From assembly GCA_950106755.1 (NCBI GenBank), contig OX467082.1:29636001-29700000 (forward strand): a DNA stretch of 64,000 bases, in the 5' to 3' direction. The position numbers and the translations under genes are program-made. This document shows, piece after piece, positions 1 through 64,000 of the stretch. Source of the DNA: Climacium dendroides. Its lineage: Eukaryota > Streptophyta > Bryopsida > Hypnales > Climaciaceae. How positions within the stretch are numbered: position 1 is the first letter of the stretch; each line of letters starts with the position of its first letter. Under the pieces are notes generated by a model. That model ran no database searches and was not told the DNA's origin. It saw nothing but the letters and a program-made list of their open reading frames with translations.

Positions 1-1245
1 TTGGTCTCGCTGCCCAGCGTCCAGCACCTGGATCTGTCTTCCAACGCTTTCTCTGGAAGGATTCCGCTCCATGGCAGTGACTGCAGGTCACTTCGGGTCT
101 TGAACTTGGCCCAGAATATGTTCAGGGGTGCTATTCCTGATGCATTGGGTAATTGCAGTCAGCTCGTGTTCCTAAATATAGCACACAACCGGCTCGGTGG
201 GACCCTACCTCCCGATCTTGGCTTATTGGCCGGGCTGAAGTCGTTGGATGCGAGTGGCAACCGTTTAGTTGGTGAAATTCCAGCTAGCATCAGCGGAATG
301 ACGGCCATGAGAACCCTGGTGTTGAGGAACAACGGAATTCATGGGGAAATACCTGCAGAGATTGGCGCCCTCAAGGCATTGGAGATCCTTGATCTCTCGA
401 ATATGAACCTTGATGGTGTCATCCCTTCTGCACTAGGGAGCTGCACATCGTTGCAGAAATTGTAAGTTTTCACTTCACCGCTCTCCAGCTGTTTTAGAGA
501 GCAGAACATTTTGAAGTCCGTCTGCACCATCCCCGAGTAGTCCAGTTTCCCATTCACGAGTAGTCCCTCGAAACAGTTTGGATATTTGACTGCGCAAGGT
601 CCATTTCTAACTTCAGTACCTTGTCATTCGTGTACGGATGGGAGGAGCATCAGTATCATTCTGAGTGTGCTCCGTATGTGCAGGAATCTGTCCAGCAATC
701 AATTGAGCGGCAGCATCCCAGCCGATCTTGGGGAGCTCCTCGATTTGAGGGAACTGGACTTGTCAAAGAATACGTTGACTGGTGCTATCCCATCTGCTTT
801 GGGGAATTTGAGTTCATTGGTCATCTTCAACGTCTCGTATAACCATCTGTCGGGGAGAATTCCAAGCGAAATTTCTTTGGCCGATTTTGGAATGCGGTCA
901 TTTGTTGGGAACTCGGCTCTGTGTGGTGCCCCTTGGACCCCGCCGTGCGAAGAAGTTGGATTACCATCGAGTTTCCCGTTCGGAGCTCCCCTTCCAACCC
1001 CGAACGTGGACCTGAGATTGAAGCGACGCCCTGATGTTAGCAGTCCATCCATTTTAGCCATCGCGATTTCCGCGATGATTGCTGTGGTTGTATTGGTCGT
1101 TTCGGTTCTCAGCGTGGTGATTTGGAGGGAAAAGAAGAGTCTCGACCTGGGGATGCATGAGGAGAAGGTCATGGACGGCTTGAGCAAGCAAGAGTCGTCG
1201 TCGGGAGCTTCATCAGCTTCCGAACATGTCGTGCAGATTGATTGA
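1..1245 (+). CDS. LRR receptor-like protein without kinase, copy 1 (5' end outside window)
   Basis: The 3' part of a leucine-rich-repeat membrane protein. Exon 2 runs to 461, where GTAAGT follows, and the last exon is 684-1245, entered after TGTGCAG. It encodes plant-type LRRs (consensus LxxLxLSxNxLSGxIP), a CxPWxPPC cap after the LRRs, a single membrane span (about 1053-1117, translated ILAIAISAMIAVVVLVVSVL) and a short basic then acidic tail ending HVVQID. There is no kinase. Every reading frame I compared across this stretch is identical to copy 2 (27025-28269). Copy 3 (58392-62378, minus) shows that the relatives carry a kinase between the juxtamembrane and these last codons. As a receptor-like protein it would sit in the plasma membrane and need a partner kinase to signal. 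The structure is seen directly; the function is inferred from the family. Confidence 0.85.
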
Positions 1246-1891
1246 CAGTTGTGAAGTAGAAATTCAGTGCAGCTAATTTTATACTTAGTCATGTACTGAG
1301 TATATAGTTAGGAGGCACGTACTTGGAGCTCGTAGTTTATGTCAGTCCTCTGGCAAGGCTAAGCCTATTGTGAGCTGGAGTACTTATTTTTAAAAATTTT
1401 ACAATGACATCTCTTTATTTGCCGTCTTCCTTACGTGAAACGAAGTAACCACTTGAAATCGCGCTTTACTTTTATTACCACAATTTGTCATGTATGTGAT
1501 AGCAAGGAGGGCAGAAGGATTTGTTTAGGATTACGTCCAGTCTTGTTTGTTGGTGTGTAAGGTGAAGCTGGAGAGGAAAGGAAAGTTTTCAATGGAAAGT
1601 AAGGCATGATCATAAACGGTGGACAACGTCTGCTCATCTTCCAACTGGAGCTTTTGAAGCTTTCAGAGACGCTGTAGGTGATCCTCCCTTTCGAAACTTG
1701 GGGTTTGGCTACTGCATTCCTTAGCATACTAGGAGGTGTTTTTACGTGTGCGATACGATTTTGAGCTTGTTTATTAGCAGAAAGCAAATCTCCATGACTT
1801 ACATCGCACTAATTGTGGGATTTGAATTGGCGATTGAGGGCGCAGATTATTTAGCAGCTTTGCAAGCTGTTGGCAGACCGGACCCCAATTT
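1..1891 (+). repeat. Direct segmental duplication, left copy
   Basis: Matches 27025-28968. From 1 to about 1427 I see no difference. After that the copies differ by several substitutions and indels; for example the right copy has about 39 extra bases at 28447 and about 16 near 28558. Similarity stops at the shared ccccaatt near 1891. Confidence 0.9.
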
Positions 1892-3129
1892 TTTATACAT
1901 TCATATGCTTTATACAAAGTCTTTGTACACATCAAATATTCTTTCTTAACAAAAATTCTAATTTATTAGACCTATTTTTGCATTTAAAGCTTTAAATTAT
2001 TCCTTTTTCATTAGTGAAACGAAAGACATTTATTAGACAATGAAGACTTTTGTGTTGTGGACAAGTACATCATCTTTTGGCAAAGAGAATACATTCTCAA
2101 GCTCATTTTTTTAATCATTATTCAAAACAAAAATATTCAGATGTTAATAGTATGTTTGTATAAACATTCCAAATATTAGGAATGATGATTTATAATTCTA
2201 TAGCAAAGTTATTTTACAATTTATCATAGTCTATAATTATAAACCACCGTCTTTATCTACAAAAATATTTTTTTTCAAAAAGTGTTTTATAATTGAGGTT
2301 CTTTTTAAATTTTCAACTTTGATTCACCCTAGCACAATTTATCATCTTCAATAAAATTATATTAAATATCAAAGTCTAAAAATATAGTTGGAAAAAATGC
2401 CAAAAAAGAATCAATCTCTACTTCAAGAGTTAATCTTTTACTTCATAGGCCTCTTTTCATAGAATCCTTTGAGAACCTTATATGAAAAAAGAATTCAATT
2501 CCAAAGTTATATTAAATTTTTTGACAATGGTTTGATTTCCATTTCATTGCATAGTTAGAAATGACCATTTAAATGATTTTTTTGGTAAATTACGATTATA
2601 GAAATCTAAAGGCTAATGCATTAGTTAATATAATAAAGCACTTTAGTATCAAAATTTTGGTATTTTTTGGTTCTTCTTCCAAAGTTTGTGTATAGGTGAT
2701 ATCAAACGGTGGACAACAAAGATTGGCCTATGAATGTGTCAAGGATAGCTAGTATCAAATGAATTACAATTGTAGAATTAAGTCAATAGAAAGTGCTTCC
2801 ATTAATATATTTTCTACCATCTCATAGTATCCATGAAAATAAAACATTGCATAGTCATATCCAAATTACACAAAAACAAACAATGTATTTGATGTTTACA
2901 TATTCATGTGTATATGTTTCCCTAAACATTGAATGAATAAAGGAATTAAGACATACAAAACCTTTTGCACCCATCCTAAAATATATATATTGAATGAAGT
3001 ACCTTACTTGAATTATGCAACTATATAGAACCAAAGAAACAAACTACATACATAAATGATATAATTAGTATGCATCATTAAGAAAAAACTTCATGCTAAT
3101 GAGCATATATTGTTTTGAATGTGAACTAC
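1892..3129. other. AT-rich intergenic DNA, no gene seen
   Basis: Strongly AT-rich with short homopolymer runs and no credible coding frame. I see no terminal repeats or RNA gene. Confidence 0.6.
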
Positions 3130-4087
3130 CTATCCCTTTGCCCTTGACTTCACTTTTTCTTTGTTTGAGGAATTAGACTTTGGCTTGGACTTGCCCTTTT
3201 CAGTGCCTATAGTTGTAGATGAAGTTGTACCTCCTTCTATTGTTGGAGGTTCTTCTTTTTTGGTAGCCGTCTTCTCCATAGCTCTCTTTTGGATTTGATT
3301 TCACATCTCCTTAGTTCTAAGAAGATGTTGAAGGTTTCATTCCCCACGTGCTTTGTCTTCCAATCCTCTTTCCATACTTTTTCATTCATTTACAAACTTT
3401 TTCTATATTAGAAGTCATTAACTTCAAGGAGGTGAATGAGATGGGATGCCCTTTAACATTCAAATTTCTCCCAATCATCATCTATACAATTTCATGTTGA
3501 AAAAAATGAAATCTCGATAATTAAATGAAAGTAATTCACACTAAAAGTATATCAAAACCTGAATGAAACCACTAAAGGTAGATATATAAAGCAACATACA
3601 TTGCATTAAACAAATGCTAAAATATAATTTATTTAAAGAATATATTAAGAAAATACATTAAAAAAATAGAAAATTACCTTCAAAAAAGGTTAGTACTCTT
3701 AGTAATCTTGCTTTCTACAACAAATCGCTTTGTAGTGGAAGCAAAATACCTTTGCAAGACGTAAATGATACATCAATCATGTACATTGGAAGAATTCAAG
3801 AGAATTAAAACTAGAAGTTTGCGATGTTTTATATAGAATATTTTCAAATCATCAAGGAATTTACTCTCCATGGCCTTCACTACAAGAGAAGATTCCACTT
3901 CCTTACTCATGGCAATGGGAAGAGGAATTAATGCACTCTCCCTCTCAAATTTGGATTGAACATTGTCTTCTATCTTTATCAACATTTGCGTCCGCATTCT
4001 TCTCATTTTTTCTTTTCTCTTCTAGCCCTTCTTGCTTCTTTATTGCATTGCCATCTTGTTTCCAAACCATTTTCTTTTGGAGGGCAT
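3130..4087 (-). pseudogene. Decayed lysine-rich protein gene, probably transposon-derived
   Basis: Reading from the ATG at 4087, the frame begins MPSKRKWFGNKMAMQ and then meets TAA and TAG. It continues through a basic region with RKEKMRRMRTQML, and in another stretch through MERGLEDKARGE, NLQHLLRTKEM and QIQKRAMEKTATKKEE, separated by TGA codons (for example 3337-3339 and 3301-3303). It ends in a Lys/Ser/Thr-rich tail at 3130. Several of the stops are one C-to-T step from CAA, CAG or CGA. The basic N-terminus and lysine-rich composition resemble the DNA-binding or accessory proteins of plant DNA transposons, but I do not recognise the family. The order of parts and the exon structure are uncertain. 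Confidence 0.4.
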
Positions 4088-5894
4088 AATTCCTAGAATG
4101 AACCCTAAAGATCACACAAATGTTGTGAACATATACTATAGAAACTAATAGAAAATACTCCAAATGCTTTAAAGAGCAAAATACTTTGGAAACCCTACAC
4201 CTAAAATTCTCTAAATTCTAACAGCTTGAACTTCTAAATAACAATACATCAAGCCCAAAGAATTACAAAGCCACATCTTAAATAGTGCTTAAACCTTAAG
4301 TTTAGGCCAACTAAACAACTAAAATGATGAACATAGCTTCATAATTTAGGATTTAAGTCCTAAATGACATAAATCCTCCAATTTCAAACAATTTATACAT
4401 CTCTCCTTTTGCCAAAACTAAAAGCAATCCAATTTAGTTTTATTCCTTGGGGTGATCTCAAGGATGTGCCTCTTCTTGATGTTCGATCTTTTAATTACTT
4501 ATTTGCAATATGAGCTTGTTATGTTCTAAACCCTCAATTAAAAATTCATCTCTTACTATTCCCTAATGAGGCACCATCATCCCAAAGTGATGATCTCAAA
4601 GATGAATTTTTAATTAAAGGTTGATCCTCACATTCAATTCTATTCCTAGATATACAATTCTATATTTTCTAATGGAACACATTCATCTCAAAGTACGAAA
4701 TAATATTTTTTGGAGGCATAATCATCTTTTATGAAGATTAAAATTGAGATGAGATACAATCACTCATCCAAAATTAACTTTGATCTCATTTACAAAAATT
4801 AAAGGGTTGCATTACTTTGCATGCATGCATGTGGTAAAGACAATTCAAAAAAGGAACAATGACAAAGGCAAGTTATGTTGAAGAGAAAGGATGACAATAA
4901 AGATAAGAGTAGTGGTCTCCCTCATGCAAAGGGGCCTTAGTCAAGAACCAAGTAAGGTGAGTCTCTTTCGAAGAAAGAATATTTTTTTAGCTTAGTGGGC
5001 AAAATGTGAGTCCCAACATTTGTTTGTAAACATTGGGGACTTAGTCTTAGCTTACATATGAGCTTGGTAGAACTTTAAGATACTACAATCTTGATGTTAC
5101 AATAGACATTATTATTGACATAAAAACACAAGTTGTTTTATTTGACGTCACCTAAAATCAGTTTGTAAAAATTATGAAATGTCACATAAAACACAGGGTT
5201 CTTACAGTGAGGATTTTGTAATATTAAGCTTATTTTATAAATCATGAGTAGTATGGAATGGTTAGTTTTGAGATGTAGTTAGGGTTGGATTGATGAAGCA
5301 CTACATTTTGTTAAATCAAGCTTGCAAGAGGACAACTAGACTATGATGAACAAAGGTAAAAAGTGTTTGGGAGCCTAAACCCTCATTCAAAAATACTTGG
5401 TTAGGAGCATAACAAGTACTTTGAGGTTGAATTAGGTTTTGGATGCACTTATTGAAGTACTAAACTTTGACTGAAATTGGTGTTGCATGTCGATTGATGC
5501 AATCAATTGAACTGCACACAAATCTTATTAGAGCCCATTTTATGATAATTGTACGAGCCAATTCTACATTAAGTTTGAGCAACTTAAGGTGACTTCTTTT
5601 GTGGTGCAACAAAATGGTCTGAAACATGCTTGTAGAAATGTAGGTTATGAGTAAAAATCTCTATGTAGTAAGCTTAGAATATTACCTCAAATTTGAGTAA
5701 TAATTTGTTGCAATCAACAAGTGTCATTTGCATCATGGTGTACCCGTATTGAAAATTTGTTTTAAAATTTTAACAACAAATGAAAAAATGACGCGTGTAC
5801 TTGTTTATATTTGCTTTTGGCATAATTTGTTACTATCACCTCTAAAGAGGCAATAATTGCTTACTACTAATTCATGTGGAATTGGAAGAGCCTC

Positions 5895-6026
5895 AATGAA
5901 GAGTGGATGGTAGAGTTTTAAAAATCTAGAATATGGTCCCAAGTACATACCTTATATTTGAATGAAGAGTGGATGGTAGAGTGTTAAAAATCTAGAATAT
6001 GGTCCCAAGTACATACCTTATATTTG
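5895..6026. repeat. 66-bp tandem duplication
   Basis: Two adjacent units, 5895-5960 and 5961-6026, each starting aatgaagagtggatggtaga and differing at one base that I can see. No coding frame. Confidence 0.9.
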
Positions 6027-6581
6027 TGTCATGTGAAGAGATTGGACTTTGAGAAATATGGACAAACAAAAAGTCAATGCCTTTAAATGACCTCAACACC
6101 AAAAAGATTGAAGGGTATGGTTGATAATTAATTTATGGAAAAAAGATATTCATCACAATGAACAATAAATCCAAGACAAATGGGACTAACTCTTTCTGGC
6201 CTTCAAAAAAATGCATGGCTTTTTAAAAACCTGATTGAATGGACCAACAATTGAGATTCAAGGTGTTAATGTCTATGAACTCTTTGTAGGTAAATCTAAC
6301 TTCGTAGATTATACGAGGAATACAACTTCAAGCATTTATTTACACATGGTACACTAAATAGTATGTTTAGTGTTGAATTACATTTAGTGTAATTACACCC
6401 TACTCCACACAACACTAAATCTCAACTTTGGAGGAATTAGTGTAGTGCTAAACTTGATTGCGCTGCCTCCATCTTCTGTCATCTCCTTCCTTGGCCTTCT
6501 CTACTTTTGGTGGTGGCAATTTCCTCTTTCGGATTTCAAATTTACTATAGAGTACATTTAGTGTTAGAAATTAGATTTAAT

Positions 6582-6688
6582 GTTACTTACTTTAGTAGGA
6601 TTAATGATATTTAGTGTCATGGTTTGTAAATAGTGTTACTTACTTTAGTAGGGTTAATGATATTTAGTTGTCATGGTTCATAAATAGT
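6582..6688. repeat. About 53-bp tandem duplication
   Basis: Two units beginning tgttacttactttagtagg, with two to four differences and a one-base indel. It lies in a stretch where ATTTAGTGT recurs. Confidence 0.75.
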
Positions 6689-8004
6689 ATATTTAGTGTA
6701 GTAGAACGTGCTTTGGGAATCCTTCAAGAAATATAAAAGATTCCTATAAATCCTCTTACAAATCCTAATATAAAAAAGATTCCAAACTTAATAATAGCAT
6801 GTTGTTTACTCCATAATATCATCACTAATAGGAACAATATTATTGATGGGTGAATTGTTTTATGGAGACATCATGATTTTAGATGTGCACAAAAAATAGT
6901 GCAAAGTCTACGACAAAATGATGGTGAACTATTGCAAATGGCAATTACAAGACTTTTGTACCTTTTAGGAGCAATTGGCTTGAACAAATAAAATGTTGTA
7001 ACCTATTTTCCATTGTGTACCACTATTTAATTTGGAAGATCTTTAAAGGGATATGAAGGGTTTTGTGATTTATTTTACATTGTGTACCATTATTTGCTTT
7101 TGGAATCTTTTGAAGGATGTAGAGGATTTTTAAGTATCCTATTACAATCATCTTGTTTTAGTACAATATTATTGTATACTATATATTCCAATGAATTAGT
7201 AAAAAATAATATGGAATATATAAAGAAGTAGATTCACATAGTTTGACAATAATTTATGAAAATCCTCGTAAATTATTTACAAATTTTAGCAATAGATTTA
7301 AACTTATAAATTATAACATCTTATATAAATTTTTTCATTGGATTTATTCCATTCCATTTTTTGGACAATTCCGTAAAAGTGTATGGTGCTATTGGATGTG
7401 AAAAGTTCCTCATTGAGAAACTACACTATTTTTGAAAGAAGATGCATGAATCATAGGATTATAGAAGATGCCTTTTCAATACTATATTTTAAGCAACTTC
7501 TACCTCTTTACTTTTGATTTGAATTTTAGTCGTGAAGACAAAATGTATTTTGAACACGTAATACATTCTCAAGTTTTGTCATGATTTTTTGAAATTTTTC
7601 TAAAAGATAGAAAAAATGGTTATCTTTATAGTAATGGTATTCATTTTCAATTGGTGCCCACAAAATCAAATTATGTATAGATAAGCTCAAAACAAGAGAG
7701 ATCATTTAGCAAAAAAATAAATTCAAAAATTTTAATGTAAATTTTAGAACTTTTTTCTCATAAATTATATTTTTGTCTATGTGAAAAGCTTTTGTTCATT
7801 TTGTTTAAATAAGTGATTTGAAAGTTATGGACGATCTTGTTTTTCTAGCAATCTAAGTACGTCAATGAAAAAATAATTTGTAGGATTCATTTTTGAGTGC
7901 AATTTTTACACTTTTTCAAAAAAAAAGTTACAAAAGATTTAGTCTGTTTGATAGAACAATCTCACCATTGGAATTAGTGCATTTTAATTCCATCTTAAAG
8001 ACAT

Positions 8005-8597
8005 TACAAATTTAGATTTTGCTTCTATCTTGAACCTATTTCTATGTAATATTTTTTTAAAGAATGAAAATTAAGTTAAAATTTATTTATTTATTTATTT
8101 ATTTATTAATTCTCAACTCAATTCCCCACCATAAAGATTCAAACCTCAACACTATGTAGTGCAAAAAGTTTAAGTCAAGAAGGTTCAAAGTCAAATAATC
8201 TAGTCCCGCAATGTGTAAAAAGACATGTTTTCTTTCTTTCAAATACAAACATCTTGCAATCTATGCGGTTAAAATTTCTAAAATTTATTCCACACATTCT
8301 CATTCTCGTTCTAGTTAGGTATAAGATTGAATGATTACATGTACCAAAAAAATAAATTCAAATTCTTTTTTGTTTGCATTAAAAATGGCATTTCTAAATG
8401 TTTAATTTTTGGGCAAAAAACAAGCCTTGGTCCTTATTCAAACTCAAATGATGAATTGAAACTTACACAATCGAATTTCCACTCCAATTTGAAAAGATGA
8501 GAAGCTCCTACAGTTGAATATTTTATTGCAATTTGAATTGTGTGCCTAAATCCATAGTCTATTGATTTTATAGATAAGGACACATAAATTTATTTGG
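8005..8597. repeat. 5' part of a dispersed repeat unit interrupted by the transposon
   Basis: Aligns with 24165-24650: shared strings include attctcaactcaattc, gtttaagtcaagaaggttca, tcttgcaatctatgc and gacacataaatttatttgg. The unit resumes at 23869. Related copies with tcttgcaatctat occur at about 39947, 50071 and 52380, so this is a dispersed family. Confidence 0.85.
8588..8597. repeat. Target-site duplication, left
   Basis: The 10-mer atttatttgg is repeated at 23859-23868 on the other side of the element and occurs once, uninterrupted, at 24641-24650 in the intact paralogue. The shared string can be stretched to 12 bp (with ca), so the true length is 9-12 bp, the range of Mutator-like elements. 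Confidence 0.85.
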
Positions 8598-8672
8598 CAA
8601 CGACGCTAGTGTGCAAGCCTTGAGCGGCGGGCTTGTGAGCTGCGAGCGTAAGCCTTGCGAGCGTGGAGCCCC
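8598..8672 (+). repeat. Left terminal inverted repeat (degenerate, GC-rich)
   Basis: Starts caacgacGCTAG and is a run of imperfect GCAAGCC/GAGCG units including GGCTTGTGAGC. It is the inverted counterpart of 23795-23858. Confidence 0.7.
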
Positions 8673-9672
8673 AAAAATTATAAAAATCCAACCTCCCCTC
8701 CAAAAAAAAAGTTAAAAATTTTTGTTCTAAAAAAAGACTTGTACTTACTATTTTTAGTAAAATTTGGGACCTATGACCAAGCCACCTATGACCGTGAATT
8801 TTAAAAAAAAAAGTTATTTCAATAATTACCATTTGAAATGTGAAAATTTTCTTCAACATTAGTATACAATTAGGCATGTACTTCCAACTCTATAATGCAA
8901 CTATGTATGTAATCGCCAATCATTTATAGGAGAAGATATAATTAGTTTAGCAAAGAACACTATAAAAAATATTTGATGGACATTACCTAGCCTCCACTAT
9001 AGCTGCTCTAGAAGAACTCTTAAGACTTAGCTCAATATGGGGATTGCGCCCAACGGCATAATTTGGGGCCTCACGGGATTCGAACCCGGGCCATCACATT
9101 TCAGTCTCATGGACCTCTCGCTAATATACTCCAACTTAATGGAGTGATTACTCAATTGAAAAAAATAAATATAAAGCATAGAAGACGTCTTCCTAGAAAA
9201 TGGGTAAGCAACCATAAAAAATAAATGACATGAAAGAGAAAAGGAAAACAAAAGAAAGAAATGGGAAGTAAAACGTAAAAAGGAGGGTACTAAATTATAC
9301 AAAATAGAAAAATAAAATGAAATACAAGTAACAATGGAGGAAAAAAAATAGTATGGACTTAGGATAGGAAAAAAATAAAAAGACATACAATTGCATGACG
9401 AAACAAATGAAAGTCAATATCAAGAAGAATGGAAATACTAATGGAAAGCCAAGGTAAAAAAAAGGGGAAAGACATGTGAAATACAATTCAAGAAGAGAAA
9501 AAGAAAGAAGAAGGAAAAGAAAATGTCATTCATATTCATATTTTCATAACTACATTACCTCTTTCAATTGTAGTTTTCAAGCTTCCATTTTTCTTTACTT
9601 CCCATCAATTCAATGGTATTTTAAATATATTAAAAAAATACCATTCAAATACATATGAAGTTTAATATGTGC
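8673..9672. other. Left sub-terminal, non-coding part of the transposon
   Basis: 3' flank of the transposase gene. It holds the inverted sub-terminal block (8766-8778) and the tRNA-like stretch at 9063-9135. Otherwise it is A-rich with poly-purine runs (9160-9530) and no credible gene. Confidence 0.6.
9063..9135 (-). repeat. tRNA-like fragment, possible SINE head
   Basis: On the minus strand there is a B-box-like GGGTTCGAATCCC inside a T-arm-like hairpin, preceded about 35 nt upstream by TTAGCGAGAGGTC, which resembles an A box. The 3' side ends GAGGCCCCA, but the 5' side does not pair with it, so this is not an intact tRNA gene. A tRNA-derived retroposon head is the simplest reading. Confidence 0.35.
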
Positions 9673-12600
9673 CTACTGTGGCATAGTGATTATTCCTGCT
9701 CGAAGTAAAAGAAGTTTCAACTCATTGAAACTATAACTCGGTGCATGAATGAATTTGTCGTCATGGATGTCCATCTTGCAGAAATATCGATACAAGTAAT
9801 ATAGGTGCTTGCAATTCACATACTGTTGACGTCCTCCAATAGCTGAAGTAGACATGTTCACAAAGTCTGGGCATGTGCAGGAAGGGAACATACCCACGGT
9901 TACTCGATACACATTTTTGTTCTGATCTATCCCAGTCTCCAGAGATATGATTGCTCCTAGTCCCGGGAAAGGAAGCAAAGTCACTCCCAAAATTTGACTT
10001 CTAACATTGCCTGCACTCTCCCACTTATTGCGTTGTTCTGCAGTTGGTGCATTTGCTATTCGCCGTATGGTTCGATTGTTCCTCATTGTAGGATACACAT
10101 CTGCATTTGTTGGCGGGACTTCATCATACACAACACTTTCAAAAATCTTTGACATGCTGAACAAATGACGTGGTGACAATGTAGGTTGTTCTTACAACCG
10201 GAAGCCAGCATGTTGCAACAATAAAGTCTCGTCTCGACTGAGGTTTGTTCCTGTCAAAATAGGCCAAATTTTTGGCACATCCGGCCAATCTATTACCCAC
10301 TTACGCTTCGTACCCTTCACACATCGTTCAATATCATCTATACAGAACCAAAAGTCTGCAAATACCTCTCGTTTTGTTCCGTAATCTTCTTTTCTACCAC
10401 GATAAGTTGGAGCTGATGTTCCCTTTCGTCCTCTTGCAATTTGAGCAGTGCACTTCATATTTGATCCTCGCTGCTGAGCTTGACACTTAGCATTAGATTT
10501 GTGACTGATCCTTGCAATGTGCCACTTTGATGTGTCACAGTCACTTTCAAATGCAATTGTCACATGGTTATACCTATTTGACTTGGTTCTTTTCCTTTGT
10601 CTTCCGAAGAGTTTATAGGAGGAATAGTGGACCTTGTTCGGACACGAGGTTGAGAGAAATTTACTTTGTCTGGTCGATGTGAGTTTCCTGCATCGCCAAT
10701 TGGAACGTCCAATTTCCTCTTCGTGCTCCCAAATATCTCTTCTCCTTCCAAATGTGGTATACGACTTCCAATTCCTTCAGATCCAGGTAGGGAATTCAAT
10801 GCTTCTGCCATTTTCTTAAGGTCTCTACTTCGTCTTGCAGCTCTCAACTTCAACTCCCCCTTTGACGGATCGGATCTAGAGGCATGGCCTCTCAAATATG
10901 CACGGTAGTTTGTCATTTGCATCCACGCACGGATGCTATCATCACATGTGGCATCAAACAAATTGTTTCCTCAGTTGCCAGACATTTGAAGCCATTTATT
11001 ATGAACTGTCTCTGATAGATTGCACGAAGGCATGTCTGCCATCTCTTCTAGATTCAAATCCTAGACATGCATCCAATAACCAAAATTACTTCTCATAATT
11101 ACTTTCATTCATTCCACCTACAGAAAATATTGAAGACCATTAATTATGTGCATGTATAGTTCAAATGGCATAAAAGGCATTCCTAAATAATTAATTAGAA
11201 AACACATACTATTTATGCTGAAACAAAATAATACATCATCAATATACAATTCACTTTTTACGTCGAATATGACTACAACTTGCTTGTACGGTAACAAATT
11301 TACATATAGAAAAGTGAATATTCTCTTACCATTTGTATGAAACCCCCCCACTGTCGGTATCTAAAATGCCAAAATGCCAACCAATGCTCCAAGTGATGAA
11401 GTGCATCTTCCGTGGCAGCACCTGATGATAACCACCATGAACGAATTGCTAGGTAACGTGTCTCTGCCTCCTCCATAGTTTTAGCATCTTTATACTGTTT
11501 GCAGAGTGTATTGTGCTGTTGTTGAAATACTTCCTTAATATGTTTCTGAGTATGTTTTTGGAGAGAAGTACTCCAATGTAGTAAGCATGTCCTCTCCCTA
11601 TTCTCCATTTTCTCATTGGCACATCCACTTCCGTAGACAATTCGAACTGCATTCCAATTGGCCATAGCACTATCTGCCATGAACCCTTTGAAGTTTGGGT
11701 GATCTAGTCCATGTCTTGACATGACAACATTCAATGACCTCCAGAATTGCACTTGAATTTCCGTATCTTCTGACTGCATATCGCATGTTGCAATGGTCAT
11801 TACCTTTTTGTACTCGGAATCGTACACGTGGCAAGCCATTGTAGTCCAGTCCTTTACACGCTTCACGTGGTCAAACATCATCCATGCATTCTGCAGATTC
11901 CCCCCTGGCTGCATGCGCTTCACCAAGTCTACTCCACTACCAGGTCCTTCGGTCAGCATCTTGAAAAAGTATACCTTCTCCTTTCCTTGACCAGGAAAAA
12001 CGCTATCATGAATGAACTCAAACTTTGAGTCTCTCTTCATGGTCATAATGTTGTCTATGACTCCTCCTCTATTGTTTGAGCGAAATGAAGAAATCACATT
12101 CCGAATGTTTGGACTGCTCAAATATTGGAAACGATCCATCACTTCCTCCAATTCCTCCCCTTGCAACATCTTCTTCTCTCCATTTCCGTTGTGGAATAGA
12201 TAGTTTGTAAGGAAGTCTTTGCTTGCTAATAGAGCAATGGCGGAGTTCGTGGCCGTTGGTGTTTTGGCCACTTGCTCTGCAATCAATTCACTAATCTTCT
12301 CTGCAGAATCTCTATACATGCCTTTGGCAATAGGGTGAGCATGATGTCCAAAATGAATAGCGGCCCTAGTCATTTTTGGATTCTCACTATAGCAGTAGTA
12401 CATCCTAGCATCACAGGTGCTTAGACACGTAGGAGTTTTTCTACAGAGTTTGCAAACCAGAGTACAGTCTTTAGGAGGAGTATCTCCTACTGTGAAAGCG
12501 AAGGTTGTTGCACCAGTCCACTCAGTTTCGTTGCGCTTTGAAGCCCTCTTCAGATAGTCACACTCTACATTTAGACAAACAAGATGACCAGCGTAGTATG

Positions 12601-13487
12601 ACTTACGGAACTTCAACTTGTCGGAGTTGTGGATGTTTGTAGTCACCAACTTGCACCATGGGTGTCCATCATATCTCTTGTCCATTCCTTCCAAGTTCTT
12701 GGCCACTGATGAAGAAGAAGATGAACGACATGGAGGCAACTCAAATATGACATTTCCATTGAACACGGGTGGAAGAAACTGTACGCAATGGTGCTTCATG
12801 CTGTTCAAGTTTGTCGTTGACAACTCATTTCGTGAACGATGCATTCTGCCTAATCCCCTCAAAGACTCCATTATACTGACTCGGTTCTCTATATTTGGTG
12901 GCAATGGAGGACGGGACAGTTTAGTTTGACCTCCACTGTCTGATGGGTTGCTTGACACTGGCTTCACCAAAGCATTTCCCTGCCATGCAACTTCAATTTT
13001 GCATGCAGTTCTCCGGATTGTTAAGTCAGGGGACTCCTTCGGATTCACTAGACAACTCTATGATGGTATCTAACTTCTCAATTTTAACTGGGCGAAGACC
13101 TGAGTTATCAAAAATGACTGGCAGAGCTTGACGACTAGGACTGCATGAAACCATATGAGCAACATATGGCATATCTACAGAAGAGTTATCTGACTGCCTA
13201 CTTCGAATTTTGGTTGATGCATTTACCATAGACAATGGTAGCCCATAAGCTCTATAGTTTCCAATAGGAAGATACCAACATTGACTTCCTTCCTCTATAG
13301 ACTTCAATATTGGAATTGACTGCTATACTTCTCTTGATTCAGACATTCTCTCTTCTTCTACATAGATGGACGACTCCACAAATCTAAAACGGACGTACAA
13401 GAGATGGCTCAGAACTCTAGCATGTCCACCCTCATCAACTGGAAACACTAGGGGAATGTCATGGCCATCTACACGAATGCAAGCCAT
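9673..13487 (-). pseudogene. SWIM zinc-finger DDE transposase gene (Mutator-like), broken
   Basis: Start chosen at the ATG at 13487 (MACIRVDGHDIPLVFPVDEG). Reading on: a SUMO-interaction-like stretch DTIIELSSESE; a Cys-rich region (CKLCRKTPTC); then the transposase core with DWTTMACHVYD, GFMADSAMANWNAV, CLLHW (the CxxH typical of Mutator transposases) and FWHFRYRQWGGF. An intron (11329-11061; donor ATG|GTAAGA, acceptor TCTAG) leads to an exon opening DLNLEEMADMPSCNLSETVH. The C-terminus has a SWIM finger: CTC, then NCKHLYYLY (CxC...CxH). About 1,180 codons. Breaks: TAG at 13325-13323, an extra C in the run at 13029-13032, TGA at 10973-10971, a frame change somewhere in about 10560-10620, and TAA at 10194-10192. 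The stops lie in the same frame as coding on both sides. A live copy would cut and paste the element; this one should not make full-length protein. Confidence 0.85.
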
Positions 13488-16198
13488 GATACAATCTTCA
13501 CTTGAAAACAATAGTGAAGATCAACTACAAATTTGTCTTTGGTGTTTTGAGTATGAATACTCACTCTCTTATAGTACATTTTCATGCATATTGATTTTAC
13601 TATACAACTAGTGAAAACTGAATAGGATACTAGGAAGTAGTTAAACTTCAAATTTACCGGACATTAACAACTGTCTTGCAACTTCTACAACATTCTCATA
13701 ATAGGGCCCCACAGTTAAACATTTATTGATGTTCGCGGCTATACCTGGCACACTTACACTACATATAGAAGAAGTACTTGCGCACCAATTTCAAAAAATA
13801 GAATAATTGGCAACTAAGCCTAGTACTCTAGTAGGTTCAGATTGTCTACAATAGAATTATTTGCGCAACAATTTCAAAAAATAGAATAATTGGCAACTAA
13901 GCCTAATACTCTAGTAGGCTCAGACTGTCTATAATAGAATTCTTTCTGCACCAATTATTTGAAAGTTGATAACATGACTACCACTGAGGTATACAGTACA
14001 AAAATATAATAGAATAACCTATTTTCCACATACAATAAAAAGGGATTGCATTGCAATTTTATGTACATAAATGAACACATCGATTTGTACTGTCTATGCT
14101 TCAGTAATTAGAACTGCTTTCAAAGTACTTCCTAAAGAAAGAAGATGGTTTATATATTCCCTCGGATTGCCTCATGGGGATTGTATATATATTCCTTCAA
14201 ATTCCCTCATGGATGGCCCAAATGTCTACATTCATTACAATTGTGATGAATATGAAACTAACTTCTGATTGTGAGTTCTTGGCTAAACTTTATTTTTAAT
14301 CCTATTTAACTTTCATAGTTTCTGGTAACTATAAATCATGCCCAATGTTATGGATATAGTACAATAAACAATGAAATAAGCCAATCAGCCTGCCTCTTTA
14401 ATTAAGTTCCTTCATCATGGCAAGTTCCTTTATCATTCATTGGCTTTGGCATATAGTGGCACACACCATTTTATAAGCCCAAGCCATTAACCTTATACAA
14501 ATCCACATAACCCACATAGTTACATCCTTGGACAGGAAATGAAAATATTTATCTAGTGTAGAATGTGAAGAGAGTATAGTGGTATCGTAAAACTTAATTT
14601 TTCTATTCACTGTAGTGGAAATGTAATTATTCATATAGAGTAGAAATTAAAGATAATAGTCAGAAGAGAACTAATTTAGCATAGCATTTCTGAACATTTT
14701 GTGAAATTAAGAATTAATCTTTCTATTCCATATTTGACAGTAATCATAATGAGTACTCTTCCATTTTGTATTCAACAAAATGCACTTAAAGTTTTTGGTT
14801 TCATGAAGTTTGGACCTGCATTAGAAAATTGATTGATTTCTAAGTATGTTTTGAGTTATGGCAACGGCACAGGGCACTCCAGTATTCTCATGATATAAGG
14901 TAGGTGGCTCTTAAACCGACCCTTAAAGAGGTCATTGCATTTTTGGGAAAGCTAAACAGCTTGAAACAATTTTCAGTGAATTGGCGTAGAAAAAAAAATT
15001 GAATTGACATCTAATCCCAGTCGTTTCGTATTCTGTGGACCTTTGTGGAATTCGAATCCACTTGCAATTTCGACTCTAAATTTTTTGTTGACGGTCCTTG
15101 CAGCATTGTAAGCCCATGCACCGAAACGATTGCCCAGCGCCCGAGAAGAGAATTTCACATAAATCCTGAAGTTCATGCATGAGACAGCGCAGTGTGAAGT
15201 TCGATGAATTGTCCCAAAATTCTGCGCATCGCTTCAGTCTATAGCCTCGTGAAAATTTCTACGTGACCTCACGACACCACAAAAGCAATCGGAACGGTTG
15301 GAATCCCAACTCACCATCGAGAACGAACTTCTTGAAATTCGTGGGTCACCATATTCATTGGATACGGTGCTGTAGAGGAAGAGCCCGAGGGCCGTTCAGG
15401 GGTTAAATTATTACTGTCAGCCTGTTTATTGAGGTATTTAACCTTCTCTCTCAATACTCTTCTGCTGAGCAAGCTAGTTTCATGGAAATCAAGCAAGTTT
15501 TAAGGTGCAGCCTTTTTGCGGTTGGTAGATTTTGACTGGGATTCTTCCGTAAACAGCCGAGCTCATCCAAATGCATGCACCGAATTCATAACCACAAACC
15601 AAATTTGATTGAGATTCTTCCGTGAACAGCCGAGCTTGTGCATGCAAATGAGCATTTACTTTAAATCAGCATATTCTGAATTCAAACATCAAAAACTACA
15701 GCACCTGACAACGTCGCATGCATGACGTGCCATCTCAGGATCTGAATTCGCTAAAACTGAAGGCCACCGAAAATCCTTTTCCGACTGAACTACCTGTACT
15801 CCATGTGCATCATTATGAGTTTGGAATCTCCTGCCATATTGGAATGACGGACCGCATGTGGCCATACTGACATCGAGGGAAGGAATGTTTTGAATTTGAA
15901 AAGCGTCTCCAGAGGTTCTTCCTGGGAATCTTCCGTAAGAACTTCCTTCCTCCAACTTCGAATGACTGCAGTATAGAATTGCAGGGTCTCTCAGACATCC
16001 TCAACTGCTTGCTTCGTGCCTTTAGTACTTGACGTTCTCTTGTTCGAGTCTCTGGACGGTCCACGAGTTTCTCGTAGTATCCCTGAAGTCCCCTTCGGTA
16101 AGTGTCCTCTCTCCTCTTACTGTAGTTTCCAGTTAATATTTCCCGTTCGTTTAAGCTTCATTGAGTTGCTCTTGTATTCTAGCTGAACTTCTGTCGTC
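13488..16198. promoter_or_regulatory. Divergent intergenic region between the two transposon genes
   Basis: Both genes are read outward from here, so it should hold their promoters. The left part is AT-rich with an 83-bp tandem repeat (13778-13943). From about 15000 to 16200 it is richer in G+C. A strong donor, TTCG|GTAAGTGTCC (about 16098), and an acceptor-like CATGCAG at 16198-16204 suggest a 5' leader intron for the plus-strand gene. A repeated string, gattcttccgtaaacagccg, occurs near 15540 and again (one base different) near 15611. No promoter element can be called with confidence. Confidence 0.45.
13778..13943. repeat. 83-bp tandem duplication
   Basis: Two units starting near 13778 and 13861, sharing caatttcaaaaaatagaata and ctaagcctartactctagta. 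A partial third start (tgcaccaatt) is near 13946. Confidence 0.85.
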
Positions 16199-16607
16199 AT
16201 GCAGGTGGCTTCGAACTTCGGCGGTACGCTCCATCCTCCGAGAATGCGGAACACTAGGAGACAGAAGCGGCTGCAGTCGGAAGAGGTGGAGCCGGCACCG
16301 ACTTTAAATGACTTGCACAACAACCAGGTTAGCATCGTCCTCCAATCGAGATGTCTAGCTCTCATTGCGGAAGATTTGAACTTCTTTCTACTCTCAAGAT
16401 TCTAATATTTACAGCAGTTTTCCTGTTCATCTGGGTATACAGTTTGTCTGAGCAGTGACGATCTATGCCAGGCATAGCTGCTTTTCCGTTTTTGATTGAC
16501 CTTGAATTGAAGATTGCCCAGTCTCTGTTTGGTAGATGAATGCCTTCGATCGGTCATAACAAATTGATCATTACAATGTAGTTGAATTTTATGAACCGCT
16601 AGTTCAG

Positions 16608-16703
16608 CAGTTGGGGCGTCTTCCACAACTGGATCAGCAATGTCAAATGGAGGTTCTGTCATAGACTCTGAAGTATTCTCCCGTCGCTGCGATCGTGGAA
16701 GAG
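16608..16703 (+). other. Possible extra exon of the ParB/methyltransferase gene
   Basis: Between AGTTCAG and the donor GAG|GTACGTG lies a 32-codon frame that keeps phase 0 on both sides (QLGRLPQLDQQCQMEVLS, then TAG at 16662-16664, then TLKYSPVAAIVEE). It reads as protein apart from one stop that C-to-T in CAG would explain. This is a guess based on splice signals and composition. Confidence 0.3.
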
Positions 16704-16782
16704 GTACGTGCATGAGGAGGTTCGCGATGAGGAGGTTTGGAAGTTCCGGAACATGCTGGGACTGGGAAGGCCAAAGTAACCA

Positions 16783-16884
16783 GCAAGACTCGAATTGGGG
16801 GTAGCATGAGCTACCCCAAGGAACCCTGTCGGGTCCGATAGGGTTCCCTGGGGTAGCTCACGCTACCCCCAATTCGTGTCTTGC
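16783..16884. repeat. 102-bp foldback hairpin, copy 1
   Basis: Nearly perfect palindrome with 51-bp arms: gcaagac ... gtcttgc at the ends, gggggtagc/gctaccccc within and ggaaccct/agggttcc near the loop. It sits in the intron before the exon at 18288. Copies at 17357 and 17835 have the same length. Confidence 0.9.
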
Positions 16885-17356
16885 AATACTGCAGTGTCGT
16901 TGTGAGGATTCAACAGGGTCCTTCGGTATTTTATGGTTTTCTTTTTCCATTCATCCAATCTTGTCCGTATGGTTCGATTGGGTACTATAGTTGGGTACAG
17001 TACGCTTCGGTAGCAATACAGTAATGATGATAAATAGTGTTATGTATACTAATTGATTTAAAAAAGTCAACTATTGGACAAAATTATTTTACAAAATTAC
17101 ATTTAGTGTTACATATTATTTCATCAAATTACAATGAAAAAAATAAAAACCTAAAAATATGAATTAAGAAATGGTGAACAAAACACTAAATGCAAACCAA
17201 TTGAAATTTTGAGTGGGTGTGGTAGAAATTCAAGTAAAACTATTAGTAATATAACACTAAATACCATCATTAGTGTAGTCGACGTGACTTTAAGTTCATT
17301 GAGAAATTCATGGTCAATGCAAACGCCGTGGACCAAAACGCACACGCCATGAAAAA

Positions 17357-17458
17357 GCAAGACCAAAACTAGGGATAGCGTGAACTACACCAAGGAACCC
17401 TATCGGACCCGACAGGGTTCCTTGGGGTACCTCACGGTACTCCTATTTTTCGTCTTGC
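17357..17458. repeat. 102-bp foldback hairpin, copy 2
   Basis: Same ends (gcaagacc ... gtcttgc) and core (caaggaaccctatcgg / cccgacagggttccttg) as copy 1, with more mismatches in the arms. Confidence 0.85.
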
Positions 17459-17834
17459 TATCCTAGTCTCCATGGTGAGGGACGTTCAATATGCACGTCA
17501 ATAGTGGGTTTACAGTACGTTTCAACAGCCATGTTTGGGTGCATTGACCGGGAATGACCTCAAGTGATGTCCACGTGATTTTGTTTTGCCTGTATTGAAA
17601 AAAAGTTGGATTTCGACTTTATTTTCCTCCAAGTCTAATTTAGTTTCTTCTCATACCTTTGATGGAAAAATCACCGAAAATTAATTGTTTATTCTTCATG
17701 GAAGTTTACGAAATCCATTGTGAGGAAGCAATGAAGGGAACTACTGTAAATTAGTCGTTTACTTTGACCTTTAATGTATTTACTAGATATGAAGTGTCCA
17801 ACCTCTACCTTTAAGTTTCTATCAGTGCTGGACT

Positions 17835-17936
17835 GCAAGACCAAAAAATAGGATAGCGCAAGGTACTATATAAACCCCCGTTGGACCCGACAGGGTTTAT
17901 GGGGGTGGGTGGCATTACACTTCATTTTGGTCTTGT
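17835..17936. repeat. 102-bp foldback hairpin, copy 3
   Basis: Ends gcaagaccaaaa ... ttttggtcttgt; the core is ataaacccccgttgg / cccgacagggtttat. It is the most diverged of the three. Confidence 0.8.
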
Positions 17937-20900
17937 AGAAAGAAGTATATTTTTAATTTTAGGAATGTTTCAATGTGCATGAGTTCTATTTTTTTAATTA
18001 TTTCGATTCCTTGAGTTTCCTCCCTGTATGATTATAAGGAAGGGGTAGGCATATGTCATAAGAGGGCTTTCCCTGTTTTCGTGCAAATTACAAAATTTAT
18101 AAATATTTGGTATTCCAGCTATGGGAATGCTGAAATGGAAGTCAAGTAAGTTTGAGATGTCAGTTTCTGTTTTTAATATTGATTTTTTCTTCTTACTTTT
18201 TATTGATGTACTCTTAGTATTATTTTTTAAAAATTTATTCAATTGTAACTAACATTGGCCTACCTTATTATTAAAATGGTTTTGCAGATGAATACACATG
18301 TGAGTCTGAACGACCATGCCCTTTTACCAATACCTTCCAATATGGCAATCCATATTGCAGATGTTGCGGGAACTTCGGAACCTAGGACTCCAGAAGATAG
18401 AAACATCAACATTGCTAGCCAGTCATTGCCTCATGAAGACACTGACTTGTTAAGCCTTGGAGATATTCTTGATGTTTGTAACCGAGCAGCTGATCAATTA
18501 GATGAACCTTGTTGCAGTAGGTTCAGTGATTCCAAAAAACAAAAACAAAAACAACCAGTGTTCTCTCCTGAGAGTTCTAAGACTGAGTATAGTAGCTCTA
18601 ATTGTCAAACATCAATCTCCATTTCTAGTCCACCAATTAAGGATATTAGAGATACTGCTGGCAGCTCCGGATTGGGCAGGCACGATATTGTCCTCATCCA
18701 CTTGAGTTCTGATTCAGATGCTAGTGTAGAAATTGATTGAGTTTGAAAGGAATAGAGGCAGCTGCAGTGTTGCAGCATTTGTATTACTTAGTCATTGGTG
18801 TTATTATGATACGGGCGATTATGTATTACTTGTACAATCCTTTGTATTGAGAATTTTCTTACCATCATAGTAAAGATTTGTTTTGCAAGTTGAACTTGGA
18901 ACTTCTGGAGGACTTCCGTGTATTTCGTAATTGCTCTAAAAAATGTACATGATCTTGCAGATGGAGGAGTCATCAATTAATCTGTCACAGGCAGAGGAAG
19001 TTCATTCAACTCCACCTACCAGTGAAAGAGGTCAACCAGAAATTGGCACTGAGGAAGAAGGAGATGTTGAGGTGAATGATGTTGATGAGGAGGAGGAGAA
19101 GGAGTTGCTGGAAGATGAACTCCGATGGTTGCAGAAGGTAGACTCTGTGGCCACCATCGAGAGTTTGAGGATGAGGCCTCAGAAACACTCCCGAATGCGC
19201 ATACCTTTGTGCAGATTGGTACCCATGCTAATGGTTAGGCCCACCCTCTCTTGTGATCTTGTAAAGCTTGAACAAGAGTTTGTTCATGGATATCGGGATG
19301 GAGCCACAGTTTTTTATGTTTCCACAACTAATGAGGCGGGGGAGTCTTCTGAATTCTTGAGAGATGAAATGGATGCTTGGGGTCCTTTGTGGAAATCAGA
19401 GAATGACATCTTCAATGAGTACTTAGATTCATTGCTAGAGTTGAGGTACTTGAAGAACTCGAAGTTTTTTATCTGTGATGGAAATCACCGTCGCTTGGCG
19501 TGGATGAATCATATCTCGAGGCTGCATGTGGTGGATCAAACTTGGCACATTTCAGTAGACAACATCATTTTGGACACGAAAGGGAGAATAGAGCTTGTCA
19601 TGCAGATTATGCATGACATCAATAAGTAAGCGTGTATCATATGATGTTGTTTGATTGAACTTAATCTTTGACTTTTATTATTTTGTTATTCAATTTATTC
19701 ATATGTATGAAATGATTTTATAGTCTAATGTGAATTGTAGGTCAACAGAGGATTCCCATGTGAAGACCAATCTAGTTCATACTCTTTATGGTGTTCAGAA
19801 GTATGGGCTTCTTCCCATGGAGAAGTTCAATGAAATGTTGAGACCTTTTGAGAGGAAACGTTGTGGTACGCAATCAGTGAGAAAAACATGGTACTCAATG
19901 CCAATGGAGGTCTTCACGGCTTTTGTTTTTCGGGTAAGAGTGAGAATGTTCTAACTATTTTATATATCTTTCATTTTAGGTCATTACAATATAGGAAGGG
20001 CTGATGAATGTGCAAATTTGGTATAATTGAAATTGTGTTGATGTTATTTTTTAGCAAGAGATAGCTCAAGGAGCGGATGCCACAGTACGGAAGTACAATG
20101 AAGTGACAGCATCTGAAGATAAAAGTGATCAAGGGGTGGCTAATGCCATGAGGGTTGGAGCTAAGGAGAAGGCGGCAAAGTTGTACGTGAAAATGGGAAA
20201 ATTGCTTGCGGTGGCAAATCCTACTCACGGTCCAGGATTTCTGGAAGAGGTGATGAAGATTTATGATGTAAAAAACGGTTGTCTTATTTTTTATTATTGT
20301 GATTTATTTAATGCTGAAATTTTTTTATTTCCTTGTGAAGGTTGAAAAGCATTGGACCACAAATGAGGTTCCTAAAATGACATTGGAAAAGCTACAAATG
20401 ATAGCCACTTGCAATACCTCTGCAACACAGAAGACAAAGTTGTTGAAGTGGTGGAACTCGTCCATGCCTTCACGGGATGCCAGACGTTTCCCTCCAAAGC
20501 CAGTTTCTGAAGAGAAATTGAGGCCTTTCCTCAATAAATGGGTTTGGTGGGCATGGGTAAGTGTTTGTATTTATGTAAATGATTTTTCATGTATATAATG
20601 ACAAAATCATGAAGTACTACATTTTGCAGTTTTGGTTTTTCTTGTATACGAAACGATAATGGAGTTGTACTGATAAGAATATAATGCAGATTGAGGATAG
20701 TGCGGTAGAGTACTTTGACAATGTAGTCAATAAAGATGGCCTAAAAATCAATATGGCATCCCCACTTCAACCGGAGTATCTTCCAGAGTATATAGAAGGA
20801 TGGAGAAGGAAGATTTGGGATCAAGGTTTTGGCCCAGCTTTGAAGGGATCAAACCCTTTTAAGAAGTCAGAGACCTTTTCAAATTTTGATGGATCAAATG

Positions 20901-23277
20901 ACGCTGTTCGTAGAGTTCTTTTCCGGTATGTTTATGTAAATATGAATTTTATGTTTCCTTACTTTCTTCGAAGGATGAGCATACGTAGTTATTTGTTCAG
21001 TGAATTTGTGTTATTTGTAACAAGGAATTCGGCTATGTGATTGTTACTAATTTTTTTAATGTTCTTATTGTAGGTATTTCAAGTACGAGCTTTTAGGGAA
21101 GAACGCCATCCCTAGGGAGGATCTTCCTCCATTTCTAACCACATGATTGGACCGAAGTTCTGAAGAGTGCATGTTCACGTCAAGCCAACTGAAGACATTC
21201 ACGACGGCTCATCTGAGTGGTGGTGCGTGGTATCTAGATTGTCCGTTGACATTTACTCATCCATCGGAAGTAGAACTTCGGAAATCACTAGACGGTCTTG
21301 GCGTCATTGACTTGGAGGTTCCCGAATTCAACAACTACACTAATCAACAGAAGAAGAAAGCAATTGCAAGGAGAATGGTTGCTGACAAGAAGAAAGAGAA
21401 CAAAGAGCAAGAGATTCGTGAGAACAAGGAGAAGAAAGAAGCGGAGCGTCTTATGAAGTTAGCAGAGAAGGAGAAGGAGAAAGAAAAGGGCAAGGAGAAA
21501 GGCAAAGGCAAGAAGAAAGAAAAAGGCAATAAACAAGTACCGGCGTCTTCAACAGTTGATCAGAACTCGCACATGCAAAGTGGATCCCAAAGTGGGTTGA
21601 AGAGGAAGGTGATACTTCCATATTTCACAGAGGACATCGTAACACAAGGTACTCAAGCCATAGTTCTTGGTGATGATGCAGACGTCACTTTAGAGGAATT
21701 GATCTTGAACGTCTCTATAGTGGACGTGATGGATAACATGGAGTCCGAGGTGCCCAAGTGCTATACTGAAGTGACGACCTTTTTGAAGAAGGTAACCATG
21801 ATGCTTTGTCTAGAACTATGAATCCTTTTTTTTGTGGACCTTTGAAAAAAAGTTGTATAAATAATTGATTGTTTGCATAAATTCGTTTCTGCAGTTGGCA
21901 CCAGGGAAGTCCCGTATGTATGGAGGTAAAGTGAGCCAAGCACCTTTAGTGGACCTCATCTTCTTTGACTGCCAAGAGAATTTACCTGTCCCAGATGTAT
22001 CTTCTCCAGAGAAAGCAATACCTTCATGAAATTCAGATCCAGAGTATGAAGCCATTCAATCGGCCTTCTTTTTTGCAGATATGCACTTACAAGACCATGG
22101 TTGCATGATAGTATTTTAGTCATGGTGTGCCGATTCAAAAGGCATTATTGCAGGATTGTGCGAGTCTTATCCTTCACTGGTAATGAAGAAGGAATGGTTG
22201 GATATCAATCGTATGCATTTAACTTCAGCTATGGAGGACTTGGAAACGGTTAGTGTTTTTCAAATATTTTCATAATTTTAATGGAAACTGGCATTGACAG
22301 ATGGTTGTATTCTTTTCTAATACATAATTTTTTTGTGACCGTAGACTTTGAAGTTTGGAATCACTCTTTTGGTGAAGGATCTTGGTGATAAAGAGAACTC
22401 AGGGTTCTCTTTGAAGCGATCACAAGCAATGCAGAAGGCAAAAGTAGACCTATGCAAGGATGATACATTAATTAACTACACAACTGAAGAGAGCATGTTG
22501 GTCAATCCACTAACCAAAATTCCATGGCGAGGGCCTCGCGAAAAGGATGCTAGGTTCTTCCAATTCCTTATAGAGGGGACAACTGAAGAAGGCGACTTGG
22601 TTTTTGACTACACAGCATCCACTAGTTAGTTTTCATTTTAGTAACTGGATTTTCATATATGTGTTCATATAATGATTCATTGATATGAATTGCATTTTGT
22701 AATTTGTAGGTGCATCAATTACAGCATGTCGCGGCACGGGACGACACATAGTGGCTTTAGAGGAAGACAACACTGTTTTTCACGGCGTCCTTGAACCTAT
22801 GAAAAGGAACACTGAAGAAGATGTGATAATAACTGAAACGCAACTGCCACTGCCGGCTGCATCTTCACAAGATCCGGACGCAATGATAGTGGTTCCTCGG
22901 AAATTTCCTCGCCGAACTAAACCTAGTAAGTAAGTTTTTCATATCTTTCAAGTGCTATTTGACATCCTACTTCTTTTATTTCGTGACTTTAATATTCTAT
23001 ATGTTTTTTTTGTAGGCGTAAGAAACTGATGTCCACAGATGCATTGAGGAAGAGACGCAAACTAGTACTAAGTCCAGAGAAGCCTTTTGATCTCCCAGTT
23101 TATGCTGAGCAATTAGCATCAACATTTGCAAACTTTGGTAGCTTAGAACCAAAACGTAGAAAAGATACCTATGCTCTTAATGTTCTGCAATTTATAGATG
23201 AATCGGCAGCAGAGGGGAAAGAGACTTCAGAGTCTGAGAGTAGTTTGGCATCTGCAACTCAGTCCACTACAACCTAG

Positions 23278-23858
23278 ATTTATGAGATTGATATATCTCA
23301 TGAGTCAAATTATTATGTATTCATTTACAGTATGATTTGATTTGATTGTGTGTTTTATGGCTACATCTTTAGTATGATTCATTCCCCTTCAACATTTTGC
23401 ATTTCATGTTTTCTGTCAAAATTAACTCTTGAACGTCGGATAGGGTCCCGTAGAAATCAATGATTCTGGAACCGTGTGACATCATTTACTTTAACAATAC
23501 CAAAAATAATTATTGGGAGTCAAAGTATTGTAGAAAATCTCTCTTTCCCACCTTTAATTATGTGGATGAATAGTTGTAGTTACGTCCTACATATGAGATT
23601 ATTTTGTCATTCATTAGATATTTGACGTCCTGTATGGCCTTTTTGGGTTGAACACAATTGGTTGTTGCAATTTTTTATTTCATTTAAGTTTGTAAGTAAG
23701 TAAAATTTCAGAAGAATGAGCTCAAATCTTCACAAAAAAAAATACACTTACATCCACGGTCATAGGTCCCACACATTTTTTTAATAAAAAATCTTTCCCA
23801 CTCATAGGCTCACAGGCTCATGGGCTCATGCTCACAAGCTCGCCTGCTAGCAACCCTG
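23278..23858. other. Right sub-terminal and terminal part of the transposon
   Basis: 3' flank of the methyltransferase-like gene, without a gene. It holds the inverted GGTCATAGGTCCC block (23758-23770) and the right terminal repeat from about 23795, a run of AGGCTCAT/AGGCTCAC units ending GCTAGCAACCCTG. Confidence 0.7.
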
Positions 23859-23868
23859 ATTTATTTGG
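23859..23868. repeat. Target-site duplication, right
   Basis: atttatttgg, identical to 8588-8597. The next bases (caccaaaat) continue the dispersed repeat exactly as in the intact copy at 24651. Confidence 0.85.
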
Positions 23869-24164
23869 CACCAAAATATTTTGTATGCAAGTGGTGAAAT
23901 TTTTGGATGTATTAAGCTTATTTATATTGGATATGAAGTTTTTCACTATTTTCTTAAAAATTCCCTATAATTTCAAATGTACAAACAAATCTAAATTTCT
24001 CAGAACTTCTTCAAAAGAGAGGATTTCCTCTCTGTTACAATAAAAATGAATAACTCCATAAAAAAAATCATTTAAAAAATGAACCCTATTCTATAGATTG
24101 AATGAATTTCAATTAAAATTTTCCTTCATTATTAGGCTAGTCACTAACTACAAGATCGAATGAA

Positions 24165-24945
24165 TTTCAATTTAGATTTTCCTTCTATCTTGAACCTTTA
24201 GTTTCAATTTTTTTTAGATTCTCAACTCAATTCTCCACCATAAAGATTTAAACCTCACCCCTAAGTAGTGCAAAATGTTTAAGTCAAGAAGGTTCAGAGT
24301 CAAACAATCTAATCCCACAATTTGCAAGAAAAACTTGATTTCATTCCTCCAAACACAAACATATTGCAATCTATGCAGTCTAAATTTCTGAAATCTATTC
24401 CACACATTCTCATTCTCATACTAGTTAGGTGTAAAATCGAGTGATTACATGTGCCAAAAATATTAATTCAAATTTTGTTTTGTTTGTGGTAGAAATGACA
24501 AAATGAACATGTGAATTGAAACTTACACAATTGAATTCCCCCCAAAGATGAAAAGCTCCCGATATTGAATATTTTATTGCAATTTGAAGTGTGGGCCTAA
24601 ATCCATAGTCTATTGATTTTTGGTTAAGAAGGACACATAAATTTATTTGGCACCAAAATGTTCTTTATGTGCAAAAAGGTGAAATTTTTTGGATGCATGA
24701 AGCTTATTTATATTGGATATGAATTTCTTCACTGTGTCTTTAAAAATTCCCTATAATTTCAAGAATGTACAAACAAATCTAAATTCCTCAGAACTACTTC
24801 AAAAGAGGGGATTTCCTCTCTGTTACAAATAAAAATGAATAATTCCATAAAAATATCATTTTAAAAATGAAAACTACTGTACAGATCGAATGAATTTCAA
24901 TTAAAATTTTCCTTCGTTACTAGGTTAAGTCACTAATTCCCCAGG
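24165..24945. repeat. Intact tandem paralogue of the transposon target (empty site)
   Basis: About 780-bp unit equivalent to 8005-8597 joined to 23869-24164. The site gacacataa atttatttgg caccaaaat is continuous here at about 24632-24659, so it serves as an in-window empty allele. Confidence 0.85.
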
Positions 24946-24961
24946 GCGACCACTACATAGT

Positions 24962-25200
24962 GAAGCGGGCCCGGCATGAGCGCCACCCCATTGGTCCTCA
25001 CTGTCTGTACAGTAGCGTCACTAGTACTGAAGCGGGCCCGGTATGGACGCAGCCCCATTGGTCCTCACTGTCTGTATGGAATGTAATGTCTGTAGTGCTG
25101 AAGCGGGCCCGGCATACGCGCAACCCCATTGGTGGGTAGTGTCTGTAGAGCCGAAGCGGGCCCGGCGTACGCGCAACCCCATTGGTCGCAGGTGTCTGCA
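24962..25200. promoter_or_regulatory. GC-rich minisatellite with four inverted CCAAT boxes upstream of copy 2
   Basis: Four imperfect units with GAAGCGGGCCCGG starting at 24962, 25029, 25100 and 25153, each followed by CCCCATTGGT, i.e. an inverted CCAAT box. It lies a few hundred bases upstream of the likely leader exon of the LRR gene, so a role in its promoter is plausible. The abrupt change from AT-rich DNA at about 24945 marks the gene boundary. Confidence 0.7.
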
Positions 25201-25374
25201 GTGTCCCACCAGTCAGCTTCCTTTTGCGGCGCCGCATGTTGGGCGTGTTCGCCGCGCCTTCCGTTTCCTTCCGTGTACAGTACTGTAGTTCCATTCTTGA
25301 TCTTCCTTCTTCGTTTGTCGACTTTCCTGGGCGTTGTTGTGAAGGTGGCGAAGAGCATTGCTTACGTGTAGTTT

Positions 25375-25466
25375 GATCCCTCGGTGTTTTTGATTCATTC
25401 TTAGTTCTCGTCGACATTACTCGGCGTGATTGTTACGGTCGTAGCGAAGAGCTTTTCGTTTTCAGG
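25375..25466 (+). other. Probable 5' leader exon of LRR copy 2
   Basis: Homologous on the other strand to about 63690-63605 upstream of copy 3. It ends GTTTTCAG|GTATGC, and an acceptor TTCGTGCAG precedes 25719, giving a leader intron of about 250 bp. Copy 3 has AT instead of GT at the matching donor. Confidence 0.55.
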
Positions 25467-25752
25467 TATGCTGCTGTCTGTCAGTGATTCCTTCTGTGCT
25501 GCTGTTCGGAATTCGATTGAAGTGAGTTCTTGCTATGTCCTGTGAAACTTGGATGGGTTTGATGTTTTTTTCGCTATTCCGCGTGAATACTTGAGAGGGT
25601 TCAGATGCTTTCTTCCTTCGAGGCCGAGGAATATAAGAGAAGGTAGTCGATGATGAGGATGGCATATGAATTTCTGGAGCCAATTAGGGTTTGGTGTTGA
25701 CACGTGATGTTCGTGCAGGAATTGGCATATCCGCAGCTCACGAGATTGCACC

Positions 25753-25800
25753 ATGGCACCGCTCAAGGTGAATTTTGACCTGCACATAGATGGAATCTGA
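25753..25800 (+). CDS. Conserved upstream ORF of LRR copy 2, 15 codons
   Basis: MAPLKVNFDLHIDGI then TGA. The equivalent in copy 3 (62526-62479, minus) is MTLGKVDFHLHIDGF then TGA: same length and shared KV, F, LHIDG. It lies in the second leader exon about 110 bp before the main ATG. Equal length plus conserved C-terminal residues suggest a peptide or start-selection role in translation control. Confidence 0.55.
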   Translation: MAPLKVNFDLHIDGI

Positions 25801-25908
25801 TGAGCGAGATGGAGCTGAGAAATTGTTTCTTGCATGGGTGTGTGTCTCCTGTGCACCTCTGGACCTGTGCATGGATGCTGCAAGATTGGGCTCTGAAGCC
25901 GGGCAGTC

Positions 25909-28269
25909 GTGACTATAAGTGCACAGGTGTCCAAATGGGGAAGTTGGTGTGGTATCCCGCGAACAGCTGGTGTAGTAGCTCTGGTTTGTTTGCTTGCGAA
26001 TTTGAATGGGGTTGGAGGACTTGTTGGCGACGAGCATTGGGCTCTGTTGGACTTCAAGAGCTCCGTATCCGACCCGCGCGGGGTTTTGAGAGGTTGGCAA
26101 GCCGAAGATCCATATCCTTGTGAGTGGTACGGTATAAGCTGTGATAAGCATTTTCATATCAGCGGCATCAACCTCCAGCGCAGCGGGTTGTCTGGCACCA
26201 TCTCCCCAGAGTTGCACAGGTTGCGGAAACTGAGGATTCTGAATTTGTCTGAGAACCATTTTTCTGGTCCAATACCAGCGCGGCTATCAGAGATTGGTAA
26301 GCCCTGCAGGCTGAAGTGTGTTTGATTTTGCGTATCTTCCACAAGTCCGATGACTGGGATGCAGCTATTGCCGTGCATAGTAGTCGGGTTTGAAGTATTG
26401 CTCAGGAATAGGTGATGCAAGATGCATTCATTGATGAAGTTCGTCCGTCGGTCGGTCCCCAAATATGGCCAATAGCAGATGAGAGTAGAATTTGTTTCCA
26501 TGTGTTTGACAATCTGAAAGCCTGCAACAGGGGGCCTTTGGAAGCTGAAATTGGATCACAACAGCCTTTCGGGGGTTGTACCGGGGGAGCTCGGTCATCT
26601 TTCTAATTTGAAGATATTCGACCTGTCCTATAATGATCTTTCGGGTCGAATTCCTGGGACGATTTTCCGCACCTGCCGTCGCCTGTGGTACATATCGTTG
26701 GCACACAACAGGCTCGAGGGTTCCCTCCCTAACAGTCTCCAGAACTGTACGAAGCTCATGGGATTGAATTTTTCAGCGAATTCATTGCAAGGTAACCTCG
26801 AAGTTGACTGGAGCAAGCTGAAGGATCTGAGTTCCCTAGATCTTCAAAGGAACAGGCTGTCAGGACACATCCCAGCGTCCCTCGGAAGGCTTCCATCATT
26901 GAGCTATCTCCATCTGGGTGACAATCTGCTTGGTGGGCGGCTGCCTCAGGAACTGGTCCGACTGCATAGTTTGAAGCAGTTGTCCCTGAATAACAACCTC
27001 CTCTCAGGAGAGGTTCCTGCAAAATTGGTCTCGCTGCCCAGCGTCCAGCACCTGGATCTGTCTTCCAACGCTTTCTCTGGAAGGATTCCGCTCCATGGCA
27101 GTGACTGCAGGTCACTTCGGGTCTTGAACTTGGCCCAGAATATGTTCAGGGGTGCTATTCCTGATGCATTGGGTAATTGCAGTCAGCTCGTGTTCCTAAA
27201 TATAGCACACAACCGGCTCGGTGGGACCCTACCTCCCGATCTTGGCTTATTGGCCGGGCTGAAGTCGTTGGATGCGAGTGGCAACCGTTTAGTTGGTGAA
27301 ATTCCAGCTAGCATCAGCGGAATGACGGCCATGAGAACCCTGGTGTTGAGGAACAACGGAATTCATGGGGAAATACCTGCAGAGATTGGCGCCCTCAAGG
27401 CATTGGAGATCCTTGATCTCTCGAATATGAACCTTGATGGTGTCATCCCTTCTGCACTAGGGAGCTGCACATCGTTGCAGAAATTGTAAGTTTTCACTTC
27501 ACCGCTCTCCAGCTGTTTTAGAGAGCAGAACATTTTGAAGTCCGTCTGCACCATCCCCGAGTAGTCCAGTTTCCCATTCACGAGTAGTCCCTCGAAACAG
27601 TTTGGATATTTGACTGCGCAAGGTCCATTTCTAACTTCAGTACCTTGTCATTCGTGTACGGATGGGAGGAGCATCAGTATCATTCTGAGTGTGCTCCGTA
27701 TGTGCAGGAATCTGTCCAGCAATCAATTGAGCGGCAGCATCCCAGCCGATCTTGGGGAGCTCCTCGATTTGAGGGAACTGGACTTGTCAAAGAATACGTT
27801 GACTGGTGCTATCCCATCTGCTTTGGGGAATTTGAGTTCATTGGTCATCTTCAACGTCTCGTATAACCATCTGTCGGGGAGAATTCCAAGCGAAATTTCT
27901 TTGGCCGATTTTGGAATGCGGTCATTTGTTGGGAACTCGGCTCTGTGTGGTGCCCCTTGGACCCCGCCGTGCGAAGAAGTTGGATTACCATCGAGTTTCC
28001 CGTTCGGAGCTCCCCTTCCAACCCCGAACGTGGACCTGAGATTGAAGCGACGCCCTGATGTTAGCAGTCCATCCATTTTAGCCATCGCGATTTCCGCGAT
28101 GATTGCTGTGGTTGTATTGGTCGTTTCGGTTCTCAGCGTGGTGATTTGGAGGGAAAAGAAGAGTCTCGACCTGGGGATGCATGAGGAGAAGGTCATGGAC
28201 GGCTTGAGCAAGCAAGAGTCGTCGTCGGGAGCTTCATCAGCTTCCGAACATGTCGTGCAGATTGATTGA
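25909..28269 (+). CDS. LRR receptor-like protein without kinase, copy 2 (complete)
   Basis: Three exons: 25909-26296, 26531-27485, 27708-28269 (phases 1 and 2 join cleanly), 634 aa. Order: N-terminal hydrophobic signal (TAGVVALVCLLANL); LRR N-terminal cap with WALLDFKSS and a CxWxGxxC-like CEWYGISC; roughly 18-20 plant LRRs; a CGAPWTPPCEE cap; a membrane span near residues 575-600; and a 30-residue cytosolic tail ending SGASSASEHVVQID. Copy 3 carries on into a kinase after MDGLS and ends in the same EGASSASEHVVQID, so this gene looks like that receptor kinase with the kinase cut out in frame. The closest family I can name is the At1g12460/At1g62950 LRR receptor-like kinases. It probably acts at the plasma membrane as a ligand-binding or decoy partner; this is inferred. 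Confidence 0.9.
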
Positions 28270-28968
28270 CAGTTGTGAAGTAGAAATTCAGTGCAGCTAA
28301 TTTTATACTTAGTCATGTACTGAGTATATAGTTAGGAGGCACGTACTTGGAGCTCGTAGTTTATGTCAGTCCTCTGGCAAGGCTAAGCCTATTGTGAGCT
28401 GGAGTACTTATTTTTAAAAATTTTACAATGACATCTCTTTATTTGCATTCAAAAAAGAATGGCGCTATCTCGTTCTCTGCATTGCGGTCTTCCTTACGTG
28501 AAACGAAGTAACCACTTGAAAGCACGCTTTACTTTTATTACCGCAATTTGTCATGTCACAAGACGTTGTTTTTGTATGTGATAGCAAGGAGGTCAGAAGG
28601 ATTTGTTTAGCATTGTTGGTGTGTAAGGTGAAGCTGGAGAGGAAAGGAAAGTTTTTAATGGAAAGTAAGGCGTGATCATAGACGGTGGACAACGTCTGCT
28701 TGTCTTCCAACTGGAGCTTTTGAAGCTTTCAGAGACGCTGTAGGTGATCCTCCCTTTCGAAACTTGGGGTTTGGCTACTGCATTCCTTAGCATACTAGGA
28801 GGTGTTTTTACGTGTGCGATACGATTTTGAGCTTGTTTATTAGCAGAAAGCAAATCTCCATGACTTACATCGCACTAATTGTGGGATTTGAATTGGCGAT
28901 TGAGAGCGCAGATTATTTAGCAGCTTTGCAAGCTGTTGGCGGCTGTTGGCGGACCGGACCCCAATTAT
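27025..28968 (+). repeat. Direct segmental duplication, right copy
   Basis: Partner of 1-1891. It covers most of exon 2, exon 3 and the 3' flank of copy 2. Similarity extends to the left window edge in copy 1, so the full duplicated length cannot be seen. Confidence 0.9.
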
Positions 28969-28969
28969 C

Positions 28970-30080
28970 CTGATATTTGTTATGCAGGGGCCGGAACGTA
29001 AGTAGAATTTACCTCACTGATAAACAGTTCATTAGTTTTCCCAAGTGCCTTCAATGTTTCGGGTTTGGTGTGATGTACCAAGTTATGGGCACATACTGTG
29101 TTGTGTCTTGGATTTGAATTCAGAACAAGGAGGCTGCATTATCTTTCTAACTTTTTCTGAATTTGAAGTATTATGCATACTGAGACTGCGTAGTCTTGAT
29201 GGCCTTGATGTTGATATACTTTCGTTTGAGGTGTAGGGTATATCAATATGAAGACACTATATTCATGGCACTTCGAAGTACAAAATTAAGGAGCTTCTGT
29301 GTATTTCTCTCACCAGCTGAACAAAATTTTGTGAGCATCGAACTGGTAATTGCACTGGATGCAAATATTACCATCTTTTCCAGACTTGCAAGAGCGCATG
29401 GTTGTGAGAGCGTATGATTGTGAACCATAAACTATAAGCACGCACTATAAAAAAATAGACTGGCCTCATCTTGCTGTCTTGCATTTGTGGGTGGGTGGCC
29501 GAGGCCGGGAGAAGAGATAAGCTAAGGCATAAGAATGCGTAAGATAAAGCTTTGATTGTAGGTTTTATATTTGCAGCATCTTGTTGACAGTGTTCGTCTC
29601 CCAAAAAACAGTTCGCAATTCGGCCCTTCAGTTTGAAAGTGGAATTCCAAATCTGCAAACTTCAGATTTGAAGTGAGTGCCAGGAGTGGAGTCTGTAGTC
29701 GGACAATGAGCATCTTTCAAACCCCGGATGCTGAGGAGCCTTGATATCACAACCACCAAAATCTTCACGACTACTGATCTCATAATTTCACATCCACATG
29801 ATCTACTGTAGTCTGGAAACCAAAATACAAACAGACCTCGATGTCTTCAACCAGTCGCCAGCATTTGACTACCAAAAGCAAGGTGTCATATCACCGTCAG
29901 TCTACGTATTGATTAATAGATTTGCAAGCGTAAAAACGTTCGCTTGCTAGCATCCTCCTGCACCAAAAGGGAAGCATAAACAAGGGAAGAAAACATAGGA
30001 CTAAGACTGGCACAAAAACGTCTGTACTGTACAAGCAGCTAAGTGATCACAATCTAGGACCGACGGCAAGAATTCCATAA
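28970..30080. other. Intergenic region between copy 2 and the hydrolase
   Basis: No gene or repeat is evident. Since the hydrolase is read leftward, the right part probably holds its 3' untranslated region. Confidence 0.5.
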
Positions 30081-30803
30081 CTAACTAGCTTCTTCAATTG
30101 CTGCTGAAGGTGGTTCTATAGTTGCAGCGTCTTGTGGAGGATGCTCCACTCGCAAACTCTCTGCAAACTCCACGATGTAATCCGCCATTTGGCGATCAAA
30201 TTCGGGTCCTTCCATCTCAAAGTGGCCCGCTCCAGGCACCAGGCGCGTCTCGTTCCTGCCGGAGGCGCTCTTGAGCTTCGTTTCCAGCTGCTTCACCGAC
30301 GTAAAGCCGTCGCTGGTGCCCATGACGAACAGCTTGGGCTTCTCCGACGCCAGGACGGGCTTGTTGTGTCGTCCAAACAGCACCGAAGCTAACATTCCGA
30401 ACGGGTAGCCCAGGGCCACATAGCCAATAACCTCGGCGACTTCGTCGATCGCCGATCCCGAGATCGGCGCCCCAGCAGAGTTTCCCACGAGGATGATGGA
30501 GCTCGCATCGACGTGCTCCGTCGCCCATTTGCAAACTGCAACCACATCTTGCACCTCCGCGTAGCCCGTGAGCGAGGGGCGACCCGTGGACCTCCCTGCA
30601 CCGCGCATGTCGAACGTGAGAGTTGTGAACCCGCGCCCGGCGAGCGTCGTCGCCAGGCCTTTCATGAGCGCCTGGTTCCCGCCTAACACCGAGTATTGGT
30701 GCGACATCACCACCGTCACGTCGCGCTTCGGCACATCCCAAGGGGGTCGGAAAATGCGAACGGACAAGGCAACCTCGTTGGCTTCCACCGTTGCGAACTC
30801 CAT
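30081..30803 (-). CDS. Alpha/beta hydrolase, single exon, 240 aa
   Basis: Soluble serine hydrolase of the alpha/beta fold. Visible parts: oxyanion-region MSHQYSVLGG (about 33-42); TFDMRGAGRSTG (about 63-74); the nucleophile elbow GNSAGA, i.e. G-x-S-x-G (about 105-110); a likely acid in GTSDGF; and a catalytic His in GAGHFEMEG. The sequence starts directly with MEFATVEANEV, without a clear signal peptide, so it is probably cytosolic unless a longer 5' exon exists (see 30896-31390). It is GC-richer than its flanks and has no intron in the coding part. The size and compactness match small bacterial-like plant hydrolases of unknown substrate; no pathway can be assigned. Confidence 0.9.
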   Translation of the reverse strand: MEFATVEANEVALSVRIFRPPWDVPKRDVTVVMSHQYSVLGGNQALMKGLATTLAGRGFTTLTFDMRGAGRSTGRPSLTGYAEVQDVVAVCKWATEHVDASSIILVGNSAGAPISGSAIDEVAEVIGYVALGYPFGMLASVLFGRHNKPVLASEKPKLFVMGTSDGFTSVKQLETKLKSASGRNETRLVPGAGHFEMEGPEFDRQMADYIVEFAESLRVEHPPQDAATIEPPSAAIEEAS

Positions 30804-30895
30804 CGTCGCCCTGTCTCCTACCTCACAGCTTCCTCACTTCACCATGCCCGTGATGGAAAAAAAATCTCCCAGGATCCTTAACCCCCTCGCAAACC

Positions 30896-31390
30896 CTAAC
30901 AAAGCCTTGCAAACCCTAAACGCCCTGTAACATCGCAAGCTGATCCTCCCTTCACATCGAAGACAAATGACAGTAAGTTCGAGACTTGGAAATTACAAAA
31001 CTTACAAATCTCTGCAGAAATCAAAATTTCAAAGAGTGAAACAGAGAGTGATCCGCTTGGATGATTTGAAATGACATTGCACAGAACACAATTGCAAAAA
31101 CAGAGACAGAAGATGCATACCTCCATCAATCGGAGGGATCGGAGTGTGAGAGGGAGCAGTGATGCAAAAATTTGTTGGCTATGGCGTGCGAGAACGGGGG
31201 ATGGTTGATTGCGCGAGTGTCTGACGGATTTCCATCTTTCTGACAAGCACGGCAAGGGAATTGAATGCGGAGAGACTGCGGAAGACAGGGGCGTTTCGGA
31301 AAGAAATCGGGGGCTCGTCTTTCCGAGGGAGACGATGGGCTTTGGAAATAGTGTGAAGGCAGAATTAGTGTTACTACGGCACCGACTCAT
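30896..31390 (-). CDS. Hypothetical upstream ORF or 5' exon of the hydrolase
   Basis: Open frame from the ATG at 31390, rich in Ser, Arg and Pro at the start (MSRCRSNTNSAFTLFPKPI), like an organelle transit peptide. A good donor, GATGGAG|GTATGC, near 31122 could end an exon here, but no convincing acceptor joins it in frame to the hydrolase. It may only be a transcribed 5' leader. Confidence 0.25.
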   Translation of the reverse strand: MSRCRSNTNSAFTLFPKPIVSLGKTSPRFLSETPLSSAVSPHSIPLPCLSERWKSVRHSRNQPSPVLARHSQQIFASLLPLTLRSLRLMEVCIFCLCFCNCVLCNVISNHPSGSLSVSLFEILISAEICKFCNFQVSNLLSFVFDVKGGSACDVTGRLGFARLC

Positions 31391-33413
31391 GAAGTGATGT
31401 TGAAACTAATTGTGTCAGAATACGCTATTGACCATTGACCCTATCATTAAATTGCCTAACTTTGTGTTGGATCTTGTTGGAAGTCAAAAGATTCTCTTCC
31501 AAAGTATTTTTGACCACTTTAAACTATGAATTTTCAAAGTGTTGAAAACATGTGTATTCAAAATTGATCCTACATTCTTATGCACAAAGGCTATATATTT
31601 CAAACAAATTATGTTGGTTTTAGATGCAGTTTTCTAATTTAAGCATAGATACAAGTATACAAAAATCTTGGACATCAATTAAACTTGGATGAAATATATG
31701 CAATTAATGATTAGATCTACATTTAGATTCTTTTTGGCCTTAATAAATAAACAATCATTACCAATGGCAATTCCATCTACTATTATTTTTGCTTTCGTAC
31801 ATAGTTCTTTGATATAATAAATGATGGTGATTCATTTTTTTTTCAATTTTAGGAGACTTGCAATTAATTGAAAGTTGATGTATGTATGTGTATATATATG
31901 AAGTTGTACTCATGTAATAAAATGAAACCTACTTTCTAAACAAGTGTTGTTGACAAGATGAAGTTTGCTACATTGACAGTGATGCTCTTTGATGCAAGTA
32001 ATATATCTTTGTATGAGTATTCATCTTATAGATACATTTATTCTATAGTGTATTGAGAGATCACATGAACTGCTTTGGCAAAATATTAAGTGAATTAAAA
32101 AAATATTGCTTTTGAAGTGCTAAATCAATCCATTCATATATGAGAATCTAAAAAAAAATTCAATCATTTTTACTCTCTACAAATTGCTATACCAAGTAAT
32201 GCATGTCACCTATTCTACACAACATTTTAGAATTGCACTTTTTTTAGTATTTTGCTAACCAAATTGTTTAATTTTAGAAACTTGACAAATATTGCAATGC
32301 ATCTTTGGTAAATTGAATAAAGAACTTTGGATATTGACAAAGCTTATATTTTGAGCTCATTATGTGATAGAGATGTGAACTTCTATCAAATTGTATGCAA
32401 AGATTCCATTCTTGATTTAAAAAACAATGATTTTTTTAATTACAAGAACTTTCATCAAAAAACTATGTAGTAAGTGGTGAAATGCTAGAAAAGAAAGTTC
32501 CATATATCAAGCATAGATTTTAATTTGACTCATAATAGATAAGAAAATCATTGAAAATGCATCTCAATTATAATTAAGATTGTGTTTGATAAGTGAGAAT
32601 TTTCTAAATTCTACTAATTAAAGTTGTGAAGTGTCTATTGAAAATACTTAAAAATTTGGTATTGAAAAAAAAAATCAATAATTTTTATTATCTTTGGCTA
32701 GCTTTACTATTGTTTTATAATTAGATTGTTGCTTTTGTGGCAATGACATGCTTTTAGTCTTGAAAAGTTTCCAATGAACTTTTCATTGTCAATTTTTTGA
32801 ATTTGTATCAATTTTTTAGGATGAAGTTGTTTAAAACTTTTTGAACAACTAATAGATGTGTAGAGAGTGGTAAAATGCAATGGAAGAATATTTCAACTCG
32901 AATTAGGACAAAATTTGTCCTAAATGTGTTTTTTGTCACAACATTGTTTATAAAAAGTGAGAAATATACTACATTTTGATAAAGTTACAAGTTCCAATTA
33001 CAAATTTCATAAAAAGTGTAAAAAAGTTCATTTTTATAAAACATCTTCAATAAAACTTTAGTGCTACAAAGATTTTAAGGAACCTTTCATTGATTATTGA
33101 TTATTACTGTGAAACAATTACAAGTTCTTTGAAACACTGTAGGTATAAAGAGTACTAGTTAAATACACTTCTTTTAATGAAAAGTACCAAAAAAGTTAAA
33201 TAATATATTATATCACATGTGAAGTATGTCCAAAAGATTTAAAAGGAACCTTTCATTTAGGAATTACGTCCCCCCCTCCAAAAAAAAATACTGAACCATT
33301 GGACGTACACATGAAAACAACCCGAGAATTGGGCTCAAAATTATCAAGAAAAAATTGTTTGTACACATGAGAACAACCCGAGACAAGGGTCAAAAATGCA
33401 ATGCTACAGCTGT
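31391..33413. other. AT-rich intergenic DNA, no gene seen
   Basis: About 2 kb of AT-rich sequence between the hydrolase promoter side and the EXO70 3' end. No frame, terminal repeat or RNA gene is recognised. Confidence 0.6.
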
Positions 33414-36153
33414 TTAATTACTCCCTAGAAACAAATCCCCAATCATGCTCTCCATAACTTCAGGGGAATATTTCATGTACTTGTCTGAATCACGTGAGCG
33501 ACCCCCTTCCAAGAGAGGCCCAAAGTGACCCACAAAGCTCCGGTAGGCAGGCACCACCATCTGCGTGATGGCGGCCAAGGTGCCGTCCCTCAAATCACTC
33601 TCCGATATGATCCACCTTGACTGGGTTTGAATAGTCTCGTCGAAGGCTGCAGTAAATGCCCTCAGTCTTTGCCGGATCAAATCACGTGACCCGCTCCTGC
33701 TTGAGGAAGAGCCCTGAAGCCCCTCACGATTCAGATGTTGGAGCACCCGTTGCCAACCTTCGCGTTGGTACTTCAATGCATTTTGTGATACCTAAACATC
33801 CCAGTCCAAAATTAAGAAGTGGCAGGTTACCGTAACTCATGAAAGAGTTGGCGACACAAGAAAGAGCACACAATTCCTCAAAACTAAACAGAAATGCACT
33901 GGAAGTATTTTGATCAAGTACATTGATATGCGGAGCATGACAAATGAATTGTTTGGGAGTAAATACCTTCTTGCCAACTTCAGATATCCAGTCTTCGCCC
34001 AACAGTGGCCCCAAATCACTGTTCTTCACGCGGTTGCGGATGTAGTACATGTTGTTCATCAAAAATATGTGACGCAAAGCAGCGTCGTGGAACTCGCTGC
34101 CTCGTGCTTCCACTAGTCCTTCAAGAGTTTGCAGAATTTGAGCTATGCCCTGAGCCAGTCCCCTCTCCTGAACTCCTTCCCAACTCTGGGCAATCCGGAG
34201 CACCTTGCTCAATGTCTTAGGAAACAAAGCAAGCACATATTTCAGATAGTTCACCACCCAGCTGCACAGTTGCATGACCCTGCCGTCTGAGGACACGCCT
34301 TCCTTCTGCTCTTTTACCCAGTCATCAATCTCCCAAAATGTCTTTCCAGTTGCATAAACAACCTGTCATCGTGGAAAATGCTGCAAGTGAGAATGTTGGA
34401 CCTCAATTTCATGAAAGCAAAGGTATTAAACTCAGCAAATTGTATGGTACCAGATAAGTTGGCTGAAAGCACACTCGATATCAATGGGACCATGATACTT
34501 TTGGGTTTAGGCGTTGGAATTCATCAAAATAACATGCATACACGTCGCAAGCCATGCTTGATGAGGTCGGGGAGGAGTAAGCACCTGTTTCAGAAGCTCT
34601 CGATAACGTTGTCGGATCTCACCACAAGCCTGCCCCTCAAACACCTGAAGAACACTGTGTTCACACTTCTCCATGCTTTCGTACATTTCAACTAGCTTGC
34701 AGAGCTTCTCAGGAGAACGTTCACTCGCTGCAACACTCTCTCCAAATCGTATGAAAGCGTTCATCTCGGGCTCAGCCAGATTACATAGAATCTCAACCCA
34801 CACTGTCTTCGAATTCTCCACATTTTTAAACACCTGTCGAGCGAGGCGCCTTTCGCCAGCATACAACATCTTCACAACAACCTCAAGTTGTTGGGTCCAT
34901 GTTTGTATCATGATCTGCAGGTCATCCCAAGGGATTGCACTCACTGATTTTGGAGTTATATTATCCATATAACTCACATCCAAAGCCTGTAACAACACAT
35001 AGGAAATGTCAAAACAGTCAGCGAGAATTTTTCGGGCAAATTGCATAACATTTATGCAGAAATAAACGGATTTCCAATTCTAGAGGCATCTTTCTTGAGG
35101 CATCTGTCAGGCTCTTCAACGCAAAGTCAAGTACTCGTGTAGTCTCTACTGTACTATTAATTATGACGAGGAACGAAAGTAACAGTTCAAAAACCCCATA
35201 AGATGTAACTTACTTGCAGGCTCTCTTCGCAAATGCTACCTCGGATGTCTTGGTATGCATCTATACATCTGTCATAATGAGCATTGCCTGCTAGTCTTGC
35301 GATAATAACTTGAAGCTTTTGCAGCACCTCTGGAGGGAAACTGAACAAATAGTTCAACTCAGAGGAAGAGGAAGGAGATGCTCCTTCTTGAGGGACCATC
35401 TGTTCGGGTAAAAAAATCGGCTGACCGTGCTCGCTCAGGAGGCGCTTGAATTCTTTCTCAAGCTTTCCTAGTGCAGTGACTAACAACCCACCGTCGAGCT
35501 CATTTGACCCACCTGCAAGAATCCGAAATGCCTGCCGTCAGTACTTTGACCCCCTTGGAGAAGACAATGTTCAAATATGCGGCATATTCACCTCCGTGCA
35601 AACACATACCTGTCTTGTGAGCCTTCAGAGCTGCCAGTGATTCATTGAGTCGCCGGAGACGCGCAGTGTCCGCGGAACCTGTTTCGTTCAAGTAGGTGAC
35701 AGCTTCTTGTAACCACTTGACGGCTAGGATCGAATTGTGCTTCAAATAATCTAGAGCTTCTTCCAGCTGCAATAATGCGGCCAAGTAGGCATCGAAGTCA
35801 TCCCTCGGTTCCCGTAACAGCCTAACCCTAATCTTGTTCACCACTTCAAACATTCTAAGCACTGACATAGCAGGCTCTAAGGTTTTATCTATCCTTTGCG
35901 TCAACTCCTCCGCTATCATGCATTGCTGCTGCAAGGGCACCAATGCTCTCCTCACCGGAGACAAACGCTGCTGTACATTCTGCAGTCGTCTGTTGGATTC
36001 ATCCAATAAGTTGCCCAATTGACGGGACTGTTCCAAGGACAGACAGAGTGCGTTTCGAGCATCAAGGAGCTTCGCCAAGCCATCTGACTGAGGCAGAACC
36101 GGTCTCAAGATCAGCCATGGTGCCTTCTCTCGCCCTGCACTTTCGGCACCCAT
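33414..36153 (-). CDS. EXO70: EXO70 exocyst subunit, 672 aa, five exons
   Basis: Exons 36153-35610, 35512-35214, 34986-34585, 34362-33967, 33791-33414, all GT-AG and phase-consistent, 2,019 nt. EXO70 binds membrane phospholipids and the other exocyst subunits to tether secretory vesicles at the plasma membrane. The N-terminal third (LLDARNALCLSLEQSRQL onward) is helical and coiled-coil-like. The rest matches the C-terminal EXO70 rod: SVSAIPWDDLQIMIQTW, FIRFGESVA, EIDDWVKEQKEG, LCSWVVNYLKYVL, FLMNNMYYI, and close to the end FVGHFGPLLEGGR and KYSPEVMESMIGDLF. Length is normal for the family. A multi-exon gene suggests the EXO70A-like branch, because many other plant EXO70 genes have no introns; the subgroup is inferred. 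I see no break. Confidence 0.93.
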
Positions 36154-38389
36154 GGTGCCTTCTCACGACCTCACAAGAACCTGCAACTTCGATACGTTTC
36201 CCCGCACGAGCACATAATTCTGCTTGAAATCCACTTCAAGCCGTTTTCCCAAAGCAATATACTCACATGCAACTCAATCCAGATCGGACTATGCTGTAAC
36301 ACTCTGTTCAGCTTTGCGCTTCGTGATAAACGCCTAATGCGCCTCAAAGTCGTGCCCTGTTTCAGGACAGACGTTACAACTTGCTTCCAAGTTGGTGAGC
36401 GAGAGGAAATTCTCCTGCACGTCTTCGCTACGAATAAATACTTCCCTAAAATCTAGTCTTAAATCGTCCACATCCCCGGATCCAATCCAGCAGCAACAGG
36501 GTCGTCCACCTCACACTTCTCTGCAATGTTCAAAGTTCATTGCGCCGCAGCAGAGAGGAACAAATCCACGAAAACATATACTTCCTCCTGCAACATATGA
36601 GAGTTTGCTTGATTTGCAGACTTGCAGACACACTGCCGACCAACGAAGAGAAACTGCCGGCACGAGCCAGACTAGAACTCGCAATTCAGACTCAGTCTGC
36701 CAGGGAGAAGAGTGAAAGAAATCAGAAACCAACAAGCTGTCTCCACGGGACCAAAAGCCAGCTGTAATCCTGCAGACAACCAACTCCGCCTCTGACAACC
36801 AACCAAATCAACGTCGCTGCCGAATGTGCCAGGAAATGGTGATAGGAGAAATAGCTGGAGGTTACACGAATAGGCAAACTCTTAGAACAAGTCTCGAAAG
36901 ATCAGAAGCAACTGCCTGACAAAGTTAACAGGTTGTATGTGAAGGACAAAGCACACAGCACTGCTCCACAACAAGGAAACTCAAATCTCTCGACCATCAA
37001 AGGAATCCCCTTATGAATCATCTAATTCCTCTCCACACGCTCACGGTAAGAAAACATGCAACTGCCTCCCGCATAGACAGTAAATATTCTTCCCCTTCAC
37101 AACGAGGCCGGCCGCTACTCACTCTGACAAGCAACACGGAGTACGACTCTGAAAAAGAACCTTCAGCTAACTCGTATTCAACAACAATCAAGCGCATTCC
37201 GACAACCGCAAACGCAAGAAAGACGACGGCACGACGCTCTGCTTGTTTTAGCCTCTGGTCGCTCCCGCGAAAATCAGGGTTCAGAGTTCACACTTTCACG
37301 CTGCATATGAATTTTTTAATACGGAGTATTATCTTGTAATCCCTCTAATCGGATCATTTCAATTGCGACGGAACAAGGTAAGATTAAAAATAACGCTGTG
37401 AAGTTTGAAAGAGCACCAGGCCGGGAGACCGACGTCCAAAATGGACCGTGAACTAGTCTATTCTAAAATTCAAACAACCGAGTGGCGTAAAAGTCTTCCC
37501 TACGAGCGTCAGCAGAGCCAAGACCGCGGACAGTGGAAGCACATGAAAACACGCAGAGACAGGTCCCACCATCGCCTGAACTGCGGCCGGGCGATTGGCA
37601 CCAAAGGTGCCGACGCCTGCCAATCCGCTATCCATGATGACCGGAATTTCTGCGATTAGTTAGTTACTTGAACTGATCCCTAACCTAAAATCACTTCTTC
37701 ACAAAAACTCTGTTCCTAATTCCTAAACAAAAACAAAAAACTCCATGTCACGATCTCACATGCAAAGTCTGTTTTCAAGCCATGGAAAGCAAGTTGTGCC
37801 TACCAAAAATATTGCAGAGCGGTAAGTTGTTGGATTGCTCGTGAGCTCCGAATTTCGAGGCTTGACTTCTTGTTACCACCAAGCTGGCCTACTTGCTGCT
37901 TGCACTCCGTCGGCAACGAGATTCTGATGAAGCAACCGGTAGTTATTCGATTCGCGAATAATCTGCGAAGCCGCGCGGGTTCCGTGAACAACTGGAGACG
38001 CAGCTTTGTGCTATGGCGATGGGCGATGGACGATGAAGCGGACAAAGGGGTATAGGTCGGCGACTGGAGGTTGCCGTCTAGCGGTCTCTGGGGTCGCTGG
38101 TGCGTCTCCACGGTTTTTGTGCCGCCTGTGTGGACCGGACGGATGTACGTCCGCCAGTCGCGGTCTGACCCGCCGTTCTCGAGCGTGGCGGCCGACTGAT
38201 GGTAGAGGACCGGGAACTGGACACTTGTCAGGGGGGGTGATTTTGATTTTTTGGGGACACAAACGAGGCCTTACATGGCAGGGTATTTTTATTTCATTTA
38301 TTTGGGGGCAGTGTCAGCATAATTGCCGTGCAGGGGGACTTTTACTTATCGCCGATGTGAGAGCATCTCCTGAGCCTTCCCTAACCAAT
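36154..38389. promoter_or_regulatory. Upstream region of EXO70, no gene recognised
   Basis: About 2.2 kb with higher G+C than the flanking repeats, including a CpG-rich stretch at about 37850-38260. Short open frames occur on both strands, but none has recognisable features or good splice context. It probably holds the EXO70 promoter and leader. Confidence 0.5.
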
Positions 38390-38393
38390 TTAA

Positions 38394-40129
38394 CCCCTAA
38401 AGGACTCTTTGTCCCCTCAAGGGACAATTTGGGTCTGGGTAGGTTCTTATTGTCTCAATTTGTAGTGACTTTTTTATGAGATTTTTTGAGGTTGTGTAGT
38501 TTGCTGAGAGCTTCGTGGACATATAATTTTTGTTTCAATTGGATGTCGGATGGAGTTATCGATAGTTTTGGGCAAAATTATAATTTAGGGGTGGGCTGGG
38601 CAATAGAAATTGCTTTGACTTCGAAGGGGGAATCCGGGTAGGAAACTCAAGCAAGAAGCTCAACTAAGGTGGGCAGTGGGTGAAGGCTTGGCCCCCCTCC
38701 TCCTATGCATCCACGAAAAACATCCACATAGGGAATTAGAATAACTTTTCTATTGGGTACCAAGGTCATGGTAGGAGGTTTATGGTATACTCGAACTAGT
38801 CAAACAAATGAACTGTGAAATATTAAGATGATTTGCAAAAAATCTTAAGAATCCTTTAAATCAAATATCAATGTCATTTAACCCTTTGCCTTCGAAAAAT
38901 AATTTTGATGGCCCAAGGAATTCCTTCAATGATATTTGTGGGAATGGAGGTTGGAGATGTCATTTTTACTAATGTGCCCTATGCCATTGCCACAATCAAA
39001 ATAAAAGTAAAAATAATTTTCTAATTTTTTGATTCCTAAACACTTCAAAAATCAATAATTTTCACACCCATTAGTTGGAACACCACAAAACAAAGCCCAT
39101 GCACCCCTCCTCGCCGAGAGCTTTCCAACATTACCAAAAACGCAAATCGGAGAACGCATGGTTTAGGAAATCTCAATGTAACAAACAAAACAAATAAACA
39201 AATTTAACCTCTAAAAGACCGTTTGTTCCCTCATGAGACAATTTGGGTCCGGGTAGGTTCCTATTGTCTCAATTTGTAGTGAATGTTTTTGAGATTTTTT
39301 GAGGTTGTGGAGTTTGCCGAGAGCTTTGTGAATATATAATTTTTGTTTCAATCAGTGCTCATGAGAAAAAGTTATGGCACAATAAGCCAATAACAAAAGT
39401 CAACAAGTAGCACAAACAAATGAGAAAAAGCAAAAAAAAAATTAAATTTGTTTTCCCTAAAATCCTATATTTTTGTCTACATTTGAAGCTTTGATTCATT
39501 CCATTTGGACTAGTGATGAGGAAGTTATGGACAATCTTACTTTTTTAGGCAATCTAAGCATCTTCTAGAAAAAATAACTTATAGGATTGATTTGTGAATG
39601 CAATTTCTACAATTTTCCAAAAAAAAATTTAGACAAGGTTAGGTTTGCTTTCTAAAACAATCTCACCATTGGGATTATTGTATGTCAATTCCATCTTAAA
39701 ACTATTAATGATTTAGTTTTTTCTTCAATCTTTAACCTACTTCTATTTAACAAATTTTTAATGAGTGAAAATTAAGTGTTTTTTTGTTGAATTTTTTTCC
39801 TTAGATTCTCAACTCAATTATTCAACATAGAAACTTAGAAAATCAAAATTAATATTGCAAAAAATTTTAGTTAAAAAGATTCAAAGCCAAAAAATTTAGT
39901 CAAGCAAGTTGCAAAAAAATTTGTTTTCTTCACTTTGAATGCAAATATCTTGCAATCTATGCGGTCAAATTTGATGAAATTCTTACCACATGTTTTCATA
40001 CAAGTAAAGTACAAGATCCTATGGTTGGATTTTGAAAAAACATATTTTTTTGGTTTTCTTAGGTGAACACAACAGAAGTGGTAGTTCTAAGTGTTTTTTG
40101 ACAAAAAAACACCCTTGGGGCTTTAGGGG
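38394..40129. mobile_element. Non-autonomous element, TTAA-flanked (E1), composite
   Basis: Left end TTAA|CCCCTAAAGGACT (38390-38406); right end GGGGCTTTAGGGG|TTAA (40117-40133). A second left end, TTAA|CCTCTAAAAGACC, lies at 39204, and about 155 bp after each left end are repeated (38390-38545 and 39204-39352). This is therefore either two overlapping copies or one with a duplicated left end. No coding capacity. Confidence 0.55.
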
Positions 40130-40505
40130 TTAAGGTATGGATATTGAAATCCATTTGATATTTCTAGCCTCCAATCAAAAGCTACAAATAAAATTTAGAA
40201 ATGTCCTTTCCAACCCCTCTCTAAAATTTGTCCATAACTTTTAATTGGAGGCTAGAAATCTCAAACGGATTTTGGAAGAAAAAACTTAGATAGATTTTCC
40301 AACTTTTTTAAGTTCAAAGTTTTTTGAGAAAAGTTATTCTACTATGACTAAATGAGGTCTGAAACTCTACTTCAAATAAAATTCCTACTTTAATTTGACT
40401 TAACTACCAGCGCCAGAGCTCCTACTAATTTGAATTTATGTATCCCACATTCTTTGTTTCACCTTCTACCACCCTATGTGTCTATAAATAAAGAGCTTAT
40501 ATGAA

Positions 40506-41396
40506 CTCCTAAAGGATCAAAGAGCCTACTTTGGGCTCTAGGTAGGCTCTATTGACTTCATAATTTTGAAATTTTTGCATGAATTTTTTAGGATGGGTAA
40601 TTCTCATTATAATCTGTGAGTGAAGCTTTGTTTATACCATTCTAGTAAATATTGCAAAAATTGGAGGAGGGGTTCAATTTCAATGTTACAATAGGCAATA
40701 AAAATGTATTCTAAGAATATTAATTATTTTTTGAAATTATATATATTGATACCTACTCAAAAAGAATTGAACCATTTAATTCCAAATAATGAAGTAAAAA
40801 ATTTTAAGGATTTTTATTTTTTGGACAATAAAGGTAGAAAAAACATATAAAGTCATCTTTTGCTCTCAATTTTGAAAATTTTCAAATAAAAATAAAAATA
40901 AAGGATATCAATTGTTCACTAGAACATTCTCACCATTGAGATTAACAATTCTTACATTCTTTGAAAAGTTATTAGCATATTAGATATATTTTTCATTTAG
41001 TAACACCTTCCACTTTACAAATTTAAAAAAAAATTGAATATCATAGTTTTTTTGGTTAAAATTTTTAGTGTATATTTTCAAACCATTTTCCAACTTGATT
41101 GACTACATCACACAAGTTATAGGACATATTTGTTTTTCCTAGAAATGCTGAAAGACAAAACTTCACCTTTTGGGAGGACTAAAAAAACTTACGTTTTGAA
41201 GTTTAGGCACATTGAACTTGCAATTGGTGGGGATATTCACTCTAAAATTTTGAAACGATGTACTTGAACAAGTTAACCCAAAGATTCTATGGTTGGTTTT
41301 GTTAAAAAATAAATATTGATGAAGATTTTGACCTTGCTTTGGAAACAAGTATTTCAAAGCGGTTTTAGGTCTCTAAACGTGATGTTCCTTTAGGGA
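40506..41396. mobile_element. Non-autonomous element of the TTAA family (E2), about 0.9 kb
   Basis: Left end degenerate (TGAA|CTCCTAAAGGATCAA at 40502), right end GTTCCTTTAGGGA|TTAA at 41397-41400. Its inside is paralogous to E3 (44613-45370 and 47565-47709) and lacks the 2.2-kb insert found there. Confidence 0.6.
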
Positions 41397-41400
41397 TTAA

Positions 41401-44400
41401 TTAAATAACTCTCTAACCATAGGTGGCTTTCTCAATGAAGTGTAGTAATATAAATGTTGGAAGTCTTTAATTTCAAAGAACTATATGATGTTTTGATAAA
41501 AGTTTTATTTGAAATTTGAATGTTTTATTGGTATTGACTCAGTTTGAAGTTGTGACTTGCAACCAAGGTACCAACTTCTGCACTTCATTTCTCTAATACA
41601 TTTTAATTTGAAATGGTGTGGATGAAATGATGTGAAAGGGATGAAATGATGTGAAATATTCCACATCATTATGTTTGGGGGAGGCAATACCACTAACTAC
41701 TACTAAATGTTATAGGCTTGGATGGCTTGCATATTTGATGTCATGAGAAGAATGCAATTTAGAAGTGCATGTCCTCATAAGTTTGCATGCCATCTATTAT
41801 ATATGTACATGACACATGGAGAAAAACAATCTAGTTTTGACAAGAGCTAGTCAAAGGAAAAATCAAATGAATAATACCATCTCGATGGAGATAATGTAGT
41901 ATGTTGTTTTCAGGAGATGATTGGCTATAAAAGGAAGCTAAATTCCTTGAATAAATTTTCATAGAAAGAAAAATGCAATTGGCATCTAATCCAAGACATT
42001 TCATATTTTTGGTCCCTTCATGGAATTAGTTACAAGTTTTTGAAGTTCATAGAGAAGTAGGTGGATAGAAACACTTGATGAATGGAGTGCATTTTAGGTG
42101 GATGATGTGGTGAGGTGGAGGTCCCATGCAATGAAATGTAGTAGGGAACATACCGGAAACGCAAGGGAACATATTGGGTCCCTTTTTTCCCATTGCCTAT
42201 GAGACTTTGGCTCATTGTGGTCTTCTAAATTCAATAGAAATTAGAGATTAAAAAAAAATTGTGGTGGTGGTGGGGAGTTTGTCAAAGATAAATAAATGTT
42301 CCAATCCACCATTGGAATTTTAGAGTTTTGAAATTATGAGGTAGAAAACTTGTTAGCAAAAAAAGATAGTGTATTGTCATTTCTAAGGACACTATGTCAT
42401 TTCAAATTTTTTTTGGATGTGTTCCACAAATTTTTTCCAGTGAAATTTGGAGTATATATATAGCATTACCTTCATTATGGTAGGTTGTTAATTTCAAAGT
42501 CCATAGTGCAAAAAATTTCCACAAATGGCAGTCAAAGGTAGTTGAAATTTTAGGACAGAGCTCATAAAAATCTTTTCTTCCAACTTTGAATGCTCATATC
42601 TTCCAATCCATATGGTCAAATTTGATGAAATTTTTATCAAATGTTTTGAAACAAGTTAATTAAATAAAAGATCCTATGGTTAGATTTTTTAAAGTATTTT
42701 TTTGGTTTTTTAGATGAACACAAAAAAAATGGCAGCTTTGAGTGGTTTTTGACAAAAAAAACATCTTTGGGGCTTCAGGGGTCAAGGTGAAGACATCTAT
42801 TTGTGTCCCTATACCCAATTCCATCATGATGTACCAAGGGTGTACATTTTCTTAGTAAAAATGTACTATGTTTGTATATCATGACGGAGTTGGGTACAAA
42901 GATAGAAATGGGTGTTTTCACCATAGTGGGGATGGCCACTTGTATCCCCACAAGGACAACTCCCTAAAATATATATCCAACCAATCACAAGTTACAAAAC
43001 TTGCAAAAACAAAAAGTATGCTATTATTTATTATGACAACTTGCTAATCCCAAGAGAAAATATAGCTTGTAGAGGGGTTAATGCCCCCTTTGAATATAGC
43101 TTATTTAAAAGGGAGAAAATAAGACTAGAGGTTGACAGACACTAAAATTGATTGCTTATCATCCAAAAATTAGGGGGGCAAGGGTATTTGGACACAACAA
43201 GCGGTAGTGATAATGGAAATGAAATTGTTATGCCACTGTGAATAGAGGAAGATGCATTGTTTCAATTCTCTAGATGCCCAAATGAGACATTTGCAAGGAA
43301 GATTGTATAACAAGAAACAGACAGCCTAGAATTCAATGTGAAAAATAATAATTCTATATATTTGTCAATGTAACAAATGATATTGACAAATTGCAAATGA
43401 AGCAAATTGAATCCAACATTCAAAATGGCTACACATAGATGGTGGTTCCTCTAGAATTGTGTCAATCTAGACATTGGAAGTGATTTATTTTCTCATTTAT
43501 TTTTGTCAAAAGTGAGTTACTAATTGACTAATTTTTGTTCAATTGACATTGAAATTGACATATTCTTGTCAATGAAACATCTGAATCAACCCCTCCTATA
43601 TGACAAAGGAGTTGAGAGAAGTATGTTAACTTCTTGTCAATTAGGACATAGAATCCCTTGTAGTGGGAGGGTTGTAAGAGATGCTTTGATAATCATCTAC
43701 TGGATGTAGTACACTAAAAGTGTTTCATGAAGTGGGACAAGTAGGGTGAATTGTGTGTTCTTTAGGAAAAAGTTAAAAAAAAGTCTTGTATTTTGTGTTG
43801 TGTTTAGGGTACCTCTCCTATCTAATTTTGGGTTTCTAATTGCAAATATGAATTCAAAATTTGCAAATTTTACAATGTGTGACAAATAAAAAATTATTGC
43901 GTTTTTCTTTGGGTACAATTCCTATGTTTTCACCTTGTATGGCCCACTTCTTAGGACGAGTTTAGCATCCTCCTTGTTAGATGAAGAAACCTATTTTGTT
44001 ATTTTAACTCAATCTATTGATCAAATTGATTTATATAATTTACTATAGTAAAAAAGATATGGTGAATTTGTAATCCAAGTTTAAATGGAATTAAATGGCA
44101 TTGACAAATAGTTGCCCCCTCGAACCACAAATTTTGTATAGCCTTGTCTTTGTCTTTGGCCTTTGCACGAGGTTGAAAAATGATAAATAATTAAGATTGA
44201 CCCAATCATAATTTGACCAAGATTGATCTTCACAATAATCCATCATCTTTTCAAACTTGACTAACATATTTAATATAATCTAGATGTATTTATTTCATTT
44301 TAAACTTAATAAATCATTAAAAAAATTAAATTGTTTTCTATGCGAAAGAAATGTTGTATTTGTCAACATGATTTCTATTTTTGAATAATAAACTACATGG

Positions 44401-44612
44401 CACAAATAGTCCAAGTGTTTATTTTGGCCTTGTTTCATTTGAACCGGCCATAATGAACAAATCACTTTCTTTTTACAATGTCTCACCTCTTGAATGCCAA
44501 TTAAGTTTTGTATGTCTAGGCCTTCATCAACCTAGTGAACTACAACCTTGAGATCATGACACACAATGTTATGGAGCTCATCTCCTACAAACCCAATCTT
44601 GGTCAAATTTAA
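41401..44612. other. AT-rich intergenic DNA with repeat fragments
   Basis: No gene. A fragment near 42560-42785 (catatcttccaatccatatg to ggggcttcaggggtcaaggt) resembles the right end of E1. Near 42840-42950 a short inverted pair (tatgtttgtatatcatgacg and its partner around 42820-42840) may be a remnant of another element. Confidence 0.45.
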
Positions 44613-45369
44613 CCCTTAGAGGACCAAGAAGCCTATTTTGGGCTTCTTGAGAACTTGGGACAGGTTCTATTGACTTCATAATTTGAATTAAGTGCATAAA
44701 CTTTTTAAGTTGTATGCTTCTCATCATAATCTACATGTGAAGCTTTGTTTTATGTCATTCCAATAAATATTACAAAAATTGTAAAGTTTTTCAATTTCAA
44801 TATTAAATCAGGTAGAAGAAAATGTATTCTAAAAGAATATTCATTATTATTTTTGAAATTTTATTGATTTATATCTACTCAAAAAAATTGAACCATTGAA
44901 TTCCAAATAACGGGGTAAAAGTTATGAGGAGTTTTATTTTGCAGGCAATGAAAGTAGAAAAAATATATGAAGTTGTCTTTTGCTCTCAATTTTGAAAATT
45001 TTCAAATAAAAATAGAAATAAAGGATATCAATTGTTCACTAGAACATTCTCACCATTGGGATTAATAATTCTTACATTCTTCAAAAAGTTATTAGCATAT
45101 TAGTTATATTGTTCATTCAATAACACCTTCCACTTCACAATATTAAAAAATATATATTTTATAATTTTTTGGATAATTTCCTTATATATGTTTTCTACCA
45201 TTTTACAACTTATTGACTAAAATGCACAAGTTTTAGGACATATTTGTTTCTTTTCTAAAAATATTGAAAGACAAAGCTTCACCTTTTGGAGGACTAGAAA
45301 AGACCACATCTTGAAGTTTAGGCACGTTGAATTTGCAATTAGTGGAAGTATTTGCTCTAAAATTTTGGG

Positions 45370-47173
45370 ACAATTGTAGTTGTGAAAATTTTTCATTTTT
45401 AGGCAATCTGCCTTGTGTAGTGTAAATAGAGTCAAATTGTCAATACGGTTTCATACTAGTAGGCGGATATAGGCAAATTGTTGTAGCACATTAGATTTGG
45501 AGAGTGCAGCTTTAAGGTATGATAATTGGCCCTTTAGATCTTAGGGACTGAACAATTGACTTCTTGGAAGATATAGTCTGAACAATTTGTGTTTTTTTTC
45601 ACCCACATTTTTAATCTTCTAAGTCGCAGACAAGTTGACTTTCATGTACTTGAATACTTTGTAATACAATTGTGATTTTGACTAAGTGTCATTGTCGTTG
45701 TTCATTTTAAAGAGATCCAGTGATTGGATTTTCTTTGGCTTCGAAGTTTGCCAAGTTGTGGGTGGTGATTTCAGTGATTGAATTACTTTACTTGACAATT
45801 TGTCAAGTTTTATTACGATCCAAGATTGGATGTAATTGTTGTGTGTATCTTGTGTGGAAATTTTCTTGTAAAAATCGGTGTGAAGATTTACATTTGTGAA
45901 TTTGTATTTGATTGAATGTTTTATGTGACAAATTGCTTATGAATTTTTGTGTGTTACAGTTGTTTGGAATTGTGAAACATGAATGACAAATTGACTTGTT
46001 GAATAGCTATGTTATGTAAATTTGTGTGTATTGTGTCAACTGAGAAATTGTAAGATAAATTAATTGAGTGCTGACTGTGAGGAAGAGAGGACAATTTACC
46101 GCAATTAGAGTAAATTTGCCTATGGTATTTTGGAAACCAACTGTCCGAGACAAATTGTCAATTAAGCATGCAATCGAAGATGCTATTGAGGCTGTAAGTG
46201 AGAGAAAGACAATTTGCCTGGTTGTTGATAAGGACAAATCGATGAAACAAATTGCTGTATGAAGTTGGTGGATCAAGCACGGTTTGGAGATCATCTGATA
46301 ATATGAGATAAGTGATTGAGATCCTTTTGATTTTTAATAATGACAAATTGTTTTAGTATGAAGAATGTAAGTCATCTCTATATATGTGTATGAGTAAAAT
46401 TTAATTTGTTTTATAGAACAACTAGTCTTAAGTGAGAATCAGAGAATTGTTATGTGATTAGAATTGGACAAATTGTCGAAATAATTAACAGAAATAATAA
46501 TGGAGAATTTGACCAAGTTTCTAGTATTTAAAAGAAATTAAACACAAATTGTCTAAAATTTTAAAAGGGTTATCAATATTTTATATGTATTAGATAGTTT
46601 AACTTTGTTGTGTGAGTTGTTAAACTTAAAAGCTGGATGCTAGATCTAGGTATGGACAATTTGACGAATTTGTTTGTGATTTGATTTTGTATTGACAATT
46701 TGTCTTGAATGTATGTATGTGTAATTGAGTCATACGGTGTGTTGGAATTGATAAATTGTCTTAGTATTTAGCAATACCAGAGTTATTGTTTAGACAAATT
46801 GAGGAAGTATTTTGAAGGCATTGTAATGATGATTTGCCATAGTATTTAGATGTTGTTGAATTACTTATAAGACAATTTGCTTTAGAATTTGTATATACAG
46901 AACTGACAAATTGACTTAGACTATAGAGCTTTGTTAGATGAAGCCAATAGGAAATTTGTGAGTTTGTGGCTTGGGTTGTATGTTTGACCAATTGCCTTGT
47001 TGTTGTTGTAAATTGTAATGCATCACCCACTCATGCTCTTTGCATTTAGATAGAGACAATTTGCCCAGTAGGATCGGGACTAGTTTGATACTCATATAAA
47101 TTGGTAATTAGGCTAGTTAATTAGTGACTGTTCGACAATTTGTTCCCAACAATGAAAATCACTATAATCAATG

Positions 47174-47257
<84 letters not shown>

Positions 47258-47565
47258 ACATATTAGTGTCTAGATCATACATATGACAAATTGTCTAAAA
47301 TGCCTTTAGAATACTATATAGGACAGGGACGGCATTTCATGCGTTCATAGCATTATTTAAAGGACTGGCCCCAAATTCAATCTTGGGAAATAAGAGTGTT
47401 GTGAATTATTTTTCTATAGTGAAATTGTTGAGTAGATCCTATATCAATTTGACTTACAAGTGACTTCTAGCTGCAAAACATTAAACTATTTGACTATTTT
47501 CCTTTGATTTTGGAACCCCTATACTTAGTCTTGGGTGTTTTGTGAAGTTAACAAAACTTACACTA
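45370..47565. mobile_element. Insert inside E3 with a dense array of GACAAATTG-type motifs
   Basis: The junctions come from E2, where ctctaaaattttg is followed directly by aaacgatgtacttg. The insert's ends look weakly inverted (attgtagttgtgaaaatttt on the left, complement of aaaacttacactacaacaat on the right). I could not fix a target duplication. Inside are about 30 copies of RACAAATTG/CAATTTGTY in both orientations and a long (TA)n run. No gene. Confidence 0.55.
47176..47252. repeat. (TA)n microsatellite
   Basis: About 38 uninterrupted AT dinucleotides. Confidence 0.95.
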
Positions 47566-47713
47566 CAACAATACACTTGGACAAGTCATTAAAAAAATCA
47601 AATGGTTGGTTTTGTTAAAAATTAAATATTGATGAAGATTTTGACTTTGCTTTGGGAACAAGTATTTTGAAGGAATTTTGGGCTTCTAAACATGATGGTC
47701 CTTTAGGGATTAA

Positions 47714-49014
47714 ATAGCCCTCAAAGAACATTTGAGGTCCTCGGAGGTCTAACCAAACTTGGATTTGAGAATCTTTTCTAAATAGGCATCATGTAGCTTG
47801 TTCAAATGACCAGCTAATGATGAGCTTCTACCGTCCTCAAGGCCATGGGCCAACTCAAAGCTTTTATTTAAAATTTTATCAAAATGCAAAAAACTACAAG
47901 TTCAAATTGTGATTCAAAATGCAAAACTTAGATTGATAGATGCACTTTTAAAGACAAAGAGAATGATACAAGGAGGTTCATATGAAGTTGAGTGTTGGAG
48001 GAGTTTGCCTAAAGATTCTTTGAAAACCAAGCCCTTTAGACTAGGCATGTCCTTTAAAGGTTTATAGCCCTCTTGTTGAGCTCATATAAAAAATGTTAAG
48101 GCTCTTGAGTAATTTGTTTTTATTCCTTACTACCACTAGTAACACTCCTAGTAATTGCTTCAAAGAATTTGTCACTCATCAAAAACTTTGCAAAAAAACC
48201 TACAAAACTTCCAACCTTTGAGGTGGAGGTCCCCATTTCTGATCAAATAAATGAGTCTAGAATAGAGCACGAGCAATTTGTTGCGATGCAATTTTTTCCC
48301 ATGTAGAGCAATAGGAAATATAGGGATTGTAAGATTTTGTAATTTTATGTCCAAATTTGAATTTATTAAGAATTTTGGGAGTCAAAAGCGCTCTTGACCT
48401 ATAGACAATTCTGTAGACAATCACTAAGCACTTCTAATTTTAATCTTAGCCAAAGGAAAAAAGGAAAAAAGAATACATTCTAAAGCTTGTTTGGAAATAG
48501 AACCCAACCTTGGTTGGAAATAGAGCACCCTACAAGTTGCACATGGATACTTAATCGGAAATGGATACCTCTACTATAATTTAGTCAACTAGAATGTCAA
48601 TTTTCCTTGTTTTCATTTTGAAAAACACAACTACTTTGACCAAGATAGACTTTTGAAATCCCAAATTCAAATCCAAACAAACAAAAACATCAAAGAATGT
48701 TATGAGCTTTTTAGAAGATTTATTCCAAGGTAGAAGATCCATAAAGCACTTGGACTCTAAATGTGTCTTCTAATGTAGAGATATGTTTGGCTTTTTTCAT
48801 TGTACCAACAATGTACAAATAGTGTACATTTCATGAGGTGAATGCTCTTGGTGACCATTGCATTTCAACTTCAAAAATTCATAACTAATTCCATGAAGCT
48901 TCCCCAAATATGAAATGACTTGGGTTGAATGCCAATTCTATTTAGTGTCTTTTAAAGAAAGCTTAGTGAAAAATATTTCAAGAAGTTTGTCCTTTCCAAA
49001 TTAATTTTCACTCC
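47714..49014. other. AT-rich intergenic DNA, no gene seen
   Basis: Between two TTAA-family elements. No frame or repeat structure that I can support. Confidence 0.5.
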
Positions 49015-49018
49015 TTAA

Positions 49019-49471
49019 TCCCTAAAGGACCAACATGAGTATTTTGGCAACATAGAAATTTTGGGCAAATATATGTGAATGGAAAATTGCATATAAATAA
49101 CACTGAATTCGTAATTTTTGCACTTGGCCAAGTGCATTAATCGAACACTAAAAAAGACACATTTTATCAATCTTCATAAATGTGGTATACCAATTCTAGA
49201 AGTGGGTCAAACCTTTTTTTTTAAAATTGTACATTATAATTGGATCATTTCTTTTGCACATAACATGCTATTGTGCTTGAAGTAATGAACTATGCATTTG
49301 AAATTTTAATAGAAGGTAGGGACGAGGATTATATTTCATATGTACCAAATTTCATGACATTTAGAAATACAAGTCAAAAGTTATAGCCTGATATGTTAAT
49401 TAGTTTTTGTAAATGGGCAGTCTGGGCAGATTGAAAAAAATCATTTTTTTTAGAAATAAAGATTTGAAATT

Positions 49472-49563
<92 letters not shown>

Positions 49564-50252
49564 ATACCTATATCTATATCTATATCTATATATATTTGTG
49601 TATGTGTGTAAAGCTTTGAATCATTCCATTTTCATCAATAAGTCAAAAATTATGAGGAATTTTAGTTTGTGGGTACTTATGGATTTTCTACTCTAAAATA
49701 AACCTTTAAGTCCTTTATTTGACTCAATTTTCAATATTTTTGGAAAAAAAGTAAAATCATAGGATCTAGATTGTTTATTACAAAATTTCAACTATTAGTA
49801 TTGAAATTTTACAATTTCAAAAATATACTATTAACAATTTTGTATTTCAAATCATTCTCTACCTCTTTCTACTTACTATTTTTTTCCTATATGTTTTACA
49901 ATTCCAAATGATCTAAAACTTTTCAAGCATATAGCCAAATTTACTTGAAAAATGAATCCAAAGAAGCACCACCATTTTGGACTTTTTTCATGCAAATGTG
50001 ACCTTGTGAAGTGCACTTGTCTGGGGTTTTGTAAGGCCAAAAAAAGAGGGTTTGTCACTTCAAACACTAATATCTTGCAATCTATATGGTGAAAATTTCT
50101 GAAATTTTTTCACATCTTTTCAATCTAGTGTGCTACAAGATCCTACATTTACATGTATCCAAAATTAATTTAAAAAAAAATTAGGTGCTTGTACTAGAAA
50201 TGACAAATTTTAGAGCATTTTTGGTGAAAATATAATCATGGTCCTTTAGGGG
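49019..50252. mobile_element. Non-autonomous element of the TTAA family (E4), about 1.2 kb
   Basis: Left end TTAA|TCCCTAAAGGACCAA (49015-49033), right end TGGTCCTTTAGGGG|TTAA (50239-50256). The inside matches E5 (ggcaacatag.gattttgggcaa near the left end, tcttgcaatctat near the right) and contains a long (TA)n run. Confidence 0.65.
49477..49560. repeat. (TA)n microsatellite inside E4
   Basis: About 42 TA units followed by interrupted CTATAC/CTATAT repeats. Confidence 0.95.
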
Positions 50253-50410
50253 TTAAATGGGTGCTTTATAGACTTCCTACCTTACTAGATTTATCTTTTT
50301 GTTGATTTGAATTTTGTTATGAGGTGACTACACCTAATTGCATCTAAATTAGCAATTAATCCCAAAAGGAATTTAGACCTAAAATTGCTTCAAAGTACTC
50401 AAATCTAAAG

Positions 50411-50989
50411 CACGGGAGGACACTCTCACTACATTTGAGGTACCCACGTGTGGAAGAGTGATTTTTTGACTCCATATTTACTTTTGAATAAACTATAATT
50501 TCATCCTAAAATTTTGAGTTTTGTTTAACAATGACTAAAGGTTTCTATTGACAAAAATTTCAATTCCAAATAACATAAGATATATTGTCTAGAAAGGGTT
50601 GAAAAATGAACTAAAATGGCATGTTCTCCAACTAAAATATTTATAGAGCTCCCATGAAGATGACTATTGCATCAATATTCAACCAAAATAAACTTTCAAT
50701 AGAAAGCTATTCTATAGAATTTCTTTTTCGTTTTTCAAATTTTTTTTCTTCTACAATATAGAGGTGTGAAAGTTATTTTCAGCATTATGGTGTATCTTTT
50801 ATCTTAAAAAATTTATAACTAATAATTATTAGCATAAAAAAATACCAATAATTCAAAACATAAAATTTTAAAGTAGTAAAATCTATTCATAATTTTCTTA
50901 AGAAAAAAATTAAATTTTAAGATGTATTACATGTATTACTTTTTCTGTCGCACATGGGTTGCTAAAACGTGGACAGTGTCTTCCCCGGG
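50411..50989. mobile_element. 579-bp MITE, copy A
   Basis: Terminal inverted repeats CACGGGAGGACACTCTC and, inverted, CCCGGGGAAGACACTGTC. It is flanked by the 8-bp duplication atctaaag (50403-50410 and 50990-50997). Copy B lies inverted at 54066-54639. It is AT-rich inside with no gene. The 8-bp duplication fits a hAT-type element. Confidence 0.8.
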
Positions 50990-50997
50990 ATCTAAAG

Positions 50998-51707
50998 TAA
51001 GGCTAAACTCTTCATCTGTATTTATTAATTAACAAATTTGGGCATAGTATCCTTGAGTTAACTTGTTGGTATACATCCTTCTAAAATTTTAGAATAAGAA
51101 ACCTTACCAATTGGAAGATCATGACACGAATTTCAAAAAGAAGTATTTTCAATCCTTTCCAAATGATTAGGTTTCATCTTTCAAATTTTTTACACATTAA
51201 TTTGTAGATCCTACAACTTATTATTCTCCATAATATACTAAAGAAATAATTTGGAAATATATATGAAAAATTTCAACAGAAAATATTTCATATTCATGAT
51301 TGAAAAAAGTATTAAGTAGAATGAAGTAGAGTGTGATTTAAAATACTAAACTGTTAAGAATTTAGTTATTGAATTGAAATATTCCAATCCCAATGGTTGT
51401 AATGTTGTAATAAAGAATCTATATCCATTTTTTTCTAATATATTAAAATTTGAGTTAAATAAAGGACTTCAAAGTTTATTTTAGAACAGAGATTCCATTA
51501 TTGCATGCAACCTAAAACTCATTATAACTTTCATCTAGTCAATCAAAACTTTCTACATTTATACAAATTTAGGACAACAAGTTCAAATTTTTATTTTTTA
51601 AAAACTCATTTTTTTCAGCTATACAAAGAGCATATATAATATATATCATAACAAGCATATAGTAACTTTTCAATTGTATGATCAAATGTAATGAAAAATG
51701 TTGTGCC
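50998..51707. other. AT-rich intergenic DNA, no gene seen
   Basis: Lies between MITE copy A and element E5. No frame or repeat structure is supported. Confidence 0.5.
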
Positions 51708-51711
51708 TTAA

Positions 51712-52566
51712 CCCCTAAAGGACCAAACACTGTTTTTTTTGGCAACATAGCGATTTTGGGCAATTTACTACAAATAGAATTTTATTTTTTCCATTGAAAA
51801 TCTTACACAACATGTGATTGAGGAGTAGCATTAAGACCCAACAATTTTCATAACTTTTGACTACATGGTTAAAAAGTTATTGTATGATATGTAATTTTCA
51901 ACATTCGGTGAGCAGTCTGGGCAACAAAAGAACTTCTTTAATAATTTCTCTTAAATATAATAAAAATTTGAAATTGGTTCTTTAGATTCATTTATACGAG
52001 GAAAGATTTGAATCATTTCATTTTGATCAATGCGATGAAAGTTATGAGGAGTTTTAGTTGTGGGTAGTTTGCGGGTAGTTATGAAATCTATTAGGCATAG
52101 ATTGTTTATTACAACGTTACAACCATTGGGATTGGCATTTTTCAGTTCCATAAATAAATTTTGAATCATTCTCTATTTTTTTCTACTTTCTATTTTTTCC
52201 TATATGTTGTACAATTCTAAATGATTTGAAAACTTTCAAGCATGTAGCCAACTTGCCTTGAAGAATGGATCCAAAGGGTAACCACTATTTTGGAATTTTT
52301 TTCATAATGATTTGACCTTGTGAAGTGCAATTGCCCATTTTTTAGCAGGGACCAAAAAGGATTTTTGTGACTACAAATGCTAATATCTTGCAATCTACAC
52401 AGTGAAAATTTCTGAATTTTTTTTGCATCTTCTCAAACCAAAGTAATATAAGATCTTATAGTTAGATGTGTCCAAAAATGGTTTTTTTTCAAAAATTTGG
52501 TACTTGTACTAGAGATGGCAATTTTGGAGAATTTCTAGTGAAAACATAGTCAAAATCCTTTAAGGG
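51712..52566. mobile_element. Non-autonomous element of the TTAA family (E5), 855 bp
   Basis: Left end TTAA|CCCCTAAAGGACCAA (51708-51726), right end AATCCTTTAAGGG|TTAA (52554-52570). Just beyond, 52571-52695 repeats the left-end sequence in reverse (ending GGTCCTTCAAGGG|TTAA), so a fragment of a further copy is inverted there. Confidence 0.65.
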
Positions 52567-53299
52567 TTAAAGCTACTTCTTGGGCACATGTTGTGTGAAA
52601 ATTTCAACAAAAAATAAATAAAAATTCCATTCACAATTTACTGCCCAAAATCCCTATATTGCCAAAAAAATGCAATTTGGTCCTTCAAGGGTTAACACTT
52701 ATAGAGGGCAACATAGACAATTTGTAATACTTATAAGAATAACACTTATGTGACTTTGGAATTAACAATAGTAATACTTATATAAATAAAAGATGAAAAT
52801 ACATAAAATGTGAATGTCATCATACATCTAAGCTAGCGTAATGGAAGAAGGAATCTGAAGTACTTTGATGAGATTTTTGAGTACCAAAGTAAATTCACAA
52901 TCCTTTCTTCATTGTAGGCCTAACTCTTCTAACCCTTCTAAATCATCAATTTACAAATATATCACATTATAACATTAATAAATCCTCAAATGACACTAGA
53001 AGAAAAATGTGTTTATCACAACTGGCTATTATGCAACTAGTGTCCTATTCAACTATCTTGCGATTGTAAGACCTCTCTATTAGCACCAAATCTAAAGTAA
53101 TTGTTTTATGTCTTTGTTTTACTCCATTGATACATTATTTTAGTCGCAAAGTAGACAATCTATAGTTGCAAAAAAAGACTAGGAAACAACTAGGAAAAGA
53201 TTGCAATTGTAAAATGACCATAGTTGTTTCCTAGTCACTTTCTAATCGTTTTTAGGTCGCTTTCTAGTCATACACTAGTTGTATCTTAGTCATTTCCTA

Positions 53300-53461
53300 T
53301 AGTACAAGAAAATTCAGTTTTTTTGTTGATTTGGTTACATAGATTTGATTCACTTTTCTGTTGATTTGGAGAATAATTTGTTGATTTGGATAGAAATCAA
53401 TAGAAAAGTGAACCAAATGAATGCAACCAAATCAACAAAAAAACTGAATTTTCTAGTAGTG
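53300..53461. repeat. 162-bp foldback element nested in the CACTA element
   Basis: Long palindrome: agaaaattcagtttttttgt and ttgatttggtt on the left arm, complementary to aaccaaatcaac and aaaaaaactgaattttct on the right. The right end reads CTAGTAGTG, so it may be a tiny CACTA derivative; the left end has lost the match. Confidence 0.8.
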
Positions 53462-54065
53462 AAGTTAGTTATTTTTTAATTGCTTTTAAGTCATACACTA
53501 GTTGTTTCTTAGTTGTTTCTTAGTTGTTTTCTAGTTGTTTTCTAGTTGTTTCCTAGTTGCTTCTAAAGTTCATTCTCATTTATCCATATCAATTGTAAAG
53601 AGTTGAACATATAAGACTTATAAGTTGTTGTAGTCTTATGCAATGAATTTTGTTGATTTAATTCTAAATTTTTTACAATTTCTAGATTTCTATGATTTCT
53701 AGATTTTTATAATTTGTAGACTTCTACAATATATAGAAATAAAAAATATTTAAAATCCAAGAAATTTTAAAATCTATAAAATTGTAAAATTTTCTAAACC
53801 AACAAAATCTATTAAATACTAGTATTTGAATTTTTGAAATCCATGAAGAAAATAGATCTGAAATTTTAAAATCTAGAAAATAGTTAGATCTAAAATCCAA
53901 AAATCTAAAAAAAAAGATTTAAAATTCTAAAATCTAGAAAAAAAATAGTTCAAAAATTTTGCAATCTACAAATTATTGAGATTAATAATTTAAAATCTAT
54001 AAATATACAAGTTGCAGATGGGTTACAAATGAGGCATGAGTTTTGCAATTGGTATACCTTTTCTC

Positions 54066-54639
54066 CACGGGGAGGACGCTCTCCATGTTTTAGCAACCCA
54101 CGTGCGGCGGAAAAAGTAATACATGTAATACATCTTAAAATTTAATTTAAAAAAAAATTATGGATAGATTTTACTACTTTAAAAATTTATGTTTTGAATT
54201 ATTGGTGTTTTTTTATGCTAATAGTAATTAGTTATAAATTTTTTAAGAAAAAAGATACACCATAAAGCTGAAAATAAGTTTCACACCTCTATATTATATA
54301 AGAAAAAAAATTTGAAAAATGAAAAAGAAATTCTATAGAATAGCTTTCTATTGAAAGTTTATTTTGGTTGAATATTGATGCAATAGTCATCTTCATGGGA
54401 GCTCTATAATATTTTAGTTGGAGAACATGCTATTTTAGTTCATTTTTCAACCCTTTCTAGACAATATATCTTATGTTATTTGGAATTGAAATTTTTGTCA
54501 ATAGAAACCTTTAGTCATTGTTAAACAAAGCTCAAAATTTTAGGATGAAATTATAGTTTATTCAAAAGTAAATAGGGGGTCAAAAAATCACTCCTCCACA
54601 TATGGGTACTTCAAATGTAGTGAGAGTGTCCTCCTCGTG
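54066..54639. mobile_element. About 574-bp MITE, copy B (inverted), nested in the CACTA element
   Basis: Reverse-complement relative of 50411-50989 with termini CACGGGGAGGACGCTCTC and, inverted, CACGAGGAGGACACTCTC. The target duplication is not clear. Confidence 0.8.
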
Positions 54640-54782
54640 TTTTTTTTTGTATTTTAGGATGTCCACTACGACTAGAGGTCTCCAAATTATCATCAATTGC
54701 AAATTAGTCACAAATGTCCTATACAACTAAAAAACCAATTGCATAGTGTAGTTGCAAAACCCTTCATTTTCTTTTAGTGTGA

Positions 54783-55611
54783 TACAACATTGAAATACCC
54801 AAAAGTTCTTGATGCATGTTTACTAAAATCTAGACCATTCTAAATTCATTCCAATCAAATTGTCACCCAAAATAAGATTCATAGAATCTGACTATAGAAA
54901 TTGGTAGTGGAGATAGGCCCAAAGCTGTAGGGTAATGAACAAATGTTTTAACCATATTGTTGAAAAGATTATAATGGTCAAAGATGATGATCTTTTAATT
55001 ATGAAAGGTCACATTTGAGGCATTCGAACGTTTAAGGGTTAAATTCCAAAGAGGAGGATAGAATTTAATATGGATGACAACTAGTATTGTATGCATGATG
55101 TGAAATGGATGACATGTGAAGATATTGTGATCAAGCTATATACAATACTATTATTGTCAATCGCAACATAATTTGTACAATACCTAGTGGGCCCTAATTC
55201 AATTTCATCTGAGTTATAAATTTTCATAGCCTTACTTTCATCTAAACGAACACTTACCAAGGTGATTCATTGAAGAGGAGAACAGAATTTTTATAAATTC
55301 TGTTCTCAGTTAACGATTAACACTTACTAGTGTATTTTTTGGAAGTTTTTTGGGGAGTGCAATTTTCCTTAACGCATGTGCAATTTTCCTTAACGCATGT
55401 GCAATTTTAACAGATACAGAGGGTGGCAATTGGAATTCGTCGGTCCACGATCGTCCGATAGAATTCGTTCGTCCGATTTCTCCTTCTCCTTCTCCTTCCT
55501 ATTGCAGAATCCATAAGTCCACTCATTCTTATTAGCAATGGTGCCTCTCCGATCCTTTTGTTTGTGCATCCACTGGATTCGCATGAAGCTCTTGTTTTGA
55601 AAATCTTGACA
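54783..55611. other. Intergenic DNA with a short palindrome and a 21-bp tandem repeat
   Basis: AT-rich to about 55420, then richer in G+C. Contains GAGAACAGAATTT...AAATTCTGTTCTC (55278-55306) and gtgcaattttccttaacgca repeated from 55357, 55378 and partly 55399. Confidence 0.6.
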
Positions 55612-55803
55612 ATGCAGTGCAGGCACGGAGGGGTTGCACACTCCAATGAAAATTTCGAAAGAAAGTCGAGGAGCAGACGTCTGAGAATTCTGGAGATGCT
55701 GGCGATCGCGAGCCATGTAAGTTCAAGCGATTCTGATGAGATAAGGAGTCCCGTCCCAGTGATTCCATTCGAGCTTGCGTCGCATTTTTCAGATGGCATA
55801 CAG
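55612..55803 (+). CDS. Possible first exon of an unrecognised gene
   Basis: From ATG at 55612 the frame reads MQCRHGGVAHSNENFERKSR, then a basic SRRLRILEMLAIA stretch and VSSSDSDEIRSPVPV, and runs into a consensus donor CATACA|GTAAGAAC. Composition and splice site look gene-like, but I found no convincing downstream exon. The opposite strand also has a long open frame (55799-55407), so strand is not certain. Confidence 0.3.
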
Positions 55804-56359
55804 TAAGAACCTTTCTCTGCTTCTCTTCACACTAACGTTTCTACTACGGTACTCTCAAATATATTCCTTCTGAACTACATGCGAATCCATGCCGCATGGG
55901 TCTCCGAAACATCGTCGTCCAAACATGCCGCGTTGATCTAAAATCATCGGGATCGTCTATGAATTGCTGTGTTGGTTCCCAACGTCAGGAAGGATTCCGA
56001 ACTTATAAAAATTGGAACCCTAGTATCCAATCGATCCCATATCGTTTGAATGACCAGAAATTGAAAGGGATATGTAGCAGATTTGCTCGGATTACTATCA
56101 TCAGGACGGTGTAGCGCCCGTCTGTAACCCAAGCGTGTGACTCTTGTCAGTTAAACCGCGAGTGAGTGTAGCCCCAGCGGGTGTAGGTATGCGTGGACGA
56201 GTGATTGTCCTGCAGGGCAATATAGGCGCCTACTCTGGACCGCATTTCCTTTTGTTGTTGCGTTTGGGACGGTTTAGTTGACTTGGCTTGTAGTTGCAAT
56301 CGTTTCTATTATGAAGCAGATGTGATAATTGCGCTTGTGGTTGTTTATGATCGGGAAGG

Positions 56360-56695
56360 TAAAATAATATTCTACTTGTTGGGAGTCTTAACGTGTGTCG
56401 ATCTTTTTGATAGCATCTGGGACGACCAGAATGACACGGTGTTGAGCAATGCCATTTATGGAATGGTGGGGTTGTTCTCATTTTCCAACTCTGTTTGAGT
56501 TCAATAAGATCTAACATTTCTAGTAGCTTGTGTTGCATACTATATGGAGGTAAAATAATATTTTATTTTTCGGGAGTCTCAGCATGTGTCAATATTTTTT
56601 GATAGCATCTGGGACGACCAGAAAGATAGGATATTGAACAGTGGCAATTATGGAATGTCCAGGTAGTTCTCAACTTTGTTTGGGATAATGAGATT
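56360..56695. repeat. About 150-bp imperfect duplication
   Basis: 56360-56512 and 56549-56695 share ggtaaaataatattyta, gatagcatctgggacgacca and ttctca..ctytgttt. No frame is kept across both. Confidence 0.8.
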
Positions 56696-58189
56696 TTACA
56701 ATATTACAATAGTTGCCACAAGTACTCAACATGATGAATTCTTCGTCATTTCACCTATTTTTTGATCGTCTGTTGTTGATCTGGAACGGGATCTGGAATC
56801 TGGAACTGAGAAAAAGTGCCACAGAATTCCTTCCGTGGAGCTCTGTTGTTTAGCGTTACACATATGTTTCACCACGTGGAGGTCAATCTTGACTGGAATG
56901 GTTCGAAGCTCACGTGATTTTTTGTAAGCATTTTGGTTCTCGACTGTTTATTTTGCTTTGACGATTTATTGAGGAAGATATTTGCTTGTGTCATTGAGGT
57001 TGTGACCCAGTACTGTGGTTGGTGATTATTGTCGAAGTGTGTTCGACTTCGGAAACCTCCTTCAATCACTTTTACCAGTGACTGACCTACGGCGAAACCG
57101 AGCTGCAAATCCTAACCCTAGCAATCGCTCTTGAAATGCAGTGGGCACAGAAGTCTTGAGACTTTGGTCTCCCGTTTGAAACAGGCCATGGTTCCATGTG
57201 TGCTGTGACTTGTATCTGGATCCAAAATTGAGTGAAGCTGTGAAGAATAGTTGTGTTGGATTTCTTTTTTCAATTTGGAAGGAGACAATTAAATGCGACT
57301 GAATTGCATGTAAATATGTCTTCTTGTCATTCTAAAAAATGCAAATTGAATACGAATTCAAATGCAATTTAGAATAAGAAGCGAACCAGTGGCCCTAGGG
57401 ACCAAATGGAGGGTGACATTTCTTGACACTCAGTGATAACTCTAATATAAGTCTTGCTTTGCTCAAGGGAATTGTAGTGGGATGGGCATATACTCTACCC
57501 TTTCTTGTGTCACTTCATTTTTATGTACCAAAATATTCTATGTCTTTCTTCATTTTGTCTATAAACTAAGATAAACTAGTTTATGATATGTCAGAGTGAA
57601 AGTTGTTTAGTTGGTGTTTCAAAGTGAAGCTTTAAATTTTAAACGACAGTTTCAGAGCAAGAGATGAGTTTGTACTGCGGTCTACTGTGATGCAAATGTG
57701 TATGTTGCAGGAAAGTGCACCTGGCCTTTTTTTATGTCATAGCCTAGCTAGTTGTATTTTAACGTTGAGACAATGTATTCTCACTTGTCAACGTGGTTAT
57801 AAAAGAGTGCTTGGGGTTGCAAGAGTGAAGGTAATCCTTTTTGAACTCCTTACAAAACAACGTCTTCTGCATGACAAAGTGTGGTAATAAAAGTGAGTGT
57901 TTTGAAGTGGATACCGGTAGTCAGTTTTTAACCCTGCGGCCATTTTCTGGTCGATGAATGATAGAGAATTCTTGCATGTAGGACAGAAGTGCAACTATTC
58001 ATCCTCAGAATTTTGCATGAGGAGGGGAGGCCTTGTATAGTAGTTTGACTTCCAATGAGTGTTGTAGTATTTTTTTAAACCAATATTTTACACAATGCCA
58101 AAAGGGATGATTTCCATGGTCACAGGCCCGTCCTTTGAGGGTTAAGGGTTTGGTGACGGAACAGATAACGCAATGCAGAAAACTAGATG

Positions 58190-58297
58190 GCGCCTTTCTT
58201 TTTTTCTGAATGTAAATGAAGAGATTTCATCGAAAAAACAGGGGCGCCTTTCTTTTTTTCTGAATGTAAATGAAGAGATTTCATTGAAAAAACAGGT
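58190..58297. repeat. 54-bp tandem duplication
   Basis: Two units of cgcctttctttttttctgaa ... gagatttcatygaaaaaaca with one difference, just 3' of the last exon of LRR copy 3. Confidence 0.9.
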
Positions 58298-58391
58298 ACT
58301 CCAGCTCACAATAAGCTTAGCTTTGCGAGAGGTCAGACAAAAAATAGGAGCTTCAAGTACATGTCTCAGTATAATTTCTGTTTCAGAACTG

Positions 58392-61300
58392 TCAATCAAT
58401 CTGCACGACATGTTCTGAAGCTGATGAAGCTCCCTCCAATGATTCTAAAATCCACACAGCTTCCGCCATGGTGGGTCGACTGGAAGGCTCCTATACAGGC
58501 AAACATTTCGTTAGAATTATGCGAAATGTCCTCTGAAAATCTGGTGCATTCCAATGGGAAACTACTTGTCCAGTTTGAGATTCAGTCTACTGAACCAAAT
58601 AGGAAGTGGGATTGAAGCTATTGAATCGACCAACACGAGGTGGAATTTAACTCGAAGGCAAAGTTTGGACTGGCATTCAATTCATGAGGTAGAGAAATCG
58701 TCCAATTCCTTGCAATGGCAAATTTCAAGAGATGAGCACTGTTCTAGACGCCTGTCTGGAACCTGAGATCTACAGTATACTGGTCCAAGTTTTTAGAGAA
58801 CTATGCACAATGTTGGCGCTTTGACAAAACATGCCGCTTTAAAGAATATGCCCGTGGAAGAATCTGATCACTTTGCAAACTGGTGCTCAAAAAACGAAAA
58901 GGCTCAATCGAAAGTGTCACGAACCTGAGAAGTGCACCTCAGGGCCAGCTTAATGGCGCTTCCAACCTGATGGCCATTATAAGCGAAAAGTCGGGGGTCG
59001 ATGCATTCCCAAATTCTTTGCTGCTCCAACTTGCTCTTCACATAGTCTCCTATCAGGACGGTGGCTCCGTGAACTTCTTCACTAGGATTTTGACCCGTAA
59101 CAAGCTCCAGTAGCACGACTCCGAAGCTGTAAACGTCACACTTCTCGGAAACACGTAGGCTTCCACAAGCGAGTTCGGGAGCCACGTAAGCCAGTGTTTC
59201 GTAGTATAATCGACTCGAGATGTATTTGTTGTGGATAGGTAGGAACTTTCTTAGCCCATAATCACTAATCTTTGCCTCGAAGTGATCGTCCAAAATAACG
59301 TTTGCCGAGGTAAGATTGAAATGCATTATGGGCGGGCTGCATCAGGGACAAAGAACATTTAAGATCATGATTGCCATCAGTGAAAAGAATATCATCAGTG
59401 AAAAGAATATCGTCAGTTAAAGAGGCACAAATTTAAGCTTTCCGCCTTGTTGAAATTAATGCAGATTCTAATAATGAGTGAATTAATTATCATAATCACA
59501 GCCATCACTTTTGCATGTGAAGTACCAGTGTTTGCTGTGAAGATGATTGAGCCCTCGTGCAATGCCAAGTCCAATATTGAATCTTTGCGTCCAAGACATG
59601 ACCGTGGCTGTAGGACTTCGATAGTGCAAATGGAAGGAGAGGGTTCCATTCGGAATGAATTCTGACAAGATTAACTTCAGTGTAGTTGACAAGTAATAAC
59701 CTTGAAGCTCCACCAGGTTTGGATGTTGTAGATTTTCCACACTACGCATGTCAGCCTCAAACACCTCAGAGTCACTCATCCGTTTCAACGAGTTCAACTT
59801 CTTCACTGCAATGGTAATGCCGTCGCTTCTAGTTGCTTTATAGACAGTGCCAATGGATCCGCGTCCGATGATCCTTTTGTCATCAAGAAGAGTGCCAACT
59901 CCCTTCCTGACGCAATCCGAGTATGTCGAAGAATCAACGCTGTTAAATATAATCAGATTCCCAGCACCTGAAGTTTGGCTGCTCAAGCCGTCCATGAGCT
60001 TCTCCTCATGGATTCCGAGGTCTAGTCTCTTCTTTTTTCTCCAAATCACCACGCTAAGAACCGAAACAACCAATACACCCAGAGCAACCGTCGCTGAAAT
60101 CGCGATGGCAAAAATTGCTGTACTGGTAAGATAAGGGCGTCGCTTGAATTTCATGTCGACTCTGGGCGTCGGTAGTGGAGCTCTGAATGGGGCTGAAGAT
60201 GGTAAACTCGCTGGTAATCCAACTTCTTCACACGGTGGGGTCCAAGGTGCACCACATAGATCCGAGTTCCCAAGGAAAGACCAGATTCCGAAATCTGCCA
60301 AAGAAATTTCTCTTGGAATTCTTCCCGACAGATGATTGTATGACACGTTGAAGATGGCCAATGAAGTCAAATTCCCCAAAGCAGATGGGATATCACCAGT
60401 CAACGTATTGTTTTCCAAGTCGAGTTCCCTAAGGTCGAAGAGCTTGCCAAGATCGGCTGGTATGCTGCCGTTTAATTTATTGCAGGACAGATCCCTGCAC
60501 ATACGGAGCACACTCAGAATGTTATTGATGCTCCTTTTATCCGTAGAGGAATGACCAAGTTCTAAAGTTAGCAATGCACATTGCGCAGTCAAACATCCAA
60601 ACTGTTTTTAGGGACTCCGTAATATTTTCAATGAGAAACTGGACTAGTCGGGTATGTTGCAGACTGACTTCAGAATGGTCTGCCGCGCTCACTGAAGTTT
60701 CCAACATAGGTGGAGAGCGATGAAGTGAAAACTTACAATTTCTGCAACGCTGTGCAGTTCCCTAGTGCAGAGGGGATGTCACCATCAAGGTTCATATTGG
60801 AGAGATCAAGTATCTCCAATGCCTTGAGATTTCCAATCTCTGCAGGTATTTCCCCATGAATTCCGTTGTTTCTCAACACGAGGGCACTCATGGCCGTCAT
60901 TCCGCTGATGTCAGCTGGAATTTCACCAACTAAATGGTTGTCACTTGCATCCAAGGAGTTCAGCCCGGCCAATAATCCAATATCGGGAGGTAGGGTCCCA
61001 TTAAGCCGGTTGTGTGCTATATTTAGGAACACGAGCTGAGTACAATTAGCCAATGCATGAGGAATAGCACCTCCAAACATATTCTGGGCTAAGTTCAAAC
61101 CCCGAAGTGACCTGCAGTCACTGCCATGGAGCGGAATCCTTCCAGAGAAAGCGTTGTAGGAGAGATCGAGGTACTGTAGGCTGGGCAACGAGACCATTTT
61201 TTCAGGAACATCCCCTGAGAGGAGGTTGTTATTCAGGGACAGCTGTTTCAAACTATCCAGCTGTTGCAGTTCCTGAGGCAGCCGCCCACTAAGCAGATTG

Positions 61301-62378
61301 TTACCTATATTGAGATAGGTTAATGATGGAAGGTTTCCGAGGGACGCTGGTATATGTCCTGAGAGACTGTTCCTTTGAAGATCTATGGAATTCAGATCCT
61401 TCAGCTTGCTCAAGTCAACTTCGAGGTTGCCTTGCAGTGAATTCGACGAAAAATCGAATCCGGTGAGCTTCGTACAATTCTGGAGACTGTTAGGGAGGGA
61501 ACCCTCGAGCCTGTTTTGTGCGAACGATATGTACCACAGGCGACGGCAGGTTCGGAAAATCGTCCCAGGAATTAGACCCGAAAGATCATTATATGACAGG
61601 TCGAATATCTTTAAATTAGAAAGATGACCAAGCTCCCCCGGTATATTCCCCGAAAGACTGTTGTGATCCAATTTCAGCTTCCAAAGGCCTCCTGTTTCAG
61701 TCTTTCAGATTGTCAAACACGTGGAAACAAATTTTACTCTCATTTGTTATTGAGCGTACTTGGGACGGACGGACTAAATCAGTAAGTTCACCTTGCATCA
61801 CCTAATCCTGAGTAACAGCTCAACGCGATGTGGAACCTGAGTACTATGTACGGCACACATAGGGCAATAACTGCACGACATTCATCGGACTTGTGGAAGA
61901 TATACAAAATAAATAAACAGAAGGTTGCACATTGTACAAGGCATAAGACTAAGAAGCTCTGTATCGCGCACTTCATCCTGCATGGCTTACCAATCTCTGA
62001 TAGCCGCGGTGGTATTGGACCAGAAAAATTGTTGTCAGACAAACTCAGAATTCTCAGTTTCCGCAACCTGTGTAATTCTGGGGAAATTGTTCCAGACAAC
62101 CCGCTGCGGTGAAGGTTGATGCCGCTGATATGAAAGTTCTTATCACAGCTTATACCGTACCACTCACACGGATATGGATCTTCAGCTTGCCAAGCACTCA
62201 AAACCCCGCGCGGGTCTGATATTGAGCTTTTGAAGTCCAACAGAGCCCAACCTTCGTCGGTAACGATTGCTCCAACCCCATTGAAATTCGCAACCAAACA
62301 AACCAGAGCTACTAGGACAGCTGTTCGCTGGATATGAAAGTGACTTTCCCATTTGCACACCTGCGCAGTTATTGTCAT
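58392..62378 (-). CDS. LRR receptor-like kinase (At1g12460-like), copy 3, 940 aa
   Basis: Exons 62378-61991, 61691-60737, 60494-59526, 59336-58925, 58490-58392; all junctions GT-AG and in phase, 2,823 nt. Order: signal peptide (TAVLVALVCLVANF); LRR cap CEWYGISC; about 19-20 LRRs; CGAPWTPPCEE cap; membrane span near residues 573-600 (ATVALGVLVVSVLSVVIW); then a kinase domain: GRGSIG loop, AVKKL lysine, ILSEFIPNGTL hinge, HFNLTSANVILD in place of HRD, SDYG in place of DFG, APEL, KCDVYSFGVVLLELVTG, and RPTMAEAVWILESLEG near the end, then SSASEHVVQID. The HxN catalytic loop is also what I recall for the At1g12460 group, so weak or absent catalysis is a family trait. It probably acts as a plasma-membrane receptor. 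It is the intact relative of copies 1 and 2. Confidence 0.92.
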
Positions 62379-62478
62379 GACTGCCCGGCTTTAGTGCTTA
62401 TTCTTGCATCATCTGTGCGGAGGTGCACATGAGACACACACCCATGCAAGAAACAATTTCTGAGCTCCATCTCGCTGA

Positions 62479-62526
62479 TCAGAATCCATCTATGTGCAGG
62501 TGAAAGTCAACCTTGCCAAGTGTCAT
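62479..62526 (-). CDS. Conserved upstream ORF of LRR copy 3, 15 codons
   Basis: MTLGKVDFHLHIDGF then TGA, matching the upstream ORF of copy 2 in length and in its C-terminal half. It lies about 100 bp before the main ATG, in a leader segment that is homologous between the two copies. Confidence 0.55.
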   Translation of the reverse strand: MTLGKVDFHLHIDGF

Positions 62527-63604
62527 GCTGCAACCTCGTAAACTCCGGATATGCCAATTCCTGCACCAACATCAATTGTTATCACCACTGCTATTCGCTC
62601 CAGAAATTGATATGCCATCCTCATCATCGACACCTTCTCTTCCATTCCTCGTCCTTATCTTATGCACATAATTATCCTTCTTCATCGGGGTCAAGATCAT
62701 TATCGGATATTCTGACAAAATTTTGATAGGTTTTTATTTTTCTGTTCAAAACTGAGTGATTCCTTGGAGACCTCCTCCATAGATGGAAACTCTAAGCAAG
62801 TGTTTGGTGTCATCAACAAGCACAGCGTTAATTACTCCGTCGTATCTCTCCAAAAACACTGCTCCATATTCATAACCCTAGAAATATGTAACTGCCTTGT
62901 GGAGCTGCCTAAGTGGTAGTTACTATGTAGCCAACATCCAATCATTCAAGCATCAAGAAAGCTCGGTAAAGCGAATCCAACTACAAAAGCGTGGTAATAA
63001 AGTACATAGTCACAGTTTTTAATCCACGAATCCAGATAGTACGAGGAGTATGGGGAGAAACACGAAGAAAGCGACCGTGGTGATCGCTATCGGGAGAGCT
63101 ATCATGGAAATAAGCCACTATGCCTCCAGAGTGCCCGACGCTCTACGAAGGAACTTTAGGTTAAGAGCTTAAACAATGAATCTCAATGGCCGAGAAGATG
63201 TTTACCATATTTGAAGTAAGGACCAAGTATCAACACAAGACCGAGTACAACGCACAGGACGACTAAAAAGGTTATAACGCACATGAACGAGGGCATTATC
63301 GACATAGTTAAGCACTACTAAACTCTTCTGCGATATATACGCAACTACAGAATCATACTTAACAGCGTAGAGCTAGACTATTCCTCCATTTCTTTCTACA
63401 GTATTGCTAAAAACAATAATTAACTACCTTACACGGGCGTCAATTCTCATGCGACTCGTACAACCAAGGCTGCAAACTGCTTTTCAAAGAGAATAGCAAA
63501 AAAAACATATAAACTCGATCAAAATTTCACAGGATATGGCAAGAATTGATTTAAAAGAACATCAAAACAGCAGTAGAGAAGGAATCCTTTACAGCGGCAT
63601 ATCT
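62527..63604. other. Leader intron and flank of LRR copy 3
   Basis: An acceptor, GTTGGTGCAG, precedes GAATTGGCATATCC (minus strand, about 62562) as in copy 2. The rest, about 1 kb, has no counterpart in copy 2 and no gene. Confidence 0.5.
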
Positions 63605-63690
63605 GAGACCGAGATGCTCTTCGCGACTTTCACGATAACGCTGAAGCTAAGAAGGAATAAAAAACACCGAGTTGACAGTACAAAGTCATT
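63605..63690 (-). other. Probable 5' leader exon of LRR copy 3
   Basis: Aligns with 25375-25466. The expected donor reads CTCAG|ATATGCC instead of CAG|GTATGC, so leader splicing may differ from copy 2. Confidence 0.45.
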
Positions 63691-64000
63691 AGGGTTTCAT
63701 CCCTTCTGCATGCTTATCATCCACAGGGAGCTTTATGTACCCAGATGTCCAAGCCTTTCGAAGTGTGTTTTTCTTGTAAAAAAAGAACATGGACTAATAG
63801 TTATCCCCAATGAGGATTTTTTTTTTTTTTTTTAACAAAGTCTAATTGTATAGATGTTTAAAGAGCTTGCTTATTAAGATGGGTACACCTAAAAGCGCCA
63901 CAAATTGGTCTATGGCTCTTATGAAGGCTGAACAGTGACTAGTCCATGTAGAAAATCAAAGAGATGTGTTCATGAGGAAGAGATGCACAATCAATTTAGT
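63691..64000. other. Upstream flank of LRR copy 3
   Basis: No gene seen. It contains a pure run of about 19 T near 63817-63835, possibly a retroposon tail read from the other strand. The GC-rich CCAAT minisatellite found upstream of copy 2 is absent. Confidence 0.4.

Follow-up and report, generated by a model that had tools for sequence, protein, structure and literature searches.

Proteins that combine a ParB-like domain with an N4/N6 amino-methyltransferase (MTase) domain are known from mobile DNA of algae and prokaryotes. The Ectocarpus transposon Sola1-1_Ec32 encodes a ParB plus N4/N6-MTase accessory protein, and green and red algal relatives are cited in the same paper (PMC12477816); ParB-methylase fusions and polyvalent proteins such as Bce_0392 are described in prokaryotic selfish DNA (PMC5512222). 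The VANC proteins of Arabidopsis VANDAL elements are described as anti-silencing proteins that bind their own element and remove cytosine methylation (PMC5735166, PMC10398659), and a eukaryotic DNA cytosine-N4 methyltransferase is reported as a 4mC mark system of its host (PMC8885841). In two papers that also mention Physcomitrella, the term 'ParB' proved to be a species abbreviation, not the ParB protein.

The window analysed here, 64,000 nt of Climacium dendroides contig OX467082.1 (29,636,001-29,700,000, forward strand), contains a ParB-MTase gene within a transposable element. The first-pass annotation knew of no other transposon with this combination, but it is reported for brown, green and red algal transposons (PMC12477816); what is new is a ParB-MTase accessory in another, SWIM-type and apparently land-plant transposon lineage, with a high copy number and an altered catalytic motif. 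As in Sola1-1_Ec32, a single protein of about 1.1k residues unites ParB-like and amino-MTase domains, and its gene lies on the strand opposite the transposase in a giant DNA transposon (PMC12477816), whereas the moss element has a SWIM-type transposase, a 10-bp target-site duplication (TSD) and another host. The comparison with the algal proteins is one of description, and the alteration of motif IV (24 of 24 copies read) is recorded for the moss element. The element and its surroundings are as follows.

8588..8597, no strand: left 10-bp TSD ATTTATTTGG, read at the junction
8598..23858, no strand: whole transposable element, 15,261 bp, with ends CAACGACGCTAG... and ...CTAGCAACCCTG and imperfect TIRs
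23859..23868, no strand: right 10-bp TSD ATTTATTTGG, read at the junction
24201..24936, plus strand: empty site beside the element, where a paralogue of the flanking repeat lacks the insertion

Similarity to genomic copies has its left limit at 8597 or 8598 for three composites and its right limit at 23858 for five of ten, and the empty-site paralogue aligns with the left flank of the element as far as the TSD and with the right flank from the TSD onward. All three copies read at both ends have a 10-bp TSD (one with a mismatch), and their flanks and TSDs differ. At first look the genome holds approximately 900 dispersed candidate loci (911 for ParB, 899 for MTase), from which 150 of each were scored. 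A TSD of 8-11 bp is a feature of MULEs; that of the moss element fits this range, and its transposase has no recognisable Pfam MULE transposase domain. Tandem arrays sit between the two genes of the element, reminiscent of VANC targets, and arrays in non-coding DNA of the element are a likeness to the VANC system (PMC5735166, PMC10398659). Such arrays are not unusual elsewhere in the window, whose 64 kb give 25 rows of them, and the intergenic ones are not used as evidence.

The plus-strand gene (16199-23277), previously placed inside an element of about 15 kb, is indeed spliceable and lies inside the TSD-bounded element, with ten GT-AG introns and phases that join over 1161 codons. The twelve exons first proposed become 11 coding exons, and their frame, although in phase, is interrupted by three in-frame stops overlooked in the first pass (TGA 21144, TGA 22027 and TAG 22117), so that the window copy is decayed.

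16199..16327, plus strand: exon 1, identifiable in three of the ten copies fetched, each of them from subfamily A
18288..18740, plus strand: alternative exon or small ORF; at its end IVLIHLSSDSD, which resembles a SUMO-interaction motif, precedes a stop of its own
18961..19625, plus strand: exon 2, ParB/sulfiredoxin-like domain (alignment A1; weak ParB-type profile matches in relatives)
19477..19494, plus strand: DGNHRR core, read directly
19741..19933, plus strand: exon 3
20055..20267, plus strand: exon 4
20341..20556, plus strand: exon 5
20690..20925, plus strand: exon 6
21074..21791, plus strand: exon 7, lysine/glutamate-rich linker, with TGA 21144 in frame
21895..22248, plus strand: exon 8, MTase motif IV-VI part, with TGA 22027 and TAG 22117 in frame
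21967..21978, plus strand: motif-IV position, D-C-Q-E in the window copy (register from 10 relatives aligned with 13 phage MTases)
22345..22624, plus strand: exon 9, carrying the motif X-like region and the first part of motif I
22606-22624 plus 22710-22768, plus strand: motif-I-like region
22710..22929, plus strand: exon 10, remainder of motif I (SAM-site-like)
23016..23277, plus strand: exon 11, with the stop and a basic C-terminus that by eye resembles a nuclear signal

The phase of the small ORF fits exon 1, and similar ORFs are found in six of ten composites and in one of two further copies scanned.

Exon 2 probably encodes a ParB/sulfiredoxin domain, as the first-pass annotation had proposed from the DGNHRR core. 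The core is present, and D-G-N-H-R is invariant in all seven rows of alignment A1, but the profile matches over it are weak: phrog_1033 in one of six proteins (E 0.0021, the best ParB-type match), DUF6551 in one of five ParB-region queries (E 0.015) and DUF1015 in two of the five (E 0.043-0.044), while unrelated families score comparably on the same domain (OAR 0.047, AlwI endonuclease 0.099, Imm63 0.15). The window's own copy of the domain has no ParB-type profile match, and a PDB search with the region found no ParB. An hhalign comparison with a phage set gave 88% over 16 columns, and none of 200 column shuffles attained its score; it is biased, since possession of the motif was what qualified the phage proteins for the set. 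A search for closer prokaryotic or viral relatives of the domain gave phage matches only at E of at least 3, one plasmid match at E 4, and none in IMG/VR; single-sequence AF2 modelling of the lone ParB exon gave a mean pLDDT of 35 and no usable fold.

The C-terminal domain is, judged by profiles, of the N4/N6 amino-methyltransferase fold. PHROG methyltransferase profiles match the window copy (6.4e-7, 3e-5 and 2e-4) and five of five family members (best 6e-10), Pfam N6_N4_Mtase likewise matches all five (best 2.5e-5), and hhalign gives 97.4% over 70 columns. The score for PF01555 in the first member of subfamily A2, 23.8 bits, is below the gathering threshold of 26.7, and six-frame searches of the genome matched neither PF01555 (E up to 0.001) nor PF02195 (E up to 10); the division of the domains among exons may be the reason. 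With tblastn against phages (E up to 10), the MTase domain of the window matched 297 records (best 2e-3), mostly through the motif X-I part and mostly at E above 0.05, and a family MTase domain reached 2e-7. Among the 30 matches listed of the 297, 25 are annotated, 22 as DNA methylase or methyltransferase and three as hypothetical; each of the 13 annotated phage matches retrieved is a stand-alone MTase, 224-266 residues long, rather than a fusion. A PDB profile search matched DpnA at 7e-4 and 8s9m weakly (E 0.24); we take 8s9m, and the enzyme of the host 4mC mark system, to be the bdelloid N4CMT. Both that enzyme and the moss domain are bacterial-type amino-MTases resident in a eukaryote, but the one is reported as a host mark system and the other is transposon-borne with an altered motif.

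Motif IV is another part of the earlier proposal that does not stand unmodified. Canonical motif IV of N6_N4_Mtase (PF01555) is [DNS]PP[YFW]; the transposon copies have D-x-[Q/P/L]-E. The aromatic position is occupied by Glu in 24 of 24 readable copies, as against Tyr in 13 of 13 aligned phage MTases, so that P-[YFW] occurs in none of the former and all of the latter, and the full [DNS]PP[YFW] in 0 of 24 and 8 of 13, respectively. The motif order (IV, then X-I) and the match of the X-I region are those of DpnA and phage adenine methylases, but the moss domain departs from them at each of the [D/S]-x-P-Y, HPTQKP and GSG-type motifs. The motif I/SAM-site region can be aligned and is conserved, its GSG-type residues being mostly STG. 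The changed motif IV argues against ordinary 6mA/4mC deposition; a change of this kind, read from sequence, does not prove inactivity. We consider it unlikely that the protein is still an active methylase of adenine or cytosine amino groups, directed to its own element by the ParB-like domain: the motif-I region is conserved and constrained, Asp opens motif IV in 23 of 24 copies, five of the 13 phage MTases also lack strict DPPY (having DIPY or DLPY), and for the brown algal counterpart the authors predict 4mC or 6mA as the product (PMC12477816), but the Glu in every readable copy, together with the HPTQKP and GSG-type positions altered in the 10 aligned copies, speaks against it.

At slightly better than even chances, we favour the view that this is the second gene, beside the transposase, of a DNA transposon that forms TSDs and is present in many copies, and that its product is an accessory protein which binds the element encoding it and is probably no standard DNA methylase. 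With its catalytic signature altered across the copies examined, it looks more like a helper that the element has retained than like a bacterial gene gone astray. The transposase-like gene lies on the other strand.

9673..13322, minus strand: transposase-like gene, its frame interrupted in the window copy relative to that of another copy
13026-13322, minus strand: SIM-like N-terminus
11300-13057, minus strand: DDE-like part (DDE residues by eye only)
10192-10970, minus strand: middle part
9673-10191, minus strand: SWIM part (CxC...CxH by eye)

The SWIM profile scores 14.4 bits (window copy) and 12.7 bits, under its 19.6-bit cut-off; the DDE-like frames of the window copy and of copies L027 and L015 match none of the Pfam transposase models, and the transposase has no relatives in IMG/VR. 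The linkage of the ParB-MTase gene to the transposase-like gene is borne out, and profiles match the methyltransferase, so that neither of the refuting outcomes named in the first pass applies. All ten elements fetched by the ParB core contain both genes in one divergent layout, and of the 150 ParB places listed, 90 have a transposase from the corresponding list at most 25 kb upstream in divergent orientation, where uniform random placement expects 0.67; around the other 60, no transposase of that list occurs within 25 kb, whatever the arrangement. Across 11 copies, transposase and ParB-MTase distances are correlated with r 0.987, a value reached in none of 9999 permutations. Linkage and co-divergence would also suit a transposition cofactor acting in excision or integration rather than on chromatin, its ParB-like domain nicking or loading DNA and its MTase-like domain recognising sequence, and a bacterial ParB-methylase fusion is reported to have nicking activity (PMC5512222). 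No sequence feature tells such a role from anti-silencing, and we give the cofactor a low probability.

Between subfamilies A and A2, dN/dS is 0.09 for ParB, 0.25 for MTase IV-VI and 0.20 for MTase X-I; for the MTase it is 0.13-0.25 between subfamilies, with dS above 1 or saturated in many of these comparisons. Such purifying selection, the presence of the gene in five ParB-selected subfamilies (mostly 50-98% identical to the window copy exon by exon), the co-divergence with the transposase and one model in ten free of stops and frameshifts all disfavour a passive passenger, a host or bacterial gene taken up by Pack-type capture and without a role for the element. We regard this as very improbable, despite the decayed frame of the window copy, the one or two stops in eight of ten ParB-selected models and the case of L037, one of three further copies picked solely by their transposase, which showed no such gene in the 10 kb read. 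Bacterial contamination or an assembly artefact, which the bacterial type of the domains might suggest, is refuted by eleven exons split by GT-AG introns and by the roughly 900 dispersed first-look candidates, whose flanks and TSDs differ among the three copies with both ends read; the gene is, as first thought, a long-resident eukaryotic one.

The accessory protein would comprise about 1,160 residues, in which a long middle region that includes a charged linker separates a ParB/sulfiredoxin-like module from one with the N4/N6-methyltransferase fold. It would work in the nucleus, bind the DNA of its own element through the ParB and/or MTase fold, and keep the element expressed or aid its mobilisation, probably without ordinary DNA amino-methylation. 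It could possibly mark the element's own DNA and, by hypothesis, might help it escape silencing, a role that we liken to that of VANC. VANDALs are Mutator-like elements, and we know of no MTase domain in VANC. The likeness lies in a non-transposase protein of a plant DNA transposon with a possible anti-silencing role (PMC5735166, PMC10398659). A bolder proposal, less likely than not, is that a land-plant transposon has kept, for as long as its transposase, a ParB-MTase fusion minus the base-stacking aromatic of motif IV as a SAM-binding, element-recognising clamp against host silencing, a pseudo-methylase system that would be convergent with, or derived from, the ParB-MTases of algal transposons.

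Transposon-borne ParB-MTase accessories, reported for algal elements, extend to a SWIM-type element with ends defined by TSDs and some hundreds of candidate copies, in an apparent land plant. Constraint on the protein and its inheritance together with the transposase persist despite the altered catalytic signature, and therefore 6mA/4mC writing, DNA reading or counter-silencing is directly testable in a genome with many copies.

The ParB-methyltransferase gene (16199-23277, plus strand) belongs to a mobile element and is under constraint. The element occupies 8598-23858, and a second copy of the repeat that flanks it (24201-24936), which is like the left flank up to 8599 and like the right flank from 23859, is the empty site of the insertion. 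In three of ten composites, other genomic copies become similar to the window sequence at 8597 or 8598, and in five the similarity stops at 23858; the remaining composites fall short of the element ends or are too diverged. Target-site duplications of 10 bp were found in all three copies with both ends read, listed below. The terminal inverted repeats are imperfect, and no Pfam model gave a match supporting the MULE label.

Element copies with both ends read
Window copy: 15,261 bp, target-site duplication ATTTATTTGG
Second copy: 15,106 bp, target-site duplication TATAATATAG
Third copy: 15,128 bp, 10-bp target-site duplication with one mismatch

The span between the two divergent genes holds an 83-bp tandem repeat (2.3 copies, 13770-13956), also present in three other copies of subfamily A that were read, while copies of subfamilies C and D carry other arrays there (39 bp x 5.9 and 91 bp x 4.8). 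Outside the element, LRR-receptor-like (LRR-kinase-like) sequence was recognized by eye at 1-1890, 25621-28966 and 59980-62655, including a direct duplicate (1-1890 and 27025-28966, 95%) and an inverted one (25621-28210 and 62655-59980, 83%); GC-rich tandem repeats of 53/67 bp (24961-25198) lie immediately upstream of such sequence. A neighbouring LRR-kinase-like ORF is, together with the first-pass annotation, the basis for calling the host a plant.

The family was searched for in 412.6 Mb (123 contigs). The ParB core gave 911 first-look candidates, a part of the transposase 1009 and methyltransferase exon 8 899; because only 150 places per query were scored (all 150 with E no higher than 0.001), figures near 900 stand for candidate copies rather than a copy count. 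At 90 of the 150 listed ParB places, a listed, divergently oriented transposase lies no more than 25 kb upstream, against a mean of 0.67 and a maximum of 2.5 such pairs under uniform random placement (1000 trials); at the other 60, no listed transposase lies that close, whatever the arrangement. Of the 77 ParB places entered from partial lists, 60 are followed on their own strand by an entered exon-8 match no more than 6.5 kb downstream. Among the matches listed, 62 transposase places have no listed ParB, and three were read: the transposase-selected copies L035 and L036 carry a more divergent ParB-methyltransferase gene, and L037 has none in the 10 kb read. Ten copies fetched by the ParB core, spread over the subfamilies named A, A2, E64, B and C/D, all have the DDE-like transposase part on the opposite strand and ParB-methyltransferase matches from exon 2 on; the SWIM part is present in eight, the other two stretches stopping short of its expected place, and exon 1 was recognized in three.

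The two genes have diverged together: their pairwise protein distances in 11 copies, including that of the window, correlate with r 0.987, and none of 9999 permutations was as high. For one A copy compared with one A2 copy, dN/dS by the Nei-Gojobori method is 0.09 for ParB, 0.25 for methyltransferase motifs IV-VI, 0.20 for motifs X-I and 0.30 for the C-terminus. Deeper comparisons gave 0.07-0.46 where obtainable, with dS above 1 in many and saturated in many, and within subfamilies the range is 0.18-1.65 from few changes each (two values undefined), a spread expected of decaying copies. One of the ten ParB-selected models, whose first one or two exons are unreliable, is free of stops and frameshifts, a second has a frameshift but no stop, and the other eight contain one or two stops, three of these being frameshifted as well.

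The window gene is predicted to have 11 coding exons, ten GT-AG introns and 1161 codons. The first-pass annotation described twelve exons joining in phase; the phases are indeed consistent, but the coding exons are 11, and three in-frame stops (21144, 22027, 22117) mean that the window copy lacks the capacity for the whole protein. Exons 2-11 were found again by a purpose-written spliced aligner with the spliced window protein as query, over a stretch that excluded exon 1. An extra exon or small ORF at 18288-18740, phase-compatible with exon 1 as an alternative terminal exon, closes with the SUMO-interaction-like motif IVLIHLSSDSD; ORFs resembling it occur in six of the ten composites and in one of two further copies scanned (L036, with none found in the L035 scan). 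An akin motif, IIELSSESE, stands at the N-terminus of the transposase, whose frame in the window is broken near its start (13026-13325) by comparison with a 740-residue open frame in another copy (L015). Intron 1 contains three fold-back, MITE-like palindromes (16782-16884, 17356-17464 and, read by eye, about 17837-17940).

The C-terminal domain is confidently predicted to be a methyltransferase fold with altered catalytic residues. The window copy matches PHROG methyltransferase families (6.4e-7, 3e-5, 2e-4) and Pfam N6_N4_Mtase at 0.037 only; the five members of the family alignment all match the latter, with E down to 2.5e-5, though for the member whose score is shown 23.8 bits fall below the cut-off of 26.7. 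All five likewise match phage DNA methyltransferases, at best with 6e-10. Against solved structures, the five-member profile found DpnA (7e-4), CcrM (0.16) and a cytosine-N4 methyltransferase (0.24). A subfamily-D copy used as tblastn query matched phage methylases at 2e-7, and profile-profile comparison with nine phage methyltransferases reached 97.4%, restricted to 70 columns in the motif X-I region. These matches uphold the amino-methyltransferase likeness first read from motifs IV and I, but motif IV itself is altered in every readable copy. When ten family copies were aligned with 13 phage methyltransferases, D-C-[Q/P]-E-N fell under phage [D/S]-[P/I/L]-P-Y. Motif IV was readable in 24 of 25 modelled copies (the stretch taken for copy L058 missed its target, and in L037 there was no gene that could be modelled): 13 have DCQE, four DCPE, two DIPE, and one each NCQE, DYQE, DLQE, DCLE and DC*E, the last with a stop at the third position. 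None of the 24 has [DNS]PP[YFW] or P-[YFW], and all have glutamate at the fourth position; among the 13 phage controls, eight have the strict form, five DIPY or DLPY, and all P-Y. The HPTQKP-type and GSG-type residues are likewise altered in the ten aligned copies, and the window copy additionally lacks a motif-I glycine that those ten keep. Active self-marking of the element by this protein is unlikely.

The N-terminal domain is probably ParB, on thinner sequence support than the methyltransferase and partly by analogy, because a brown-algal (Ectocarpus) Sola1 transposon has an accessory protein to which its authors (PMC12477816) assign the same domain pair. The ParB core proposed earlier has on its side D-G-N-H-R, invariant in seven of seven aligned copies (a further copy, L036, has DDNHR), and weak matches over this stretch: one of six ParB-region proteins matches phrog_1033 'ParB-like partition protein' (0.0021), DUF6551 (0.015) and DUF1015 (0.043), and a second matches DUF1015 (0.044). 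Searches of PDB and PF02195 were both negative, and unrelated families match this domain at comparable E (OAR 0.047, AlwI endonuclease 0.099, Imm63 0.15); structure prediction of the domain gave no usable fold. The combination was not known to the first-pass annotation; given the algal case, transposon ParB-methyltransferases are a kind already known, and PMC12477816 cites a 2011 Elsevier chapter and Petroll et al. 2025. No report of a bryophyte or other land-plant case was found among the matches listed from the open-licence literature, which for some queries were a part of the total. The 2011 chapter is presumably that by Iyer, Abhiman and Aravind.

Prokaryotic ParB-methylases with nicking activity are described in PMC5512222. 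That the transposon protein is a transposition cofactor is as unlikely as self-marking. The reading somewhat favored here is that it is a non-methylating DNA-binding accessory protein of the element. Anti-silencing by VANC, a protein of Arabidopsis VANDAL elements, is described in PMC5735166 and PMC10398659. The protein encoded by the element in the window would bind DNA, would act in the nucleus, as its basic C-terminus (read by eye) suggests, and may serve to keep the element active.
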